From: Pelosinus fermentans JBW45 | GTDB lineage: Bacteria > Bacillota > Negativicutes > DSM-13327 | Direction of reading: 5' to 3' | Assembly: GCF_000271665.2 (NCBI RefSeq) | Contig: NZ_CP010978.1 | Location: 404,501 to 468,500, forward strand | DNA: 64,000 bases | In this document: positions 1 to 64,000 of the stretch, piece after piece | Position numbering within the stretch: the first letter of the stretch is position 1 | How the letters are laid out: the number at the start of each line of letters is the position of its first letter | Position numbers and translations under genes: made by a program | Notes under the pieces: model-generated | Seen by the model: the letters and a program-made list of their open reading frames with translations, nothing else | What the model was told of the DNA's origin: nothing | The model's database searches: none

Positions 1-2
1 GT

Positions 3-212
3 CCCGGCGTCCCATATAGACTCGTAAGTTATTCTCAGGAAGAATGTAGAAAAATGGCTAGTGAATTCAATGATTTGGCATCAGAAGTATGGAACGCCTA
101 CTCTCAACTTATTATCCAACTATCTGGTATTTCACCAATTGAATATCTCTTCCACCTAATATATAATAGATTTTACTCTTATTATATATTAGGTAGAGGT
201 TTAGTTTTATGA
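3..212 (+). CDS. C-terminal part of an unidentified protein (cut by window edge)
   Basis: A frame is open from the first bases and stops with TGA at 210-212, giving about 69 residues rich in Tyr, Leu, Ile and Ser. It ends with YYILGRGLVL. I do not recognise the family. The last codons run through an AT-rich inverted repeat at 157-195. The final 30 bp or so are copied after the next gene (about 1582-1614), so this tail is half of a short direct repeat flanking the permease. The gene start lies outside the window, and it could be a decayed remnant. Confidence 0.4.
   Translation, partial: PGVPYRLVSYSQEECRKMASEFNDLASEVWNAYSQLIIQLSGISPIEYLFHLIYNRFYSYYILGRGLVL
157..195. promoter_or_regulatory. Perfect 14-bp inverted repeat upstream of the permease
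   Basis: CCTAATATATAATA (157-170) is followed after 11 bases by its exact reverse complement (182-195). It lies about 50 bp before the permease start. It could be an operator, a weak hairpin terminator for the preceding frame, or both. No T-run follows, which disfavours a simple intrinsic terminator. Confidence 0.45.
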
Positions 213-242
213 AGTACGGCGACAACGCAAAGCGAGGTAGTA

Positions 243-1469
243 ATGGAACATTCCTTACATATGATATTGGCGGGGCTAATTCTAGGAGTTGTATTGGTGA
301 TTTTTACATTGGGAAAAAGCCCCTTTTTTAGAGTAGATCGTGCGGGAGCTGCTATCATTGGAGCGGTAGCGATGATAGGAACGGGTGTTTTATCATCTGA
401 TAAAGCCACTGCGGCGGTAGATTATAAAACAATCATCATTTTATTTTCAATGATGATTCTAGTAGCAAATTTGAAATTAGCTGGATTTTTTGAGTTTGTG
501 GGAAACAATCTGCTGCGGGTGGTATCCAATAAGAACAGCTTGTTGTTTGCTATTATTTTGGTAAGCGGAGCTCTCTCTGCTTTTGCGATTAATGATATTG
601 TCTGCCTGCTGTTTACGCCCATTGTACTACTTCTTTGCCAGAAAATTGATTGCAATCCAGTACCACATCTCTTGGGGGTTGCCATGGCCTCTAATATAGG
701 CAGTGCTGCGACTTTACTAGGCAATCCACAAAATATACTAGTGGGCAGTTTGTCAGGGATGTCATTTCTGTCTTATTTTATCACTGCAGCTCCTGTAGCA
801 ATCTTAGGGCTGTTTTGTACTTTTATCGTGATTGCATTCTATTATCGTAAAGAGCTTCATGGCGGTTGGAGAAAGAGTCAGCAAATTCCCGTAAATGCCC
901 ATATGTATTTGATTATCAAAAGTTTATTGATATTGACATTTATCTTAATTATGTATTTATTTGGTTATGATTTGGCATTGGTAGCCAGCTTGGGTGCAGC
1001 AGTATCTTTAATGACTCGACGAGTAGAACCGAATAAAGTGTATGCCAGTGTGGATTTTAACCTGCTGGTTATCTTTATTGGCCTTTTTATTATTGTTGCT
1101 GGAGTCGAAGAAAGTGGATTAGTTTCTTATATTTTTGATCAATTCTCTTTTTCAAAAGTGAACGACTTAGGCGTTTTTGCTATAGTAACCGTTGGCTTAT
1201 CTAATTTGGTAAGCAATGTCCCTGCGGTGTTATTAATTCGTTTTCTTATTCCAGATACCGAGATAGAAGTATGGTGGAAGGCTTTAGCTTTATTTTCAAC
1301 TCTTGCCGGAAATCTCACAATTGCTGGATCTATTGCTAACTTGATTGTAGTAGAGATTGCCAAACGAAATCATGTCTATATTACCGCACGGGAGTATTTT
1401 CGCATAGGTTTTCCTCTTACGCTACTTGTTACCTTTATCGGATATTTGTGGTTGATCTTTATTAGATGA
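243..1469 (+). CDS. ArsB/NhaD/SLC13-type anion permease
   Basis: A polytopic inner-membrane protein of 408 residues with about ten hydrophobic segments. It fits the ion-transporter superfamily that includes ArsB, NhaD and CitM/SLC13 carriers. Two family-type motifs in the two halves support this: an N-rich stretch with GNPQNILVG around residues 155-165, and SNLVSNVPA around residues 319-327, like the NNVPA motif of the family. Charge is concentrated in a central loop around residues 195-215. The start at 243 follows GCGAGGTAG. It stands alone, with no arsR or arsC beside it, so arsenite is not specifically indicated; dicarboxylate or another anion is equally possible. A ~30 bp direct repeat flanks the gene. 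Confidence 0.75.
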   Translation: MEHSLHMILAGLILGVVLVIFTLGKSPFFRVDRAGAAIIGAVAMIGTGVLSSDKATAAVDYKTIIILFSMMILVANLKLAGFFEFVGNNLLRVVSNKNSLLFAIILVSGALSAFAINDIVCLLFTPIVLLLCQKIDCNPVPHLLGVAMASNIGSAATLLGNPQNILVGSLSGMSFLSYFITAAPVAILGLFCTFIVIAFYYRKELHGGWRKSQQIPVNAHMYLIIKSLLILTFILIMYLFGYDLALVASLGAAVSLMTRRVEPNKVYASVDFNLLVIFIGLFIIVAGVEESGLVSYIFDQFSFSKVNDLGVFAIVTVGLSNLVSNVPAVLLIRFLIPDTEIEVWWKALALFSTLAGNLTIAGSIANLIVVEIAKRNHVYITAREYFRIGFPLTLLVTFIGYLWLIFIR

Positions 1470-1595
1470 TTTTAGTGATGAGAAATGAAAACACATCTAA
1501 GATTATGCTAGAGGGAAAAGGTGGATTTGGATTGGTTCCAACCGCCGCCACCTATTAAATTAGTGTAACAGAAGCAGAATCTCATTATATACTAG

Positions 1596-1846
1596 GTGGA
1601 GGTTTTGTTTTATGAGGTAACTTATCACCAATGTGGAATCGAGTGGTTTGGCTATGATATGTTTTGTCAGATGAATTTGATTACAATTTTGGTATATCTG
1701 GAACAAAGCGGGTATAAGGGTGATGTTCTTTCTTGCATGGTGCTTGAAAAAATTGATGACATCATCTTACCTGATGCATTTAAATAGATGTTGAGGGTTA
1801 TTCAGATATTTATAAGGCGGTTATATATAACCAGAACTTACCCTGA
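1596..1846 (+). pseudogene. Frameshifted remnant of a small unidentified protein
   Basis: A GTG-started frame encodes 63 residues to a TAG at 1785-1787. A shifted frame then continues in the same style (DVEGYSDIYKAVIYNQNLP) to a TGA at 1844-1846, which suggests a frameshift near 1783-1788. The beginning overlaps the second copy of the ~30 bp repeat that also precedes the permease (bases 182-212). I do not recognise the family. A short real gene is possible, but the two-frame continuation favours decay. Confidence 0.35.
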
Positions 1847-1885
1847 AAATATGGATTTTAATTTGACAAAAAGGAGGTATTCATT

Positions 1886-2479
1886 GTGATGAGAATTGAA
1901 ACAGAAAGATTGGTTATAAGAACTTTCAAAGAGAATGACGCAGCGGGATTATGGGATTATCTCTCCCACCCACGTGTAAATTGTTTCCTTAATGAAAAGC
2001 TCAACACATTTGAAGATGCTATTGCCGATATTAAGCTAAGAAGTATAGATGAATCACAGTTCGCCGTTTGTTTGAAAGAAAATGATACAGTTATCGGGAA
2101 TTTATTCGCAGCAAAAGATGAACCAGATACCTATAGCGTTGGTTGGCAGTTTAATGAAAAATACGAAGGAAAAGGATACGCAAGCGAATCAGCAAGGACA
2201 TTTCTAAATTTTCTATTTAATGATAAGAATGCAAGACGGATTTATGCTTACGTGGAAGATTATAATGTTCGTTCACAAAAACTCTGTGAGCGGCTCGGTA
2301 TGCGTAGAGAAGCATACTTTATAGAGTTTATATCTTTCATTCAAAACCCAGATGGAACACCGAAGTACGAAAATACGTTTGAATACGCCATTTTGAAAAG
2401 GGAATGGAAAGAAATGAGCCTACCGCGATCTAAGAACGCGCAAGCGGGTTTGCTTAAAAAGCGTGTAAGTATCCTTTGA
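1886..2479 (+). CDS. GNAT acetyltransferase (RimJ/RimL type) with an altered C-terminus
   Basis: A cytosolic N-acetyltransferase of 197 residues that uses acetyl-CoA. The start matches the RimL-type opening IETERLVIRTF. The acetyl-CoA-binding loop is YEGKGYASESA (93-103), and NVRSQKLCERLGM (127-139) is the usual last core segment. The ribosome site AAGGAGG lies at 1870-1876, with two adjacent ATG codons at 1886 and 1889. Family members normally end near the strand at residues 167-174. The last 20 or so residues here are read from a piece of DNA matching the 3' end of the SF1 helicase gene at about 20,920-20,947 and the zinc-ribbon gene behind it. The C-terminus is therefore probably a fusion artefact. 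The substrate is unknown. Confidence 0.8.
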   Translation: MMRIETERLVIRTFKENDAAGLWDYLSHPRVNCFLNEKLNTFEDAIADIKLRSIDESQFAVCLKENDTVIGNLFAAKDEPDTYSVGWQFNEKYEGKGYASESARTFLNFLFNDKNARRIYAYVEDYNVRSQKLCERLGMRREAYFIEFISFIQNPDGTPKYENTFEYAILKREWKEMSLPRSKNAQAGLLKKRVSIL

Positions 2480-2560
2480 TAAATACGATTGTAATTTCTG
2501 TCCCAATTGTAATGATTGGTTGGGTCATAGTTGTGAAGATGTAAGTTGTCGTTTGCAAAA
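2434..2560 (+). pseudogene. Chimeric scar: helicase 3' end joined to zinc-ribbon gene fragment
   Basis: Bases about 2436-2466 match the end of the SF1 helicase gene (about 20,918-20,947). From the shared GCGTGT onward, bases about 2460-2555 match the zinc-ribbon gene at about 21,103-21,210, including the stretch encoding CNFCPNCN. In the intact locus these two pieces are about 160 bp apart, and each carries GCGTGT at the join, so a deletion through that microhomology explains the scar. A second 10-base deletion between CTTT repeats breaks the zinc-ribbon frame. It is the relic of a second copy of the helicase/zinc-ribbon module. Confidence 0.75.
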
Positions 2561-2640
2561 GGTGAAAATCGGGAAAGGTAAAATCTTTAAGAAAGGAAAT
2601 TGGCTTATGATCCTATATTATTTGGAGTCGGTGTTATGCG

Positions 2641-2688
2641 GAGCAAAGGCTATCGCATAACAAACATGCTGTGAGATAGCCTTTGCTC
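2641..2688. terminator. 14-bp perfect hairpin before the CD3324-like gene
   Basis: GAGCAAAGGCTATC (2641-2654) pairs exactly with GATAGCCTTTGCTC (2675-2688) across a 20-base loop. It sits 33 bp before the next start codon. It could terminate upstream transcription or act in the leader of the following gene. It lacks a clean T-run. Confidence 0.5.
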
Positions 2689-2720
2689 AATCCTAAAACT
2701 ACAATTTTAGGAGGAGCATA

Positions 2721-2996
2721 ATGGGCTACAAGAACGCAGTTAGTGTATTTCCCGCCGATTTGTTAGAAACAATACAACAGTATATTGACGGTGAATATAT
2801 TTATATCCCACGAAAGGCAGAGAATAAAAAACAGTGGGGGGAAGTGAAAAACAGCAGGCAATATATTCAGGAACGCAACGAGATAATTTTTTCCCAGTAT
2901 CAAGACGGTATTTCGGTTGAGGATATTGCAAGCTGTAATTACTTATCACCCAAAACAATCTACAAAATATTGGCTGATATGAAAAGTCAATGCTAA
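2721..2996 (+). CDS. CD3324-like small helix-turn-helix protein
   Basis: A 91-residue protein of the type annotated as CD3324 family in clostridia and relatives. The N-terminal half has the recognisable FPADLLETIQQYIDGEYIYIP pattern. The C-terminal half (about residues 55-88) reads as a helix-turn-helix: ERNEIIFSQYQDG, then VEDIASCNYLSPKTIYKIL. AGGAGG lies about 6 bp before ATG 2721. A DNA-binding role is inferred from the helix-turn-helix pattern; no target is known to me. It is preceded by the strong hairpin at 2641-2688 and stands alone. Confidence 0.7.
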   Translation: MGYKNAVSVFPADLLETIQQYIDGEYIYIPRKAENKKQWGEVKNSRQYIQERNEIIFSQYQDGISVEDIASCNYLSPKTIYKILADMKSQC

Positions 2997-3129
2997 AGTG
3001 AGAGCGACATGGTGATTTTGCCGTGTCGCTTTCTTGTTTCTGAATGATCTTGTAGGGTGCATTGTAATAATATAACTACTATAATTGATTTATAGCAGCA
3101 AGATAAAGGATTAACGGAGGAAGAATATT

Positions 3130-3855
3130 ATGTGCACATTTACAAATCAATTTATTTCCAGTCAGAATAACATGGAATTTCTGAAAGCTACCATGATGGG
3201 GCCTAATGCCATGCGAGTAGCAGAGGAATTAGCGTCATGCCTAAGCGTCAATGAGAATATGCGTATACTTGACCTCGGTTGTGGGTGCGGTCTTTCCACG
3301 CTCTTGCTGACACAAAAATACGGCGCAAAAGTTTTCGCCGCCGACTTGTGGATTTCACCGACTGAAAACTATGAGCGTTTCAAATCTATAGGGATTGACG
3401 ATAAAGCCGTTCCGATTTCAGTAGACGCGACCAAAGGATTGCCTTTCGCAAACGGATATTTTGACCTGTTGTTTACTGTGGACGCTTACCATTATTTCGG
3501 TGATACGGCCCAAATGCTCCCGTCGCTCATTCCTTTTGTGAAAAAGGGCGGCTATATCGCCGTGGCTATTCCCGGCTTAAAATACGAATTTGGGAAAAAT
3601 GTTCCCGATGATATGCAGCCGTTTTGGAATAGCGAGATGGAAAGAACCCTGCACTCTCTTGATTGGTGGAAAGGTTTGTGGAAGAGGGCCGAGGGCATTG
3701 AAATGGTGGACAGCCGCGAAATGGCCTGTTGCAGACAGGCGTGGAAAGAATGGCAGACCGGTAATCATCCCATTGTCGCTGAGGACATCAAAATGATGGA
3801 GGCTGAGGGCGGAAAGTATTTTAATCTTGTTCAGTTGATTGCTAAAGTCATTTGA
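3130..3855 (+). CDS. Class I SAM-dependent methyltransferase
   Basis: A soluble Rossmann-fold methyltransferase of 241 residues. Motif I is ILDLGCGCGLS (46-56), the post-I acidic residue lies in KVFAADLW, and a motif-IV-like FDLLFTVDAYHYF sits near residues 115-127. The start at 3130 follows GGAGGAAG. It is a single-gene unit. Its codons are GC-richer than the surrounding AT-rich DNA, which suggests separate acquisition. The methyl acceptor is unknown; the fold resembles small-molecule methyltransferases of the Methyltransf_11/25 type. Confidence 0.8.
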   Translation: MCTFTNQFISSQNNMEFLKATMMGPNAMRVAEELASCLSVNENMRILDLGCGCGLSTLLLTQKYGAKVFAADLWISPTENYERFKSIGIDDKAVPISVDATKGLPFANGYFDLLFTVDAYHYFGDTAQMLPSLIPFVKKGGYIAVAIPGLKYEFGKNVPDDMQPFWNSEMERTLHSLDWWKGLWKRAEGIEMVDSREMACCRQAWKEWQTGNHPIVAEDIKMMEAEGGKYFNLVQLIAKVI

Positions 3856-3894
3856 CCACATGAGCGATAGCAAGATAATTAAGAAATTATCGAT

Positions 3895-4809
3895 TTAAAA
3901 TAACCGTTGTCTTTGTCGTTTCCGGTAAGCAATGGGCGTGAAGCATATAAACCGTTTAAAAATCTTGGAAAAATAGCTGGGGCTGTCAAAACCAATCTGA
4001 TTGCAAATTTCTGTGATGGGGGCATCCGTATCCGTCAGCAATCGTGCTGACACTGACACTCGGTATTTAAGCAGATACTGTATGGGTGTCATTCGAATGG
4101 TTTTTTGGAAGCAGCGCAGACATTCTCGCTCGCTGATATTGGCTGCTGCAGCAATCTGCTGAAGCTCGAGCGGTTCGGCAAAGTGCTGATGTAAAAAATC
4201 CAGCATTGCATTAATGCGTACTGTGTCCTGGCTTTCACTCCGGTTTTGCTGTTCAAGAAGTGACTGCATATTTTTAACAATTAAGTACCACATACGGGAT
4301 AGTTTTTCACGCATAAGCAACTCATAACCAAAATTATCTAAGTCGTAAATTTCAGTAGCTTCTCGAATACACTGCACGGCTTGGCACTGCCATTCAATTT
4401 CGCAATAGAATGGAACACCAGGCAATATATTGCAGTCTAGCAACGGGCGCACATAACGCTGCTCAAAAACACTTTCCGTCGTACCCGATATCAGGTTCGC
4501 ATGAAAGACAAGTGAATTCAATGTGCAGCCTGCATCACCTATAATCTGCATTGAGTGCAATACATTGGAATTGATAAAAGCACCTTCGCCTTTCTGCAAG
4601 GTAAAATCCATTCCGTTTAGACTTACGTGCATGGCACCACTGCGTACTATCACTACTTCAATTTCTTCATGCCAATGCCAGGGAATATCACCAGTCACAT
4701 TATTGCTTAAATCAGAAAAATAGCCCCCACAAGGGAACATCGGTGTACCTCGTGCTTCCAATTCACGTCGGTCTGTGTCAAGAATCAACTTACACAATTG
4801 TTTAGACAT
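3895..4809 (-). CDS. AraC-family regulator with N-terminal cupin sensor
   Basis: A transcription factor of 304 residues. The N-terminal ~120 residues form a cupin-type ligand domain (IPWHWHEEIEVVIVRSG carries the metal/ligand histidines). The C-terminal ~100 residues form the double helix-turn-helix AraC domain, ending with the characteristic IGFDSPSYFSKIFKR. It is transcribed away from the small gene at 4935, and the 125 bp between the divergent starts is the likely target region. No metabolic gene adjoins it, so the inducer cannot be inferred. Confidence 0.85.
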   Translation of the reverse strand: MSKQLCKLILDTDRRELEARGTPMFPCGGYFSDLSNNVTGDIPWHWHEEIEVVIVRSGAMHVSLNGMDFTLQKGEGAFINSNVLHSMQIIGDAGCTLNSLVFHANLISGTTESVFEQRYVRPLLDCNILPGVPFYCEIEWQCQAVQCIREATEIYDLDNFGYELLMREKLSRMWYLIVKNMQSLLEQQNRSESQDTVRINAMLDFLHQHFAEPLELQQIAAAANISERECLRCFQKTIRMTPIQYLLKYRVSVSARLLTDTDAPITEICNQIGFDSPSYFSKIFKRFICFTPIAYRKRQRQRLF

Positions 4810-4934
4810 TTTGTCTGCCTCCTAATCGATGTGGCGGTTTTGTTACAGTATAAGTCCTTACTGTTATTGTTGCAAGTAATAAATGGCGATATAATTATAG
4901 TAATAAAACACTTTTGTAAAGTGAGTTGATTTAT

Positions 4935-5237
4935 ATGCAAAATGAGGTAACTTATCTGACGTTTTTTGATATTCAGCATACTCAGCAATTTTTTGATATG
5001 GTGAATCGTTGTGCTGCACCGGTTATTTTTTATCTTCCAAATGGTCAGGCAAAGGATCTGCGCTTCAATTTACTAGTACAAAATTTTTTGACTTGGATGG
5101 ATTTATCTGGAAATATTCCTGAGTTGAAATTGGAATGTAATAACTCGCAAGATGTGAAAGCGATGATTCAGTTTATGATGGAAAGTGATATGATGAAAAC
5201 TGATTTATCTCTGCGTACTAAAAGGAGAATATATTAA
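4935..5237 (+). CDS. Hypothetical protein, ~100 aa
   Basis: I do not recognise this family. The ATG at 4935 is preferred over an in-frame TTG at 4926; the ribosome site (GTGAG) is weak. The product is soluble, mixed alpha/beta, and ends in a basic tail (TKRRIY). It is divergent from the AraC-type regulator and may be its target. Confidence 0.5.
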   Translation: MQNEVTYLTFFDIQHTQQFFDMVNRCAAPVIFYLPNGQAKDLRFNLLVQNFLTWMDLSGNIPELKLECNNSQDVKAMIQFMMESDMMKTDLSLRTKRRIY

Positions 5238-5343
5238 AAAATATAAAGGTAGGTTTAACCTAATCGTGCCATTTTTAATTATGGGTAGCAGACTAAAGGT
5301 CGTCGAATATACTAACTAAGAGGATTAGAGTCTGAGGTGCGAT

Positions 5344-5592
5344 ATGAACTGTGAGAACGTAAATAGATGGATTATACTAGGGTTGGCGCTAGTTTTGATA
5401 TCAGACGTAATATTTCTGATAGTTGAGGTAATAAGTCAAAATTGTGACGAACAGGAAGAAAAGAAGAGAGTAGAGCAAGAAAATAGAACAAAAGATGAAA
5501 TCAGCGAACTTCAAAAAGAAGTATTAGCTTTAAGAGAGCAGCTAAAAAAGCAGGAAAAACTTGTTGCGAATCTTGCCTCTTTTGTCCGTTAA
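5344..5592 (+). CDS. Small membrane-anchored coiled-coil protein
   Basis: An 82-residue protein. One hydrophobic transmembrane helix (about residues 9-30) is followed by a charged, Glu/Lys-rich helix with heptad spacing (about residues 38-80: EQENRTKDEISELQKEV and onward). This is the layout of DivIC-like or scaffold small proteins, but no family motif is visible. The ribosome site GAGGTG lies 6 bp before ATG 5344. Confidence 0.55.
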   Translation: MNCENVNRWIILGLALVLISDVIFLIVEVISQNCDEQEEKKRVEQENRTKDEISELQKEVLALREQLKKQEKLVANLASFVR

Positions 5593-5730
5593 AGATGTAC
5601 ATATCGAACCCCTGTCCAATATCAATAAATGTTAGGAGCTTCTCATAGCCGTTTGGCATGAGAATGTAAACACTGTCGGATGCTGGTATCTGGCGTCTAA
5701 TGTGGAGAGGAGGAGTCATGTAATGTCCGG

Positions 5731-5752
5731 TATGTCCCATCCCCGTGTCCCA
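5731..5752. repeat. REP-like GTCCC palindrome copy
   Basis: A degenerate copy (TATGTCCCATCCCCGTGTCCC) of the dispersed GGGACA...TGTCCC element described for 8,783-8,809. It lies in the 255 bp between the coiled-coil gene and the MarR gene. I see no gene there. Confidence 0.6.
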
Positions 5753-5858
5753 CTAACTAATTTGCCACAAAACAACCTCATTTTGGTCAAAATAATATGA
5801 AAAGACAGTTTGGCTTTAAAAGAAAATTGACTTTTATACTGATTTAATGTATTATTTA

Positions 5859-5873
5859 ATTGTCAATGACAAT
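5859..5873. promoter_or_regulatory. MarR operator upstream of its own gene
   Basis: ATTGTCAATGACAAT is a perfect palindrome around a central A, 19 bp before the MarR start codon. The same TTGTCAnTGACAA core appears at 6367-6379 before the HXXEE gene. Two copies flanking a MarR gene support autoregulation and control of its downstream neighbour. Confidence 0.75.
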
Positions 5874-5891
5874 CAAATAAAGGAGAAAATA

Positions 5892-6326
5892 ATGTATATT
5901 CTAAATGATGCCATTAGTTTTATTATTAGTAGAACATATTCTAGAATGAAAAACATATTTCTAAAAAAACTAAAAAGGTATGGAATTACTCTTGAGCAAT
6001 GGGTTTTACTTGCTCAACTTTCAGAAAAAGAAGGAATTTCACCAACTGATTTATCTTTAGTATCACTTAGAGATAAACCATATACAACAAGACTTATTGA
6101 TCGATTAGCAGAAAATGAGCTTATTTTTAAGGAAGAAAGCAAGATTGATAAACGTTCGTCATTAATTTATCTAACACAACAGGGAGCGGAAATAAAAAAA
6201 GAGATTATTCCCATCGCTGATGAAATTAATGAGTGGTTAGTTGAGAATATGGATGAGGAAGAAGTAAGAAAGCTTAAGGTTGTATTGTATAAAATGTATG
6301 AGAATATCCTATCTCATAGTCGATAG
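5892..6326 (+). CDS. MarR-family transcriptional regulator
   Basis: A winged-helix repressor of 144 residues from the ATG at 5892, chosen because AAAGGAG lies 7 bp upstream; the longer frame from 5847 lacks such a site. The DNA-binding region (about residues 50-85) reads SPTDLSLVSLRDKPYTTRLIDRL, followed by the wing SKIDKRSSLIYLT. The C-terminal helix is the dimerisation part. Operators are visible on both sides (5859-5873 and 6367-6379), so the protein probably represses itself and the membrane protein at 6474. Confidence 0.85.
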   Translation: MYILNDAISFIISRTYSRMKNIFLKKLKRYGITLEQWVLLAQLSEKEGISPTDLSLVSLRDKPYTTRLIDRLAENELIFKEESKIDKRSSLIYLTQQGAEIKKEIIPIADEINEWLVENMDEEEVRKLKVVLYKMYENILSHSR

Positions 6327-6350
6327 TTAGAGAAGAATTCAACTAACTTT

Positions 6351-6395
6351 AATTTTTCACATATAGTTGTCATTGACAATTATATGTGAAAAATT
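6351..6395. promoter_or_regulatory. 45-bp palindrome containing the second MarR operator
   Basis: A near-perfect palindrome centred on 6373: only the pair 6366/6380 mismatches over 22 pairs. Its core is TTGTCATTGACAA (6367-6379), the same as the operator before marR. Because it lies just after the MarR stop it can also fold as a hairpin, so it may act as both terminator and operator for the gene at 6474. Confidence 0.7.
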
Positions 6396-6473
6396 GATAT
6401 AAATATTATACTTATTCTCCATTGATTATGAGAGAGTAACACGGAAATTAGTTGATAAGAGAGGCGTGAGGTT

Positions 6474-7094
6474 ATGAATTATTTAAGGAATTATTGGCAA
6501 GATATCGGTGGTATTGTAGGGGTAGTAGTATGCATTTGTTTATTTTTTCGATACCAACACATACAAGAAATCCAAGTGATTTTATGGCTGAGTTTTGTTG
6601 CAATTCTCTTTCATCAGTTTGAGGAGTATCGATGGCCAGGATATTTCCCCGGTGTTTTTAATATCGTCTTATTCAAAAGTGCAAATCCAGATAAGTATCC
6701 TTTAAATAGCCATTCAGCGATGGTTATTAATATTTTAATTGCCTATGGTTTTTATTTGCTTCCCATCTTTTTTATAGATCAAATATGGATTGGATTAGCG
6801 CCAATATTTATGGGATTTTTTCAATTGGTATGGCATGGGGTTTTTGCTAATCTTAAAATAAAAGGTATTTATAATCCTGGTCTGTTTGCTGTTATTTTTC
6901 TGCATATTCCGATAGGGGCTCGGTATATCAACTATATTATGGTGCATAATTTAGTAACTGTGTACGATTGGATATTGGGAATTGCATATTTTGCTGTAGC
7001 TACTTACGTGTTAATTGTAAAAGGTAATATGTGGATGAAAAATGAGAAATCAATTTACAGTTTTAATCAAAAACAACTAGGTCCTTATCGTTGA
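6474..7094 (+). CDS. HXXEE-domain integral membrane protein
   Basis: A 206-residue protein with about five or six membrane helices. The family signature H47-Q-F-E50-E51 is followed by the usual YRWPGYFPG. Later histidines lie in hydrophobic segments (NSHSAMVINI, WHGVFANL, FLHIPIGA). The function of HXXEE proteins is not established; the conserved acidic/His residues hint at a membrane-embedded catalytic or metal site. It is probably controlled by the adjacent MarR, given the operator 95-107 bp upstream of the start. The start follows GAGAGGCGTGAGG. Confidence 0.75.
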   Translation: MNYLRNYWQDIGGIVGVVVCICLFFRYQHIQEIQVILWLSFVAILFHQFEEYRWPGYFPGVFNIVLFKSANPDKYPLNSHSAMVINILIAYGFYLLPIFFIDQIWIGLAPIFMGFFQLVWHGVFANLKIKGIYNPGLFAVIFLHIPIGARYINYIMVHNLVTVYDWILGIAYFAVATYVLIVKGNMWMKNEKSIYSFNQKQLGPYR

Positions 7095-7122
7095 TGGTAG
7101 AGCTGTATAATAATTAAAAAAA

Positions 7123-7326
7123 GGTGGTATCTTTTGTGCCCGTTTTTATATTAAAGGGCAATGCAAGCGTACAGACTTTATCGTTAATTCTTTTTTAGCA
7201 AAAAAAGGTTGGTTTACGCCGCCTTTCCAATCCCTTGAGGAATTAAGGTCAACGTTAACCACAATATACAGTCAGGTTGAATTAGGAAATCAAAAATCAA
7301 TGGCGTATTTTAAGTGTATAAAATAG
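7123..7326 (+). pseudogene. Possible decayed coding remnant
   Basis: A frame without a credible start encodes about 67 residues (with CKRTDFIVNSFLAKKGW and EELRSTLTTIYSQVELG) and stops at 7324-7326. The composition looks protein-like, but I recognise no family. It probably is the 3' remnant of a lost gene, lying just before a copy of the ~130 bp repeat. Confidence 0.3.
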
Positions 7327-7398
7327 CGGCTATCCTTATTTTCAAGTATCCCTTTCCAACAAGCCGAGAACAAAACATGGTACGCTGTTTCATATAGA

Positions 7399-7530
7399 AG
7401 GATTTAGCATTTATAAAGAGAAGCTACCCCTAATAAATTACTTTGTAAATTTATGGACAGCTTCTCTTTTAGTTGACATGAGCGATAGAAACAGAATTGA
7501 GAACGTATCGGTTTTAAGTGGGACCACTGG
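7399..7530. repeat. ~130 bp dispersed repeat, copy A
   Basis: It begins GGATTTAGCATTTATAAAGAG and contains an imperfect terminator-like stem (AGAAGCTACC ... GACAGCTTCTCTTTT). It then has the stretch TGAGCGATAGAAAC, ATCGGTTTTAA and a degraded GGGAC palindrome. Close copies occur at about 8693-8811 (5' part lost), 11,655-11,755 (5' part lost), 13,056-13,202 and 17,617-17,751. It lies 3' of the DUF6544 gene and may terminate it. Confidence 0.75.
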
Positions 7531-7557
7531 GAAACAGGGGGACAGGGTGCTGATAAG

Positions 7558-8334
7558 TTAATTGGCTGTTGTGTTATTATACACAATGTTCGTTAAAGTA
7601 CCATTAAAATACTCGTAATCTCCAGTAGGTAGGTTCCAAATTGCTTTTAAATCCGATGGTATTGTGATACCGTTTTTTTCAACATAATTACTTACTTCAG
7701 CCGTCCATTTATTTTTTGAAAATGTTCCGCTGCCAGTATCCATATATCGATCATCTGTCTCAAAATTTGTGTACTCACCCTTATCATTAAAGGTAAATAC
7801 ACCCTCTACTTTTACGCCCTTGTATTCATAGATTGCTTTGGCATGATTTTGGTCTATAGCCTGCCATATGATATTTTGCTGTAGAGCACAGGTAGGCACA
7901 AACAAAGACTCAGCTAAGTAATTTATGGCTTGAGATACATTTGTTTCCGATCCCTTATTATCAAAGATGGTTACTTTTTTCAGCAGTTTCCCAAGCATTG
8001 TGCCTTGCCCATTCAGATATGCTTCGTTGGCCTCCATGGGAATTAAGCCAAACATTTTTATATACATGTAAGTGATTCTCCCTGGCTCAGAGGCAAAATT
8101 ATATTGCTGGACGCTCATTTTGGTCCACGGTCTATTACGTGCCAATTTAAAGTTGACGTCATTCCATATAAATTTAGCGTTTGACATCTTTTCCTTGCCT
8201 ATGTAGCCACAATATCTAAAATATCGCTGTACTGGTGTAGGAAGATTAGAAATATCTTCTTCTGTAAAGACTTCATTGCTCGCTTTACATTTACCTAGCT
8301 CAGTTTGCACATTAGATAAAAATATTTTTTTCAT
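7558..8334 (-). CDS. DUF6544-family protein
   Basis: A 258-residue protein with the family opening LPTPVQRYFRYCGYIGKEK (about residues 31-49), then SVQQYNFASEPGRITYMYIKMFGL and a beta-rich remainder. Function is unknown; the family tends to occur as a single gene. I see no signal peptide. The ribosome site is read from the complement of CCTCCCCCCC just upstream of the start. A ~130 bp repeat immediately follows the gene. Confidence 0.7.
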   Translation of the reverse strand: MKKIFLSNVQTELGKCKASNEVFTEEDISNLPTPVQRYFRYCGYIGKEKMSNAKFIWNDVNFKLARNRPWTKMSVQQYNFASEPGRITYMYIKMFGLIPMEANEAYLNGQGTMLGKLLKKVTIFDNKGSETNVSQAINYLAESLFVPTCALQQNIIWQAIDQNHAKAIYEYKGVKVEGVFTFNDKGEYTNFETDDRYMDTGSGTFSKNKWTAEVSNYVEKNGITIPSDLKAIWNLPTGDYEYFNGTLTNIVYNNTTAN

Positions 8335-8530
8335 AGGTGTGTCCTCCCCCCCAACATTAGACTTGCGGTGACCCTATAAATCACAATGAACATGCAAATA
8401 ATAGTGGTAGTATTGACCACTTTATTATTCCTCAAATCAAGAAAAGTCCTTTAATTTGCCTTGCAGATTTGTTAAGTAATAACGTGTCAGCATGACTGTC
8501 TCTCTGGCATGTGCTAAACTTGCATAACTG

Positions 8531-8662
8531 CAAATTCAGTACTATGCAGCAGAAGCAATCGGCGAAAGAGGAGCCAACTCATTTATGTGGGTTGGTTCTT
8601 TTGCAGCCTATTTCAATCCAGAAGGAAACACGGGGACAGGAGTGCGCCACGAAAGCGGATGA
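8531..8662 (+). other. Short open remnant and hairpin in intergenic DNA
   Basis: A 43-codon frame (including YYAAEAIGERGANSFMWVG) has no start codon or ribosome site and ends at TGA 8660-8662. Inside it, GAGCCAAC (8571-8578) pairs with GTTGGTTC (8591-8598) before CTTTT. It is probably a gene remnant rather than a gene. Confidence 0.25.
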
Positions 8663-8692
8663 GTGCGTAAGCACTCAAATCCGCTGAACTTA

Positions 8693-8811
8693 GATAGAGA
8701 TGGAGGAAGGTCCTTTATGGGCAGCTTCTCTTTTAGTTGATATAGCGATAGAAAGAGAATTAAGAACTTATCGGTTTTAAATGGGACAAGGAACCTGCCC
8801 CCGTGTCCCAT
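8693..8811. repeat. ~130 bp dispersed repeat, copy B, with REP-like palindrome
   Basis: It shares TTTATGGGCAGCTTCTCTT, then TAGCGATAGAAAGA and TATCGGTTTTAA, with the other copies. It ends in the palindromic element at 8783-8809 (GGGACAAGGAACC followed by TGCCCCCGTGTCCC). Immediately after it, 8816-8852 repeats almost exactly at 13,274-13,312 (GGGCTTGACTTTAGTTAGCT). Confidence 0.8.
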
Positions 8812-8913
8812 CTAGGGAGGGCTTGACTTTAGTTAGCTGGTCTCGTGTCCCAATTCGATGTAGTAGTATCACACTTTCCACATGACTTGAGTAGGCAATA
8901 TTGTGTTCAAAAT

Positions 8914-9468
8914 TTATTCAACTAAATTTTCCCCATCTTTAAATGCTCTTAAAGATAACTCATCAAAAATTGCCAAATCAGGATTATGACTAGTTCCACA
9001 ATAATGAATGCTATCCTCTAACTTCCAACCTAATTCTTCTAACATATTATTAGCAAATTTAACGCCTTCTGCACCTATTTTAGGATCTGGGTGTCCTTGA
9101 GCAAATATGGTTATAAATTTTTTACCTGGATGTCTTGGTTTATAATCACTTCCAAGCATTGGGAATGTACGATCAAACCAAACCTTTGCTTGACCTGTAA
9201 TATTGTAATAATAGATTGGAGAACCAAATACAATGGCATCTGCTTCCTTAATGACATCGTACATCGGTTGAAGATAATCATTAACAGCACAACCATCATG
9301 GGTACGACAATAGAAGCAACCTTGACATCCACGAATTCCAGAATCATTTAAATCAAATTCAATAACTTCAGCACCTTTAGATTGTGCTCCTTTTGCAACC
9401 TCTGCTAATAATTTTGTAGTATATCCATTTTTTTTTGGACTACCTTTGAAAATAACTATTTTTGACAT
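8914..9468 (-). CDS. Flavodoxin-family NAD(P)H:FMN oxidoreductase
   Basis: A 184-residue protein with a flavodoxin-like fold of the iron-sulfur flavoprotein/FMN-reductase type. The phosphate loop of FMN is GSPKKNGYTTKL (9-20), the isoalloxazine loop is FGSPIYYYNITGQAKVWFDR (around 81-100), and a Cys-rich segment GCQGCFYCRTHDGC (about 48-61) sits between them, as in FldA/ISF-type reductases. It is divergent from the HxlR-type regulator at 9620, with 151 bp between the starts, a classic redox enzyme/HxlR pair in which the regulator senses an electrophile or oxidant. Confidence 0.85.
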   Translation of the reverse strand: MSKIVIFKGSPKKNGYTTKLLAEVAKGAQSKGAEVIEFDLNDSGIRGCQGCFYCRTHDGCAVNDYLQPMYDVIKEADAIVFGSPIYYYNITGQAKVWFDRTFPMLGSDYKPRHPGKKFITIFAQGHPDPKIGAEGVKFANNMLEELGWKLEDSIHYCGTSHNPDLAIFDELSLRAFKDGENLVE

Positions 9469-9619
9469 TTATATCTCTCCTTTTAAATACAAGATTTTCT
9501 TAAATTAAATTAATTGTATATTGACTCGCTTTATTATATTAAGTAACATATAAATAGACAAGTACACAAAAAATGTTTAGTTACTAATATTTATATTTTA
9601 AGTAATGGAGGTTGCTTTT

Positions 9620-9955
9620 ATGAAAAACCCTTACATAGGATACGCTTTAAAATTTATACATGGCAAATGGAAACTATTAATCATCTGGACCATATCCCAA
9701 AATGGAGTTATTAGATTTAATGAATTGCAGCGGAAGGTTGAGGGAATATCTAGTCTGATGCTCTCAAAAACCTTAAAGGAACTTGAGGATGACAAACTTA
9801 TTATTCGTCATCAATACAATGAAATTCCACCAAGAGTAGAATATGAATTATCAGAACTTAGTCAAAAACTCATAATTGTTTTACAGTATCTTGGTGAATG
9901 GGGCGAGGAAGTTTATAAGCATAAACGAGACTGTGAAAAAAAAGTCTGTAAGTAA
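9620..9955 (+). CDS. HxlR-family winged-helix regulator
   Basis: A 111-residue protein starting at ATG 9620, with GGAGG at 9607-9611. The family signature IHGKWKLLIIWTIS lies near residues 13-26, then RFNELQRKVEGISSLMLSKTLKELE, and the C-terminal wing PPRVEYELSE. No Cys lies in the early position used by some redox-sensing members; two Cys occur at the C-terminus (CEKKVCK). It most likely controls the divergent flavoprotein gene. Confidence 0.85.
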   Translation: MKNPYIGYALKFIHGKWKLLIIWTISQNGVIRFNELQRKVEGISSLMLSKTLKELEDDKLIIRHQYNEIPPRVEYELSELSQKLIIVLQYLGEWGEEVYKHKRDCEKKVCK

Positions 9956-10701
9956 ACACAAAATAGGTCTATTCGTTACTTAAATCTATACAATACACCA
10001 CTTGTACCATTTATATGAGATTGCCTGCCACTATATATTTATCCAAAATAAGCATTGTATTTTTAATTATTGTATTGCATCAATCACAGGTAATGAGTAT
10101 AGAGTTGATTTTTTAAGAAGCCATGTTTATTCATTTGATGGTTATTCATTCTAAATTGCTACAGAGATTACGAGTACTTATTATTATTATTACTCTCATT
10201 TAATATACAGTTTCTGTAAATGACTTGTAGATTAAAAATACATATGCGGTACGTATGACTCCCATGAAGGATTAGATATTTTTATCTACAGATTTATTGT
10301 TAATTTCATATTATTAATAACATATAGTCAACCATTTTATTAAGTCAGAGCCAATGGCTTAATAATATGGAAGGCTAGGTATATTAGATGGAAAATACAT
10401 CGCGAGGGTTTCGACAATGGAATCGGTTGAAGGTAGTGTCAATAACCAAGGAACCTGTCCCCGTGTCCTAGATAAGAAACCATACCGTCCAGTTTCACGT
10501 ACCGTTAATGTTCGCTAAAAAAAAGCGAGGACAACTTCCTATCATTGGATCTGACAAGCTTGAGGCACAATATTTCATCCGTTTGTAATCATTCAGTTAC
10601 TCATCTAGAAAATTTATAATAAAATACCTAACTTTGCAAATCATAATAAATGTTAATAGTGTGAACGATGCTAGGCATTTTTGGGGGGGGGCATAAATTT
10701 T
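9956..10701. other. 746-bp gene-free AT-rich stretch
   Basis: No credible coding frame on either strand. It holds a truncated REP-like element (10,446-10,468: AAGGAACCTG then TCCCCGTGTCC) and AT-rich, low-complexity DNA. The CorA start is preceded by a run of nine or ten G residues at 10,683-10,691. Confidence 0.6.
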
Positions 10702-11649
10702 ATGCTTAAAATTTACAAGAGCAATGACACTCAGCTTAATGGTTTGTCATTACTGAGTTTAGAAAGAGGGGCTTGGCTCAGCCTAATAAATCCAACAGAA
10801 GAAGAACTTGAAGCAGTTGCTGCTTCAGCCAATGTACCCCATGACTTATTAAAGGCAGCCCTCGACGATAAAGAGCGCCCCCGTTTAGAAATTGAAGATA
10901 ATTATATATTAATAATCACTAACATTCCCTTTATGCACAGCCAAAATAGCTACGATACACTACCTCTGGGAATTATATTGACAGCAAACTATATAATTAC
11001 AGTTTGTTTACGCAACAATGAAATTTTATCAGATTTCACCCCAGAAAATGCAAGACTGTTCAGTACCTATAAAAAAACTCGTTTTCTATTACAAATTTTA
11101 TATAAATCCGCTACGTTGTATTTGAAGTTTGTAATAGAAATCAATAACATGACTGAAAAAATTGAAAAAGATTTACTTCGTTCTATGCGCAACGAAGAAA
11201 TTTATCAATTACTAGAACTAGAAAAAAGTCTTACTTTCTTTGGGGCGTCACTAAAATCCAATGGGATGGTATTAAGCAAACTTTTTCGTTTGCGTAATAA
11301 CAATCGGCTAAATCCTTTAATTAAGATGTACGAGGATGACGAAGAGTTACTAGAAGATGTAATTATCGAAAATAAACAAGCTATGGAAATGGTCGAAATG
11401 TATAGTCACATTCTTACAGGTATGATGTCAACCTTTACGTCTATTATTTCAAATAATATTAACCAAATTATGAAGCTCTTCACTGCTGTATCCATTATTT
11501 TGACAATACCCACCATGATTTCAGGGATATTTGGTATGAATCTAGAACTGCCTTTTCAGAATCAGCATGGATTCTGGTATATCCTTATTTTATGTATTGT
11601 TGCATCGGGTATGGTAACTCTAGGACTTTGGAGAAGGGGCTTATTTTAA
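10702..11649 (+). CDS. CorA-family divalent cation transporter
   Basis: A 315-residue protein from ATG 10702. An upstream in-frame TTG at 10681 runs through a G-homopolymer and is unlikely. The N-terminal soluble domain is followed by a long helix (about residues 140-255) and two C-terminal membrane helices. The pore signature GMN is present as ISGIFGMNLELPF after the first helix, followed by the short loop and last helix ending in basic residues (LWRRGLF). It moves Mg2+ or a related cation (Co2+, Ni2+) inward. It is a single-gene unit, and a repeat copy follows it. Confidence 0.9.
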   Translation: MLKIYKSNDTQLNGLSLLSLERGAWLSLINPTEEELEAVAASANVPHDLLKAALDDKERPRLEIEDNYILIITNIPFMHSQNSYDTLPLGIILTANYIITVCLRNNEILSDFTPENARLFSTYKKTRFLLQILYKSATLYLKFVIEINNMTEKIEKDLLRSMRNEEIYQLLELEKSLTFFGASLKSNGMVLSKLFRLRNNNRLNPLIKMYEDDEELLEDVIIENKQAMEMVEMYSHILTGMMSTFTSIISNNINQIMKLFTAVSIILTIPTMISGIFGMNLELPFQNQHGFWYILILCIVASGMVTLGLWRRGLF

Positions 11650-11654
11650 TTAAG

Positions 11655-11755
11655 ATAACTATGATGGATAGTTTCTTTTTAGTTAACATATCGATAGAAA
11701 GATAATTTAGAACGTATCGGTTTTAATTGGGACAAGGAATCTGTCCCCGTGTCCC
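11655..11755. repeat. ~130 bp dispersed repeat, copy C, with REP-like palindrome
   Basis: A 5'-truncated copy: ATAGTTTCTTTTTAGTTAAC, the CGATAGAAAGA box, CGTATCGGTTTTAA, then the palindrome at 11,729-11,755 (GGGACAAGGAATC followed by TGTCCCCGTGTCCC). It directly follows the corA stop codon. A short stem (GCCGTCTTGCC ... GGTGAGGCAGC then TTTTTT) at about 11,770-11,803 looks like a terminator. Confidence 0.75.
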
Positions 11756-11922
11756 ATTGATTAGTATGTTAGCCGTCTTGCCTTCGGGTGAGGCAGCTTT
11801 TTTTATATCTAAGTACTAGGAAGGAATTTGGAATTTATTGGAGAAGCATTAATGATTAATGTAGTAAATTGTATTTAAAGTAAATTAATAACAATTCATT
11901 GTGCAATACGAGAAGGAGGAAG

Positions 11923-12954
11923 ATGATCTTGCAGCAAAAAAAAGTTATTTTAGCGGTAGTATATTTGTTACTTATCTCAATCGCGATAGGAGGTTGCACC
12001 ATGATGCAGCGAACGGTAATGACAACCAGCAAATATCCAGAGAAGCCAATTACCTTAATTGTTCCTTTTAGCGCCGGGGGAGGAATGGATTTGCTAGCAC
12101 GGGCGATGGAAAAGACGGCATCTACGAATTTAGGGCAGCCTTTAATTATTATCAATAAACCTGGTGGCGGAGGCACCATCGGATGGAACGAATTGGCTGG
12201 CGCTGCTCCTGATGGCTACACCATTGGGATTAGCGGAGTGGATCTCATATTACAATCGTTGTATGGTTCGACTAAATATAATTATCCAACAGCCTTAGAG
12301 CCAATTGTACAAATTACCTCTTCACCATATGTAATGGTAGTTCAAGCTAATCAGCCATGGAAAAATGTCGACGATTTGATTGGATATGCGCGGCAGCATC
12401 CAGGGCAAATAAAAATTGGTAACAGTGGTGTGGGGTCGGTTGCTCATGTACTCAGTGAAATGCTGGCTCATACTGCAGGTATCACACTTGAATCTGTTCC
12501 TTTCCGTGGTGGATCAGAGGCGTTGACAGCGTTGCTTGGTGGACATATTCAGGCTACATTTACTAGTCCGGCAACGATTAGAGATCATATAAAAAATGGC
12601 ACATTAAGAGTGGTTGCAGTACCAAATGAACAAAGATTGACTGATCCTATATTTGCAAATGCGCCAACATTTAAAGAGCAAGGATTGGATATTGTATTTA
12701 GTAATTGGATGGGAGTGGCAATTCCCAAGGAAATGCCTATTGAGGTGAAGACTAAGCTAGCTGATGGATTAAAAGCTATCATTCTTGATCCAGAATTTAA
12801 AATTAAGTTAGAGAATATTGGACTACAAGTCGACTATTTACCCCCTCAAGAGGTTCAAAAGAAATGGCTGGATGATAGTCAAAAAATATCTAAGATAGTG
12901 AAAGAAACTGGTATTTTAGATAGATTTAAAGAACAAAGAAACAATTCAAATTAG
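11923..12954 (+). CDS. Bug/TctC-type extracytoplasmic binding lipoprotein
   Basis: A 343-residue protein from ATG 11923 (GGAGGA at 11,915-11,920). An N-terminal signal with the lipobox-like SIAIGGC indicates a lipoprotein. The mature part has the tripartite tricarboxylate receptor signature (YPEKPITLIVPFSAGGGMD, then LARAMEK), and the ligand loop GGSEALTALLGGH. Such proteins bind carboxylates for TctAB-type carriers. No tctA or tctB lies nearby, so this is an orphan receptor that must use a distant membrane component or act as a sensor partner. Confidence 0.9.
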   Translation: MILQQKKVILAVVYLLLISIAIGGCTMMQRTVMTTSKYPEKPITLIVPFSAGGGMDLLARAMEKTASTNLGQPLIIINKPGGGGTIGWNELAGAAPDGYTIGISGVDLILQSLYGSTKYNYPTALEPIVQITSSPYVMVVQANQPWKNVDDLIGYARQHPGQIKIGNSGVGSVAHVLSEMLAHTAGITLESVPFRGGSEALTALLGGHIQATFTSPATIRDHIKNGTLRVVAVPNEQRLTDPIFANAPTFKEQGLDIVFSNWMGVAIPKEMPIEVKTKLADGLKAIILDPEFKIKLENIGLQVDYLPPQEVQKKWLDDSQKISKIVKETGILDRFKEQRNNSN

Positions 12955-12962
12955 AAGGAATG

Positions 12963-13000
12963 ACACTGCCTTACAACCTATAGTAAGGCGGTGTTTCTTT
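12963..13000 (+). terminator. Intrinsic terminator after the Bug-type gene
   Basis: ACACTGCCTTAC (12,963-12,974) pairs with GTAAGGCGGTGT (12,983-12,994), one wobble, followed by TTCTTTT. Confidence 0.8.
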
Positions 13001-13055
13001 TGGCGGTATTTACAACTTGCTTTCCTCCTGCTAATCATAATGTAGAAATATAGCA

Positions 13056-13202
13056 GGATTTGGCATTTATAAAAGAGAAGCTACCATAATAAATTAGTTA
13101 GTAAATTTATGGGCAGCTTCTCTTTTAGTTGACATAGCGATAAAAAGACAATCGAGAATTTATCGGTTTTAAATGGGACAAAGGAACCTGTCCCCATGTC
13201 CC
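13056..13202. repeat. ~130 bp dispersed repeat, copy D (complete)
   Basis: The best full-length copy. It starts AGGATTTGGCATTTATAAAAG. A terminator-like stem (GAGAAGCTACCATAATAAATT paired with AAATTTATGGGCAGCTTCTC) is followed by TTTT, then the GACATAGCGATA box, and it ends with the palindrome at 13,175-13,202. The strong internal hairpin plus the palindrome suggest a structured mobile repeat that also terminates transcription. Confidence 0.8.
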
Positions 13203-13380
13203 ATATGGTAAAAATATTCGCTATTTCTAAAGGCTTATTTGATATGTACTTTTTAAAAGGGAATATTTTTTGACGTGGGGGCTTGACTTTAGTTAGCTGG
13301 TCTCGTGTACCCGTGTAGCATCCACTCGTTTGGAAAGTAATATTGTGAGCCAAAGAACCGCCCCTTGACTCGTTATAGAT

Positions 13381-13463
13381 ATAGGATAGGGGGACGGAGG
13401 AAGTGTCCGAATGGAATTGTCTTTTGACTTTTAGTAAGACATATCCACCGTCCCCTTGTCTTA
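13381..13463. repeat. ~83 bp repeat, copy 1
   Basis: It begins AGGATAGGGGGACGGAGGAA and runs through TTTTGACTTTTAGTAAGACA to CCACCGTCCCCTTGTCTTA. The copy at 17,399-17,481 differs at only about three positions. The GGGGACGG start and CCGTCCCC end make it hairpin-prone. Confidence 0.85.
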
Positions 13464-13608
13464 CCTTAAAGCCGAACATGGTTGAAGGTGTAGAAAAAGG
13501 TTATTCAGTAACTACTCATCCGTAGGTAGTTAATGATTTGTCAGTTCAGATACTTGATATGGCAATTTTATATGAAGTATAGAAATGTAATTTGTGCAGT
13601 TATGACTA

Positions 13609-13840
13609 AATAATGATAAATACAATATAACCACTAAAAGGGAAACTCCTGCCAGATTTTATATGAATTCGGCAGGAGTTTTGGGCTTTTATGAGAATAT
13701 ACAAATTTAATATAAAAAAGTCGATGGCAAGGTGATGAGGGCGAAGTGGCGGAGGTAGTGTCTTAGGAAAAGGTAACAAGACGAAATCATCGTCGGAGTT
13801 GTTTGAAAATAGTGGGACAGGGAACCTGTCCACTTGTCCC
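13609..13840. repeat. ~230 bp repeat flanking the NmrA-like gene, left copy
   Basis: It matches 14,839-15,064 at most positions. It contains a 12-bp terminator stem (AAACTCCTGCC ... GGCAGGAGTTTT), the block AAAAAAGTCGATGGCAAGG, a CAAGACGAAAT block, and a terminal REP-like palindrome (13,814-13,840). The same unit lies on both sides of the gene at 13,892, in direct orientation. Confidence 0.85.
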
Positions 13841-13891
13841 TATACCCTTGTCCTGAAGTGACAAGGGTATAATCGAGAGGGGAAAACTATT

Positions 13892-14743
13892 ATGGTAAAA
13901 GTTTTATTGGCGGGAGCTACAGGCTATTTAGGTGGCTACATAGCACAAGAACTTATGAAAAGAAACTATTTTACTAGACTTGTTATAAGGAACATAAATA
14001 AATTAGAGGGAAAAGGAAATACATTTGATGAATTTTTGGAAGCCGAAGTCACAAAGCCGTCTACTCTGAAAAATTGTTGCACAGATATTGATGTTGTGAT
14101 ATCAACTGTAGGAATTACCAGACAAAAAGATAATCTTACATATATGGATGTAGATTATCAAGCAAACATTAATTTGTTGAATGAAGCAAGAAGAAGTAAT
14201 GTTAAAAAGTTTATATATGTTTCGGTTCTGAATGGTGACACATTGAAAAATTTAAAAATATGTGAAGCCAAAGAAAAATTTGTTAATGAGCTGGTAAATT
14301 CGGGATTGGATTACTGCATTATAAGACCAAACGGTTTTTTTTCCGATATGATTGAATTTTACAAAATGGCTAAAAGAGGTAGAGTGTATTTACTTGGAGA
14401 TGGTACTATGAAAGCAAATCCAATCCATGGTGAAGATTTAGCTAAAGTTTGCGTAGATGCTATAGAAAAACATGAGAAAGAAATTGAGGTCGGAGGACCT
14501 GAAATACTTACTCAAAGAGATGTTGCCGATATTGCGTTTTGTGTTTCTGGAAATAAAAAAACAATTACTTATATACCTGAATGGATGATAAAAATAACAC
14601 TAAAGTTAATGAGGCGAATTACCAAGAGCCAGGTATATGGGCCGATTGAATTCTTTCTGACTGTCGCATGTATGGATATGGTAGCACCTAAAAATGGAAG
14701 TCATACATTAAAAGAGTATTTTGAGTCTAATAAAAATATTTAG
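13892..14743 (+). CDS. NmrA-like/atypical SDR NAD(P)-binding protein
   Basis: A 283-residue Rossmann-fold protein. The nucleotide loop LLAGATGYLGGYIA (5-18) has the GxxGxxG spacing of atypical or extended SDRs. DVVISTVGITRQ (near residue 70) and FIYVSVL (about 108-114) are the usual beta-4/beta-5 segments, and the catalytic YxxxK is absent or replaced, as in NmrA/complex-I-subunit-like members. The start at ATG 13892 follows GAGAGGGG. The gene stands alone between two direct ~230 bp repeats, a layout expected of a mobilised or duplicated cassette. The substrate is unknown. Confidence 0.8.
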   Translation: MVKVLLAGATGYLGGYIAQELMKRNYFTRLVIRNINKLEGKGNTFDEFLEAEVTKPSTLKNCCTDIDVVISTVGITRQKDNLTYMDVDYQANINLLNEARRSNVKKFIYVSVLNGDTLKNLKICEAKEKFVNELVNSGLDYCIIRPNGFFSDMIEFYKMAKRGRVYLLGDGTMKANPIHGEDLAKVCVDAIEKHEKEIEVGGPEILTQRDVADIAFCVSGNKKTITYIPEWMIKITLKLMRRITKSQVYGPIEFFLTVACMDMVAPKNGSHTLKEYFESNKNI

Positions 14744-14838
14744 CCTGGTAACTTGTTTATAATGGGACTGTTAAAAATAAAATGCAACACATTCCCCTTG
14801 TCGTATGAAACTTTGACAATTCGTTAACAAAGAATGAT

Positions 14839-15064
14839 GGTAATAATGTTAAATACACTATAACCACTAAAAAGGAAACTCCTGCCAGATTTTATATGAA
14901 TTCGGCAGGAGTTTTGAGCTTTTATGAGAAAATGTAAATTTAATATAAAAAAGTCGATGGCAAGGTTTAGGAGGCGGAGTTATTGTCTTAGAGAAAAGCA
15001 ACAAGACGAAATTACCGTCCCTAGTCGTTCGAAAATAGTGGTCAGGGAACCTGTCCCCTTGTCC
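14839..15064. repeat. ~230 bp repeat flanking the NmrA-like gene, right copy
   Basis: The direct-orientation partner of 13,609-13,840, with small indels in its 3' third. It carries the same 12-bp hairpin (AACTCCTGCC ... GGCAGGAGTT) at about 14,877-14,914, which would terminate the NmrA-like gene. A truncated REP-like palindrome ends it at about 15,040-15,064. Confidence 0.85.
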
Positions 15065-15217
15065 TAATACCTATACATTTTATCTTTTTTACTTCTGTCA
15101 CTAACCTGTCCCCTTGACACTCGTTGCTTGCGGCAGGGGACCGAGTTCGAATTGGGGGTAAGGCTGTAACAATGCTGAAGGGAGAGCTTATCGAGTGATG
15201 AAACTGGGGGTAGAATT

Positions 15218-16642
15218 TTGATCATTACTGAAAAAGCAAAGGATATTTCCTTATTAGACAGTCAGAATCCTTTGCAAGATATATTAAAACCACGAAATGA
15301 GCGAATTAAAAAGTTTAATAAAGGGCACATTGTCCCAATCTATTGTTATCGATATATTGGAATTTGTGACAATGTAACAAATTACTTGGAAGAATTAAGG
15401 AACTTAGAATGTAATTTGAAAAAAACTTCTGAGCCATATCTTATCATAAAACAAGGTTTGACTAACTCCCATTCCAATGAAGAAATTGAAAAGGCAGTAG
15501 CGATTTGGGATCAATTTGAGAAATGGGAAAATGATAGCAAACGGAGCTATATAGAATTATATCGTATTGTTTGGGATACTAAGATCAGTAATACCACTGT
15601 CAATTGGACAATTAAACGATCGTTGTCCAAAATACTAGAGTTATTTGATGATATTGAAAAAAGCAAGAACCAGTCAATAAGAAGAAATTATGGATTGTCA
15701 TTAATTTTGTGGGTAAACTCTTATTTGAGTAGTTTATTTTCTGGAGAGATGAAGAGTAATTCTATACCTAAGTTCATTTTTTGGGGAGCAATAAGACGGA
15801 ATGAGGCTTATTTTTTTATATTCTTATCAATGCTAGGTTGTGATGCCTTATATATAAACGCTACAAATGATAAGGAATTTAATAGGATAGACCTACGCAA
15901 TACATATGTAAAATTAATAGAACATGACATGAGAATTGAAATTTGTGACTTCCCAAAATCAAAAGAAAGTAAGGTTGTAAGAGAATTCCCTGCGAAACAC
16001 ATATCACAGACTATTTCGCCGGATCCTGCACCTATAACACATACGAAGCATATGGAAAAAAGCTATGAAGAATTGGCTAAATTGTCTGATTCAATCGTAA
16101 TGGTTAATGTTTACGATGATGACCACGTACATTGTGGCAGTGGCTCTGGCGTAGTCATTGATGAAGATGGAACCATTGTGACAAATTATCATGTAATTAA
16201 GGATGGGAGTTTCTTTGGAATCCTGTTTGAAAATAATAAATCGGAGTATATCACACATACAATGATATCTAACAATGAACAAAAAGACCTTGCCTTATTG
16301 CAAATCGATTGCAAAACACGACCAATACCTATTAAAAGTAGCGATAGTTTAAAACGAGGTCAACAAATTGTAGCGATTGGTAGTCCGCTTGGGCTCATGA
16401 ATACGATTTCCGATGGTATAATTGCAGGTTTCCGAAGTTTTGATGATCAAAATTTTATTCAAATCACTGCCCCTATTTCTCCTGGTAGTTCAGGTGGTGC
16501 ATTACTCGATAGATATGGGTCATTAGTAGGTATAACTACTGGTGGATACACTAAAGGACAGAACTTGAATTTGGCAATTCCTAGCATTGAAATTACTAAA
16601 TTACTGCTCATTTCTAGTTTTAATAGACGTAGAAAAACATAA
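15218..16642 (+). CDS. YceG-like N-terminal domain fused to an HtrA-type serine protease
   Basis: A 474-residue protein with two parts. Residues about 1-260 resemble the YceG-like proteins found with TerD/TelA stress genes; the clearest stretch is PKFIFWGAIRRNEAYFFIFL with LGCDALYIN after it (about 188-216). Residues about 285-470 are a trypsin-like peptidase of the S1C/HtrA kind: GSGVVIDEDGTIVTNYHV with His325, QKDLALLQID with Asp357, and PGSSGGALLD with Ser425, all three catalytic residues intact. There is no PDZ domain, no signal peptide and no membrane helix, so it is probably cytosolic. The start (ATC read after GGGGGTAG, or a nearby TTG at 15,215) is uncertain. No ter genes adjoin it. 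A conditional protease in stress or phage response is inference. Confidence 0.75.
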   Translation: MIITEKAKDISLLDSQNPLQDILKPRNERIKKFNKGHIVPIYCYRYIGICDNVTNYLEELRNLECNLKKTSEPYLIIKQGLTNSHSNEEIEKAVAIWDQFEKWENDSKRSYIELYRIVWDTKISNTTVNWTIKRSLSKILELFDDIEKSKNQSIRRNYGLSLILWVNSYLSSLFSGEMKSNSIPKFIFWGAIRRNEAYFFIFLSMLGCDALYINATNDKEFNRIDLRNTYVKLIEHDMRIEICDFPKSKESKVVREFPAKHISQTISPDPAPITHTKHMEKSYEELAKLSDSIVMVNVYDDDHVHCGSGSGVVIDEDGTIVTNYHVIKDGSFFGILFENNKSEYITHTMISNNEQKDLALLQIDCKTRPIPIKSSDSLKRGQQIVAIGSPLGLMNTISDGIIAGFRSFDDQNFIQITAPISPGSSGGALLDRYGSLVGITTGGYTKGQNLNLAIPSIEITKLLLISSFNRRRKT

Positions 16643-16997
16643 GGAATTATTCTGTAATTCGGCACTCCATAACCGCAAAGTAATTACAGTCTGGCTTCAA
16701 AAGCGATGATGATGATGTTGGGACGATGGGGACGCTCTAATGTTAAAGGGACAGGTCCTTCGACATAGGTGCCTTTATTACCTACATTTTATTTTTTATT
16801 TACTTCTGTCAATGAACCTGTCCCCTTGGCACTCCAGGGACGGAGTAGTCGACAATGTAACGGTTGATGGTTGGTGTCAATAACCCCGTCCCCCTGACAC
16901 TTCTAAAGACAGGTTCAAGTTTACATTTAGTGGGACAAGGAACCTGTCCCCGTGTCCCATCTAGGTATAGGATTAAATAAATATAAGGAGGAAAAAC
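16643..16997. repeat. Intergenic DNA with REP-like elements
   Basis: 355 bp without a gene. It holds a reversed fragment at 16,748-16,760 (GGGACAGGTCCTT), a block at about 16,785-16,833 similar to 15,065-15,122 (TTTACTTCTGTCA then CCTGTCCCCTTG), and a full palindrome at 16,932-16,958 (GGGACAAGGAACC followed by TGTCCCCGTGTCCC). Confidence 0.75.
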
Positions 16998-17393
16998 ATG
17001 GGGGAATATGTAGTTGGCATTTTAATTGCCGGAGGAATCTATAATATATTACTGGCTGTTTTTCATATCATGTTCTGGCGTATGGATAAATTTAACTGGA
17101 AAGAAGAATTACCAAAGATGTCCAGTATAAATATGGCAGTCATTCAGTTGTTGAATGTTGCTGTCATCGTATTCTTCTTTTTAATCTCATATATCAGCAT
17201 TTTTCACACACGGGAACTGTTGAGTAGTGGGCTAGGTAAAACTGTCTTATTAGGTGTATCGTTATTTTGGTTGATCAGACTAGGCGGGGAATTTACCTTT
17301 AAAAAAGGAACACCAGCTAATCCAGTATTAGTGGTCATTTTGGTAATAGGAGCGTTATTATATTTAATTCCTGCGTTATCAGTAACGGCATAG
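16998..17393 (+). CDS. Small four-helix membrane protein
   Basis: A 131-residue inner-membrane protein with hydrophobic segments at about residues 5-27, 47-68, 81-97 and 108-128. An amphipathic charged loop (RMDKFNWKEELPKM) follows the first. AAGGAGG lies 7 bp before ATG 16998. I do not recognise a named family with confidence. The ~83 bp repeat starts right after its stop codon. Confidence 0.6.
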   Translation: MGEYVVGILIAGGIYNILLAVFHIMFWRMDKFNWKEELPKMSSINMAVIQLLNVAVIVFFFLISYISIFHTRELLSSGLGKTVLLGVSLFWLIRLGGEFTFKKGTPANPVLVVILVIGALLYLIPALSVTA

Positions 17394-17398
17394 ATAAA

Positions 17399-17481
17399 TA
17401 TAGGACAGGGGGACGGAGGAAGTGTCCGAATGGAATTGTCTTTTGACTTTTAGTAAGACATACCCACCGTCCCCTTGTCTT
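17399..17481. repeat. ~83 bp repeat, copy 2
   Basis: Near-identical to 13,381-13,463 in the same orientation. The two copies bracket the NmrA-like gene, the protease fusion and the small membrane protein, so recombination between them could excise about 4 kb. Confidence 0.85.
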
Positions 17482-17616
17482 ATCTTTTGAAGAAAAAATA
17501 GAAGAATTGATATAAAAACTGAAACAGACCTATGTCAGGCGATTGATCGTTTGATTGGTAAGTTAATAAAGACTTTTCGCCATTGCAACGTCCTAATGAA
17601 GAGTGTGTAACAAAAG

Positions 17617-17751
17617 TAGAATTTAACAGTTATAAAGAGAAGCTACCATAATAAATTAGTTCGTAAATTTATGGTCAGCTTTTATTTGATATGAGTGATA
17701 GAAACACAATTATCGATTTTAAATGGGACAAGGAACCTATCCCTACATCCC
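17617..17751. repeat. ~130 bp dispersed repeat, copy E
   Basis: A complete but diverged copy: TTATAAAGAGAAGCTACC, then TAATAAATTAGTTCGTAAAT, ATGAGTGATAGAAACACAAT, and a final palindrome at 17,725-17,751 with two changes in its right arm. Confidence 0.75.
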
Positions 17752-17760
17752 AATCAATAA

Positions 17761-17810
17761 AAAACCAAGCAATCAAATCATATCCTGGTTTGATTGCTTG
17801 GTTTTATGTT
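17761..17810 (+). terminator. Strong 17-bp hairpin
   Basis: AAAACCAAGCAATCAAA (17,761-17,777) pairs perfectly with TTTGATTGCTTGGTTTT (17,789-17,805). It separates the repeat-rich zone from the helicase island. A second tight hairpin, GCAGGACT-CT-AGTCCTGC, lies at 17,885-17,902, between it and the helicase gene. Confidence 0.8.
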
Positions 17811-18011
17811 AGGTTATTTCTCTTTTTGCATAATTGACTTACGATGAATTTTTTGTAAGTTTTGGTTAATTCAGGGCGAAACATGCAGGACTCTAGTCCT
17901 GCACTAGAGAATTGGTAATATATTCATGGGAAAATTAAAGAAATTGTTATTGATTTTATAAAAATCTTGGTAGGTTATAAACTTTCATTGTTATTATGTA
18001 AGGAGAATGGG

Positions 18012-20966
18012 ATGAGTAGTAGAACAAAAGAAATCACAAAGTACTTCCGAAGTGCTGTGGCCGCTCAGTCAAATATGGGTATTGATTTTAAGAAAGATGA
18101 TTACCAGATTATTATCCCGCAAGAAGTTCTGCGGGGACAAATAAATCTAGCGACTTGTGAAGCCATTTTTGCCGATTCTAATAAAGACGCTGACGACGGT
18201 GAAAATGAAACGAGTAAAAAAACTGACCTTCATGTCATTATTTGTGCCAAGGCAATAAAAACCCAATATAGTGCAAACGCAAAGATACAAGATGAAATCG
18301 AAGAATTAACAGGAGTGTTTTATATCCCTGCCATTCTTAGTAGAACAGGCAAGTTGGCCTTTAATGACGGAGATAAGAAACTTCCCTGGTTTCCCAGAGA
18401 ATATCTGCAGCCTATGGTCGATCCTAAGCTGGCTATTGGTTATGAGGATACGGTAGATACGTTTGTGAGCGACCACGTAGACCAAGTGGAAAGAATAGCC
18501 TCGTGGTCTGATTATGCTGCTTTTTTCCAAGAATATTATGAAGCCGTAAGCGAATCGAAGTTTGAGCAAACGACCATTCGCAACATGGATAAGCAGGAGG
18601 CTCAATTCGAGTTAGAAGATCATATGTATGTTTTCCGGGATAATACCGTAATGTCCACTTACCATATACTCAATTTATACAACCATCTACAGAATAACGA
18701 TCAAACGGTAGCGCTGTATGAGAATTTTGTGTCCATGAATCAAGAAACAACCGTACCGCTTGTCAAAAATGATGTAAACACAATGCAAGTACATAGTGGA
18801 CAAATGGGAGGTGGATACCCTTTGTCGCCGTCGCAGCGGGAAGTGATGAACCATTTCAATGCGATGAAGGATGGAGAAATTCTGGCTGTAAACGGGCCGC
18901 CAGGAACGGGAAAAACGACTCTGCTTCAGTCAATCGTTGCTGATATGTATGTTAAACGGGCTATAAACCAAGAAAAAGCACCGCTGATCGTGGCTTCTTC
19001 AACGAATAATCAGGCAGTCACCAATATTATTGATTCTTTCGGGAAGATAGAGACAGCAGGGATCGCTAATTTAGAAGAAAGATGGATCGAGGGAGTCAAC
19101 AGTTTCGCTGCTTATTTCCCGTCAGGGTCAAAAGAGAAAGAAGCGCTGGAAAAAGGATATCAGTATACAAATCAAAAAGGGGAGTTTTTTGTTTCCAATG
19201 TGGATACAGAAGAAAACTTGGAAAAGTCCAAGAGTAAATTAATTCAAAGCTGCAATGCGTACTTTGAAACCGACTATCAAGACGTTATAGCTTGTCAGAA
19301 CAAGCTGCATGAAGAACTGCTATATGTGGAAAAGAGTAAGAATACCTTGCTGTCACTCGTTCAGGAGCTTAACGGATATGATTTGAACGGGCAATCCCTA
19401 GAAGCTCACATTGATACATTAGACGGGCAAATTGCAGACAAAGAGGCGATGATTTCTAGGCTTCGCCAGCGGGTCCATGAATGGGAAGTTTGTTACCAGA
19501 GGATTCCTTTGTTCTATAGACTGCTGAGATTCATCGGTAGTTTTTCCCGCAGAATACAAACAGAGTTTCGTTTGTTTATTAATGAGGAAGAACAAGGTTT
19601 TATTAATGAATACATGAGTCTAACTGAAATTAAAGATAAATACAGCCATCGCTATACGGAACAGAATGCTGCGCTTTCCCAACTCAAAAAGAAAAGAGAT
19701 GCACTGCAAGAAATCAAAAAGCGATACGACGACTTGGTGGATGAATGGAAGCAGCACCATATTATTCTGCATAAAGAAGATGATGAGAAGTATAAACTGG
19801 ACTTAGATTTTATCAACGATTTGCTTGATAAAAAGATTAGGTATGTAGAATTCTGGCTGGCCGTTCATTATTTCGAATGTCGGTGGGCAAATGGCGAAGA
19901 CACAGTATCAGAGAAGCAGAAAGGCAGGAATTTCAAAAATGTGCTGGATATGTTCTATAACCGTCTGAGCATGTTGACACCCTGCCTGGTTATGACCTTT
20001 TTCATGCTGCCCAAACAGTTTTTAGCCTTTGGAGATCAGAAAAAGTTTTTCCTTTACAATTATATTGACCTGCTCATTGTTGATGAAGCAGGACAAGTTT
20101 CGCCGGAAATTGCTGCCGGAGCATTTTCGCTCGCAAAAAAGGCGATTGTCGTTGGGGATATGTATCAGATTGAACCGGTCTGGAGTGTAAATCGGGCACT
20201 GGATAAAGCACTGGCACTGTCAAACGGCGTAATAGAGTCGTTGGATGATTTTGCGCAGATGGAGCAAAATGGATTAAACAGTTCGCGCTCCAGTGTAATG
20301 AAAGTGGCAGCTAAATCTTGCAAGTATGAGAAGTTTGGCAGTAAAGGCTTGTTTTTAAGCGAACATCGCCGTTGTTATGATGAAATCATAGAGTATTGCA
20401 ATGTATTAATTTATGGTGGAAATCTTCAACCACTGCGAGGACCGGGAAAACAGGACAAGAAACTTGCAATAAAGCAATGGCCGCATATGGGATGCAAGCA
20501 AATTCAATCAGAGCACTCAACGAAAAAAGGCAGCAGCCGGCTGAACCGGCTGGAAGCGGAGCAAATCGCGGCATGGGTGAAAAGCAACTTTACCTTTATT
20601 GAGGCGGCCTATCAGGGAAAAGAAGAAAAAAAGGAAAATCTGATCGGCATTATCACTCCTTTTAAAGCCCAGGTAAGTTGCATAAAAGCAGAATTGAAAA
20701 AGCAAATACCCCAATATGCTTCTTTGATTAGCGTAGGAACGATACATACCTTCCAGGGAGCGGACCGGAGAATTGTCATTTTATCAACGGTATACGGAAA
20801 TCAGGATGGATGCTTTTTTATTGATGCCAATGAAAGTCTCATGAATGTGGCGGTTTCCCGCGCCAAAGATCACTTTTTTGTATTTGGGGATATTAACTGC
20901 TTAAAAGATGACAGGGACAGCGCAAGCGGTTTGCTTAAAAGGCGTGTTGGTGCAGGGGGAATATGA
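18012..20966 (+). CDS. Superfamily 1 (Upf1/DNA2-like) helicase
   Basis: A 984-residue protein from ATG 18012, chosen for the AAGGAG 10 bp upstream over an earlier in-frame start at 17967. Motifs in order: Walker A GPPGTGKTTLL (295-305), Walker B/motif II DEAGQ (691-695), motif III-like VGDMYQIEPV, motif IV-like SEHRR, motif V GTIHTFQGADRR (909-920) and motif VI NVAVSRAKD (945-953). The N-terminal ~280 residues are of unknown type. A long charged insertion (about residues 400-630) predicted as coiled coil splits the first RecA domain. Such standalone Upf1-like helicases are frequent in defence islands. I see no nuclease motif in the protein. A small zinc-ribbon gene follows, and a scar of the same pair lies at 2,434-2,560. 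Confidence 0.85.
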   Translation: MSSRTKEITKYFRSAVAAQSNMGIDFKKDDYQIIIPQEVLRGQINLATCEAIFADSNKDADDGENETSKKTDLHVIICAKAIKTQYSANAKIQDEIEELTGVFYIPAILSRTGKLAFNDGDKKLPWFPREYLQPMVDPKLAIGYEDTVDTFVSDHVDQVERIASWSDYAAFFQEYYEAVSESKFEQTTIRNMDKQEAQFELEDHMYVFRDNTVMSTYHILNLYNHLQNNDQTVALYENFVSMNQETTVPLVKNDVNTMQVHSGQMGGGYPLSPSQREVMNHFNAMKDGEILAVNGPPGTGKTTLLQSIVADMYVKRAINQEKAPLIVASSTNNQAVTNIIDSFGKIETAGIANLEERWIEGVNSFAAYFPSGSKEKEALEKGYQYTNQKGEFFVSNVDTEENLEKSKSKLIQSCNAYFETDYQDVIACQNKLHEELLYVEKSKNTLLSLVQELNGYDLNGQSLEAHIDTLDGQIADKEAMISRLRQRVHEWEVCYQRIPLFYRLLRFIGSFSRRIQTEFRLFINEEEQGFINEYMSLTEIKDKYSHRYTEQNAALSQLKKKRDALQEIKKRYDDLVDEWKQHHIILHKEDDEKYKLDLDFINDLLDKKIRYVEFWLAVHYFECRWANGEDTVSEKQKGRNFKNVLDMFYNRLSMLTPCLVMTFFMLPKQFLAFGDQKKFFLYNYIDLLIVDEAGQVSPEIAAGAFSLAKKAIVVGDMYQIEPVWSVNRALDKALALSNGVIESLDDFAQMEQNGLNSSRSSVMKVAAKSCKYEKFGSKGLFLSEHRRCYDEIIEYCNVLIYGGNLQPLRGPGKQDKKLAIKQWPHMGCKQIQSEHSTKKGSSRLNRLEAEQIAAWVKSNFTFIEAAYQGKEEKKENLIGIITPFKAQVSCIKAELKKQIPQYASLISVGTIHTFQGADRRIVILSTVYGNQDGCFFIDANESLMNVAVSRAKDHFFVFGDINCLKDDRDSASGLLKRRVGAGGI

Positions 20967-21013
20967 GTAGCTTTGTTTTTACCTATTTTTGTTGGTAGAC
21001 CAACGGTGACTAA

Positions 21014-21250
21014 ATGAAAACTTGGGAGAGTAGAAAAAAGAGAGAAGTAATATTGTGTGGGAAGTGGAGAATTGGCGGAATTATTTTAAAAGAGAAATGC
21101 GAAGCGTGTAAGTGTCCTTTAGTATACTTTGATAAATACGATTGTAATTTCTGTCCCAATTGTAATGAATGGTCAGGTCATAGTTATAGAGATGTAAGTT
21201 GTCCATTCTGTGGTAAACGTCCTGAAATTCCATTTCATGAATTTTTATAA
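21014..21250 (+). CDS. Small zinc-ribbon protein downstream of the helicase
   Basis: A 78-residue protein whose C-terminal half carries paired cysteines: CEACKC, CNFCPNC and SCPFCGK, enough for one or two zinc knuckles. The N-terminal ~25 residues are basic. A start further in (about 21,083) is possible because the first part has no clear ribosome site. It lies 47 bp after the SF1 helicase and probably is co-transcribed with it. A fragment of this gene, joined to the helicase end, persists at 2,460-2,555. It could act as a nucleic-acid- or partner-binding accessory of the helicase (inference). Confidence 0.6.
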   Translation: MKTWESRKKREVILCGKWRIGGIILKEKCEACKCPLVYFDKYDCNFCPNCNEWSGHSYRDVSCPFCGKRPEIPFHEFL

Positions 21251-21588
21251 GTAAGGGAAACACTTAAAAATTACAAGTAACCTGTTTGTTTAGACAGAAT
21301 TTAGTGGGACGAGGAACCTCTCTCCGTGTCCCTTACCTTTAATAATAGGAATAAGAAATTCGGAAGGGGTGGAAACGTCTGAAACCACTGAAAAAGTCTA
21401 TATTTCAAAAATTATACTAAAAGTAAAAGATTGCAATGGCGCTAAAATGCGCTGTAAGAATTTTTTTTCGTATGCTTATACATTCAGTACCCCTGAATTT
21501 TGTTTGTAATTTTAAATGTAATACTTTTAGTGGTTTCGAACCGTCATTTTGCTTCATAAATATTCGACGATAGGAGAGCTTCAAAGAA
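21251..21588. other. Intergenic region before the defence-like operon
   Basis: 338 bp with no gene. It holds a degraded REP-like palindrome at 21,306-21,332. AT-rich DNA with a possible stem is present around 21,385-21,545, where AACGTCTGAAACCACT is nearly complementary to AGTGGTTTCGAACCGT. The operon promoter presumably lies here. Confidence 0.5.
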
Positions 21589-23022
21589 ATGAGAAAGGCG
21601 TATGATACTATTCTTCAATCTGAGGTAGCTGCGGTTTTAGCTGCCAAAAGTGGCGGGTGTGAGCCGTATCGTTACGAATGTGCCAATTGTGGAGAAGAGG
21701 TGTATGTTGCCGCTCGCTACAGCACCAACATGGTCCCTCATTTCAGGCATCTTAGCGGAAATAATGATGTCGCATGTGAGAACTATCTTGGGCAGTATGG
21801 CGCGATAAGTATAGATTCTCGTTCAAGAAAAAGCAATCGTGAAAGAGTAGAATTCCATTTTGAAAATAACAACAAAAAGTTTTATTTAGAACTTCGCTTC
21901 AGCGCAGATGAAATTCAGTACTACGGGCAGGAAAATGTTGATTTCGAGATTAGAATGAACGCTTCAGGGCCTCCGTTCTATATTTTGCCAATCAATAACA
22001 TTCATTTTGCGCCCGATGCTCCTACACCGATTTCCTTGTACAACTTCTCATTTTGCTATTATTTATCCAATACTCTTACTGACACAAGACGGAAATACGA
22101 TTTTTTGAAATCTGGGAATACGCCTAGCTTTTTCAAGTTACAAGGTAACGATAGTGATTTCAAAGCTAAATTAGTACGCGGTACAGTTTTGTTTACTAAT
22201 GTTCAGTATTTCGTTGTATTCCAGAGCAAATATTCAACTCCACAAGGTATTCGCTTTCCTGATGCAATACAGGTAAACGAGACGTTTCGTTTCGAGACGA
22301 TGGGATTAAATTTCTTAGGTATGACTTTATCAATACAGAAAAAAACAGCGGATATAGACGAGCTGTTGAAAACTTGGGGTTACATATTAGAGGAATCTGA
22401 AATGCTCACACTACTATGGCCCCCTGCGCCAGTGATTGATGATGTTAGTGTTGTAACTTCAAATGAAGCTTTTGTATTTACGAGTTTCGAGTTGCAAGCG
22501 CATGGGAACATTAATGTTCATTCGACGGATATTTTGCGAGTCAATCATGGTATTTCTAGAGTATTGGTTAAACAAAAAACAAAAATATTTAAGAAAAATG
22601 CTGAGATTGTTATTGATAAGTTCAAATCGCCTATTGACGCTTATAACCTGATTACTCTATTTGAATTTGCAGCAGTTAGTTTCTCTATTCCTAATTATGG
22701 CACATGGTTTCTTTTCAACCATTCAGGAGTTAGTCCTTTGAAAACTGGACAGGTTGTTTACTTGACACCGGAAAGTGTGATTAAACAGTATGAGCACAAC
22801 TATCTTACCCAAATTATTTATCCGTGTCGTCAAAAGGAATTGGTTAATGAAAAATTGCTTGACGATATTCTCATGCACTGCAAGCGAACGGAAACACTTG
22901 AATTTAATCAGTTTATGTCGCTGGAACTGAGCAATACTACTTCTCAATACATTGATAAATGTAGCGTTTCGGGTTCTATTAATTCGGTCGCAAAACAATT
23001 TATCGTGGAGGGGCTGTTATGA
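21589..23022 (+). CDS. CoiA-like N-terminal zinc protein, first gene of the defence-like operon
   Basis: A 477-residue protein. The first ~70 residues match the N-terminal zinc-binding part of competence protein CoiA and related nucleases: C31-A-N-C34, then H51-F-R-H54 and C63, with Cys24 nearby. The rest is beta-rich and unrecognised, and I do not see the CoiA nuclease motif in it, so it may be a DNA- or substrate-recognition subunit. AGGAG lies 11 bp before ATG 21589. Its TGA overlaps the next gene's ATG (ATGA), indicating translational coupling. It is the opening gene of a five-gene operon ending in a helicase and an adenine methyltransferase. Confidence 0.65.
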   Translation: MRKAYDTILQSEVAAVLAAKSGGCEPYRYECANCGEEVYVAARYSTNMVPHFRHLSGNNDVACENYLGQYGAISIDSRSRKSNRERVEFHFENNNKKFYLELRFSADEIQYYGQENVDFEIRMNASGPPFYILPINNIHFAPDAPTPISLYNFSFCYYLSNTLTDTRRKYDFLKSGNTPSFFKLQGNDSDFKAKLVRGTVLFTNVQYFVVFQSKYSTPQGIRFPDAIQVNETFRFETMGLNFLGMTLSIQKKTADIDELLKTWGYILEESEMLTLLWPPAPVIDDVSVVTSNEAFVFTSFELQAHGNINVHSTDILRVNHGISRVLVKQKTKIFKKNAEIVIDKFKSPIDAYNLITLFEFAAVSFSIPNYGTWFLFNHSGVSPLKTGQVVYLTPESVIKQYEHNYLTQIIYPCRQKELVNEKLLDDILMHCKRTETLEFNQFMSLELSNTTSQYIDKCSVSGSINSVAKQFIVEGLL

Positions 23023-24602
23023 AGTATCTTTCTCAACTAACCGAAGATGAAGTGCGCTATATTTGTTTAGTTGTGCCTTATCAGCACACGAAAGATTATT
23101 TTTCAAAAAATCCAGAGGAGTTTGCAAAAATTCATCCGGGATTTCGAGGTAATAAGATTTCAGAAGCTACGGCAAGAAAACTGCTTTTCGATTTTAGCAG
23201 CAAACGCTTTATTTCATATTTCATTGAGAAACATATTAGTGATTGGCTTTCTCAGATAAAAAAACACTACAATAACAGAATTGAAACTGGTGAAAGCAAA
23301 GATGTTGCTTTCTTAAACACATTACCGTTCTGTTTTTTCACTGAGAACGTTGGTCTGTACTTTAAACTTATCAATGAAGAATATTCTGAAGAATACATTG
23401 CGCTAATGGGTGCAGCTATAAAATCTATTAAAGAAGCGACTGACGAACAAGACAGATTAAGCAAAGAATTGAAAGCCAGAGATTCGGATATTAGGAATCT
23501 CCATACTGAATTTGATTCTATAAACTTAGATTTGGATAGAACCAAAGCTAAGTTAAATAAGCGGTTGTCGGAGATTGACGCTTTCAAAATCAAACTTATT
23601 GACATTGAAGAACTCAGGATTGCCGCTTCGAGGGATAAACAAAAAATTGATTCTCTCGAAAATCAAATTATAGCTTATGAGGAAGCAATTAAGGGGCTAA
23701 AAATAGAGTTGGACGAAAGCAAAGTCAGCAGTAGCCAACTCGAAGAACAAATACGGGAAGAGTTGGAAAGACAACAAACTGTCAAGTGGAATGAACAGCA
23801 ATCAATAAAGGCATCAAAATGCCCTAGCGATATTGATGAGTTCAAAGACTATCTGGGTTACAATCTTAAAGATATCGGTGTGCCTAATGACGCATATTGT
23901 ACTCTATTGAAAGAGCATTTAAGTAAAATCCTCTTTCAGGGTATTCCCATACTTGTTAATCGCTCAACAGGCAACAATATTATGAAATGTGTTGCAAACA
24001 CGCTAATCGGACAACCAACGATTAAAACACTTATTTTTAACAAGGATATCTCGACTGAAGAAGTCAGCCATTTCTTATCATTGGGCGCACGTATTGTGTG
24101 TTTGGATAACTTTCTCGGGAATTTTAACGAAACAGAATTGCTGCCTTTGTTTGAAAAATACAGAGATAAAATCATCTTCTTGACCGTTGCTTATGATAGA
24201 ACAATCAATTACATATCAAAGGAGTTTTTGCGGTACTGCCATTATCTCAATGTCAACCGAATCAAGGCGTTAACCGCCAACGCACATTTAACTGAAGACC
24301 CGTCAACAATAGTGGAAGTCGATTTTGATCCTCAGTGGGCGGGTGTAGAAAACCGGTATTCTAATTTATTAAGAGAAGTGTTGCGAGAATTAGGCTTCCC
24401 TCAAAGTCTGATTGAGAAAAAGTGCACCACAGTATTTAACGAACAAGATTTATGCCAATTACTGGTATTTGATGTTTTACCATACTGTGCGGACGTATTG
24501 CAAATTGCCCCATATAATACATCCGAGCGATTACTCAAATATGCCGGAGATGATGGAAGATGCCCATGCAAAAAACTGCTTAAGGAGTGGTTCGCGCTAT
24601 GA
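23019..24602 (+). CDS. Coiled-coil protein with possible degenerate NTPase domain
   Basis: A 527-residue protein, ATGA-overlapped with both neighbours. Residues about 1-130 are globular, with basic and aromatic residues. About 138-265 are a long Glu/Lys-rich coiled coil (for example SKELKARDSDIRNLH and EEQIREELERQQ). From about 270 on is an alpha/beta domain. Within the last part, GIPILVNRSTGNNIMK stands where a P-loop would be, and ARIVCLDNFLG and DKIIFLTVAYDR look like Walker B and sensor strands, as in AAA-type ATPases. The Lys of Walker A is not in the usual place, so activity is doubtful. I recognise no named family. It may be a scaffold or loader for the helicase. Confidence 0.55.
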   Translation: MKYLSQLTEDEVRYICLVVPYQHTKDYFSKNPEEFAKIHPGFRGNKISEATARKLLFDFSSKRFISYFIEKHISDWLSQIKKHYNNRIETGESKDVAFLNTLPFCFFTENVGLYFKLINEEYSEEYIALMGAAIKSIKEATDEQDRLSKELKARDSDIRNLHTEFDSINLDLDRTKAKLNKRLSEIDAFKIKLIDIEELRIAASRDKQKIDSLENQIIAYEEAIKGLKIELDESKVSSSQLEEQIREELERQQTVKWNEQQSIKASKCPSDIDEFKDYLGYNLKDIGVPNDAYCTLLKEHLSKILFQGIPILVNRSTGNNIMKCVANTLIGQPTIKTLIFNKDISTEEVSHFLSLGARIVCLDNFLGNFNETELLPLFEKYRDKIIFLTVAYDRTINYISKEFLRYCHYLNVNRIKALTANAHLTEDPSTIVEVDFDPQWAGVENRYSNLLREVLRELGFPQSLIEKKCTTVFNEQDLCQLLVFDVLPYCADVLQIAPYNTSERLLKYAGDDGRCPCKKLLKEWFAL

Positions 24603-25618
24603 ATGATTTCTTAATTGCTATGTCAACTGACATGGACATTAGCCGTTATCAGAGCGAATCTGATGACTCATTCATCTTCAGACTTTGCTATTCGGCGTTA
24701 GGACAGTGGTGCCTTCGAACAGCTCAAAATTTGTCAGGAGGAATTGCGGGAACAACCAAACACAATCAGACAATCGTGTTGAACGAATTGCTACAGCGCT
24801 ATTCAGAACTGTTTCCTCGCGTTGCTAACAGATTCATCGATGCCAATAATCAGCAGGCGAGCCTGCCTGTTCATATACGGCGGGTATACGAAGAAACGGG
24901 TTATCTTTTAACTGACGATAACAATCGGAATCAATTAGCCAATTTCGAGCGAAGCATTACAATTGGAAATACTTCTTTGTTTTTTGGCGTTCTCAATATG
25001 GCTTTTACCATGAATGGGTTTGGCGTATTTTCAACTCCCACATTATATAAGTTTACAGCACAAGAGTTTTTAATCAGAGATACCTTAACATGCGAAGAAT
25101 ACTTTCAATCACGATTTGATGTTATAGATTTCTATGAAAGAGACATAAACATTGACGAACTAGAATTTTTCAATCCGCTATCGAACAATGTCCCTTCATT
25201 ATCTTGGTCGAAGAAAATTGAGACAGATTGCTCAGTAGCCCGAAAAAGTGAGATGGGCCCGTTTTATAGAGTGATGCGCGAATCTGATGCCACACTGTTG
25301 TTTGCTGAAGAACCCATCGAACCACAAAATGATAGCTTAATATCGCATGAATACAGGAGGTTATATTATGCGCTCAAAGCGCACTATGGTAATCCCCTGA
25401 CTGCAAGAGTTGTAAAGAAGGATATTAAATACTCTGAAATAAAAATTCACGGACATTTACCAAACCGAGAATACTATTATTTGCTGCTTTTGTCGTGGCC
25501 AGTAAATCACGCTTTTGACAAAGTTAACTTTTTAGTCAAAAATTGCTTTGTTGCAGAAATAATAGCTACTTTAAAGAATATTGGAATTGACGTTAAAGGA
25601 GGAAATGCAAATGCGTAA
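24599..25618 (+). CDS. Unknown subunit of the defence-like operon
   Basis: A 339-residue protein from ATG 24599, which overlaps the previous stop (ATGA). An in-frame start at 24587 is less likely. There are no membrane segments and no motif I can name. The first half is helical and polar; a central segment ([20 protein letters not shown]) is hydrophobic; a short region [12 protein letters not shown] lies near the C-terminus. Its end overlaps the helicase start by eight bases. Tight coupling on both sides implies that it works in fixed ratio with its neighbours. Confidence 0.5.
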
Positions 25619-28600
25619 CTTAAACGGAGTTCAACAATACTATCAGGCAATCCGTGATAGATTGAAAAACTACATAAAATCGGATTACTTAGCCAATAGT
25701 GAAACCCTACTCCTTTATGTCGATGACCTTCTGGGAGAGCTTTGCTCTGAGCATACCAATATCGCCCGCGAGCCGTATATCGAAACTTCGGCGTCGTATA
25801 AAAAAGTACATAATGGAATTAAAAACTCACAGCATATCGAACAGGGCGTAAAAGAATCGTTGTTGAAGCTTGTTAAGGAGAACCTCGGCATATTTTCCGA
25901 TCCATTTGAACACCAAGTTAAAGCGCTGGAGTATTTTTCGTCTGGGAGAGATTTATTTGTTTCCACTGGTACGGGTTCTGGTAAAACAGAATGCTTTCTC
26001 TGGCCGATTATAGCCAAGTGTTTTGATGAGGCCAAAAACCGTCCTGCTGGATTCAAAAACGAGGCAGTGCGTACCCTAATCATTTATCCAATGAACGCCC
26101 TCGTGTCTGACCAACTCGCCAGATTCAGGAAGATTATTGGAAACGATAAGTTCCGAGAAATTTTCACGACAGATACACACGCTACGCGTATTCCGCATTT
26201 CGGAATGTATACTGGAAGAACACCTTATTCTGGTGATGCAAAACCAGCAAGCAGCCGTGAATTGGCGAATACATTCCGCGAAAATTATTTAATAGATGAA
26301 ACCGCTGATTCAGAAACCAAACGGCGACAAACCAACAATGTAAACGGGCTCAAGAGTATCAACAAATACCCGGCCAGATTCGGCGAAAACGGACTCCAAG
26401 TTTTTATTGAAAATTTGGAAAAGAACATCCACAAGCCAACTCCGTATGATGCTGAACTCATAACTCGATTCGAGATGCAGGAATGTCCGCCGGATATTCT
26501 GATTACAAACTACTCCATGCTGGAGTATATGCTTATGCGCCAACGCGAAGCAAACATATGGGATAAAACAAAGCAATGGCTTGATGAATCCAACGACAAT
26601 AAACTTCTCATTGTTTTAGATGAAGCGCATATGTACCGCGGCTCAGCTGGTGGAGAAATTGCGCTGTTATTGGAGCGACTGTTCTATCGTGTGGGTATTA
26701 CAATCGATAGAGTTCAGTTTATTCTTACAACCGCAAGTATGCCATTAAATGAGCAAAAAGCGATAGATGCTTTTTACTCTGGTCTCACGGGGAAAGAACC
26801 GACTTCTTGTGAGTTCTTATTCGGTGCAAAGGAGGCTGTCCCAGATGAATTGGAGGTGAACACGGATATTGATGCATTGGCATCGATTGGTTCTGACCAA
26901 GTGCAAGGTGAGGGGATCGCTGTTCGAATCAAAGATTTTGCTAAAGCTGTTTTTCATTGCAGCTTGCCGAACGACATTAGTCAGAGTGAAGCTCAAGAAT
27001 GGCTCTACGATAATCTTCCGAAATATCAAGCGTTTGTTTTGCTGAATAAACTATGCCGTGATGGCGCAAAATCATATAGCGAGATTAAGGAAACACTATT
27101 TGGAGACAGTGTGAATGCTGAAAAAGCCCTTGATGCTTTATTGGCATTGGTTTCTCTTGCCGCAAAGAACGGAAACATCCTATTCCCAGTGCGCCTTCAT
27201 ATGTTTTTGCGTGGGTTGCAAGGTCTTTACGCGTGCTCTAATCCGAAATGCACCTGCGGGAAGTATTCCGAAAGCGAAAAGCTTCCATTGGGTAAGGTCA
27301 TCTCTATCCCAAAATATAAATGTGAGTGCGGCGGCAGGATTTATGAACTTGTTAATCATATAAAATGTGGGGCATTATATCTAAAAGTTTATCTTCAAAA
27401 AAACGATGGACAACCATATTGGTATGTCTTCCCTGAACGTGGCTTGAACGGTGACGCTAATTCGCTCAAAGAAATGCTTCTCTATGTTGTTCCCAATAAC
27501 TATCAAAAGGGGAAGAATGACAAGATGGGTGCGCTTGACCCCTTAACAGGCAAACTGTATACGTCACCTCAAAACGATGAAAGTTTGTTAACCGTTATAT
27601 ACAATGATAAATTCGATGGTAAGAAACAATCATATACTTTTAGTGTTTGCCCAAAGTGTAAGAAACCTATGCCGCTTAAAAAACCGGTTGACTTAGCCAC
27701 CAAGGGCAACATCCCATTCTATAACCTTACAAAGGCGCAGTTTGAATTGCAACCCGCCAAGTCGGAACTGATTAATCAAGGAAAAAAGGTCTTACTATTC
27801 TCGGATTCTCGTCAGAACGCTGCAAAACTTGCATTGGATTTGTCAAAATCATCTGATGCAGATGCGTTTCGACAGGCAGTTATGCTTGCGTCGCTTCTTT
27901 TGCAGGTTGACGGTAAAGAACATTCTTTATTCGATTTATATTCGGCATTTTTGGATGTTTGCATACAAAACAACCTTGCTTTTTTCAGTGGAAGAAGCAA
28001 AGTGAAGTTTGAAAACGACAAGCGTTTGTTTAAGTATAAAAAAGGTACAACTGAACGACGCGGAAGAACCATTGACTATACGGAAATAGCTGCGGAGTAT
28101 CAACCTCTGCCGGATGACTACTACGAGCAGTTGCTAACTTTCTTTACAGAAAGCCCTCGTTCATTTAAAGATATCGGTATTGGTTTTTTAGCTCCTGTAT
28201 CTTCTGCTCTTGACGATTGCGTATATGATTTAGAGGATGACGGATTAATCGTTGATAAAGATATTATTTATCAATTGCTTGTGCTATTATTCTGGGATGT
28301 TATGGATGAAAGCGCTGCACTTGGGGAAACGATTCAAGATGATATTCGAAAAGGTTTACCTGGACGAAGCAAGAGCCAGGCGTTTGGGTTGAACTTCAAT
28401 TTTTCAAACGAATTGGACAAAGGTTTTATCCAGCGAATCCAAGAACTACTAAAGCTTGATAGTATTTCTATTGCAAAAATCGTAGATAGAGTGCGCGACT
28501 TGTTTTTTGCTTCCTCATCAAATAACCGTTATTATATCAAATTATCCTCAGTGAAAATCGAGTTTGCAGATAAAGATTTCACATGGTATCGCTGTGTTAA

Positions 28601-30818
28601 ATGCGGGAAATTATCTCCATATAAAATAGGGGATTATTGCGGTGTTTGCTTTGATTCAACGGAGTTGGTGCTTATTGATGAATCGGATTTGTCGCGCTTT
28701 GAATTTTGGCGGATACCAGTTCTCAATGCTTTGAACAAACTCGAAACTATCCATACGATTGACACAGAGGAACATACCGCACAATTATCCCATAAAGAAA
28801 CCAGAAGCGATACTTGGAGCCGCACAGAAAAATATGAAATGCGTTTCCAAGATATTAATGCAGGCGAGAACGGCGAGGAATCTATCGATGTATTGAGTTG
28901 TACAACAACTATGGAGGTCGGTATTGATATTGGTTCACTAACCGCCGTCGGACTTCGTAACATACCTCCCATGAGAGAAAACTATCAACAACGTGCAGGG
29001 CGTGCGGGGCGTAAAAATGCCGGCATCTCTACTATCGTTACATATGCTTCCGGAGGAACGCACGATAGCCACTACTTCTTGCATCCCGATGAAATGATTT
29101 CCGGCTCTCCGCGTAAACCTTGGATAAACCGTTACAATCGCAAAATTAGGCAGCGTCACATAAATATGCTGGCGCTGAACGGCTTCATGTCGACTCCAGA
29201 TATGAAAACGCAATTCGACGGTATTGCTGACATTGGAATAATATCGTTCTGTGAAAAGTTCGGTGAAAACTTTATTGCGTATGCAAAATCCATAGATGTA
29301 TCAACTGATGTTACTATTTTTCAATTTCGAGAAATATGCCAAAGCGTTTTAGTTGAAGGTAAGCGCAATGAGTTTATTAACAATGACAAAGAGACCTCGG
29401 CTTTTGATGTATTTTATCGTGAAGGCTTTATACCGTCATATTCGTTCCCAAAGAATGTTGTAAGGTTTTTCGTAGAGAAAGAATCTGAACGGGGCAAGAA
29501 TGCTCCTCGTGATATCAATTATGCTCCCGAGAGAGACATCGCCATAGCGCTCAGTGAGTATGCGCCAGGAAGGTTCGTTACGATTGATAAAAAAATATAT
29601 AAAAGCGGTGGCATTTATGCTAATCCTCGACCAAGAGGTTTTGAGAAAAACCAAGCCGAATACTATTTTGAGAACAAAGATTATCATAATGACATTCACA
29701 TCTGTTCTGAATGCAACTGGTTTGGTATTGATCAAGAAGAATTTCCTAATATGCAGTGCCCATATTGCAGTGCCCCAATTGAAAACAAAAAAATGTTACG
29801 CCCATGGGGATTTTCTTCTGTTAGAGGGGATGAAGTTAAATTTGAGGATGAGGATGAACAGTATACCTATGCGGAAGCACCCTACTATTCTTATGTTCCG
29901 GCAGACACAGAAATGGTTCAATTTGGTCATAGTAATATCCGTTATGCTAATCTATCTGATAAAAAAGTTTTAACCGTTAACATGGGTAAAAGTAAGAACG
30001 GGTTTAATGTCTGCAAAAAGTGTGGAGGGGCCGAGGTTGCAGATGATAAGAACACTGGAAGATTCTCATTTTCACAACCCTATCACGATAACTATTTATG
30101 CCGTCATGAAGGTACGGTATCTACCAATATATGCTTAGGATATGAATTTTTGACGGATATGTTCATGCTAGATATCTCTTATGATTTTGCAAAACTTGTT
30201 GGGAACAAAAATGCAGAAGAAAAGAGTATTCTTCGGGCGGCGGTGACGACGCTACATGAAGCACTTAAAAAAGCTGTTTCGCTTGTACTAGATATAGATT
30301 ACAATGAGATAAGCGGAGGATGGCGCCCGAGGATTACGATCGACGGTGATTCTCACATAGAAATGTTTTTCTATGATAATCTCACCAGCGGTGCGGGTTA
30401 TTCATCGTTAATTGGCTCAATTCTTGATAAGGTGCTTGAACGCGCCAGAATAATTCTATCAGAGTGTGAGTGTTCACGAACCTGCAAAAACTGCCTTGAT
30501 AATTTTTGGAACCAGAGGAATCATCAGTTGTTTGACAGGCATTTAGGTTTGCAGCTTCTCAACTATGTTCAGTTTGGACAGTTACCCGATGAATACGACA
30601 AAGGCGAGCAACAAGCGTTGCTTGCTCCATTGCAAAAACTCATTTCAGAAGATAGTGAGACTCTCCAGCCTACTTCTAAAATTGGATTTGAAGTTATGCC
30701 TGCTATTCTAAAGAAACCAGAAAACACAAGTACGAGGATTTTCCTAAATCCCTATGATTTGTCGTGTTGGTTGCCCAACGCATTTATGACATATAGAAAC
30801 TTAATAAGCAAGAGGTAA
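25611..30818 (+). CDS. Giant DEAH helicase with zinc ribbons and DUF1998-type C-terminus
   Basis: A 1,735-residue protein from ATG 25611 (AGGAGG at 25,597-25,602). Superfamily 2 motifs: Q-like [11 protein letters not shown], Walker [10 protein letters not shown] (119-127), motif Ib-like [18 protein letters not shown] (337-340), TTASMPLN, then the second RecA domain with [27 protein letters not shown] (from about 1098) and QQRAGRAGR (1126-1134). Several Cys pairs suggest zinc ribbons ([23 protein letters not shown] with CGVC, CSEC with CPYC). The C-terminus has the DUF1998/MrfA-type cluster C1619, C1621, C1625, C1628. Helicase plus DUF1998 in one chain is typical of DruE (Druantia); DISARM splits these between DrmA and DrmB. 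It is the core of the operon. Confidence 0.85.
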
Positions 30819-30822
30819 AAAT

Positions 30823-31662
30823 ATGGCTAAATCACTTTCGCCGCTTCGCTATCCGGGCGGCAAATCAAAAATCTACGAAAAGGTTAAAACTCTTATTGAA
30901 AGCAATGCGATGGGGAATAGAACTTACGTTGAACCTTTCGCAGGTGGATTCGGTATAGGGATTGCTTTGTTGTACGACAACATTGTGCAATCCGTCGTAT
31001 TGAATGATTTCGATTCTCATATTTATCACTTTTGGCATTCAGTGCTTTACAGTACAGATGACTTACTTAGAAAGATCACAGATACGCCCATTACTATTGA
31101 TGAGCGAGAAAGACAAAAGGCAGTGTATAAAGACTGTGATGCGGATGCTTTGAGCGATGGCTTCGCAACATTATTTTTAAATCGCGTGAACTTTTCTGGC
31201 GTTATTAAAGGCGGACCAATTGGCGGAGTAACGCAGAGCGGCGCATATAAACTGGATTGCCGATTCAACAAAGAAGAGATAAAAAAGAAAATTGCGAATA
31301 TAGCTTTGCTGAAAAATCGCATTTCGCTGTATAATTGCGATGCAAGTGATTTGATTATTAACCGTTTACAATTTCTGAAAAATACTGCGTTTTTCAATAT
31401 TGACCCCCCATACGTTATTAAAGGGAGTCAACTTTATACAAATTACTTCAAAGAGTCTGACCATAGAAATCTTGAACAGGTAATAACTGAACACTTAAGG
31501 GATATTCCTTGGATTATTACTTATGATGATTGCGAACTAATACGAGATATCTATAGGCAATACTTTATGACTGGGTACGATATTCAGCATAACGCCAGAT
31601 TCAGTGTTCGGGGGAAGGAATTGGTTATTACGAAGATCTCGGAAGATTCTTTTGTTTGGTAA
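30823..31662 (+). CDS. D12-class DNA adenine-N6 methyltransferase (Dam-like)
   Basis: A 279-residue protein. It opens with LSPLRYPGGKSK (residues 5-16), the D12-class SAM-binding start, followed by YVEPFAGGFGIGIAL (motif I) and the catalytic motif IV D194-P-P-Y197. The C-terminal WIITYDDCELIRDIY is typical of the Dam family. It starts four bases after the helicase stop, with the ribosome site inside the preceding gene (AGAGGTAA). In an operon with a DUF1998 helicase it most plausibly marks self DNA, as DrmMI or DruM do. No cognate restriction nuclease lies in the operon itself. A PD-(D/E)XK protein lies 0.9 kb downstream. Confidence 0.9.
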   Translation: MAKSLSPLRYPGGKSKIYEKVKTLIESNAMGNRTYVEPFAGGFGIGIALLYDNIVQSVVLNDFDSHIYHFWHSVLYSTDDLLRKITDTPITIDERERQKAVYKDCDADALSDGFATLFLNRVNFSGVIKGGPIGGVTQSGAYKLDCRFNKEEIKKKIANIALLKNRISLYNCDASDLIINRLQFLKNTAFFNIDPPYVIKGSQLYTNYFKESDHRNLEQVITEHLRDIPWIITYDDCELIRDIYRQYFMTGYDIQHNARFSVRGKELVITKISEDSFVW

Positions 31663-31867
31663 AGTTGTCCGAGTTGCATGGATGTACAGGGGGTGGGGAC
31701 GAATGATTGGGGGAAGCTTGGTGTCAGTTCGTGTGCAAAGCAGAGGTGCATCATTAATTTGATAATAAAATGCTTTAAATGATCATCTATTTTCAAAAGA
31801 AATCTACCTTTTCATGTCGAATATTCTTAGTATCAATTGATGCGAGACGATAATTTGATGGGCTTAA

Positions 31868-32020
31868 ATTCATTGAGATTGAAAAGCCAAAGGTACCAAC
31901 CGATACCACTTAAAAGAAGGTATCTGCACCTTCAAGGGATTACGTGTAAAATGGCGATCTGCTACTCGGAAGAGAAAAGAAAAAAGTATTAATCAATGGA
32001 TAGAGAAAAAACTTTCATAA
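31868..32020 (+). pseudogene. Probable decayed coding remnant
   Basis: Two frames join across a likely one-base shift near 31,890. They give a basic, protein-like segment (KFIEIEKPK, then GTNRYHLKEGICTFKGLRV and ATRKRKEKSINQWIEKKLS) ending at TAA 32,018-32,020. There is no start codon. I do not recognise the family. The remainder of the 914 bp between the methyltransferase and the nuclease gene is AT-rich, and I see nothing else in it. Confidence 0.3.
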
Positions 32021-32576
32021 GCGTCAAGCGACTTCGTTCTTAAATTAGTTGAAACTGCGCACTAAAATTACTAATAGAAGAGGTTACTTTGTTGATTGAA
32101 TTACTGAAATAAACAAAGTATGAAAAGAATTGCTTTGACGCTTACGTAACGGCTAATCTTTTTATTTAATGATTATACTTGTCAAGCAAGAAGGAAAGTA
32201 ACTAACCTACGGGATTAAATTACAATATAGGTATATTCATTAAGCCTAATTAAAAATTTCTGTTAGAATTTATTCACCTTTATATTAAGGCGATAATGAT
32301 ATTCTAAATAATTAAAATGTAGTTGTTTAAGTGGCATATTCGATTAATAGTAAATGATGATTAATCGAATAAAATCATGCAAGAACATAGGAAATCAATT
32401 GTAATGCTTCTTAATTATAACCATATAATTATATAGTTTTACTATTGTTATGGATTTTACCATTATCAATTCGTTGAATAGCATTCTGTTCTGATAATTT
32501 AGTAGGAAAATTAACCCAATAGAGAGAAATTAGTATTATAATTTATGTTTAGTATCGTGTACTGGAGGAGAAAAAA

Positions 32577-33467
32577 TTGGGGGAAATTCCATTTGAGGTT
32601 AATGAGCAAATAATACAATGCATCGGTAGGTGCTTTCACCTTAAAGACATGGTAGCTTCATTTATGATCTCAGCAGGTGTTCACAAACAATTAGTAGATA
32701 AGTATAGGCATGAATACAAATTTGTTTGGGCACGTCGTGTTTTAGAGGAATTGAGTGAAAGTGAAGATGGTAGAGTAATTCAAAGAAAAATATTGACCAA
32801 TCTTTGTAAACTAAGAAATCTTCCTGACTCTAATGTAGCTGATAGAAATGCTGGACTGGATGCTCTTCGTAATCTTAAAGATTTGGCGTCTTCAAATCAA
32901 TTATATGTTGAAGAGCAAAAAAAACAGGCAGATGTAAGGCGTGATCTTGCAGAAAATAGAGTCAAAATTCTTGAAGAGCGGGCTAATAGATTAGAATTTT
33001 TGAAAAGTGATTTTGGACGACATGTTACAAGTGATGATAGGCAGGCAGCAGGATACGCTCTTGAGGATATAATTAAAGAGTTATTTTTCGTATATGATCT
33101 TGATTATCGCAAATCGTATAAAACTGAAACGCAACAAATTGATGGTCATTTTCGCTTTGAGGGCTTTGATTATATAGTGGAAGCAAAATGGAAAAAAGAT
33201 ATGCCAAATGAACAAGAAATTGCTGGCTTTAAACAGAAGATTGATACTAAACTTGATAGTACAAGAGGAGTGTTTATATCAATTCCGGGATTCCGAGATA
33301 GTGTTATTCGCCAGTTTAGTGGTCGAGGTGCAAATATTATCTTTTGGTCAGGGCAAGATTTGTATGTGGTGCTTGATGGGAGAATGCATTTGCATGATGC
33401 GCTTAGAATTAAAATTGAAAAAGCTGCTCAAGAAGGTATAGTAGATTATCATTTGCCAATGGCTTAA
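32577..33467 (+). CDS. PD-(D/E)XK restriction-endonuclease-like protein
   Basis: A 296-residue protein with a TTG start at 32577 (GGAGGAG at 32,563-32,569). Residues about 1-110 are helical; about 110-145 form a short coiled coil (DVRRDLAENRVKILEERANR). From about 155 is a Mrr-like nuclease fold with the active-site pattern D189 ... E202-A-K204 (QIDGHF, then YIVEAKW), and GRGANIIFWSGQDL near the end, where Mrr-type proteins carry their last strands. It probably cuts DNA. It lies alone between the helicase/methyltransferase operon and the XRE genes and may be a further defence gene of the island or part of that system. Confidence 0.75.
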   Translation: MGEIPFEVNEQIIQCIGRCFHLKDMVASFMISAGVHKQLVDKYRHEYKFVWARRVLEELSESEDGRVIQRKILTNLCKLRNLPDSNVADRNAGLDALRNLKDLASSNQLYVEEQKKQADVRRDLAENRVKILEERANRLEFLKSDFGRHVTSDDRQAAGYALEDIIKELFFVYDLDYRKSYKTETQQIDGHFRFEGFDYIVEAKWKKDMPNEQEIAGFKQKIDTKLDSTRGVFISIPGFRDSVIRQFSGRGANIIFWSGQDLYVVLDGRMHLHDALRIKIEKAAQEGIVDYHLPMA

Positions 33468-33656
33468 AACCATTTTGGGAGAAAGAAATCTTGTTTAATG
33501 GGAAAATAGGTAAGGGATACTTTATAAAATTATATTTTTCATACCATTTTATCCTTTGTTTTTGCGGGTAAAATATTGGATGTATTTAAAGTTAAAGATG
33601 TAATTGTAAAAGAAAATAATAAGGATAGTTCATAATCTTATAGTAAGTAATTAAGA

Positions 33657-33696
33657 ATAAGCCAGGAATATCGTTTTTACGATTTTCCTGGCTTAT
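33657..33696. terminator. Bidirectional hairpin overlapping the end of an XRE gene
   Basis: ATAAGCCAGGAATATCGT (33,657-33,674) pairs with ACGATTTTCCTGGCTTAT (33,679-33,696) with one mismatch and a TTTT loop. The XRE stop codon (33,677-33,679) sits in the loop. It can serve the minus-strand gene and convergent transcription from the nuclease side. Confidence 0.8.
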
Positions 33697-34063
33697 TTCG
33701 CTTATTAAGTTCTTTAGCACGCTTATATAATTTAAGTTCGACTATATCAAGTATGGCTTGTTTATCTTCATCCGTAAGGGGAGAGCCCTCAAACGTTAGT
33801 CCATTCTGTGCAAGAATTTTTTGTAAGTCATTAAGATTTTCTACTTTAGGAGTTAAATGGTTATAAAAGAAATCTATAGAGACTTCGAAGTACTCAGCCA
33901 TTTTTTTTATGAGCTCAGGACTGGGAGTCCTAACATCGGTTTCGTACTTTGATAATGATGGATATTCTATTTTTAATATATCAGCTAATTCATAACGTGT
34001 TAATCCCTTTGATTCTCTAAGTTCAATGATTCTGCTACCAAAGGCGATTTTGTTAACAGCCAT
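33677..34063 (-). CDS. XRE-family regulator (1 of 4)
   Basis: A 128-residue protein with a Cro/CI helix-turn-helix at about residues 10-65 (SKGLTRYELADILKIEYPSLSKYET) and a short C-terminal tail (TDEDKQAILDIVELKLYKRA) of the type found in phage-like repressors. It is on the minus strand like the next two XRE genes. No prophage structural gene adjoins it, so it probably belongs to a remnant or to the defence island. Confidence 0.85.
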   Translation of the reverse strand: MAVNKIAFGSRIIELRESKGLTRYELADILKIEYPSLSKYETDVRTPSPELIKKMAEYFEVSIDFFYNHLTPKVENLNDLQKILAQNGLTFEGSPLTDEDKQAILDIVELKLYKRAKELNKRNKPGKS

Positions 34064-34083
34064 AATATCACCACCAATATAAA

Positions 34084-34132
34084 TGGGCTGTCTGGCTACG
34101 AGTTTATTGAAATTCGTAACGGGATAGCCCTT
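34084..34132 (-). terminator. Hairpin downstream of the second XRE gene
   Basis: GGGCTGTC (34,085-34,092) and TACGA (34,097-34,101) pair with TCGTA (34,114-34,118) and GATAGCCC (34,123-34,130), giving an interrupted stem between two minus-strand XRE genes. Confidence 0.5.
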
Positions 34133-34151
34133 GTATTTGTTTCATTATTAT

Positions 34152-34517
34152 TTACTTGTTATATTCAACACCGTGCTTTTCAAAGAGGAACTTTTTAAAG
34201 TCTTCTAAGGACTTACGAGCTTCTTCAGGAAGATTCTGAGCTGGATCCTTAGTGTCATAGGCATTGGTTGTTTCAATATTTCTTTTATTTGGCGATAGTC
34301 CAAGTAAATAGTCTGTTGTAACATTAAATCGTTTAGAAAGCTCTATGATAATCGTTGCATGTGGTAATCTACCGCTTTCCCACTGGGAAATAGTTGATTT
34401 GCCCATACTAAACCAATTGCCGACATTTTCTTGCAATAAGCCATATTCTTCTCTTAAATCACGTAATCTTTTTCCAAAGATAACATTAGTATTAGCAGTA
34501 CTCAACTTATTCACCAC
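34152..34517 (-). CDS. XRE-family regulator (2 of 4)
   Basis: A 121-residue protein. The helix-turn-helix lies at about residues 15-70 (LREEYGLLQENVGNWFSMGKSTISQWESGR, with the second part as recognition helix), followed by FNVTTDYLLGLS and an acidic tail. The likely start is GTG at 34,517, next to a second GTG. It resembles phage or ICE immunity repressors. Confidence 0.85.
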   Translation of the reverse strand: MVNKLSTANTNVIFGKRLRDLREEYGLLQENVGNWFSMGKSTISQWESGRLPHATIIIELSKRFNVTTDYLLGLSPNKRNIETTNAYDTKDPAQNLPEEARKSLEDFKKFLFEKHGVEYNK

Positions 34518-34579
34518 GCTAAAGTTATAATATCATTTGAGGATAGATAAGAGAAATATTTATTGGTTAGTGTAGCTAA

Positions 34580-34921
34580 TTATTTTTTACTACGTTCCTT
34601 AAACTGAATATAAGATTCAATTTCCTTACGGTCTGTATCTGTAAGGTTATTAAGTCTGCCCAATAAATCTAGATTTTCTTGTGATAGTCCTGTTGTTTGT
34701 AGTGCAGGGTTAATAAAGGAACCTATTCTATCAAGTAGATAATCAATGCTAACTCGAAAATAGTCAGCGATAACAACTACAGTCTCTAATGACGGCTGTT
34801 TCTTGCCGGATTCATAATAAGCAATTGTACTTTGAGAAACGTTTAATAGTTTACCTAAATCTTCTTGGGTCATATTATTATTTGTTCTTAGTTTTTGGAG
34901 GTTTTGTCCAAACTGCTTCAT
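34580..34921 (-). CDS. XRE-family regulator (3 of 4)
   Basis: A 113-residue protein starting at ATG 34921 (reading MKQFGQNLQKL), with AAGGTGAT upstream; the longer frame to 34,993 would run through the operator region. The helix-turn-helix (NNMTQEDLGKLLNVSQSTIAYYE) is followed by DYFRVSIDYLLDRIG. It is divergent from the fourth XRE gene, with three TATGACTAAAAGT-type sites between them, so it is the likely repressor of that promoter pair. Confidence 0.85.
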   Translation of the reverse strand: MKQFGQNLQKLRTNNNMTQEDLGKLLNVSQSTIAYYESGKKQPSLETVVVIADYFRVSIDYLLDRIGSFINPALQTTGLSQENLDLLGRLNNLTDTDRKEIESYIQFKERSKK

Positions 34922-34950
34922 TACAATCACCTTCCTAAAGACTATTATAA

Positions 34951-35056
34951 TATGACTAAAAGTAATATTATAAAAATTATAACCAATTGTCATAAAAATA
35001 TTGACATATGACTAAAAGTGATAATATAATAAGGTCATAAAATGACTATTAGTTAT
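34951..35056. promoter_or_regulatory. Operator cluster between divergent XRE genes
   Basis: Imperfect palindromes of the form TATGACTAAAAGTnATA occur at about 34,951-34,970, 35,007-35,023 and 35,039-35,056. A fourth copy lies at 35,269-35,285, over the end of the next gene. The arms TATGACT and AGTTATA differ from a perfect inverted repeat by one base. The arrangement of three sites between two divergent helix-turn-helix genes is that of a CI/Cro-style switch. Confidence 0.8.
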
Positions 35057-35074
35057 AAATGTAGGTGGATTGAA

Positions 35075-35278
35075 TTGAAAAATAAACGGCTTATTCAAAG
35101 AAGAGAAGACTTGAAGCTTACACAAAGGCAAGTATCGGAGGTAATTCATATCTCACAATCAATGCTTTCTCGAGCGGAATCAGGTGATAGGGCTCTTGAT
35201 GATGCTAATAAGATCAAGCTTGCCAAGCTTTATAAGGTAACAGTTGAGTGGCTTTTTTTTGAAGAATTTTATGACTAA
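35075..35278 (+). CDS. Small XRE-family (Cro-like) regulator (4 of 4)
   Basis: A 67-residue protein from TTG 35075, supported by GGTGG 6 bp upstream. An in-frame ATG at 35,042 falls inside an operator site and lacks a ribosome site. It is almost entirely a helix-turn-helix domain (LKLTQRQVSEVIHISQSMLSRAESG), then AKLYKVTVEWLFFE. By size and position it is the Cro-like partner of the divergent repressor. An operator copy overlaps its 3' end. The 248 bp that follow contain no gene. Confidence 0.75.
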   Translation: MKNKRLIQRREDLKLTQRQVSEVIHISQSMLSRAESGDRALDDANKIKLAKLYKVTVEWLFFEEFYD

Positions 35279-35526
35279 AAGTTATAAAATGTAATCACTT
35301 AAGGAGGTGATAATTTGTTCTCTACCAATCAATCATGTCAAGAAAAGAAAGTAACAATCAGAAGCCCTTCTAGTTAAGTAGCAAAGAAGTGACTTCAAAA
35401 AAATCTCATTACCTAGATTATACCAGTAATATTTGTAAAATTCTGCATTTTATTCTCGAAAAAGAGGTTCGTATTTCAGTTCCGTTACATACCATCTAAA
35501 ACTTTATAGCAAAAGGAGACAAAACC

Positions 35527-36543
35527 ATGAAAGTCATAACCCTGGATTCACCCCTCAAAATCGGTATCAAAAACATCCCCATGCCAGAACGCAAGAATGA
35601 TAGTGAAGTCCTCATTAAAGTCCGTGCCCTCGGCATTTGCGGATCAGACATTGGTGCCTATCGAGGCGTCAATCCCACGGTAAGCTACCCCCGAATCATC
35701 GGTCATGAGATCGGCGGGGAAGTGGTGTCCATTTCAGATAACAGCAAGGGAATTATCGTAGGAGACCGAGTCGTGTTAGAACCCTATCTGCCTTGCTATC
35801 AGTGCTATCCTTGCAGCATAGGCAGAACCAATTGCTGCGAACAGTTAAAAGTCTTAGGCGTGCAGACGGACGGAGGCATGGCGGAGTATGTGACCCATCC
35901 ACTCAACTTAGTACATCTAGTACCTCGTGAAATGGAATGGCAGGAGGTTGCCATGATTGAGCCGTTGACCATCGCTCTTCATGCCAATCATCGCTCCAGA
36001 GTCAAAGAAGGGGAGCATGTTCTCATCATCGGGGCGGGAGCCATTGGGCTATTAGCTGCCCAAGTTGCCATGGTATACGGAGCGGTTCCCATTCTGGTAG
36101 ATGTGGAAGAAAAACGGTTAGAACTGGCAAAAGAGATTGGAATACCCCATACTCTGCATCCCGCACAGGGAAAGGTGATCCAGGAACTCTCCGCCATTAC
36201 CAAGGGACGCATGGCAGAAGTAGTCATTGAAGCCTCGGGAGCTAAAGGAGCCATTCATGGCATGTTTGACTATGTATCTGCCGCAGGACGCATTGCCTTA
36301 GTCGGCTGGCCCAATGGAGAAACGCCGCTCCCTACTGCCGTGATTACCAAGAAAGAACTGGATATCGTCGGTTCCCGCACCAGTGCCAATGAATTCCCTG
36401 AAGCCATTGCCTTACTGCAAAACAAGCAGGTACAGGTACGTGAGATCATCACTCGCGTAGTGATCTTTGATGAGATTCCCGATGCCGTCATGAACATGGC
36501 TGGCTTCCCTGACAAGTTTGTGAAAGTGATAGCGGTGCTGTAA
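35527..36543 (+). CDS. Zinc-dependent sugar-alcohol/sugar-acid dehydrogenase (MDR family)
   Basis: A 338-residue medium-chain dehydrogenase. The catalytic zinc region is CGSDIGAY with GHEIGGEV; the structural zinc site is CYQCYPCSIGRTNCC (four Cys); the NAD(P) loop is GAGAIGLLAA. It resembles L-idonate, galactitol or sorbitol dehydrogenases. AAGGAG lies 8 bp upstream. It is the first gene of a four-gene operon with a kinase, a GntP permease and an SDR, so it probably oxidises a hexonate or polyol brought in by the permease. No regulator is included in the operon. Confidence 0.85.
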   Translation: MKVITLDSPLKIGIKNIPMPERKNDSEVLIKVRALGICGSDIGAYRGVNPTVSYPRIIGHEIGGEVVSISDNSKGIIVGDRVVLEPYLPCYQCYPCSIGRTNCCEQLKVLGVQTDGGMAEYVTHPLNLVHLVPREMEWQEVAMIEPLTIALHANHRSRVKEGEHVLIIGAGAIGLLAAQVAMVYGAVPILVDVEEKRLELAKEIGIPHTLHPAQGKVIQELSAITKGRMAEVVIEASGAKGAIHGMFDYVSAAGRIALVGWPNGETPLPTAVITKKELDIVGSRTSANEFPEAIALLQNKQVQVREIITRVVIFDEIPDAVMNMAGFPDKFVKVIAVL

Positions 36544-36572
36544 ATAAAAAACAAAAACAGGAGGTTGTAATC

Positions 36573-37628
36573 ATGAAAAAGTTTACCTTTGCCCCTGAGA
36601 AAGATATCGATGTCATTGCGGTAGGACGTATAGCCATTGATTTAAACCCCAATGAAATTCATCGTACCTTAGACAAGGTCAATACCTTTACCAAATACGT
36701 AGGCGGTTCCCCTGCCAATATTGCTGTGGGGTTAGCCCGTCTTGGCAAGAAGGTCGGCTTTATCGGTAAAGTATCTGATGATGCCTTTGGCAAGTACGTT
36801 ACCGATTACTTTATGGAAAAAGGAATTGATGTATCCCATGTTACCCCATCCTCAGGCGGAGAAGTCTTAGGTCTGACCTTTACGGAAATCTCCAGTCCTA
36901 CAGAAAGTCAGATTCTCATGTACCGGGAGGGCGTTGCCGATCTTGCCTTAGCCCCTGCAGATATTTCCGAGGATTATATTAAGCGCGCCAAATTCCTCTT
37001 AATCTCTGGAACTGCTTTGGCAGCGAGTCCTTCCAGGGAAGCCTGCTTTTTAGCCATGACCTATGCCAAGAAGCATGATACCAAGATCATCTTTGATATT
37101 GACTACCGAAACTATACTTGGAAATCGAAATCTGAGATCGCCGTATACTACTCCTTAGCAGGACAACGAAGTGATATCCTCATGGGTTCCCGGGAAGAAT
37201 TTGAACTCATGGAAATGCTGGATAAGGGCAATGACATACCTGACTACTGCCTGGCAGACAACTATCTCTTCCATGGGAATCAGATTGTCATTATCAAACA
37301 TGGGAAGAAAGGTTCCCTTGCCTATAGCAGTGATCGAAAGGCCTATAAAGTAGGTTCCTTTTCCGTAAAGCTCTTAAAATCCTTTGGTGGTGGAGATGCC
37401 TATGCTTCTGCCTTTCTCTATGGCATCTTAGAAGGCTGGCAAATGCCCACTTCTCTGGAATTCGCTACAGCCTCAGCAGCACGAGTGGTATCCAGTCATA
37501 GCTGCTCCGATGCTATGTCTACCGCCGAAGAAATTATAAGCTTTATTGCCGATAGTAATGAGAAAGGGACGGTCATCGAGGAAATTCCCTGGAACCAGTC
37601 CATCGAAGGAGGGAGATCATGCCGTTAG
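36573..37628 (+). CDS. PfkB-family sugar kinase, IolC-like
   Basis: A 351-residue ribokinase-type kinase of the 5-dehydro-2-deoxygluconokinase kind. It opens with DVIAVGRIAIDLNP. The substrate region is YVGGSPANIAVGLARLG, and FDIDYRNYTW is characteristic of IolC. The anion-hole and base region reads LKSFGGGDAYASAF, with the catalytic Asp kept. It overlaps the permease start by about ten bases. It probably phosphorylates a keto-deoxy sugar acid produced by the dehydrogenases. IolC function itself is not certain, since no other iol gene is present. Confidence 0.8.
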   Translation: MKKFTFAPEKDIDVIAVGRIAIDLNPNEIHRTLDKVNTFTKYVGGSPANIAVGLARLGKKVGFIGKVSDDAFGKYVTDYFMEKGIDVSHVTPSSGGEVLGLTFTEISSPTESQILMYREGVADLALAPADISEDYIKRAKFLLISGTALAASPSREACFLAMTYAKKHDTKIIFDIDYRNYTWKSKSEIAVYYSLAGQRSDILMGSREEFELMEMLDKGNDIPDYCLADNYLFHGNQIVIIKHGKKGSLAYSSDRKAYKVGSFSVKLLKSFGGGDAYASAFLYGILEGWQMPTSLEFATASAARVVSSHSCSDAMSTAEEIISFIADSNEKGTVIEEIPWNQSIEGGRSCR

Positions 37629-38938
37629 TCATCTTAGCCTTAGGCATTGTCCTCCTGTTTATCCTCATTATCGGTGTGAAGCTCAACAGCTTTCTCTCCT
37701 TGATTCTCGTTTCTCTGGGAGTCGGCTTAGCAGAAGGACTGCCCCTCTTAAAAGTAGTAGATTCCATTGAAAGCGGTGTGGGAGGAACCTTAGGGCATTT
37801 AGCCTTAGTCATTAGCCTTGGTTCCATGCTGGGAAAACTCATGGTAGACAGCGGGGGAGCCCAGCGTATTGCCATGCACCTCATTGATCGGTTCGGTAGG
37901 AAATATGTGAAATGGGCAGTATGCCTGACAGGCTTCATAGTAGGCATTGCCTTATTCTATGAAGTAGGCTTTGTCCTTCTCATACCCTTGGTCTTTACCA
38001 TTGCCCTATCGGCAGAAGTGCCTTTACTGGAAGTGGGCATACCCATGGCAGCCGCCTTATCCGTAACCCATTGCTTTTTGCCGCCCCATCCAGGGCCTAC
38101 GGCTATTGCGGTCATCTTTAACGCTGATCTTGGACTTACCCTGATTTATGGCTTTTTGATTGCCATACCCACGATTATTGTAGCAGGACCCTTCTTCTAT
38201 GAAACCATGAAGGATCTGAATCCTGCTGTACCACAAGGACTGCATAGCCATCAGTCTTTTAAGGAAGAGGACATGCCTAGTTTTGGGTCCAGTCTGTTTA
38301 CCACCTTGATCCCCGTATTCTTAATGGCAGCAGCCTCTCTTACTAAGTTAACTCTTCCCAAGGAATCGTATATTACCCAGTTCTTTGCCTTTGTGGGCAA
38401 TGCGGATATGGCCTTACTCATTGCTGTTCTCGTTGCCTTTTATACCTTTGGTATCAGACGGGGAAAGACCATGGCAGACATGATGGAGTCCGTGCAGCAG
38501 TCCGCCATGACCATTGCCATGATCCTCTTAGTCGTGGGGGGCGGTGGTGCCTTTAAACAGGTGCTCATTGACAGCGGCGTGGGAAAATACATTGCCTCTT
38601 TAATGGCAGGTTCCCAGCTTTCCCCCTTAGTACTGGCGTGGATGATTGCCGCCGTTCTGCGTCTTGCCGTGGGATCGGCAACAGTAGCCGCCTTAACAAC
38701 AGGAGGCATGGTACTGCCTCTCGTTGCAGCAACAGGTGTCAGTCCTGAGCTTATGGTTCTGGCTACCGGGGCAGGCAGTGTCATGGCAGGACCGCCCAAT
38801 GACCCGGGATTTTGGATGTTTAAGGAATTCTTCAATCTTTCCGTAAAAGAGACCATACGCTCCTGGTGCGTGATGGAGACCGCCATTTCCTTTATGGGGT
38901 TGGCTGGCGTACTGCTCATCCATTACGTGATCTCGTAA
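37619..38938 (+). CDS. GntP-family gluconate/sugar-acid permease
   Basis: A 439-residue integral membrane protein with about 12 hydrophobic segments. Family features: ALSVTHCFLPPHPGPTAI (about residues 140-157), GGGGAFKQVLIDSGVG (about 303-318) and the C-terminal AGPPNDPGFWMFKEF. It is a proton-coupled importer of gluconate-like acids. Its start lies inside the end of the kinase gene, with GGAGGG before it, indicating coupling. It supplies the substrate of the operon. Confidence 0.9.
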   Translation: MPLVILALGIVLLFILIIGVKLNSFLSLILVSLGVGLAEGLPLLKVVDSIESGVGGTLGHLALVISLGSMLGKLMVDSGGAQRIAMHLIDRFGRKYVKWAVCLTGFIVGIALFYEVGFVLLIPLVFTIALSAEVPLLEVGIPMAAALSVTHCFLPPHPGPTAIAVIFNADLGLTLIYGFLIAIPTIIVAGPFFYETMKDLNPAVPQGLHSHQSFKEEDMPSFGSSLFTTLIPVFLMAAASLTKLTLPKESYITQFFAFVGNADMALLIAVLVAFYTFGIRRGKTMADMMESVQQSAMTIAMILLVVGGGGAFKQVLIDSGVGKYIASLMAGSQLSPLVLAWMIAAVLRLAVGSATVAALTTGGMVLPLVAATGVSPELMVLATGAGSVMAGPPNDPGFWMFKEFFNLSVKETIRSWCVMETAISFMGLAGVLLIHYVIS

Positions 38939-39005
38939 GGGATTGGTATACAGGTTAGAAGCCGAAAAGAAAGACGATGGAACAGAACGAAAGGATGGAT
39001 GATCA

Positions 39006-39860
39006 ATGAAATTGCCATTTATGATGGATCTAACGAGTAAAGTAGCCGTTGTCACAGGAGGCGGCGGTGTGCTGGGGAGTGCCTTTGCCAAGGCCATTGC
39101 CCAATGCGGGGCAAAAGTAGCCATTGTGGATCTCAATCGTACCAGTGCCGAAGGGGTAGCGGCACAGATTCGCCGAGAAGGAGGCGTGGCCATTGCCGTA
39201 GAGGCCAATGTGCTGGTTCGTGACAGCCTGACAACGGCTCTTGTCAAAATTCATAAGGAATTAGGGCCTTGTGATATCTTGTTGAATGGAGCAGGAGGCA
39301 ATCATCCCGCAGGGACGACAACGAAAGAATATTTGTACCTTGAGGATATGGAGAAGCAGGAGAGCATTCGAACCTTTTTTGATCTGGAACGGGAGGGGGT
39401 AGAGTTCGTCTTTAACCTGAATTTCTTAGGAACCCTGCTGCCCACGCAAATTTTTACCCGGGATATGGTGGCACGCAAGCAGGGCATTGTCATCAACATT
39501 TCTTCCATGAATGCCTATACTCCCTTAACCAAGATCCCTGCCTACAGCGGGGCCAAAGCCGCAGTCAGCAATTTCACCCAATGGCTGGCAGTCCATATGT
39601 CGAAGGTGAACATTCGGGTCAATGCCATTGCCCCGGGATTCTTCTTGACGGAGCAAACCAAGGGACTATTGCAGCGTGAGGATGGTACGTTAACCGAGCG
39701 GGCCCAGAAGGTGATTTCTCAAACGCCTATGGGACGATTCGGTGAACCCCAAGAATTGATCGGGACCTTATTGTGGCTGCTCAGTGAACCCGCTTCCGGG
39801 TTTGTCAATGGAGCTGTGATTCCTGTGGATGGCGGATTTTCCGCCTATTCGGGTGTGTAG
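39006..39860 (+). CDS. SDR oxidoreductase, sugar-acid (mannonate-type) reductase
   Basis: A 284-residue short-chain dehydrogenase. The NAD(P) loop is TGGGGVLGSAFA (about 17-28); NGAGGNHPAGT (about 93-103) is typical of the fructuronate/mannonate oxidoreductase SDR group; catalytic Ser lies in INISSMNAY and YxxxK is YSGAKAA; the C-terminus is VNGAVIPVDGGFSAYSG. It follows the permease by 67 bp, with the same high-GC codon use. Together with the Zn dehydrogenase it would interconvert a hexonate pair. Confidence 0.85.
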   Translation: MKLPFMMDLTSKVAVVTGGGGVLGSAFAKAIAQCGAKVAIVDLNRTSAEGVAAQIRREGGVAIAVEANVLVRDSLTTALVKIHKELGPCDILLNGAGGNHPAGTTTKEYLYLEDMEKQESIRTFFDLEREGVEFVFNLNFLGTLLPTQIFTRDMVARKQGIVINISSMNAYTPLTKIPAYSGAKAAVSNFTQWLAVHMSKVNIRVNAIAPGFFLTEQTKGLLQREDGTLTERAQKVISQTPMGRFGEPQELIGTLLWLLSEPASGFVNGAVIPVDGGFSAYSGV

Positions 39861-39906
39861 GAATAGACTGTACAATGTAGAGAGAGTATACCCCTCATGA
39901 TAAAAG

Positions 39907-39945
39907 GAAGAAGTCCTGCAGGCAATCACTATGCAGAACTTCTTC
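39907..39945 (+). terminator. Terminator of the sugar-acid operon
   Basis: GAAGAAGTCCTGCA (39,907-39,920) pairs with TGCAGAACTTCTTC (39,932-39,945) apart from one central mismatch. Confidence 0.7.
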
Positions 39946-39965
39946 TTCATTTGTTATTCTCCAGG

Positions 39966-40028
39966 ATCTACTTATTGATAATATTCGATAATCATTTTAA
40001 CAGGAGCGTACAAAGGATTCCTCCAATG
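39966..40028 (-). pseudogene. 3' fragment of an ECF S-component gene
   Basis: It matches bases 42,779-42,843, the 3' end of the intact S-component gene, at roughly 85% (shared AATC-TTTTAACAGGAGC and TACAAAGGATTC blocks), in the same orientation. The matching next part of the gene reappears only after the Fic gene (41,211-41,273). The Fic gene therefore interrupts, or has replaced part of, an old paralogous copy. Confidence 0.75.
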
Positions 40029-40055
40029 ATAGGTAATGATTACTCATGTTTTTAA

Positions 40056-40092
40056 AACGTGGGTAATTTTTTCATATTTTTACCTACGTGAT
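40056..40092. promoter_or_regulatory. Inverted repeat upstream of the Fic gene
   Basis: ACGTGGGTAA (40,058-40,067) is matched by TTACCTACGT (about 40,079-40,088), with one internal mismatch. A third TTTACCCAT occurs at about 40,110. It lies about 55 bp before the Fic start and may be an operator. Confidence 0.45.
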
Positions 40093-40144
40093 ATTGATAT
40101 GGAAAGAATTTACCCATATAATGGGATAAAGAGGAGGCGATAAG

Positions 40145-41218
40145 ATGCATGACAATATATTAAATCTTTTACCACCGGATATTGATCTTGAAACAAAAAG
40201 GGTTTTAAAGCAACTTGCCAGATCGCATCGAGCATTGGCTGAATTGAAGGGCTATGCTGATACAATACCAAATAAAAATATTCTTATTAATGCTGTAACT
40301 ATAAATGAAGCGAAAGATAGTTCTGAAATAGAAAATATCATTACAACACATGATGAGTTATTTAAAGCTATGTCACAATCTAATTATAATAATCCTGCTG
40401 CCAAGGAGGTTGTAAATTATCGGACGGCTCTTTGGAAGGGTTATGAGCTAGTCAAGGCAAAAAAAGTCCTAACTACGAATATGATTGTTGCAATCCAACA
40501 AGACATAGAGGAAAATCGTGCCGGTATAAGAAGATTACCGGGGACGGTTTTGAAAAATCAAACAACTGGCGAAATTGTTTATACACCTCCCAGTGGTGAG
40601 CGGGAAATACTTGAACTGATGTCTAACTTGGAAAAGTATCTGAATGATGATTATGATGCGGTTGATCCACTCGTAAAATTGACCGTAATTCATTATCAAT
40701 TTGAATCGATACATCCTTTCTATGATGGCAATGGGCGAACTGGGAGAATCATTAATGTCTTATATCTAGTTCTCAAGGAACTGCTAGATAGTCCCATTCT
40801 GTATCTCAGTAAATATATAATACGAAACAAAACAGCCTACTATCAGCTATTGCAGGAAGTCAGGACCAAGGAAGGTTGGGAGGCATGGGTTCTCTTTATC
40901 TTGGATGGCATTGAACAGACAGCAGAGGAAACGCTATTACTTGTCAAAAGAATTAATGCTTTGGTGGACAAGACTGGGGAAGACATTAAGGGAGTCTTGC
41001 CACGAGTGTATTCCAAAGAGCTAGTAGAACTGCTGTTTTACGAATTTTACACTAAAACGGTTTACATTGAAAATGGTCTTAGTGTTTCTCGAAAAACAGC
41101 TGCAGGTTATTTAGCGGCTCTTGAAGATGCGGGCTTTCTTACATCACAAAAAATCGGCAAAGAACGGATATATCTCAATAAACGCTTATTTGAGGTTGTA
41201 CAAGAAGCGGGAGCTTGA
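40145..41218 (+). CDS. Fic-domain AMP-transferase with autoinhibitory motif
   Basis: A 357-residue protein. The Fic active site is complete: H190-PFYDGNGR-TGRI. The inhibitory motif (S/T)xxxE(G/N) is visible N-terminally as S59-x3-E63-N64, so this is a class II Fic protein that restrains itself. The Fic_N region (MHDNILNLLPPDIDLETKRVL) and a C-terminal winged helix (SVSRKTAAGYLAALEDAGFL) complete the usual three-part layout of the standalone class. It probably AMPylates a protein. GGAGGCG lies 6 bp before ATG 40145. The last two codons and the stop come from the ECF remnant that follows. Confidence 0.9.
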   Translation: MHDNILNLLPPDIDLETKRVLKQLARSHRALAELKGYADTIPNKNILINAVTINEAKDSSEIENIITTHDELFKAMSQSNYNNPAAKEVVNYRTALWKGYELVKAKKVLTTNMIVAIQQDIEENRAGIRRLPGTVLKNQTTGEIVYTPPSGEREILELMSNLEKYLNDDYDAVDPLVKLTVIHYQFESIHPFYDGNGRTGRIINVLYLVLKELLDSPILYLSKYIIRNKTAYYQLLQEVRTKEGWEAWVLFILDGIEQTAEETLLLVKRINALVDKTGEDIKGVLPRVYSKELVELLFYEFYTKTVYIENGLSVSRKTAAGYLAALEDAGFLTSQKIGKERIYLNKRLFEVVQEAGA

Positions 41219-41293
41219 GGCATAAAGAATCAGCATTCTGCCGATGGAAGAAAGGATGATCGCCAGCCAGCGAATAGGAGCTATGTTTCTCTT
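41211..41293 (-). pseudogene. Chimeric remnant: ECF S-component fragment joined to O-methyltransferase 5' end
   Basis: Bases 41,211-41,273 match 42,929-42,991 of the intact S-component gene with about one difference. At the shared CCAGCGA the match then switches to 46,267-46,291, near the 5' end of the methyltransferase coding region (CCAGCGAATAGGAGCT, then GTTTCTCT). In the intact locus these points are 3.3 kb apart, with the TonB receptor gene between them. The scar is thus what a microhomology deletion of the TonB gene and its flanks would leave. Confidence 0.8.
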
Positions 41294-41401
41294 TTTGGAT
41301 ATTTGATTGCAAAACAACGTATGTAAAAAAATGATTGCTTTTTTGCAAAAAAATAACTATACTCTATATTATAATAAATAACGTAAGCGTTCACGTAAGT
41401 C

Positions 41402-41442
41402 AACGCACTATTTTGCCATGTGGCAGAGAGTGCGTTTTTTTT
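41402..41442 (+). terminator. Nested hairpin with T-run upstream of the MFS gene
   Basis: AACGCACT (41,402-41,409) pairs with AGTGCGTT (41,429-41,436), an inner stem TGCCA/TGGCA sits in the loop, and eight T follow. It lies 41 bp before the MFS start, so it is either the terminator of the Fic region or an attenuator in the MFS leader. Confidence 0.7.
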
Positions 41443-41482
41443 GTACCCTCTTGCTAGGTGGTGCATAGTATAAGGGGGTCAT

Positions 41483-42670
41483 ATGTCTCAAGTATCATTA
41501 AAGCAAAGTCTCGCAAAACTTGGCTTTGCACTTTTTCTCACTTATTTATCCGTCGCGATGGCACTTCCTGTCGTTTCTGTATTCGTAATAGAAGTGCTCA
41601 AATTTCCTAACTGGCTAGGGGGGGCCGCTGTCGGTGTCTCCTTCGTTGCAACGATTCTTTCCAGAAAGCACGCGGGAAATTTTGCTGATGCAAAAAGTAG
41701 CAAAAAATGCTTTATGCTCGGCTTTTTCTTCTACATGGCTGCTGCACTTGTTTGCATGGCTGCCGCTATAAGTGGAATGAGTGCCTCAGTAGCATTCGCA
41801 ATTCTTATCGCAGGCCGACTCCTGCTCGGCATTGGAGAAAGCATGGCAACCGTCGGGCTTACAAATTGGCATTTCTCACGCCTCGGCCCAAGCCATTCTG
41901 GAAAGATACTCTCGATTTTTGGGATGGCGATGTACGGCGCATTTGCATTAGGCGGTCCTGTGGGACTTACACTCTATAAGTATTTTGGCTTTGCTTCGGT
42001 TATGCTAGCGTCATCCATTGTGCCGATTATCGGCGTTATCATGTTTCTCACCTCTCCTGAAGTTGTTCCTCATAAAACTACCGAAGCGAAAAAATCGTTT
42101 CTCAATCTTTTGGGAACAATCTGGAAGCAAGGACTTGCCGTTACGCTTCAAGGAGTCGGTTTTGCGGTTCTCGGAGCGTTTATCTTGCTTTATTTTAAAG
42201 AGCAAGGATGGCCGTATGCTGGTGTCGGTCTTTCATTATTCGGAATCGGATTTGTGATAAGTCGGATTCTTTTCGGTGCTCTACCCGATAAAATTGGAGG
42301 AGTAAAAGTCGCTCTCGTTTCGCTTATGGTTGAAACCGTTGGGCAAAGTTTACTTTGGCTTGCACCTCATTATAGTCTTGCATTGATTGGTGCTCTACTT
42401 ACGGGTCTCGGCTGTTCAATGATATACCCGGCTATGGGTGTAGAAGTTATAAAGAGGGTTAGCCCAGAACAGCGCGGCACCGCTTTCGGAGGATTCGCAA
42501 TGTTTCAGGATATTGCCTATGCCTTTTCCGCACCGATTGCGGGCGTTCTTGCCGATAATTTTAGCTATTCTTCAACCTTTCTTTTCGGGTTTATCGCTGC
42601 CGTCGTTGGTATTATCATAGTTCGTTCAATGCGCATCAACAATCTGCCAATAAAGAATACCGAGAATTAG
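41483..42670 (+). CDS. MFS transporter (YhhS/arabinose-efflux type)
   Basis: A 395-residue inner-membrane protein with 12 predicted helices. The loop 2-3 signature appears as SRKHAGNFADAKSSKK (about residues 55-70), and the repeat signature in the second half as SRILFGALPDKIGGVKVAL (about 259-277). ERGTAFGGF-like EQRGTAFGGFAMFQDI (about 330-345) is typical of the YhhS-like efflux group. AAGGGGG lies 5 bp before the ATG. The substrate is unknown; export of small solutes or drugs is the family norm. Confidence 0.8.
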   Translation: MSQVSLKQSLAKLGFALFLTYLSVAMALPVVSVFVIEVLKFPNWLGGAAVGVSFVATILSRKHAGNFADAKSSKKCFMLGFFFYMAAALVCMAAAISGMSASVAFAILIAGRLLLGIGESMATVGLTNWHFSRLGPSHSGKILSIFGMAMYGAFALGGPVGLTLYKYFGFASVMLASSIVPIIGVIMFLTSPEVVPHKTTEAKKSFLNLLGTIWKQGLAVTLQGVGFAVLGAFILLYFKEQGWPYAGVGLSLFGIGFVISRILFGALPDKIGGVKVALVSLMVETVGQSLLWLAPHYSLALIGALLTGLGCSMIYPAMGVEVIKRVSPEQRGTAFGGFAMFQDIAYAFSAPIAGVLADNFSYSSTFLFGFIAAVVGIIIVRSMRINNLPIKNTEN

Positions 42671-42684
42671 TAATCTCGGTATTC
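42655..42684 (+). terminator. Hairpin spanning the MFS stop codon
   Basis: GAATACCGAGA (42,655-42,665) pairs with TCTCGGTATTC (42,674-42,684); the stop codon lies in the loop. The REP-like palindrome follows. Confidence 0.6.
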
Positions 42685-42719
42685 CGCAAGGACTCACTAC
42701 AGAGTGCATCCTATCATAT

Positions 42720-42744
42720 GGGACAGGGACAGGTTCGTTGTCCC
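42720..42744. repeat. REP-like palindrome, lone distal copy
   Basis: GGGACAGGGACAGG followed by TTCGTTGTCCC: the same element family as in the first 21 kb, here isolated between the MFS gene and the ECF operon. Confidence 0.7.
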
Positions 42745-42780
42745 GCAAGATAGACGAGGCGATATCATAGTTAGGTCGAT

Positions 42781-43290
42781 CTATTTATTTATCGTACTTG
42801 CTAATCGTTTTAACAGGAGCATACAAAGGATTCCGCCAATGATTCCGGTGACTAGCTGCGGCCAGCTCATGAGGGCTTTTAATATAGTAGCCTGCTTCTC
42901 TGGAAGAGCAACGATGGAAAAAGCCCAGGAGCTTGAGGCATAAAGAATCAGCATTCTACCGATGGAAGAAAGGATGATCGCCAGCCAGCGATTGTAAGAT
43001 AAGGTCATATGGTAAATCAGTACATATGCCATATTGGTGAATGCCACTGGCAGAATAAAGATGGGTAAGGGTAAGGCTTGCTGAAAGAACGCTACAATGG
43101 GAGCGAGAACAGCCATTCCGAGGGCCGCTTTTGGGCCTGTGATTTCCAATGCTATCAGGAGGCATGCGTTGATGGCGCTGCCCACCACAAACATGGATAT
43201 AAAAGGCGGTACTGGGACAAGGAGTCGAAGAGACTGCAGTACAATCATTAAGGCTAAAAGTAGAGCCGTTCGCACAACTTTCTGATGCAT
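42781..43290 (-). CDS. ECF transporter S-component (cobalamin-type, inferred)
   Basis: A 169-residue membrane protein with about six helices, the size and layout of a substrate-binding S-component (VVRTALLLALMIVLQSLRL start, then the alanine- and glycine-rich helix 3). GGGAGG precedes the ATG. It is the last gene of an operon with a TonB-dependent receptor and an O-methyltransferase behind a cobalamin-type riboswitch, so a CbrT-like role in corrinoid uptake across the inner membrane is inferred. The shared ECF module is not in the window. Fragments of a paralogous copy flank the Fic gene. Confidence 0.75.
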   Translation of the reverse strand: MHQKVVRTALLLALMIVLQSLRLLVPVPPFISMFVVGSAINACLLIALEITGPKAALGMAVLAPIVAFFQQALPLPIFILPVAFTNMAYVLIYHMTLSYNRWLAIILSSIGRMLILYASSSWAFSIVALPEKQATILKALMSWPQLVTGIIGGILCMLLLKRLASTINK

Positions 43291-43349
43291 GGTTTTACCT
43301 CCCGGTCGTGTGAAAGCGTCTGCTATAGATAAAGACGCTTTTAAGTTTT

Positions 43350-45290
43350 TTATAATTTCATCGTTAAGTCTACGTGAATAAAGGCTCCAGGCAAGGATAG
43401 AGCATCGTCCTTGTGGTTGAAGATATTATCGATGCCGAGTAAGATTGTTTGGTTTTTCGTAAGCTGTTTTTCTACATTCATATTCCACAAGGTATAAGAT
43501 GTATTGGTTGATACATTTGCAGCAGGCTGGAACCAATAATGCAGATAGGAATCCACCCACAGGTTAGCAGTCAGCGTTTCTGACTGGCGATAGGAAACAC
43601 GGGAAGAGAGTTTGTGACGTGCACGGTTGTAGAGCCTAGTATTCGTCAAGTCGTTGGTAGCATCCAGATAGGTATAATTGCCGGACCAGGATAAGCGGTC
43701 GGATAGAGGTACAGAGATTTCGCCTTCGATTCCCTGAATCGTCGCACGGTTAATATTCTGGTATTTGACCGTAGCAGAGTCGACCCAAGCCTCATCGATC
43801 ATATCTGTGATTTTGCTGGTGAAGAAGGTCAGTTTGCTCTTCACGTTGCCGACATCCCGTTCAACAGACAGATCATAGGAGGTGGAGTCTTCCGGTTTTA
43901 GAGACGGATTTCCAAGGAGACTGACTAAATTTCCGTTTCTTGTGACATTCAGTTTTAGGTACAATTGATTCGGTGAAGGAACCCGGAAACCTTGTCCCGC
44001 GTTAAACTTCACGCGCCAGCCCGGTTCGGGAGTATAGGTTAAGCCGATTTTGGGACTCACATTGCTTTCAAATTTGTTGCTGTCGTCATAGCGAGCGGAT
44101 GCTACGGCAAGGAGTTTCGGGGATACAGTCCATTGGTCTTGCAGATAGACGGCAGAATAGTTGGTTTTGACTTCAGAACCTTCATAGACTTTACCATGAA
44201 ACACTTTGGTGAAGGTTCCTTGTCCTGTCTGAATTCCCGTACCGCGAAACAATTCAGGACGATATTCACCGCCTAAGGTTAGCAGGTGATCGTCGGATAC
44301 TTTTTTGCTAATACGGCCTTCCAGACCGGATATGGTGGTATAACCATAGACCGAGTTTATGTATTGCCCGCTTGTCCGGTTAACCGTGTCATTGTATTTA
44401 TTCCAAACGGAGCGGTAGGCATTGAAATAGAGTTCACCATCAGACAGGTCTTTCGTATAGCTGAGGGCATATTGACTGCGGTCGTTATTATCGCGAACAT
44501 CGGTACGAACGTTCCCCATTGCGGTTTGCAGGATTGCATATTCGCGAGTATCTTCTTCCATACGTGAGGCCGTAAAGGTAAGAGTTTCTTTGTCTGTAGG
44601 AGAGTATTCAAAGCGGGCGTTCATATTCTTTCGCTCGCCAAAAGGGGAATAGGTTGTTCCGTTACTCTTAAGGGATGCATCCGAATCAGAATAAGAGCCA
44701 GAAAGAGTCATGCCGAATTTCTCCTGTTTCCCGGAGTCATAGGTAAAGGAATAACGCCCGTTTCGGTCACCGGTACGAGCCAGAACGCCTTGATTGAGCC
44801 GCAGTGTAAAGGTTTCCTTTGATGCGGCTTTTGTAATAATATTAACCACACCGCCCAAGGCATCCGCACCGTACAGAGAAGTTACCGGTCCACGGACGAT
44901 TTCAATGCGCTCTACATTTTCCAGGGAGATTCGGTCCAGCTCATAATAGGGGTCCGGTTCTGCAGGAATTCGTTTCCCGTCGATCAAGATCATGGAATAA
45001 CGAGCGTCAAATCCTCGAATGGAAAGAGCTTCCCGTCCGTTTGCTCTCATGATGCTAACCCCAGCTGCGGAACCGATCACATCCTTTAGGATATGTGCTC
45101 CATAGGACTGGATGTCTTCCGCGGTGATCACTTCAACGGCAGCAGGAACGTCTTGAATGTTCATTGCCGTTTTCGTTGCGGTAACGACGACTTCCGGCAT
45201 CTCAAACTCATGAGAATCTGACGTTTCAGCATAGCTTTTCCCAGTGGATAGGAGTAAGGGAACGAGAAGGAGTAACAGTTTTTTATTCAC
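43350..45290 (-). CDS. TonB-dependent outer-membrane receptor
   Basis: A 646-residue protein with a GTG start (AGGAGG upstream) and a signal peptide ending near SYAE (residue 22). The TonB box region is PEVVVTATK (about 30-38). The plug domain has GVSIMRANGREALSIRGF, LIDGKR and ERIEIVRGPVTSLYGADALGG. A barrel of alternating beta strands follows, ending in VDLTMKL. Length and plug are BtuB-like. It imports a large substrate across the outer membrane, energised by TonB. Its place between an O-methyltransferase and an ECF S-component under a cobalamin-type riboswitch points to a corrinoid, while the Fur-like box leaves a metal chelate open. Confidence 0.9.
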   Translation of the reverse strand: MNKKLLLLLVPLLLSTGKSYAETSDSHEFEMPEVVVTATKTAMNIQDVPAAVEVITAEDIQSYGAHILKDVIGSAAGVSIMRANGREALSIRGFDARYSMILIDGKRIPAEPDPYYELDRISLENVERIEIVRGPVTSLYGADALGGVVNIITKAASKETFTLRLNQGVLARTGDRNGRYSFTYDSGKQEKFGMTLSGSYSDSDASLKSNGTTYSPFGERKNMNARFEYSPTDKETLTFTASRMEEDTREYAILQTAMGNVRTDVRDNNDRSQYALSYTKDLSDGELYFNAYRSVWNKYNDTVNRTSGQYINSVYGYTTISGLEGRISKKVSDDHLLTLGGEYRPELFRGTGIQTGQGTFTKVFHGKVYEGSEVKTNYSAVYLQDQWTVSPKLLAVASARYDDSNKFESNVSPKIGLTYTPEPGWRVKFNAGQGFRVPSPNQLYLKLNVTRNGNLVSLLGNPSLKPEDSTSYDLSVERDVGNVKSKLTFFTSKITDMIDEAWVDSATVKYQNINRATIQGIEGEISVPLSDRLSWSGNYTYLDATNDLTNTRLYNRARHKLSSRVSYRQSETLTANLWVDSYLHYWFQPAANVSTNTSYTLWNMNVEKQLTKNQTILLGIDNIFNHKDDALSLPGAFIHVDLTMKL

Positions 45291-45333
45291 GAAATGCCTC
45301 CTGTAATACGTTATAGAAATGTGGAAAAGTTCT

Positions 45334-46347
45334 CTACTTGGCTAGTGTATAGAATTCGCCCATTAGATTTTGGATAGCACCATCCAATGGTTTGATTTCC
45401 GTTTTCCGAAAACCTGCACTTGTAAGGGCGAGCTCAATGTTCGATCTGGTTTGTAAGATGTCAAGACCTGCAAGATGACTCGACAGCCAGCCAACAATGG
45501 ATTCTTTTGGCGATATATAGTCGTCGCTTACTCTATGGCTGACCAGATAAAGATAGCCTGAAGGGGTGAGAGCCTGTGCTATTTTCGTGGTCAGCTCTTT
45601 TAGATTTGCATTGGCAAAATCTAAGATTCCCGACGCGATAATCAGGTCGTAATTGCCACCGATGGGATCTGTCATAAAGTCGCCGCGCATGATGGATAGG
45701 CGATGTTCCAGATGCCCCTCTGCCACAAACTCTTCAGGAACATCGGCCACTCCGGGCTGTTCAAAAATGACGCCGGAAGCCAAAGGGAACTGGCGGACAA
45801 ATTCGATAGCCATCATTCCTGACCCTCCGCCAAGATCCAAAATCCGAAGGGGGGCAGTAGGCTCTACGAATTGTGCGGCAGCGCGCAAAAATGACTGAAC
45901 GCGGCCTGTACGGGCCTCTACTGCTGTTAAGCGTGCCAGCTTGCGAAAATCAAATAGCTCTTTGCCTTGATTCTGTTCTTGAATGGCTGGATCGGGTCCG
46001 AGGCGAACCAGTTCTTCCACTTGGTCGAGTCCTGTCATCTTGTTCCAGAAGGTCAGATATTCCCCTAAATAGTAAGGGCTGTTTTGACTGAGGAACAACT
46101 CTGTTTCTGGTGTATTTCGGAATTGGTGATTGTTTTTTTCCAGTAGACCGATTGCTGCCAGACTGTTCAGAAAGAGCGTAAGGTTTCTTTCATCATATCC
46201 GGTCATCGACGCGATTTTTTCTGTCGATGTATCGTGCTTTAGGTAATCAAATACCTTAAGGGAAATGCCAGCGAATAGGAGCTGCGTTTCTCTATACTGC
46301 TGCAGCATTCCAAGAAATTTTCTGGGACTATGGGTAGGATATTCCAT
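45334..46347 (-). CDS. O-methyltransferase family 2-type SAM enzyme
   Basis: A 337-residue protein from ATG 46347 (GAGGTG upstream); the longer frame to 46,386 lacks a ribosome site. It has the two-part layout of plant/fungal-type O-methyltransferases: an N-terminal winged-helix dimerisation domain (about 10-95; QLLFAGISLKVFDYL and TGYDERNLTLFLNSLAAIGLLE) and a C-terminal Rossmann domain with motif I ILDLGGGSGMMAIE. The terminal FRKTEIKPLDG is also typical. It heads the riboswitch-controlled operon. It could modify a corrinoid, porphyrin or chelator that the operon imports (inference). Confidence 0.8.
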   Translation of the reverse strand: MEYPTHSPRKFLGMLQQYRETQLLFAGISLKVFDYLKHDTSTEKIASMTGYDERNLTLFLNSLAAIGLLEKNNHQFRNTPETELFLSQNSPYYLGEYLTFWNKMTGLDQVEELVRLGPDPAIQEQNQGKELFDFRKLARLTAVEARTGRVQSFLRAAAQFVEPTAPLRILDLGGGSGMMAIEFVRQFPLASGVIFEQPGVADVPEEFVAEGHLEHRLSIMRGDFMTDPIGGNYDLIIASGILDFANANLKELTTKIAQALTPSGYLYLVSHRVSDDYISPKESIVGWLSSHLAGLDILQTRSNIELALTSAGFRKTEIKPLDGAIQNLMGEFYTLAK

Positions 46348-46397
46348 CGTAAACACCTCTTTCAAATTTGTTTGTATGCCTGGCATACAAATTGGTT

Positions 46398-46500
46398 AAA
46401 AAAAACAGCTTCTACCAAGCCGGGAAAAAATGAAATAAAGACCGCGCCGGTATTTCACCGGACTTCCCTATTAAGCCCCTAAGGGCACCTATCTCAACAG
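46398..46500 (-). ncRNA. Cobalamin-type riboswitch
   Basis: Read on the minus strand, the leader has GGTGCCC (46,489-46,483), then GGGGCTTAATAGGGAAG and the hairpin CCGG-TGAAATA-CCGG (46,461-46,447), followed by CGCGGTC. This is the conserved core of the cobalamin riboswitch family. The usual CCCGC-ACTGT segment after it is missing, so it is a shortened or variant class. The leader ends with CCCGGCTTGGTAGAAGCTG and a run of eight U, a possible terminator platform. It would switch off the methyltransferase/TonB/ECF operon when corrinoid is plentiful. Confidence 0.8.
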
Positions 46501-46502
46501 TA

Positions 46503-46517
46503 TGAAATTCATTCTCA
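46503..46517. promoter_or_regulatory. Fur-like box upstream of the riboswitch
   Basis: TGAAATTCATTCTCA; on the minus strand TGAGAAT-G-AATTTCA, which matches about 11 of 14 positions of the 7-1-7 Fur consensus. It lies just upstream of the riboswitch core. It may add iron control to the operon. Confidence 0.4.
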
Positions 46518-46634
46518 TCGTAGCAAATAATAATACGTTTGTCAACGAGATGTTATGATATAGATCATGATCTTTTCTATAATTTGGCAGCGGTAACAGT
46601 TGTTATAGTTACTGAATTTCGATACAATAAGGTC

Positions 46635-47084
46635 ATGAAGAAAAAATCTTATAGAGCGATGAGTAAGTTTATGCGGTTGATTGAAACAATTGCTAACAGC
46701 AAAATGAAACAGTTGGATTTTGGTGATGGTATCGTTCTATATCGAGGTGAGATTCACATGATTAGGGCGATCGGCGATCATCCAGGCATGTTTATTTCTG
46801 AAATAGCACGATATTTTGGTGTTACCCGGGCAGTTGTTTCGAAAAGTGTTTTGAAGATCGAAAAGAGCGGCTATGTGCGCAAAGTGATAGATCCTTTAGA
46901 TAAGAAGCGTGTTCAAGTTTACCTGACAGAGCGGGGAGAGGCCGCATATCAGGCTCATAACGCATTTCACTTGGAGAAAGACGATTATATTTTTGCGCAT
47001 TTGGAGGGCTTGAGTGCAAAAGAATTAGAAGCAGTCAGTGTGTTTTTAGACAAAGCACAGCAGATGATCGATCATCATTTTTGA
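46635..47084 (+). CDS. MarR-family regulator
   Basis: A 149-residue protein from ATG 46635 (AAGG upstream), preferred over a start at 46,539. The winged helix is MFISEIARYFGVTRAVVSKSVLKIEKSGYV (about 55-85, seen as two helices), with the wing DPLDKKRVQVYLTERG. The C-terminal helix carries a His-rich end (IDHHF), which could bind metal. It is divergent from the methyltransferase/TonB operon and may regulate it. Its stop region overlaps a possible upstream start of the next gene. Confidence 0.85.
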   Translation: MKKKSYRAMSKFMRLIETIANSKMKQLDFGDGIVLYRGEIHMIRAIGDHPGMFISEIARYFGVTRAVVSKSVLKIEKSGYVRKVIDPLDKKRVQVYLTERGEAAYQAHNAFHLEKDDYIFAHLEGLSAKELEAVSVFLDKAQQMIDHHF

Positions 47085-47131
47085 ATAAGAGTTGCCCTCA
47101 TCCTAAGGGGAACGTCTGGAAGGAGGCCGAT

Positions 47132-48565
47132 ATGAAGCAGATTGAACTCATTTCATTGCCATTTCATTCTGAACCGAAACCACAAAAAAGAGCCAGTGCA
47201 AAACCTGCTATTGAAAGGGAAGAACGAGGCAAGGAAGAAATCACCCCACCAAGCATACCGCAGGTTGATATTCTCGATCTTCGCAAACATCCTATAACCT
47301 ATACGGCTCATCAAGAAACAGCCCTCAAGGAAATCGCTTCTTTCTTATGCAGCAGTCAGGAATCGGTATATATCCTTTCCGGTTATGCCGGGACTGGCAA
47401 AACGACCATTGCTGAAAACATCGTCAAATATGGACTGGCTCTAGGCAAGGAGTGCATCATTACAGCCCCTACCAACCAAGCCGTCAAGGTGCTAAAGGAC
47501 AAATTCGGAGAAATCAAGGTTCTTTTTAAAACCCTTCACTCTACCTTGTATGGTTCTCCTGATGCTGATACTGGTGAATGGATAGCCAGTGTCAAGTTTA
47601 AAGCTTACCATGTCATTCTCGTTGACGAATCCTCCATGATCAGTAAAACCGTCTACGCCGATCTCATCAAGGAGGTTCAGTCTGCCCATGCAAAGGTCAT
47701 CTTCTTCGGGGACAGCTTCCAACTAGAACCCGTGGGCGATGACCCGGAGATATTGCGCAACCAAAATTTTGAACTCACCGAAGTGAAACGGCAGGGAGCC
47801 GACAGTGAAATTCTGCTTTACGCAACCTGCCTCAGAAATCTAAAGCAAGTCGTCATTCCCAATGCGTCCCGAGGAGAAGTACAGATATTAGGAAAGCAAG
47901 CTACTGCCAGAGCTTTTCTCCAGTCCGTCATTCATAATGAAAACAGCATCTTCATCATTGGCACCAACAAGGCAAGGCTTATCCTCAATCAAAAAGCCCG
48001 TGAGGTCAAATTCGGCAAAGAGATAACGGATGAACCACAAGAGGGGGATCGAATCCTCTTTATCGGCAATGGTACCTATTTCGTCAATGGCGATAAAATG
48101 ACTTTGGAGCAAGTCACCATCATTACAGAGAAGGTTCTTCCCATCAAAGGGACTTCCAAAGATTCTCCCAGCTTTGTTCGGGCTTATCTCATTATGAACT
48201 ATAATCACAAGATTCTTCTCCTGCCCGCCATAGAGAAGTCTTCTGTTTACCATGCGCAATTTCTGGAGGTCAATCAGCATTTTCCTGATGACTGGTACAA
48301 TAAAAACCCTATTACCTACAAATTTGAACTGTCCAAAGAGGTGTCCATTGCAACCTACGGCTACGTCATCACTGCCCACAAAAGCCAAGGCAGCCAATGG
48401 GAAAAAGTCTTTGTCCACCAAGATGCGTTTAGGAGTAACCCCCGCTGGCTTTATACCGCAGCCACCCGGGCAGAAAAAGAGCTTACGCTGACCATGGAAT
48501 CAAGCCCCTGCAAATGGACCTGGGATCAGATCATGAAAGCAGCAAATCATGCCTACAAGGAATGA
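47132..48565 (+). CDS. RecD-like/UvrD_C_2 DNA helicase
   Basis: A 477-residue protein starting at ATG 47132 (GGAGG 7 bp upstream). Motifs: Walker A GYAGTGKTT (84-92), motif Ia TAPTNQAVKVL, Walker B ILVDESSM, motif III FFGDSFQLEPV, and the UvrD_C_2 end with YVITAHKSQGSQWEKVFV and WLYTAATRAEKELTL. It resembles the helicase part of RecD2 or Dda-like enzymes, without the N-terminal RecD domains. It probably is an ATP-driven 5'-3' DNA helicase. It stands alone; a hairpin terminator follows its stop. Confidence 0.85.
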   Translation: MKQIELISLPFHSEPKPQKRASAKPAIEREERGKEEITPPSIPQVDILDLRKHPITYTAHQETALKEIASFLCSSQESVYILSGYAGTGKTTIAENIVKYGLALGKECIITAPTNQAVKVLKDKFGEIKVLFKTLHSTLYGSPDADTGEWIASVKFKAYHVILVDESSMISKTVYADLIKEVQSAHAKVIFFGDSFQLEPVGDDPEILRNQNFELTEVKRQGADSEILLYATCLRNLKQVVIPNASRGEVQILGKQATARAFLQSVIHNENSIFIIGTNKARLILNQKAREVKFGKEITDEPQEGDRILFIGNGTYFVNGDKMTLEQVTIITEKVLPIKGTSKDSPSFVRAYLIMNYNHKILLLPAIEKSSVYHAQFLEVNQHFPDDWYNKNPITYKFELSKEVSIATYGYVITAHKSQGSQWEKVFVHQDAFRSNPRWLYTAATRAEKELTLTMESSPCKWTWDQIMKAANHAYKE

Positions 48566-48607
48566 CAGCCTTGCACCAGTTTTCATTGCTGCAGGGCTGT
48601 CTTTCTT
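48564..48607 (+). terminator. Terminator after the RecD-like gene
   Basis: GACAGCCTTGCA (48,564-48,575) pairs with TGCAGGGCTGTC (48,590-48,601), one wobble, followed by TTTCTT. Confidence 0.8.
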
Positions 48608-48632
48608 AAAGATAGTGTTCCTAGTTAAGCGA

Positions 48633-48834
48633 ACTATGCGTTACGATATCTCTGCATTCGACTGATATTGGTAAAAAATACATCTCTGCCGATATAATTA
48701 ATGATCAAATAGGTTGCAGGAGTAATCACCAAACTTGCAGAACTAGAAAGTACAATCAGCAATGCGCTGATGGAATGAACGGATTCGTGCAATGTGTGCG
48801 TAAAGGTAATTCGTAAACGTACAATCCCTTCCTG
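48633..48834 (-). pseudogene. C-terminal remnant of a membrane protein
   Basis: A minus-strand frame of about 66 residues without a start codon contains a hydrophobic segment (ISALLIVLSSSASLVITPAT and the following YLIIN) and a polar end (NISRMQRYRNA), stopping at 48,633-48,635. It looks like the last helix of a lost membrane protein. I cannot name the family. It occupies much of the 500 bp gap before the NtrC-type gene. Confidence 0.4.
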
Positions 48835-48864
48835 TCATACAAGGGAGCTGCCGTGATAAGGGTA

Positions 48865-48881
48865 TTGGCACGTTTACTGCA
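48865..48881 (+). promoter_or_regulatory. Sigma-54 promoter of the NtrC-type regulator
   Basis: TTGGCACGTTTACTGCA: GG at 48,867-48,868 and GC at 48,879-48,880 with exactly ten bases between, a full match to the -24/-12 consensus. It lies 186 bp before the regulator start. A half site CGTAAACGTACAA (48,813-48,825) just upstream resembles the inverted repeat at 52,103-52,134. Autoregulation is inferred. Confidence 0.8.
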
Positions 48882-49066
48882 TAAGTAATTGATGATGAAC
48901 AAAATTAGCAGGCTAGTCTCAGAGCTAGAGTAATTGTGATAGAAAATTTGTAACTGGTATCGATGTATTTCACAATTTTGTCTAAGATGTACATACGTAA
49001 ACTGACGGCAGTATTCCCATAAAGACCCTTGAAATAAAGGGGGCCAGTGGGAGAAAGGAGTGTAGT

Positions 49067-50587
49067 ATGAACATTTTACTTGTTGATTATGCTACGGACA
49101 GCAGAGCGGGGATTGCAGGATTTTTGCGGGAAATGGGGCATCATGTCACGGAACGAGGCGACGTGGATGAAGCATATGCGACCTATACTGCAGGTGTTTT
49201 TTCCATGGTATTAACTGATATAAGAATGCCGGCAAAGCTGGGGGAAGATTTACTGCATCGTATAACGGCCCTGCCTGGTGAAAAAGCAGATGTTGTTTTG
49301 TTTACCAATTATGATGATCGAGGTTCAGCTGTCAATATTTTGCGGGAAGGGGCGTATGATTATCTATTAAAACCGGTTAACGTAATTGAATTGGCGGCGA
49401 TTACGGATCGGATTGCGGAACATCATTCCTTGCTTCGCGAGAATAAAGTGCTTACTGAGCGGTTCGGTGAAGAAGTGCAAGCTGCAACAGCTGAGACTCA
49501 GCGTGAAGTAGCCAGGCTCAAAAAGGTACTATCACAAACAGCTGGGCTCGATACGATAGGATTTTTCTCCGCAGAAATGAACCAGATTATGCGGCTGGCA
49601 AAGATATTTCATGAAGATCGATCCATACCGGTGCTTATCCAAGGAGAAACAGGAACGGGTAAGGAAATTATGTCAAGACTGATTCATTATGGTGACATGG
49701 CTACCCAGGAACCTTTTATTGATTTGAATTGCGCAGCGCTGACCGCCAATTTATTTGAAAGTGAACTGTTTGGTTATGAGCCCGGATCTTTTACCGGTGG
49801 TCTAACGAAAGGGCAAAAAGGGAAACTGGATGTGGCTCAAGGCGGTACTTTGCTGCTGGACGAGGTGGGTGAAATACCTTTAGAGCTGCAGGGGAAATTG
49901 CTGAGAGTCATACAGGAAAAGGAATTTTATCGCGTTGGCGGTTTAAAGAAAGTAAAAACAGATGTGAGGATTATTTGTGCTACCAATGCGGACTTGGAGC
50001 AGCGGGTAGAAGAGGGGACGTTCCGCCGGGATTTGTTTTTTCGGCTAAAAGTGGGACATTTAGTCATTCCCCCTCTTCGCGAGCGCACGGATGATATTAT
50101 TCCTCTTGCGCAGATGTTTCTAAAGCATTTTGCCAAGGAAAAAGGCAAGCACTTTCTTCGTATCAGCCCAAGTGCCGTTGATCTATTATTGGCTTACGAA
50201 TGGCCGGGAAATGTGCGTGAGCTGAGGAATGCAATGGAGTTGGCAGTGCTGATGTATGACGATGTAGAGCTTAAAGCCATGCATGTGAATTTGAATATGC
50301 AGCAGAAGGTGGCATCATCCCCAATCCCAATTGTAATATCTTCCGACTCCCAGCCCATTGATCCCAATCGTTTTTTCTTACCTGCAACAGGGATTGATTT
50401 GGAAGAATTTATCGACCGGATTGTCCATCAGTCTCTAGAAATGTGTCATGGCAATAAGACGGAGGCGGCTAAACATTTAGGAATCTCCAGGCGTTCCTTT
50501 TACTGTCGGTTGGAACGAAAAAAGGCAGCCAAGAAGCCTCTCCAGTTACAAACCGATTCTGTGAATGCTATAGTTCCAACAGCATAG
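49067..50587 (+). CDS. NtrC-type sigma-54-dependent response regulator
   Basis: A 506-residue protein: receiver domain (1-120; phosphoacceptor D51 in LTDIRMP), AAA+ sigma-54 activator domain (about 160-395; Walker A GETGTGKE 193-200, Walker B LLLDEVGEIP, sensor ICATNADLEQRV), and a C-terminal Fis-type helix-turn-helix (GNKTEAAKHLGISRRSFYCRLE). Two oddities: the acidic pair of the receiver is reduced to D7-Y8, and the sigma-54 contact loop GAFTGA reads GSFTGG (240-245). GAAAGGAG lies 8 bp upstream. It forms a pair with the kinase at 50,778 and probably drives both sigma-54 promoters. Confidence 0.9.
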   Translation: MNILLVDYATDSRAGIAGFLREMGHHVTERGDVDEAYATYTAGVFSMVLTDIRMPAKLGEDLLHRITALPGEKADVVLFTNYDDRGSAVNILREGAYDYLLKPVNVIELAAITDRIAEHHSLLRENKVLTERFGEEVQAATAETQREVARLKKVLSQTAGLDTIGFFSAEMNQIMRLAKIFHEDRSIPVLIQGETGTGKEIMSRLIHYGDMATQEPFIDLNCAALTANLFESELFGYEPGSFTGGLTKGQKGKLDVAQGGTLLLDEVGEIPLELQGKLLRVIQEKEFYRVGGLKKVKTDVRIICATNADLEQRVEEGTFRRDLFFRLKVGHLVIPPLRERTDDIIPLAQMFLKHFAKEKGKHFLRISPSAVDLLLAYEWPGNVRELRNAMELAVLMYDDVELKAMHVNLNMQQKVASSPIPIVISSDSQPIDPNRFFLPATGIDLEEFIDRIVHQSLEMCHGNKTEAAKHLGISRRSFYCRLERKKAAKKPLQLQTDSVNAIVPTA

Positions 50588-50777
50588 ATAATATAGTTGT
50601 TTTGTAAAAAGATGTCGAATGTATATAAATGTAATTTTTTTGAAGTGAATTGTAAGGAAAGCGATGGTCTGGGATCTGCAGTTTTTTTGTTGACAACCAG
50701 ATTTTCTGGAGACCGACAGCTCATGCAACCAAGTAGCTAATGATACTCTAAAATGTTGGAAATGAGGCGGTTCATAG

Positions 50778-52022
50778 ATGGATAAACAAAGAGAAAACCT
50801 AACTGCTGCAGATAAAAAATCAGAAGAAATCATAGAAGACAAGAGGGCTGTGCAAATTGCTGATCCTTCTAAAAATAGTGTTGCTGGCAAAGATACAGAG
50901 TTAGCTGCCAGTCAGGTCGGATACCAAGATTTGTTTGATAACATGCCCAATGGGTGTGTATACTACAAGGTACTACTTGACGAGGCAGAAGACCCTGTTG
51001 ATCTCGTATATATAAAAGTGAATTCTGCCTATGGAAGAAATATAGGTCGTTCCCTTAGTGAACTGATTGGCAAACGAGTGACAGCGGTTTTTCAAGAGTT
51101 GACTGGAGAGGGCTTTCCGTGTATGGAAACATATCTGAATGTGGCCTTGCTCGGGGAACCAGTGAACTTTACGCAATACTTTGACCAGCAAGACAAGTGG
51201 TATTCCATTTCTGCGTACAGTCCTCAGCCTGGTTATGTTGTTGAAATATCGGAAGATATTACTGAGCAAACAAAGGCAGAAGGTGAAAGACGTGAAAGAG
51301 AAAGGCAAGTGGCGTTAATCGAAAGAGTAGCTTCCTTGGGTGCCCTGGCTGCAGGAGTGGCCCACGAGATTAATCAACCGCTGCAAGCCTTGAAAATTAT
51401 GGCAGATAGTATGATTTATTGGTATGATAAGGGGAAAGAAACGAGTGTAGAAAAGGTGATTGAGAGCTGCCGGAAGATTTCGGTACAGGCTGGCTATATA
51501 ACTTCCATTGTTGAATGGATGCAGGATTCGGTAAATAAGGCTTGGTCTGACGCACCAGAAGAAGTAGATGTAAAGAAAATGATTCAGCGGGTATTAATTC
51601 TGGTTCAAGAAAGATTAAGAGCCCACGGCATTCAATTGCGTGAAAACAGTTGCGACAACTCCCTTATGGTATGGGGTGACAGCAGACGTTTAGAAGAAAT
51701 CGTAATCATTATTTTGGTGAATGCAATAGACTCCTTTGTTTGCGTTGATCAAGGCGCAAGGGAGATTCGTATTACTACCTCGTGTGTAGAAGAGCGCGCT
51801 GTAATAGAGATTAGCAACAATGGACCTGCTATTCCTGATGACATCATAGGGAAAATATTTGAGCCCTTTTTCTCCTCTTCAAAGTCTGGTACGAAACTAG
51901 GCATGGGACTTGCCATTGTAAAGTCTGTTGTTAATGCTCATAACGGTACAATTCAAGTCTTTAGTTCTAACCAGCAAGTGACATTTCGCATTGAGTTTCC
52001 GCAATATCGCCAATCGGTATAG
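50778..52022 (+). CDS. PAS-domain sensor histidine kinase
   Basis: A 414-residue soluble kinase with no membrane segments. After a polar N-terminus there is a PAS domain (about 50-165; DLFDNMPNGCVYYKVLLDE and the end GYVVEISEDITEQTKAE). Then comes the HisKA helix with phospho-His196 in GVAHEINQPLQALK, and the ATPase domain with N-box VNAIDSF, G1 NNGPAIPDDIIGKIFEPFFSS and G2 GMGLAIVKS. Lacking a membrane anchor, it senses an internal signal. It is the likely partner of the NtrC-type regulator 190 bp upstream. A strong terminator follows. Confidence 0.9.
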   Translation: MDKQRENLTAADKKSEEIIEDKRAVQIADPSKNSVAGKDTELAASQVGYQDLFDNMPNGCVYYKVLLDEAEDPVDLVYIKVNSAYGRNIGRSLSELIGKRVTAVFQELTGEGFPCMETYLNVALLGEPVNFTQYFDQQDKWYSISAYSPQPGYVVEISEDITEQTKAEGERRERERQVALIERVASLGALAAGVAHEINQPLQALKIMADSMIYWYDKGKETSVEKVIESCRKISVQAGYITSIVEWMQDSVNKAWSDAPEEVDVKKMIQRVLILVQERLRAHGIQLRENSCDNSLMVWGDSRRLEEIVIIILVNAIDSFVCVDQGAREIRITTSCVEERAVIEISNNGPAIPDDIIGKIFEPFFSSSKSGTKLGMGLAIVKSVVNAHNGTIQVFSSNQQVTFRIEFPQYRQSV

Positions 52023-52042
52023 CAGTCAGGATATAGAATTTT

Positions 52043-52092
52043 AAAATCACACCAAAGATAACCTGCGAGGGAGTCTTTGGTGTGATTTTTTC
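52043..52092 (+). terminator. 16-bp terminator after the kinase gene
   Basis: AAAATCACACCAAAGA (52,043-52,058) pairs perfectly with TCTTTGGTGTGATTTT (52,074-52,089), followed by TT. Confidence 0.9.
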
Positions 52093-52102
52093 TGCTTAAA
52101 TG

Positions 52103-52134
52103 AACCGTTACGTACAATGTTGTACGTAACGGTT
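52103..52134. promoter_or_regulatory. Perfect 15-bp inverted repeat: likely upstream activator site
   Basis: AACCGTTACGTACAA (52,103-52,117), two bases, then TTGTACGTAACGGTT (52,120-52,134). It ends 68 bp before the sigma-54 promoter at 52,202, the position expected of an NtrC-type binding site. A related half site lies near the promoter of the regulator gene. Confidence 0.8.
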
Positions 52135-52201
52135 GAACGAATCGGTTCAATGCGTATTTGATGAGCAAGGGCCCAATGTGAATATATGCCAGTTATAGGA
52201 G

Positions 52202-52217
52202 TGGCATGGTTATTGCA
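52202..52217 (+). promoter_or_regulatory. Sigma-54 promoter of the envelope gene cluster
   Basis: TGGCATGGTTATTGCA: GG at 52,203-52,204 and GC at 52,215-52,216, ten bases apart. It lies 142 bp upstream of the YtxH-like gene and 68 bp downstream of the perfect inverted repeat. Confidence 0.8.
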
Positions 52218-52257
52218 TAGTTAATAAGTAGTAATAGCTTTGGGAGAGAGGCGACCA

Positions 52258-52314
52258 ATGATAAAGGCCTCGAATCCAGTATTACTGTCAGGGAATTTCG
52301 CTATTACAGTTTAA
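52258..52314 (+). CDS. Possible 18-residue leader ORF
   Basis: ATG 52258 follows GAGAGGCGACC and reads MIKASNPVLLSGNFAITV to TAA at 52,312-52,314. It lies between the sigma-54 promoter and the YtxH-like gene. It may be a leader peptide or chance; there is no further support. Confidence 0.3.
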   Translation: MIKASNPVLLSGNFAITV

Positions 52315-52358
52315 GGAAATCAAACTTAAACGTATATAAAAATATTGGAGGTAGAGAT

Positions 52359-52652
52359 ATGTCGATTATGAATCTAATTGAAAAAGGAAAGAAATCTCTC
52401 AATAAGAGGCAGGAAAGAAGAACAGCAAAAGATACAGGGATTGGAGCTGCCATCGGGTTGGCAGTTGGGGCAGTTGCAGGCGTACTATTGTCACCTAAGT
52501 CTGGACAGGAAACGCGGGAGAACATTGCCGCCTCTGCCAAGGAACTTTCTGGGAAAGCTAAGGATGTCTTAGATAGGGCTAAAGAAAAGGTGGAAGAAGC
52601 CAAAGAGGAACTAAAAGAAATTAAGGACAATCCTTTGAAGATTCAACAGTAG
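52359..52652 (+). CDS. YtxH-domain protein
   Basis: A 97-residue protein with the family's glycine-rich membrane segment IGAAIGLAVGAVAGVLLSP (about 27-45), then KSGQETRENI and a long Lys/Glu helix (AKDVLDRAKEKVEEAKEELK). YtxH-type proteins are envelope-stress proteins of unclear mechanism. GGAGG lies 10 bp upstream. It is the first full-sized gene downstream of the sigma-54 promoter, so it is probably made under control of the adjacent NtrC-type pair. Confidence 0.85.
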   Translation: MSIMNLIEKGKKSLNKRQERRTAKDTGIGAAIGLAVGAVAGVLLSPKSGQETRENIAASAKELSGKAKDVLDRAKEKVEEAKEELKEIKDNPLKIQQ

Positions 52653-52752
52653 CACGAGAGATATTACGTTGATAGAAGAATGATCACTAGTAGATAAATG
52701 CAAATTTTTATAGGTGTCATAGTAGAAAACTAAAATGTAGGGGGAAATAAAA

Positions 52753-53661
52753 ATGAAAAAAATGATTTTACGCTTATTATTAACAGTAAGTCTGATCCTA
52801 GTGGGGGCCACTAGTTCCGTCTGGACGGCGAGTGCTGCCGAACCATCCGTTAATTTAACAGCTCCCCAATGGACAGGAAATAGCTTCACCTTTCTTGCGT
52901 TGCCAGCAGATAAGCAAGCCGCTGGCTACGAAATCTTTGGAGTCGATCAAGCAGAGCAGGGATTTCAAGGGGATCGCACCCTTCGCCTTTCCTATGCTAA
53001 CCATGTTGGCAAAGAAGTTACCGTTACTAACATCGTTTCCTTTCCAGCTGGTAATAACCAGAATGAATATATGGTGTACATGACGGCAAATGACACTGGG
53101 GAAAAATTAGTTGGACGCACCATGCGTGGACAATTAGAAGGCTTAGTGCTAACAGCCGATCTTGTGAATGCCAGACAACAGTTCTTGGGTAAAACCATTT
53201 ATCCTAAATATAGAGAGCTGACAGGCGCATATGATCCAGGTTCGTATGCAATAGCAACGAGCATCTCTACTCCTATTGGCGGTCCTGCTGCAGTCGTGGA
53301 TGTTTATGCTGGTAATCAATCCCAAGATCCCATCTGGTTAATTGTCACAGTCAATGGGGAAAAGGCAATTTTGCCAATTGCTTATAGCTATACCAATGTA
53401 TCGGTAAATACTTGGACACAAAGTCCTCCTTGGCAAGATGCCTTGTTTATGGAAGATCCGCGGTTAGCTTTCGGCTGGTCTCAAGAGGTATGGAATGCAA
53501 TTGAAAGCTCCATTGTAGAGGAAGGTATGACGAAAGAGCAGATCCGTCTTAGTTGGGGTAAGCCTAACAGCATAGAGGGAAATGGCACAAATTGGATTTA
53601 TGGAAGCAAAAAACTTAACTTTTCTGGTGATGTATTGCAATCTCTTGAAACCATTGAATAG
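52753..53661 (+). CDS. Secreted protein with BamE/SmpA-like C-terminus
   Basis: A 302-residue protein. The signal peptide runs to about residue 29 (TASAAEP). The central ~200 residues are beta-rich and unrecognised. The last ~50 residues resemble the SmpA/OmlA (BamE) fold: VEEGMTKEQIRLSWGKPNSI, then WIYGSKKLNF. BamE-like repeats occur in outer-membrane assembly lipoproteins, but there is no lipobox here. GGGGG lies upstream of the ATG. It probably is periplasmic and part of the envelope set following the sigma-54 promoter. Confidence 0.7.
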   Translation: MKKMILRLLLTVSLILVGATSSVWTASAAEPSVNLTAPQWTGNSFTFLALPADKQAAGYEIFGVDQAEQGFQGDRTLRLSYANHVGKEVTVTNIVSFPAGNNQNEYMVYMTANDTGEKLVGRTMRGQLEGLVLTADLVNARQQFLGKTIYPKYRELTGAYDPGSYAIATSISTPIGGPAAVVDVYAGNQSQDPIWLIVTVNGEKAILPIAYSYTNVSVNTWTQSPPWQDALFMEDPRLAFGWSQEVWNAIESSIVEEGMTKEQIRLSWGKPNSIEGNGTNWIYGSKKLNFSGDVLQSLETIE

Positions 53662-53789
53662 GCTCTTTCTAAAGTAGATTATCTTGGGGACAAAAGAGAT
53701 GGTCAATTACAAAGACTGCATTTCGATTGGTAAGCTGGATCTTTAAATACCCTTTTAACCAAAATCAAATAAATAAGGAGTTTTCACTC

Positions 53790-54254
53790 ATGAAAAAAAT
53801 TATACTTACAGTTGCTGCTTTTTTCGCCTTCGGCATCGGCACAGGTTTTGCCGCTCCAATGAACAATCTGGCAAATGGTCAAACTGCCGTCGGTTACTTA
53901 CATGATTCGTTCTATATCGAACATAAATTAACGAATAATCTGACCTTAGGTCTCCAAGAACACGATATCTATGGACAGTACGCTATCACCAATACTATTA
54001 GAGCCATCATTGGCAGTCGGGATTACCATTCTGACTCGAGTATTTATTTAGGTGCTGCGTACAGTACTTCCTTGGCTCCTAACGTTAATGGCTATGCATC
54101 TCTGGTTGGCAGCAGTGACTTTGCAGAAGCTCAAGTCGGTGCCAATGTCAACGTAGCTCCAAATGTGGATATCAATGTTGATTATACTGCCTTTATGCCC
54201 GACCATGGCAGCGATCGAAACCGTTTTGGTTTGGGAGCAACTTTTAAATTCTAA
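53790..54254 (+). CDS. Small outer-membrane beta-barrel (YfaZ-like), paralog 1
   Basis: A 154-residue protein from ATG 53790 (AAGGAG upstream). The signal peptide is cut near GFAAP (residue 23). The mature part is alternating polar/hydrophobic strands with the family opening NGQTAVGYLHDSFYIEHKL and the barrel-sealing end FGLGATFKF, with terminal Phe as the BAM recognition signal. It is clearly related to the protein at 58,781. Together with the TonB receptor it shows that the cell has an outer membrane. The role (porin or envelope maintenance) is unknown. Confidence 0.8.
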   Translation: MKKIILTVAAFFAFGIGTGFAAPMNNLANGQTAVGYLHDSFYIEHKLTNNLTLGLQEHDIYGQYAITNTIRAIIGSRDYHSDSSIYLGAAYSTSLAPNVNGYASLVGSSDFAEAQVGANVNVAPNVDINVDYTAFMPDHGSDRNRFGLGATFKF

Positions 54255-54302
54255 GAATAAAGGGATCGATTTTTTCACTCAGCAAAAAAAGGAGGGGCAA
54301 GT

Positions 54303-54533
54303 ATGCTTTGGTTTTTAATCATTGGAATGATTGCTGGATGGCTAGCCGGAAATATTACAAAAGGCAGTGGATTTGGTCTTATCGGCGATCTAGTCGTAGG
54401 TATAATTGGATCATTTATCGGTGGCTTCTTGTTCAGCCTCATGGGTTTAAGTGCCTATGGAACAATCGGTGAAATTATTATGGCAACGATTGGGGCAATT
54501 GTTTTACTGTGGATTGTGCGATTGATCAAATAA
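54303..54533 (+). CDS. GlsB/YeaQ/YmgE-family (transglycosylase-associated) membrane protein
   Basis: A 76-residue, very hydrophobic protein with three short helices and the family pattern GMIAGWLAGNITKGSGFG, then LIGDLVVGIIGSFIGGFLF, and the C-terminal IMATIGAIVLLWIVRLI. It is a stress-linked inner-membrane protein, despite the transglycosylase label. GGAGGGG lies 7 bp upstream. It lies 49 bp after the beta-barrel gene and probably belongs to the same envelope-stress group. Confidence 0.9.
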   Translation: MLWFLIIGMIAGWLAGNITKGSGFGLIGDLVVGIIGSFIGGFLFSLMGLSAYGTIGEIIMATIGAIVLLWIVRLIK

Positions 54534-54617
54534 ATTCAATTACTTATGAGCGATGCCTATCAGCAGCCCTGCTTTGGAAAGACTAAAAATATGCTCTAAA
54601 AATAGGAATCGGGCTAA

Positions 54618-54657
54618 AGTATAAAGGGGTGGTATTAACTGCCTCTTTATACTGTTT
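54618..54657 (+). terminator. Hairpin between the envelope genes and the Opu operon
   Basis: AGTATAAAGGGG (54,618-54,629) pairs with CCTCTTTATACT (54,642-54,653) with one wobble, followed by GTTTT. Confidence 0.7.
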
Positions 54658-54711
54658 TATGGGCAATTCGTTGGAATGAAGTGTGTGGGTGGCAAGAAAG
54701 AGGAGAATACT

Positions 54712-55866
54712 ATGATAATTTTTAAAAATGTCAGCAAGATATATAACGATGATTTTCATGCTGTGGATACGATCAATATTCACATTAAAGAAGGTGAATT
54801 GATTGCCTTAATTGGTCCAAGTGGTTCAGGAAAATCCACTACAATGAAAATGATCAATCGGTTGATTGAGGCAACATCAGGCACTATTTTGATTCATGGG
54901 CAAGACATAGGCGACCAAGATCCTGTGCTGTTGCGGCGTAATATTGGATATGTGATACAGCATATCGGTTTGTTGCCCCATATGACAATCGGGAAAAATA
55001 TTGCACTTGTACCTAAACTGAAAAAATGGGATAAGGTAAGGTGCGACAAACGGGTAGATGAGTTGTTAGAAATGGTTGGTCTTCCTGCCAAAGAGTACAA
55101 GAATCGCTTTCCGGCGGAACTAAGTGGCGGTCAGCAGCAGCGGGTGGGTGTAATTAGAGCCCTGGCAGGCGATCCGCCTATTGTACTCATGGATGAACCC
55201 TTTAGTGCACTTGATCCCATTAGTCGGGAGCAATTACAAGATGAGTTATTAAATTTGCAAACTAAAATCCGCAAAACTATTGTATTTGTTACCCATGACA
55301 TTGATGAAGCCATTAAACTTGCAGATCGCATTGGTATCATGCAGGATGGAAAATTAATTCAATTTGATACGCCAGAGCAGATTTTACGCCATCCTGTTAA
55401 CGAGTTTGTTAGAACCTTTTTTGGTGCTGATCGTATGAATCAAGTAGAATCTTTGCCCACGATTGAGGAAGTTATGATTCCACCGATTAGTTCATTCCCT
55501 AAACGTGGTCTGGCAGAAAGCCTTATAAAGATGAGAAAATATAAAATTGATTCATTGCTCGTCATTGATAGAAATAAAACATTTTTGGGAGTTGCTGGAG
55601 TGGGAGAAATTCAAAAGAACTTTTCCAATGAGAATATGGTATTGGAAGACGTAATGAACAAAGAGGTGCCGACGGTAAGACTTTCCCAGCAGCTAGATGA
55701 TGCGATCAATTTAATTAGCGACAACCATATAGCATTTCTTCCGGTGCTTGATGAAAGTCATAAACTAAAAGGACTTATTACCAGAGCCTCCTTAGTCGAT
55801 GTAATGGCAAATCAATTGCGCAGCAACAATAATGAAGTCGCTCCAGTCGGAGGTGAGGAATTATGA
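54712..55866 (+). CDS. opuCA: Glycine-betaine/choline-type ABC transporter ATPase with CBS domains
   Basis: A 384-residue protein from ATG 54712 (AAAGAGGAG upstream). ABC ATPase: Walker A GPSGSGKST (about 38-46), Q-loop YVIQHIGLLPH, signature LSGGQQQR, Walker B IVLMDEPFSALD, H-loop FVTHD. The C-terminal ~120 residues form tandem CBS domains, which in OpuA/OpuC sense ionic strength. The cluster imports compatible solutes under osmotic stress. Its stop overlaps the permease start. Confidence 0.9.
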   Translation: MIIFKNVSKIYNDDFHAVDTINIHIKEGELIALIGPSGSGKSTTMKMINRLIEATSGTILIHGQDIGDQDPVLLRRNIGYVIQHIGLLPHMTIGKNIALVPKLKKWDKVRCDKRVDELLEMVGLPAKEYKNRFPAELSGGQQQRVGVIRALAGDPPIVLMDEPFSALDPISREQLQDELLNLQTKIRKTIVFVTHDIDEAIKLADRIGIMQDGKLIQFDTPEQILRHPVNEFVRTFFGADRMNQVESLPTIEEVMIPPISSFPKRGLAESLIKMRKYKIDSLLVIDRNKTFLGVAGVGEIQKNFSNENMVLEDVMNKEVPTVRLSQQLDDAINLISDNHIAFLPVLDESHKLKGLITRASLVDVMANQLRSNNNEVAPVGGEEL

Positions 55867-56492
55867 TGTTCAATAATTTTTTAGTCATGCTGCAAAATCG
55901 CTGGCCGGAGATCATGATAGGAACCTGGGAACATATCCAGCTTACTTTGGTGGCCTTATTTATAGGAAACCTGATTGCACTACCCCTTGGTATTCTACTT
56001 ACGCGAAAACGGAAATTAGCCGAAGCCGTTATCGGCATAACCTCGGTGTTTCAAACCATTCCCAGTTTAGCCTTGTTAGGCTTTATGATACCTTTTTTCG
56101 GTATTGGCTTTGGCCCGGCCATCGTGGCCTTGACAATTTATGCTCTTCTGCCGATTTTACGTAATACCTATACTGGAATACTAGGTGTTAATCAAGCAGT
56201 TGTTGATGCGGGTACCGGTATGGGAATGACTTCTCGCCAAGTCTTATTTATGATCGAGATTCCCTTAGCTCTGCCTATCATCATGGCTGGTATTCGTACT
56301 GCCACCGTTATGGTAATCGGTGTTGCCACCTTGGCAGCCTTGGTTGGGGCGGGAGGACTGGGAGATATTATTTTTAGGGGTATAGCTATGGCAAGGCAGG
56401 ATCTTATCTTGGCTGGTGCCATACCAGCTGCTTTACTATCCATGATATTTGATTATATTTTGAAGAGAATTGAAATTGCAGTACAACCCTAA
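55863..56492 (+). CDS. opuCB: OpuC-type permease subunit
   Basis: A 209-residue membrane protein with five or six helices and the BPD_transp_1 loop (DAGTGMGMTSRQVLFMIEIPLALPIIMAG) that contacts the ATPase. The start ATG 55863 overlaps the ATPase stop. The usual second permease gene (opuCD) is absent from the cluster, so this protein probably works as a homodimer. Confidence 0.9.
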   Translation: MMFNNFLVMLQNRWPEIMIGTWEHIQLTLVALFIGNLIALPLGILLTRKRKLAEAVIGITSVFQTIPSLALLGFMIPFFGIGFGPAIVALTIYALLPILRNTYTGILGVNQAVVDAGTGMGMTSRQVLFMIEIPLALPIIMAGIRTATVMVIGVATLAALVGAGGLGDIIFRGIAMARQDLILAGAIPAALLSMIFDYILKRIEIAVQP

Positions 56493-56523
56493 TCTGAATC
56501 ATATAATACGAAAGGAAGGTTCT

Positions 56524-57420
56524 ATGAAGAAAATCACTTTACTCCTGCTTTCCATACTGCTTTCCATGAGTATAACAGGCTGCTCTTCCTTTTGGGAGAA
56601 AGATAATAATACTGTCGTAATCGGTGGGAAAAATTTCACTGAACAAGATATTCTGGTGTATATAATGAAAGGGATCATTGAAGAAAAAACAGGCATAAAG
56701 GTAAAAGCAAAAGCGTACTTGGGAGGAACGAATGTAGTATCCCAAGCCATTGACCGGGGCGATCTAGATATTTACGCTGAATATACCGGGACGGCTCTCG
56801 TGAGTGTTCTTGGTGAAGAATATTCTCCTAGTGATCCAGAGGTAGTCTATGAAAAAGTCAAGACGATCTATGATGCAAAGAAACAGATTGTATGGCTGAA
56901 ACCATTCGGTTTTAATAATACCTATACGTTATCCATGAGGACGGAGCAAGCAAATGCACTTGGTATTGAAACCTTCAGTGATTTAGCCAAGCAGTCTGCT
57001 GCTCTAAGATTGGGTGCTACTCATGAATTCTTGGAACGAATTGATGGATACCAAAATGTTAAAGCGGTTTATAACATGCAATTTTCTTCCCCTGCTGGTA
57101 TGGACCCAGGTTTAACCTATACTGCCTGCCGTGACAGCAATGTGGACGTAATTGACGCCTTCTCCACAGATGGTCGGATTTTAGCATTCAATTTAAAAGT
57201 ATTAGCAGATGATAAGAAGGTGTTTCCTCCCTTTTATGCTGCTCCTATTATTCGGGCCGATACCTTAAAAAAACATCCCGAAATTGGTGAAGTCTTGAAT
57301 TTGTTAGCAGGTAAACTAACCAATGAGGAGATGATGGCTCTTAATGCTAAAGTGGATTTAGAGGGAAAGAGCCCCCAAGTTGTAGCCAATGAATGGCTGA
57401 AAGCAAAGGGACTCATTTAA
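56524..57420 (+). CDS. opuCC: OpuC-type substrate-binding lipoprotein
   Basis: A 298-residue protein from ATG 56524 (GAAAGGAAGG upstream). The lipoprotein signal ends MSITGCSS. The mature domain is OpuAC/ProX-like: VIGGKNFTEQDILVYIM, GDLDIYAEYTGTAL (aromatic cage residues near the Tyr), and DSNVDVIDAFSTDGRI. It delivers a quaternary amine or a similar solute to the permease. It is the last gene of the operon. Only a weak stem is seen in the 80 bp that follow. Confidence 0.9.
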   Translation: MKKITLLLLSILLSMSITGCSSFWEKDNNTVVIGGKNFTEQDILVYIMKGIIEEKTGIKVKAKAYLGGTNVVSQAIDRGDLDIYAEYTGTALVSVLGEEYSPSDPEVVYEKVKTIYDAKKQIVWLKPFGFNNTYTLSMRTEQANALGIETFSDLAKQSAALRLGATHEFLERIDGYQNVKAVYNMQFSSPAGMDPGLTYTACRDSNVDVIDAFSTDGRILAFNLKVLADDKKVFPPFYAAPIIRADTLKKHPEIGEVLNLLAGKLTNEEMMALNAKVDLEGKSPQVVANEWLKAKGLI

Positions 57421-57503
57421 GGCATCTCCCACCTCAAAAAGGGCTGCCGCACACTTTGCGCCTTTGTGGTTCGATTGTTTGGAAGCCTTTTCCTAAATTC
57501 GAT

Positions 57504-58088
57504 TTACTGTATTTCTGCGATTAGGCGAACGGGCAGGCCGCTGGAATTCTTTAAGGGAAGGGGGAAGCAATAGAACTTGAAGGTATCTTGCTTTAATTGA
57601 TTAAGGTTGATGATATTTTCAATGACGAAAACATCGTGGTCTGCGCAGTACATATCTGCTTTTGGGTGACCTTCTTTTCTCTTTACTCCTGCAGCATCAA
57701 TGCCAATAAAATTAACTTCTTTTTGGATTAAATATTCTAGGGTTTTATCAGACAGCTCAGGATGACCTTCCTCAGGATGCCCTGTGACATAAAATTCTGT
57801 TTCATAATATGTTGGCAGCCAGTCGGTTTTAAAGATAATAAAATCACCTTTTTGAATATCCACCTTATTTTCAAAGTCGGCAGGTTCAATTTCACGACTG
57901 AAGATATTTTCGACATGGACTACTTTAGCTGGCCCAATAAATCTGTTTATATCTAGATTCGGTACGTTCATAATATCGAGATGGGTGCCTAAATGTCCTA
58001 AACGGGCTACGTTGATTCCATCTTTCTGGTTAAAAAACGGATTGTTCTTGTCTTGTTCATCAATGGGAAGCGTTAAATCGATTAACAT
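57504..58088 (-). CDS. Cyclase/kynurenine-formamidase-family protein with altered metal motif
   Basis: A 194-residue protein from ATG 58088 (AAGGAG 8 bp upstream). It opens IDLTLPIDE and has the family core LGHLGTHLDIMNVPNLD. In typical members the motif is HxGTHxDxPxH; here the last Pro and His are replaced (LDIMNV), so a metal ligand is missing or moved. Later parts (FIIFKTDW, INFIGIDAAGVKRKEGHP) fit the family. It may be a divergent hydrolase or have lost activity. It is a single gene on the minus strand, divergent from the MarR gene at 58,213. Confidence 0.75.
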   Translation of the reverse strand: MLIDLTLPIDEQDKNNPFFNQKDGINVARLGHLGTHLDIMNVPNLDINRFIGPAKVVHVENIFSREIEPADFENKVDIQKGDFIIFKTDWLPTYYETEFYVTGHPEEGHPELSDKTLEYLIQKEVNFIGIDAAGVKRKEGHPKADMYCADHDVFVIENIINLNQLKQDTFKFYCFPLPLKNSSGLPVRLIAEIQ

Positions 58089-58212
58089 AGCGTTCACTCC
58101 TTGTTTGCATTTAATTTTTGTTTCGTAGGTAAACTATAATACGAGGAAACAATAAAGTCAAGAGTTTATATAATATCTTGATTTTATCTGAAATTTGGTG
58201 AATAATAAGAAT

Positions 58213-58689
58213 ATGAAAAAAGATGATATGAAAGCATTCTTGAATACGTTAAAACGCCTCACGATTAAAATGGGAGAACTGAGCAGACACGCCAGCGATA
58301 TTGCACCAGTGGGCAAGCTGAGCTTTTCTGAACTGGGTCTTATGACGTTAATTGGGGATTTTGATAATATTAGAGTCACCGAATTAGCATTAAAATATGG
58401 CGCTACCAAAGGTGCTATTTCAAAGATGGTTAAGAAATTAGTTCAGAAAGAGTTGGTAAAGAAGTCTAGAACCCAGGAAAATGAGAAGGAAGTACTCTTA
58501 TCATTAACAGCTATGGGTATGACTGTTTATAATGAAAAGGAAGCTCATTTTGAAAAATTGTCTACCGACGTTTCGAAAGAGCTTGAAAGCCTGACTGAGG
58601 AGCAGCGGATATCTCTGTTCAATATCCTTGATCTTGTGGAAGCTCACATTGATGAGCATCTCGATGAGCCCAATTCTGAGCAGAAATAG
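58213..58689 (+). CDS. MarR-family regulator
   Basis: A 158-residue protein from ATG 58213 (TTG or GTG at 58,195-58,198 are alternatives; no strong ribosome site). The winged helix reads NIRVTELALKYGATKGAISKMVKKL (about 55-80) followed by the wing RTQENEKEVLLSLTAMG. The end is acidic (DEHLDEPNSEQK). It is divergent from the cyclase-family gene, 124 bp apart, so it probably controls that gene. Confidence 0.85.
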   Translation: MKKDDMKAFLNTLKRLTIKMGELSRHASDIAPVGKLSFSELGLMTLIGDFDNIRVTELALKYGATKGAISKMVKKLVQKELVKKSRTQENEKEVLLSLTAMGMTVYNEKEAHFEKLSTDVSKELESLTEEQRISLFNILDLVEAHIDEHLDEPNSEQK

Positions 58690-58780
58690 CAAGCCGCCCC
58701 GATGTTTGGTCTGTATAATTTGACAAACTATAATTAAAAAGTATAAAATTAAAATGAATAGAGATGAAGGAGGTTGCATC

Positions 58781-59272
58781 ATGAAAAAAGTATTATTGGG
58801 AGTAGGTTTACTTCTATCAGTAAGTGTAGGAACGGGCGCTGCTGCTCCTATTAACGATTTGGACAGAGGACAGACTGCAGTTGGCGTGCTGACTGACACA
58901 ATTTACGTAGAACACAAAATTGGTGGAAATCTTACAATTGGATATCAAAATGTAGATCGAGACCATGGTAGTGATATGGATGATTTTTATGGCCAGTATC
59001 AATTACCCTTTAGCAGTGTTCGAGCCATTCTTGGTCATCGGGATATTGGCTCTGGTTCAACCTACATAGGATTATCCGTAAGTGAAGGACTGGCTCCTAA
59101 ACTCAATGGTTATGCTTCTGTGATTGGTAGTGACGATTTTGTTGAATATCAAGTTGGGGCTAATCTGGAATTAACGAGAGCAGTTGACCTGAACCTTAAC
59201 TATCGTAACTTTAGGCCTGATCATTATGAAAACGAAAGTCGTCTTGAAGTCGGCGCGAGCTACAAATTCTAA
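58781..59272 (+). CDS. Small outer-membrane beta-barrel (YfaZ-like), paralog 2
   Basis: A 163-residue protein from ATG 58781 (GGAGG 7 bp upstream). The signal peptide ends near GAAAP. The mature part has the same opening as its paralog at 53,790 (RGQTAVGVLTDTIYVEHKI), the middle GLSVSEGLAPKLNGYASV and the barrel end VGASYKF. The two are perhaps half identical by eye. It has its own strong terminator. The function is unknown. Confidence 0.8.
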   Translation: MKKVLLGVGLLLSVSVGTGAAAPINDLDRGQTAVGVLTDTIYVEHKIGGNLTIGYQNVDRDHGSDMDDFYGQYQLPFSSVRAILGHRDIGSGSTYIGLSVSEGLAPKLNGYASVIGSDDFVEYQVGANLELTRAVDLNLNYRNFRPDHYENESRLEVGASYKF

Positions 59273-59325
59273 GACTGCTGTTTAAAGAAGATACATGTCA
59301 CATCTTTTGGAATACAGTCCAAAGT

Positions 59326-59373
59326 AAATCCTCCTATTGATATGGCTTTTACCATATCAATAGGAGGATTTTA
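59326..59373. terminator. 20-bp perfect hairpin terminator
   Basis: AAATCCTCCTATTGATATGG (59,326-59,345) pairs perfectly with its complement at 59,352-59,371, followed by TT. It lies between convergent genes and can serve both. Confidence 0.9.
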
Positions 59374-59473
59374 TATAAAAAATATATAGTTTATCTCTGC
59401 TTGCAATGACATATTATGGAGATTATTTCCTGGAAATATCAAAAAAATTATAATTTTGTCATTAATCGTTTCT

Positions 59474-60592
59474 TTATATCGATAACAGGGCTGTTGTAAT
59501 TTCCTGCTGCACAGAAAGAGAGGTTTCGCTGGCTCGTGCAGCTTCAAGAACCTGCTTGGCCTTATTTGTGGCAATTTTCCCTAAGGCCCATGCGGCATAT
59601 TCGCGGACCAGTTCCTCAGGATCTGCCATGGCTAGTGTTAAGTCCTGCACGGCAGCGGGATCTGCCAAGTTGCCTAGTGCTATGGCTGCGTTGCGCTGGA
59701 AGTATTTTTTGTGTTTGATATAATTGTGCATCAGCGGCTGTACCCTTGTCTGGTAGAAATCATCTGTCATGTGAAGAAAGTTGGGTAATATATATTCCTT
59801 AGCAATGTGCGTTAAATATTCATCATCCGGTTTAGGGGCGGTTAAATTTTTGCGATTGCGCGGACATACTTCCTGACAAATATCACAGCCGTGTATTTTT
59901 GTTCCTATTTTTTCTCTAATATCATAGGGAATAAAACTGCCTCCAGGGAAGCCATCTTGTCTGAAAAAATTGTTATAACTGATGCAGCGAAGAGGATTTA
60001 GTTTCTGGGGTTCATAAATGGCTTGTGTAGGACAAGCCTTCATGCAAGCTCTGCAGCCTTTGGGACAGCCCACCTCAAGGGTAGGCGTATCATATTCTAA
60101 TTCCTGATCCACAACAAAGGAGGTAAGATAGATAAAAGAACCAATTCCATCGGCATAAGCAAAATTATTTCTGCCGAAGTTTACGATGCCTGCCTTGGCT
60201 GCGGCGATTCTTTCCGGCACCATGGTTCCGATACCTACTTCACAACCCGAATTTTCTAGGAATTGTTTCATTAATTGAGGTCTGGCACCATGAATACGAT
60301 CCAGGGGTGCACCATAACACCTTGCCTGATAAACGCGACCTATTTTATCGGTCAGTTCCTGGGGAAAGTTCTTTTGGGAATAGTCATAGACGGTGGTGAT
60401 GATTGATTTTGCTGCAGGCATCTGTGAACGCGGCTCTGCTGCCCGGGAAGCTCCTTTGAGAAAAAAGGAGTACATCTCGGAGCGATTGGTGATATCAGCA
60501 AGATATTCAGGAAAGCTGTCAGCAGGGATAATACCCACCTTACTGTAACCAACATCTAGAGCAAATTCTTTAATCTTTTTGGTAAGTGACAT
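59474..60592 (-). CDS. QueG-family Fe-S protein with HEAT repeats
   Basis: A 372-residue protein from ATG 60592 (adjacent ATG 60595; AGGAGG upstream). It resembles epoxyqueuosine reductase: an N-terminal corrinoid-binding-type domain, a twin 4Fe-4S part (CPKGCRACMKACPTQAIYEP and GCDICQEVCPRNRKN, about 190-260), and C-terminal PBS/HEAT repeats (RNAAIALGNLADPAAVQDL, VREYAAWALGKIA). It departs from QueG where GWxGKN would be (NFGRNNFAYADGIGS) and where TIE would be (NNFF). It may be a paralog with another substrate. It lies alone on the minus strand. Confidence 0.75.
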   Translation of the reverse strand: MSLTKKIKEFALDVGYSKVGIIPADSFPEYLADITNRSEMYSFFLKGASRAAEPRSQMPAAKSIITTVYDYSQKNFPQELTDKIGRVYQARCYGAPLDRIHGARPQLMKQFLENSGCEVGIGTMVPERIAAAKAGIVNFGRNNFAYADGIGSFIYLTSFVVDQELEYDTPTLEVGCPKGCRACMKACPTQAIYEPQKLNPLRCISYNNFFRQDGFPGGSFIPYDIREKIGTKIHGCDICQEVCPRNRKNLTAPKPDDEYLTHIAKEYILPNFLHMTDDFYQTRVQPLMHNYIKHKKYFQRNAAIALGNLADPAAVQDLTLAMADPEELVREYAAWALGKIATNKAKQVLEAARASETSLSVQQEITTALLSI

Positions 60593-60685
60593 CATTTGTC
60601 CTCCTAGTTTCATCAATTTTTTTTGCAGGTACACTGTTTCATCTAGTCTTTCTAATCATTTTGAAGATAGATTACTACCAAAGAA

Positions 60686-60730
60686 GTGTATATACACGTA
60701 AAAGATTAAAATATGTGTATATGCACATGT
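60686..60730. promoter_or_regulatory. GTGTATATACAC palindromes upstream of the QueG-like gene
   Basis: GTGTATATACAC is a perfect palindrome at 60,686-60,697. A related TGTGTATATGCACA lies at 60,714-60,727. They stand 95-135 bp upstream of the minus-strand start and look like paired operators for a dimeric regulator. Confidence 0.5.
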
Positions 60731-60843
60731 GATAATTTATTATATTCACAATTGATTTTCTTGTCAAGATAGATTTAAGAATGACAAGCAGGTCTTTCGA
60801 ATATGATCTTGATGGCGGCAGAATGTATATACTGCTTATAAAA

Positions 60844-60894
60844 GTAAGGAGGATATATGCCATGGACTGTCCATGACATATATCCTCCTTATAC
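60844..60894. terminator. Long nested hairpin between two minus-strand genes
   Basis: TAAGGAGGATATATG (60,845-60,859) pairs with CATATATCCTCCTTA (60,877-60,891), with an inner CATGGAC/GTCCATG stem. It lies just after the nitroreductase stop. Confidence 0.8.
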
Positions 60895-60910
60895 ATGCCC
60901 AAAGGGATCA

Positions 60911-61732
60911 TTACTGCCAGATTACCTGCAGCGGTTTGCGATCAACGAGCCGTTTGTATGTATATTTAGGATAGCCTACCATAATTCCGCCAGTCACACT
61001 CATGTCCTCTGGCAGTTTTAGGAGGTCGAGCAGCGGTTGATAGCCGGATAAAGCACAGGCTTCAAAAAATCCTGCCCAGCAGGTTCCGAGTTCAATTGTA
61101 GGCGCATATAATTCCGCATATGCTAGAGAGAAATGTGTATTATCCCGTCCCCGAGGCATAAAGTTTTTTGGGGCGATGGCTGCGATTAGACAGGGAGCTC
61201 CTCGCAGAATACCATCATGGCCTGTTTTACGATATTTGTTTACGATTCTCTTGAAGTAGGGTGCCATGGGAGATGCAGTCTTAATGGCTTCTTCCATCCA
61301 ATCGATGGTAGCGGCGGTAATGCCCTTTAGTGTGTCCGGGTTGTTAATTACATAATAGGTGACTCCCTGGGAATTGCCACCAGTCGGTGCCAGCCTGGCT
61401 ACGTTAAGAAGTTGCAGCAGTTTTTCTTTGGGGACGGCTGATGGCTTATAACAGCGAATAGATCGCCTGGAGCGTAGAAAAGTAGCGGCAGTTTTTGCGT
61501 CTAATACGGTAGTGCTTTCCAAGGTAACTTGATTGGAGAGAGGTGCTTTTACATTATTCAGGGCTTCTCGCGGACAGACGGCCACACAATGACCACAGGC
61601 AATACAGGGGTTTCCTGTGTCTTCTGGGCCATGTTTTCCCATTTTGATTACATCTGTGGGACAGACGCTGGCACAGATGCTGCAGCGGATACATTTTTCC
61701 TGGTCGACTTGAATGATGGAGTCCATATTCAT
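60911..61732 (-). CDS. Ferredoxin-nitroreductase fusion
   Basis: A 273-residue protein. The N-terminal part carries two 4Fe-4S binding motifs (CIRCSICASVCPTDVIKMG at about 14-32 and CIACGHCVAVCPREAL at about 42-57). The nitroreductase/FMN domain follows (RSRRSIRCYKPSAVPKEKL, then LARLAPTGGNSQGV-like NVARLAPTGGNSQGV, and SLAYAELYAPTIELGTCWAG). Such fusions occur widely in anaerobes and reduce nitro or enone compounds with ferredoxin-level electrons. AAGGAA precedes ATG 61732. The LysR gene at 62,008 is divergent and probably its regulator. Confidence 0.9.
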   Translation of the reverse strand: MNMDSIIQVDQEKCIRCSICASVCPTDVIKMGKHGPEDTGNPCIACGHCVAVCPREALNNVKAPLSNQVTLESTTVLDAKTAATFLRSRRSIRCYKPSAVPKEKLLQLLNVARLAPTGGNSQGVTYYVINNPDTLKGITAATIDWMEEAIKTASPMAPYFKRIVNKYRKTGHDGILRGAPCLIAAIAPKNFMPRGRDNTHFSLAYAELYAPTIELGTCWAGFFEACALSGYQPLLDLLKLPEDMSVTGGIMVGYPKYTYKRLVDRKPLQVIWQ

Positions 61733-62007
61733 GATTCCTTCTTTCTATCGTTTTTTTACTAAATTCCAGCCTCTTGTTGTTGCAGGCATAATTAGCTTGT
61801 TTCTCTGCTGATGGAATATACATCCGATGAGCCAATGGCCAAAATTTAGCTTATAATTACTATAACATATGATGGAAAACAAGAATATGCGGATTTCGTA
61901 CTGGGTAGACTTTATTTGTATTTTACGATACTATTAAGCTCAAGTTGATCCTATTTAATTCTGGTATATAGTAGGTAGCTGTTAGTTGTGAGAGGAAGTG
62001 ATGTGTT

Positions 62008-62895
62008 TTGGAATTTCGGCAGCTAAAGACTTTTATGAGCATAGTGAAATTAGGGAACTTCTCACAAGCAGCTCAATACTTAGGGTATACGCAATCGAGT
62101 GTAACGACTCATATCCAGCTGTTGGAAAAAGAATTAAATACGATTCTTTTTGAACGATTCGGACACCAGCTGATGCTGACAACGGATGGGGAAAGACTCT
62201 ATGATTATGCAGAAAAGATTACTAAATTGGCCGAGGATGCTAAAAATGAGTTTGACCATTTCGAAATACCCAAGGGACCGATCGTGATTGGCATGCCAGA
62301 GTCATTATGTGTATATTATTTAACGGATTTGCTGCAGGAATATACGCTGCTATATCCAGATGTTCAGTTAAAAGTGAATTTTGGCATAGGCAGTGACTTT
62401 CGAAATCTGCTGCGAAAAAATATGATGGATCTTGCTTTTTTTCATGAGAAACATTCATCCGATATGGATTTGATCAGTACGTTTTTATGGGATGAGCCAA
62501 TGGGGATGCTAGCGTCTCCAGATCATGCTCTTGCTGCTTATCCTAAAGTGCAAATCAAAGATCTAGAGGAGCAGCGACTGATTTTTATGGAGTCGGGAAC
62601 CGCTTATCAAACCGCTTTGGAAGAAGGTTTGGCAAAGGCTGAAATTGTGCCTAAAACCATTTTGGAAATCTGTCATATTCAGACCATTAAGCAGATGGTA
62701 ATCAATAATTTAGGCATCACGGTATTGCCTTTAGCTGCTGTAGCCCAAGAGATAAAAGCGGGTTTATTGGTCGAATTGCCGTGGCAGGGAGTAGAGCTTG
62801 AGACAAATGCGTATTTGGCCTATCATAAGGATAAGTGGCTGTCTCATGGAATACGAGCTTTTATCCGGCTGGTTGAAGAACGATTATTAAAATAG
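62008..62895 (+). CDS. LysR-family transcriptional regulator
   Basis: A 295-residue protein with a TTG start at 62008 (GAGGAAGTG upstream). The helix-turn-helix is MEFRQLKTFMSIVKLGNFSQ with AAQYLGYTQSSVTTHIQLLE after it (1-40). The effector domain follows from about 90 (PIVIGMPESLCVYYL). It is divergent from the ferredoxin-nitroreductase gene with 275 bp between the starts, the classic LysR/target layout. It could also act on the pxp genes that follow 168 bp downstream. Confidence 0.9.
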   Translation: MEFRQLKTFMSIVKLGNFSQAAQYLGYTQSSVTTHIQLLEKELNTILFERFGHQLMLTTDGERLYDYAEKITKLAEDAKNEFDHFEIPKGPIVIGMPESLCVYYLTDLLQEYTLLYPDVQLKVNFGIGSDFRNLLRKNMMDLAFFHEKHSSDMDLISTFLWDEPMGMLASPDHALAAYPKVQIKDLEEQRLIFMESGTAYQTALEEGLAKAEIVPKTILEICHIQTIKQMVINNLGITVLPLAAVAQEIKAGLLVELPWQGVELETNAYLAYHKDKWLSHGIRAFIRLVEERLLK

Positions 62896-63063
62896 AGAGC
62901 AAGTATTGTTTTTCCAATGATCCTATGGTAAAGTATTTAATAATTTAGTGAACGAATAGCGATGGAGCTATAAATGCATGCATTTATGGCTCTCTTTCTT
63001 ATAAGTAAAGAAAGCTTTGTAGGTGAGAAAATATAATTTTCATGAAATGGAGTTGAGCCGAGA

Positions 63064-63807
63064 ATGACTGAGTACATTCATTCGATTCGGATTCTGGTTG
63101 CTGGTGAACATGGGTTGGTAATTGAATTTGGCAGTGTTATTGCGCCTGAAGTCAATCTGCGGGTTCAGCAATTGGCGAGATTGCTCCATTTCGAGCCTAT
63201 TGATGGAGTAATGGAGGTAATTCCTACCTATCGATCTGTAAGTATTTATTTTGATCCTTTAGTGATTACACGTCAGGAACTGTCCAGACAGGTAATTCAC
63301 AAGCTCGGAAGGATTGAGCATCAGGGTGTAGAGGACTTGCTGTCATCTAGAGTAGTGCATGTTCCTGTTTGTTATGGAGGCGTGTTAGGACCTGATTTGG
63401 AATATGTATCACGGTATACAGGTTTGTCGCCTCAGGAAGTGATTTGTATTCACACTTCCAAACCCTATATGATCTATATGTTGGGTTTTATTCCTGGTTT
63501 TCCTTATCTGGGGGGGATGTCCAGCAAGATTGCAGTACCTCGTCAGGAAAGGTCCCGGGAGCGAATTCCAGGAGGATCTGTGGGGATTGGCGGCAATCAA
63601 ACGGGATTTTATCCGATTGAAAGCGCAGGAGAGTGGTGGCTGATTGGACGTACTCCCATAAAAGCCTTTGATCTTACAAGTGATAACCCCTTTTTATTTT
63701 CAGTGGGAGATTATCTGCATTTTGAAGAGATTTCCACTGCTGAGTATTTTGCAATTCGCAGATCCGTAGAAAGAGGGACGTATGTACCTGAGGTTTCTTA
63801 TCTGTAA
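63064..63807 (+). CDS. pxpB: 5-oxoprolinase subunit B (KipI family)
   Basis: A 247-residue protein of the PxpB/KipI family: the N-terminal RILVAGEHGLVIEFG, VIPTYRSVSIYFDP, and the cyclophilin-like C-terminal part HTSKPYMIYMLGFIPGFPYLGG, RIPGGSVGIGGNQTGFYP and WWLIGRTP. With PxpA and PxpC it hydrolyses 5-oxoproline to glutamate using ATP. GGAG lies 12 bp upstream. The pxpC start follows 15 bp after its stop, and pxpA presumably lies beyond the edge. Confidence 0.9.
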   Translation: MTEYIHSIRILVAGEHGLVIEFGSVIAPEVNLRVQQLARLLHFEPIDGVMEVIPTYRSVSIYFDPLVITRQELSRQVIHKLGRIEHQGVEDLLSSRVVHVPVCYGGVLGPDLEYVSRYTGLSPQEVICIHTSKPYMIYMLGFIPGFPYLGGMSSKIAVPRQERSRERIPGGSVGIGGNQTGFYPIESAGEWWLIGRTPIKAFDLTSDNPFLFSVGDYLHFEEISTAEYFAIRRSVERGTYVPEVSYL

Positions 63808-63822
63808 TGGGAGGTGAAGATT

Positions 63823-64000
63823 GTGATTACAACGATAGAGCCTGGTTTGTTTACTACGATTCAGGATCAGGGCCGCTGGGGATTTCAGGCGTATGGTATG
63901 CCCATTTCCGGAGCGATGGACCGATATGCCAGCCAAGTGGCTAATTTGTTGGTGGGCAATCGTCATGATGCGGCTGTGCTGGAAATGACGGGTACAGGAG
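63823..64000 (+). CDS. pxpC: 5-oxoprolinase subunit C (KipA family), cut by window edge
   Basis: A GTG start at 63823 with GGAGGTG 6 bp upstream. The visible 59 residues carry the family opening: ITTIEPGLFTTIQDQGRWG, then YGMPISGAMDRYASQVANLL and AVLEMTGTG. It is the biotin-carboxylase-like/carboxyltransferase-family partner of PxpB. The remainder lies outside the window. Confidence 0.9.
   Translation, partial: MITTIEPGLFTTIQDQGRWGFQAYGMPISGAMDRYASQVANLLVGNRHDAAVLEMTGTG

Follow-up and report, generated by a model that had tools for sequence, protein, structure and literature searches.

The window analysed here, a stretch of 64,000 nucleotides from Pelosinus fermentans JBW45, contains five consecutive genes that the initial annotation took for a candidate undescribed defence system. 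Do these genes form a new system, or do they belong to a family that already has a name? Our best reading is that they represent a branch of the type I Druantia lineage which lacks DruA and bears a methyltransferase (MTase), and which is distinct from canonical type I. We consider it likely that this branch recruited a D12 MTase, spreads horizontally as a cassette of ~10 kb and uses the methylation-guard mechanism proposed below. A DruA-less, MTase-bearing form bears directly on how type I Druantia discriminates between self and phage DNA.

Gene layout and identity of the subunits

Gene identities and operon order were read from the sequence. The genes druB (21589-23022, 477 aa), the one in druC position (23019-24602, 527 aa), druD (24599-25618, 339 aa), druE (25611-30818, 1735 aa) and the MTase gene (30823-31662, 279 aa) all lie on the + strand, with ATGA overlaps at 23019-23022 (druB/druC) and 24599-24602 (druC/druD), an overlap of 8 bases at 25611-25618 (druD/druE) and a gap of 4 bases between druE and the MTase gene before 30823, exactly as first described. 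The ORF listing goes upstream to a GTG at 24587 for druD and to a TTG at 25581 for druE, and the ATG starts at 24599 and 25611 are used here. The five-gene arrangement is not due to chance, as the order recurs in three other genomes and the dN/dS of each gene lies within 0.11-0.46.

The first protein matches the PADLOC model DruB1 (PDLC00003) with 839.1 bits over 477/477 positions, and a profile-profile comparison with DruB of E. coli and P. putida gives E=1.9e-5, with 0/150 column-shuffled controls as good. It had been called a CoiA-like zinc protein. The N-terminal Cys/His cluster YECANCGEEV...HFRH...GNNDVACENY (21673-21786, + strand, aa 29-66), with Cys and His invariant in an alignment of five orthologues, is indeed CoiA-like, but neither of the Pfam families CoiA_N and DUF7830 reaches its cut-off. 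Beyond this cluster DruB has no known domain, and its AlphaFold2 model, built from 4 sequences, is unusable (pLDDT 34). No relatives of this variant DruB were detected in the viral contigs or plasmids searched.

The third protein matches DruD1 (PDLC00008) with 578.1 bits over 338/338 positions, and against a canonical DruD profile from E. coli, P. putida and N. watsonii it reaches E=0.012, with 1/150 shuffles as good. Since PADLOC already has profiles that fit DruB and DruD of this cassette from end to end and score highly, closely related proteins must be known already.

The fourth protein is a YprA/MrfA-family SF2 helicase with a DUF1998 (MZB) zinc domain, and its best PADLOC match is DruE1 (PDLC00013, 2003.8 bits), followed by the models of type II (642.8), type IV (DruE4, 609.9) and type III (DruE3, 534.7). 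This one protein contains the Pfam domains DEAD and Helicase_C as well as the MZB/DUF1998 zinc domain (PF09369), which agrees with the earlier view that helicase and DUF1998 parts are fused. The SF2 motifs, the zinc ribbons and the C-terminal DUF1998-type cluster noted at first are likewise all present: the Walker motif TGTGSGKTE (25965-25991, aa 119), the Walker B motif DEAH (26619-26630, aa 337), the motif QRAGRAGR (28989-29012, aa 1127), seven CxxC pairs and the DUF1998 cysteine cluster (30465-30494, aa 1619; PF09369), all on the + strand. DruE is 33% identical to the type I DruE of E. coli and collinear with it throughout, with every CxxC pair and the short tail in register, and the 107 residues after the DUF1998 cluster correspond to the tail that ends canonical type I DruE. 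Published work places type I DruE in the YprA helicase family and describes its Vsr tail as inactivated (PMC12458937).

The protein in the DruC position consists of an N-terminal segment with KIxPGFR, a long coiled coil (23388-23798, + strand, aa 124-260, from the AlphaFold2 helix and coiled-coil matches) and a C-terminal alpha/beta domain. It matches coiled-coil models only, and the PADLOC match to DruC1 (PDLC00006, E=0.0064) covers nothing but the coiled coil. In hhalign comparisons with canonical DruC, 2/150 shuffles were as good for the N-terminus and 6/150 for the C-terminus, which is marginal. The AlphaFold2 model, with a mean pLDDT of 55.5, is reliable for the coiled coil only: the block-mean pLDDT exceeds 70 for about aa 151-250, and the C-terminal half, for which a structure prediction had been suggested, stays at about 30-69. 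Foldseek found nothing significant for this model in the PDB, the best match having E=0.35. Position, length class, coiled coil and weak profile signals suggest, without proving it, that the protein is likely a strongly diverged DruC. Its C-terminal half holds GxPIxVNRxxG, RIVCLDN and IIFLT at spacings that recall Walker A, Walker B and sensor 1, and might be a degenerate AAA+/McrB-like domain. This would agree with a published account in which Druantia I and II encode inactivated CnuB GTPases; the reading stays a lead, as Pfam found no NTPase domain there at E<=10. The earlier label "NTPase-like" finds no match in the libraries to back it, and the predicted structure is too poor to judge. No relatives of either the variant or canonical DruC were detected in the viral contigs searched; a search for further canonical DruC in Desulfobacterota gave no match, nor did its positive control.

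As a result, the proposal of an undescribed system largely fails by the very condition that the initial annotation had set for its refutation. DruB1 and DruD1 match over the full length and the helicase is DruE1 in PADLOC, so that two of the three supposedly unknown accessory subunits are Druantia type I subunits, and the third stands in the DruC position with a DruC-like architecture. That the cassette is a wholly new kind of defence, outside both Druantia and DISARM, is thus very improbable. The lack of DruA, a 527-aa protein that no database entry matches with confidence, and a DruB and DruD far removed from their E. coli counterparts (E=1.9e-5 and 0.012) would all fit such a system. However, the full-length DruB1 and DruD1 matches and the 2004 bits for DruE1 contradict it for three of the four core genes; moreover, the order B-C-D-E is that of type I in E. 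coli and P. putida, and DruE is collinear from end to end. Such systems may be missed or mis-typed by annotation pipelines in which DruA is obligatory, or which have no model for the DruC of this cassette.

Absence of DruA and the methyltransferase as fifth gene

Canonical type I Druantia is composed of DruABCDE (PMC13316683, PMC7251935). We searched for DruA with PF14236 (DUF4338), which scores 272.6 bits in the positive control, a P. putida plasmid. The control matched, and the domain was absent from the complete 5.38-Mb contig of the host and from four further genomes (G092, G140, G724 and G503); no mapped locus of this branch has DruA. The sole match in another genome, G779, is a fusion of a DruA domain and a transposase on a different contig, and was dismissed. 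Among plasmid relatives of DruE, those whose neighbourhoods were inspected have DruA/DUF4338 nearby, and so does E. coli. A natural form in which DruA is missing and purifying selection maintains B, C, D and E offers a test of whether DruA is dispensable.

The fifth gene encodes a D12/Dam-family N6-adenine DNA methyltransferase (PF02086, MethyltransfD12, 75.6 bits). The RYPGGK and DPPY motifs reported before are both there, with motif IV DPPY at 31402-31413 (+ strand), and the nearest solved relatives are 7m6b (E=5.5e-13) and DpnM (2dpm, E=2.9e-5). Exactly the order druB-druC-druD-druE-MTase is found in four complete Bacillota loci from four families, namely those of the host, G092, G724 and G140, which bears out both the predicted conservation of the five-gene order and the place of the adenine MTase as an integral gene in it. 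In all four of these cassettes the MTase gene starts about 3-14 bases from druE, and it is present as a single copy per genome, always inside the cassette.

The DruB profile matched 3/381 genomes of the host's class, the DruC profile gave three strong loci among 399 genomes from the host's phylum, and a DruB scan of 395 genomes in the Desulfobacterota matched a single one, with the locus L003. A scan of genome contigs added metagenome-assembled genomes labelled Bacillota, Deltaproteobacteria and Candidatus Auribacter. Locus L003 comprises B-C-D-E without DruA or MTase, and no copy of the MTase was found in its genome assembly; part of the branch therefore does without the MTase, which may have been gained as an accessory gene. 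Two other loci, L002 and L004, are truncated or rearranged and were left out of the scoring of the fifth gene.

The boundaries of shared nucleotide identity are the strongest evidence that the MTase belongs to the unit and DruA does not. By blastn, the host is 89% identical to G092 over 21546-31685, taken as the core extent of the mobile five-gene cassette (+ strand), and 88% identical to G724 over 21499-31767, with unrelated flanks on both sides in each case. The shared block begins 43-90 bp upstream of druB and reaches 23-105 bp past the MTase gene. Since the identity hugs the edges of druB and the MTase gene while the flanks are unrelated, the five genes appear to move as one unit. G092, G724 and the host come from different families, G724 even from another class than the host, so that recent horizontal transfer of a unit of exactly these five genes is the simplest reading. 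In a comparison with two congeners (G071 and G076) for an empty site, the right flank is conserved and the left one is not collinear, and the edges of the island are not defined.

Selection and relative rates likewise come from aligned sequences. Among three of the four cassettes, dN/dS is 0.33-0.46 for DruB, 0.26-0.41 for DruC, 0.13-0.20 for DruD, 0.11-0.12 for DruE and 0.13-0.23 for the MTase, which indicates purifying selection on all five genes. In dN, DruB and DruC exceed DruD, DruE and the MTase by a factor of about 1.5-2.8, and they evolve roughly twice as fast. G140 is more distant: identity to it is 42% for DruB, 45% for DruC, 62% for DruD, 78% for DruE and 67% for the MTase, whose divergence tracks that of DruD and DruE. 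DruB and DruC, evolving fastest, are the subunits that may carry recognition.

These data bear on whether the locus is an ordinary Druantia type I that lost DruA, with the adjoining MTase a passenger of unrelated function (an orphan or PD-Lambda-5-like enzyme). The subunits already carry type I names in PADLOC, the MTase matches the model PD-Lambda-5_B (339 bits) as well as generic MTase_II models, and the related L003 locus does without an MTase. Nevertheless we think this unlikely: DruA is missing from every locus of the branch and not just from that of the host, and the MTase occurs in 4/4 complete Bacillota cassettes as the sole genomic copy, inside the block of shared identity and diverging in step with DruD and DruE.

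Proposed mechanism

From what is known of Druantia, we infer that the cassette is an antiphage defence. In the mechanism that we propose for the DruA-less branch, the MTase would mark host DNA as self; the fast-evolving DruB, with its zinc cluster, and DruC, with its coiled coil and C-terminal domain, would probably recognise unmarked or phage-specific DNA and then activate or load DruE. DruE, as a helicase of the YprA/MrfA type, would move along and unwind the invading DNA as the effector step and stop it from replicating, either by itself or together with nucleases of the host. The five proteins hold no recognised active nuclease, so a block of replication or the recruitment of a host nuclease seems likelier than direct cutting; DruB, DruC or DruD may nevertheless hide a cryptic nuclease. 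It is possible, though rather short of probable, that the cassette is a Druantia subtype in which the D12 adenine MTase functionally replaces DruA, that is, a methylation-guarded restriction-modification machine with a helicase effector and no recognisable nuclease. A dedicated MTase in the cassette offers a test of whether Druantia reads DNA methylation. A passage of one review, citing Ojima et al. 2024, reports that Druad1, a phage, evades type I Druantia by promoting the methylation of phage DNA (PMC12904381). The nearest mechanistic studies concern Druantia type III, where a DruE nuclease and DruH are present and B, C and D are not.

A DISARM-like restriction linked to methylation would assign the parts differently: the MTase would be the main specificity subunit and DruE a DrmAB-type helicase, in effect a functionally fused DISARM. 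The combination of a DUF1998/YprA helicase and a DNA methyltransferase occurs in DISARM too, and the review groups DISARM and Druantia together as systems that discriminate by methylation (PMC12904381). Against this stand the lack of the PLD nuclease DrmC, which the initial annotation had remarked on and for which there is no hit among the PADLOC matches listed, the fusion of helicase and DUF1998, and the DrmA match to DruE, which reaches about 40 bits over motif regions only versus 2004 for DruE1. We regard a fused DISARM as decidedly unlikely. The likeness to DISARM fails as family membership and may hold as a functional analogy.

Comparison with known systems

DISARM (DrmA, DrmB, DrmC, DrmMI/MII) resembles the cassette in having a YprA-family helicase with DUF1998 and an associated DNA methyltransferase, but helicase and DUF1998 are fused here and neither DrmB nor DrmC is among the matches listed. 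On PADLOC profile scores we rejected DISARM and Druantia types II, III and IV as the family of this cassette. The MTase resembles the B subunit of PD-Lambda-5 (339 bits), but among the matches listed no partner model was hit by the other cassette proteins or the tested neighbours.

Druantia type II (DruM-DruF-DruG-DruE), together with Type IV CoCoNuT, shares with the cassette the combination of DruE, a DNA methyltransferase and a coiled-coil protein. However, the DruM, DruF and DruG models have no match at E<=1 among those listed for the cassette proteins; the MTase is a D12 N6-adenine enzyme and not a DruM match, and DruE scores 643 bits with type II versus 2004 with type I. In Type IV CoCoNuT (Druantia I/II in the sense of Bell 2025), an inactivated McrB-like GTPase with a coiled coil, homologous to CnuB, is present; the cassette shows the coiled coil and, in the C-terminal half of the 527-aa protein, no NTPase match in Pfam. 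Type III differs in that no DruH match is found, DruE3 scores 534.7 versus 2003.8 bits for DruE1, and just 107 residues follow DUF1998. Type IV differs by the lack of a DruF or DruL match and by 609.9 bits for DruE4 versus 2003.8 for DruE1. No paper describing the composition druB-druC-druD-druE-MTase was found in the literature searched, outside which most subscription papers lie.

Type I, which Doron et al. reportedly described in 2018 as DruABCDE, is the closest. Compared with the E. coli system and that of P. putida pKF715A, the cassette agrees in DruB, DruD and DruE, all type I by profile, in the order B-C-D-E, in the coiled-coil protein between B and D, and in a DruE collinear down to the short C-terminal tail. 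It differs by the lack of DruA, by the D12 adenine MTase as fifth gene, by strongly diverged DruB, DruC and DruD (477, 527 and 339 aa) and by a DruE only 33% identical to that of E. coli. As DruA was looked for and is absent, we do not file the cassette as canonical type I. Of the initial idea of a related but differently composed system, the different composition therefore stands, without DruA and with an MTase, and the separation from Druantia type I does not.

Genes flanking the cassette

Upstream of the five-gene cassette lies a gene for an SF1 helicase of 999 aa (17967-20966), which matched the PADLOC profile of Mokosh MkoC with 979.5 bits. The match spans positions 1-962 of the 1136 in the profile and leaves approximately 170 at its end without a counterpart. 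Together, the MkoC-like helicase and the cassette look like a small defence island. The gene at 15218-16642, upstream of the MkoC gene, encodes a fusion of a YceG-like domain (PF14266, 105.8 bits) with a trypsin-like protease (PF13365, 100.4 bits) and is possibly a further defence or conflict gene.

Downstream of the cassette, an ORF of 296 aa (32577-33467) carries the motif VEAKWKK, which resembles that of PD-(D/E)xK nucleases; in PADLOC it matched only a candidate model, PDC-S02, and that weakly (E=0.012). Beyond this ORF, at 33677-34993, come three minus-strand genes for XRE-type repressors.

Dispersed palindromic repeats

Palindromic repeats with the motif GGGACAAGGAACCTGTCCCCGTGTCCCA are dispersed between the genes of the window, together with a separate pair of 93-nt repeats sharing 96% identity; the two kinds occupy 7391-7524, 8714-8813, 11660-11758, 13037-13212, 17618-17744, 13375-13467 and 17394-17486. 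One of the copies forms a strong RNA fold (z=-3.4), and comparison of the repeats with Rfam gave no match. Congeners carry numerous copies, and close to the cassette of G092, a genome of a different family, there are short matches. A similar sequence, GGGACGAGGAACC...GTGTCCC, is located at about 21307-21337, directly upstream of druB.

DruA domains and DruE loci in other genomes

In genome G779 a DUF4338 (DruA) domain and an apparent transposase form one fusion (locus L044, 520-2577), which illustrates that a DruA match on its own is no evidence of Druantia. In the Candidatus Auribacter MAG (locus L002, 3636-8057), the frame is broken about 1470 codons into druE, and the next gene is asparagine-synthase-like; this is either a rearrangement or an assembly chimera.

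On haloarchaeal plasmids, the DruE loci L010 and L036 include a DruA/DUF4338 gene that lies on the opposite strand, and two genes form the middle section in place of B-C-D; a protein of these loci matches DruD only partially. These loci are another differently composed relative of Druantia I.

Follow-up and report, generated by a model that had tools for sequence, protein, structure and literature searches.

We analyzed a stretch of 64,000 nucleotides (the window) from the chromosome of the soil bacterium Pelosinus fermentans JBW45, in which an intact Fic gene is flanked by fragments of a nearby operon. The locus was compared with those of five congeners: G001 (5.0 Mb, two contigs), G002 (P. 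fermentans isolate UBA6563), G003 (P. propionicus DSM 13327), G005 (Pelosinus sp. L_E1_T20_C_bin.69), and G007 (an uncultured Pelosinus), of which G002, G005, and G007 are metagenome-assembled genomes and the G005 contig is just 4.3 kb long. The following features are present (window positions, strand):

39903-39964, no strand assigned: terminator-like hairpin (GAAGAAGTCCTGCA...TGCAGAACTTCTTC) and spacer, on the outer side of relic A; 98-99% identical in G001 and G005
39965-40030, minus: relic A, an ECF S-component 3' end including the stop codon; 56/66 identical to 42778-42843
40029-40144, plus: 5' unit of the Fic cassette, comprising the ATAGGTAA end, a hairpin, operator-like TTACYCAYGT repeats, and a TTGATA-17-TATAAT promoter
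40145-41218, plus: intact SoFic-like Fic gene, 357 amino acids, with Fic_N, Fic (HPFYDGNGR), and SoFic-like_C domains
41210-41218, no strand assigned: GGAGCTTGA, junction homology between the Fic 3' end and the ECF interior, containing the native Fic stop; read from the sequences of the JBW45, G002, G005, and G001 loci
41210-41273, minus: relic R, an interior ECF fragment from the second, partial operon copy; 63/64 identical to 42928-42991
41267-41293, minus: methyltransferase 5' scrap, fused to relic R at CCAGCGA (41267-41273); the G001 junction has the scrap too
41483-42670, plus: MFS transporter gene, separating the relics from the intact operon in JBW45 and G001
42781-43290, minus: intact ECF S-component gene (copy C); orthologues 93-100% identical in five congeners
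43350-45290, minus: TonB-dependent receptor gene, not represented in the relic
45334-46386, minus: O-methyltransferase gene, source of the scrap

The intact ECF-TonB-methyltransferase operon is of the vitamin-uptake type. Preceding it on the minus strand, at 46387-46507, is a sub-threshold match to the cobalamin riboswitch (E 0.0076), which scores 23.1 bits where 31.5 are required and tentatively points to cobamide-related uptake or modification as the role of the operon; at gathering scores, Rfam gave no match in the whole window. A leader (CGTAAGCGTTCACGTNAGYCAACGCACT...AGTGCGT followed by a T-run) stands before MFS genes at three loci (window 41378-41441; L085 and L086), and the window copy likewise has no Rfam match at gathering score. 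Intergenic GGGACA...TGTCCC repeats occur at 42720-42745 and also at L033 and L031. In G002, a short ORF with a helix-turn-helix-like end lies by such repeats and abuts the truncated Fic gene of that genome; it has no Pfam match.

The Fic protein scores above the gathering thresholds of Pfam PF13784, PF02661, and PF21248 and matches the PADLOC SoFic model with an E value of 1.3e-115. Because its score against the NCBIfam SoFic equivalog NF046030 (407.3 bits) is under the curated cut-off of 550, we call it SoFic-like. The translation contains the catalytic motif HPFx(D/E)GN(G/K)R as HPFYDGNGR and the inhibitory motif (S/T)xxxE(G/N) as SSEIEN. Homologues were found in 14 of the 380 genomes of the class at the cut-off used, scattered patchily across the Negativicutes, and relatives 79-92% identical occur in distant families. 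The three domains, the HPFxDGNGR and SSEIEN-type motifs, and the patchiness are all shared with the anti-phage Fic protein Sofic/SoFic of Shewanella and Escherichia coli (PMC12249575). Judging from its sequence, the JBW45 gene is probably a phage-defense gene. While a 47-amino-acid antitoxin, AS1, lies downstream of E. coli Sofic (PMC12249575), the JBW45 Fic family has neither a conserved downstream gene nor an AS1-type small gene: the downstream sequences of relatives are mostly unrelated, and homology stops at or just past the Fic stop.

Upstream of nearly all class-level Fic homologues, a 5' unit of ~115 bp, starting near TATAGGTAA, can be aligned, and the sequences outside it are mostly unrelated. 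The stem of its hairpin measures ~14 bp (by eye), its promoter is of consensus type, and each unit carries three to five TTACYCAYGT-type sites. Operator-type repeats are also found upstream of many phylum-level homologues (65-81% identity), with similar repeats kept in several of the promoters. In some of these homologues, changes in the letters of the repeats are concerted (TTGCACACGTT, TTGCCTATAT; by eye), which is the behavior of an operator read by a coevolving regulator. Since Fic is the sole protein of the cassette, the likely reading is autoregulation, in which the winged-helix C-terminus of Fic would act on this putative operator.

Around this cassette, three pieces of the operon were compared directly with the intact genes, the yardstick being the top value reached when the operon was shuffled 300 times with dinucleotides preserved. 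Relic A reached 56/66 identities (shuffle best, 39) and relic R 63/64 (34), while the methyltransferase scrap, a weak point because of its shortness (27 bp), reached 25/27 between 41266-41292 and 46267-46293 (19). An earlier sequence-only reading of this DNA, which had named such a comparison as a check, correctly placed ECF fragments on both sides of Fic and a switch of the right fragment, at CCAGCGA, to the 5' region of the methyltransferase gene. It had estimated the ECF stretch missing between the fragments at about 75 bp; it measures 84 bp (42844-42927). The CCAGCGA motif is found at 41267-41273, 42985-42991, and 46268-46274. Its presence at the junction points to a co-linear copy from which ~3.3 kb, including the TonB gene, was removed (an ECF-to-methyltransferase deletion of ~3,283 bp, assuming co-linearity), in support of the ~3-kb loss proposed earlier.

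No further copies of A, R, or the scrap pieces were found in the 5.38-Mb genome (5,380,816 bases, a single contig), and the two other ECF relatives that it encodes show a protein identity of only 46-51%. Local short repeats do exist, but we found nothing else to recommend chance similarity or an assembly artifact: the matches lie far beyond the 300 shuffles, G001 and G005 have pieces in common with JBW45, and the JBW45 chromosome was finished with PacBio (PMC4582584). Such an explanation is extremely improbable.

On JBW45 alone, the simplest account is the one first proposed, namely, a single paralogous operon copy with Fic inserted into its ECF gene at a loss of ~75-84 bp and with 3 kb deleted downstream, and all the pieces do lie in order and in direct orientation. 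Against it stands a great gap in divergence between the two fragments, A being 85% and R 98% identical to the intact gene. The G005 locus, which is 98.1% identical to JBW45 over 39903-41218 (hairpin, A, and Fic), reads A, Fic, ~48-49 bp of other sequence, ECF copy B, YkuD, and intact ECF. Copy B matches 42758-42978 with frameshifting differences and occupies the same relative place as R. It starts beyond the ECF stop codon and spans the full extent of A, giving this locus three ECF 3' ends. Because copy B carries a whole ECF 3' end, the right-hand piece overlaps A, and the two never adjoined one another, contrary to the view that Fic had split one ECF gene into A and R. In the interval from Fic to the intact ECF gene of G005, and left of Fic elsewhere, no trace of TonB or methyltransferase sequence was found.

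In G002, the 3' half of Fic is followed by a ~50-bp spacer, the same as that of G005, and then by an intact single ECF operon, with no relic between; unrelated sequence takes the place of the Fic 5' half. Fic thus lies near an intact single operon, so its adjacency probably preceded the ruin on its right side, and the idea that Fic settled in existing ruins is not supported. The Fic genes of G002 and G005 end in GGAGCTTGA followed by AACGG, while that of JBW45 runs on into the ECF interior. Since the two relatives share the nine bases and then differ, the Fic stop (41216-41218, inside the 9-bp GGAGCTTGA) is native rather than donated by the ECF fragment, as had been thought, and the nine bases, common to both parents, are junction homology. 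Contradicted by G005 provided that its contig is correct, the single-copy account is improbable. What survives of the proposed paralogous operon is a second, partial copy beside the intact one, collapsed via CCAGCGA.

A sister allele without Fic, also suggested earlier as an informative comparison, is present in the closer sister G001, where the left flank through 39976 is joined via TG directly to GAATAGGAGCTATG, the methyltransferase scrap (~41273), followed by the MFS gene and the operon. The first 12-13 bp of A are retained. Other sites of G001 and G003 harbor MFS paralogues sharing a stretch corresponding to ~41326 to 42663, and no methyltransferase words were found upstream of them, which argues that the scrap did not arrive with the MFS module. 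Left of the site (35.5-39.9 kb), JBW45 and G001 are mostly 88-96% identical, and for 2 kb to its right the figure is 99-100% (window 35301-48130, L030). This shift at the Fic site indicates that DNA exchange between lineages has touched the place, and it appears to be a sign of a recent exchange of the MFS-ECF segment.

Such exchange would also fit a scenario in which G001 represents the ancestral empty state and JBW45 acquired a patch of A, Fic, and R by recombination with DNA of a G005-like relative. We consider this unlikely: the initial 12-13 bp of A persist in G001, and in JBW45 the GAATAGG is preceded by CCAGC, as in the intact methyltransferase gene, which under this scenario would be due to chance, at odds of about 1 in 1,000. 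The absence of Fic from G001 is most simply a later loss, and the least improbable route to this allele is that an ancestor resembling JBW45 underwent a secondary deletion. The right breakpoint of G001 lies within a few bases of the ECF/methyltransferase junction of JBW45, which no model predicts.

The origin of A bears on a further alternative. G003 and G007 have no Fic beside ECF and one ECF end each, with a hairpin at the equivalent place 3' of the ECF gene, at about equal distance. The sequence similarity of the hairpin beside A to these post-ECF terminators is not significant (p 0.01-0.4), so the reading of A as a displaced native end is a positional one only. Alternatively, an independent and older tandem copy of the operon, predating Fic, may have ended in A, with Fic landing between the copies. 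The divergence of A, which exceeds that of B, R, or C and, at 15%, also that of ECF genes between most sister species, and the three ECF ends of G005 are in keeping with this. Two findings speak against it: in no genome does the interval from A to Fic show a trace of TonB or methyltransferase sequence, and the Fic-less G003 and G007 have single ECF ends. We regard an older copy as a possibility, albeit a rather doubtful one.

The history that we find reasonably probable is the arrival of a Fic cassette beside the operon end, accompanied by A, followed by a later partial operon copy and its decay through short homologies. The three pieces, the homologies at the junctions, the separateness of copy B, the native stop, and the Fic-less allele of G001 are directly observed; both the order of these events and the displacement of A by the arrival of Fic are inferred. 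A self-contained SoFic-like cassette (promoter/operator, 357-codon gene, and its own stop) would have landed at the 3' end of the ECF operon, facing the operon, in a lineage ancestral to several Pelosinus species, leaving on its far side, by the terminator-like hairpin, a 66-bp duplicate of the ECF 3' end (A). A partial second operon copy, reaching from the ECF end to at least the methyltransferase 5' region, would later have arisen in the interval from Fic to the intact operon, alongside a cargo gene that is MFS in JBW45 and G001 and YkuD in G005. Two short-homology deletions would then have joined the Fic end to the ECF interior at GGAGCTTGA, removing the spacer and the ECF 3' end, and ECF to methyltransferase at CCAGCGA, removing ~3.3 kb. 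The partial copy would have decayed independently in each lineage, and G001 probably lost Fic and most relics later. By sequence comparison, the scraps thus appear to be the product of at least two separate duplications and subsequent short-repeat deletions.

Cassettes in other genomes also adjoin copies of gene ends. In G299 and G088, a partial tRNA-Val copy lies directly 3' of Fic, and the complete tRNA-Val is located 1.4-3.2 kb upstream. The sequence after Fic in G093 comprises 206 bp from the 3' end of an upstream gene, and in G305 and G276 it is a ~200-bp tail that terminates in a tRNA 3' end, a phage-integrase fragment lying nearby in G305. SoFic-like cassettes or remnants were observed against tRNA 3'-end copies at L101, L156, L100, and L103, the phage-integrase fragment being at L101 9000-9269. 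Among remnants, some promoter-only and some internally deleted, the 5' unit is joined to a tail and tRNA end in G299 contig 29 (L156) and to the last Fic codons in G084 (L144), while in G001 52 bp of it stand alone beside an hsp20 gene (L084:5629-5678); the shortest remnant matches, of the hairpin only, may be ordinary terminators. These cases suggest frequent gain and loss of the Fic cassette, partly on tRNA-targeting elements.

As with integrative elements that target the 3' ends of tRNAs and other genes and duplicate that end on their far side, relatives of the cassette adjoin tRNA 3'-end copies, and A resembles a displaced gene end. Unlike in those elements, the Pelosinus target is a protein gene, and Fic is antisense to it; in JBW45, the interval from A to the operon contains no integrase gene. 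The ECF 3' end repeated in A could have been left either by an integrative element or by an older operon copy. The post-stop spacer of Pelosinus showed only a marginal match to the tails of other cassettes (G305, p 0.02), and when the G093 cassette was compared with the empty site of its congener G091, the left flank aligned and the right flank did not. Downstream duplicates were seen for 5 of 12 Fic genes versus 10 of 131 other ORFs, a descriptive count in which several control hits mirror Fic-flank duplications and two of the Fic hits, L105 and L108, are no gene-end relics, being a paralogous gene and a local repeat. It is only tentatively, and with doubt outweighing confidence, that we extend the picture to the Negativicutes, where SoFic-like genes would travel as compact cassettes of a fixed 5' operator/promoter unit plus the gene, arrive with a duplicate of a neighboring gene 3' end (tRNA or protein), be lost frequently through short homologies, leave promoter-only scars, and regulate themselves through the winged-helix C-terminus.

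The rearrangement is real, largely explained, and of a known and fairly ordinary kind, documented by an unusually good range of states in sister genomes. Like other deletions between 7- to 9-bp homologies in bacterial chromosomes, those at CCAGCGA and GGAGCTTGA kept one copy at each junction; the single oddity is a stop codon kept in frame at one of them. The locus provides a base-level record of a single-gene, defense-type cassette entering, persisting beside, and being lost from a metabolic operon, with four sister genomes in different states. The interest beyond the ordinary is in the cassette and its operator. The operator array kept upstream of the Fic family allows a direct test of self-repression by the winged-helix domain, and if Fic represses its own gene, this would explain how a toxic AMPylase is restrained without a separate antitoxin gene.
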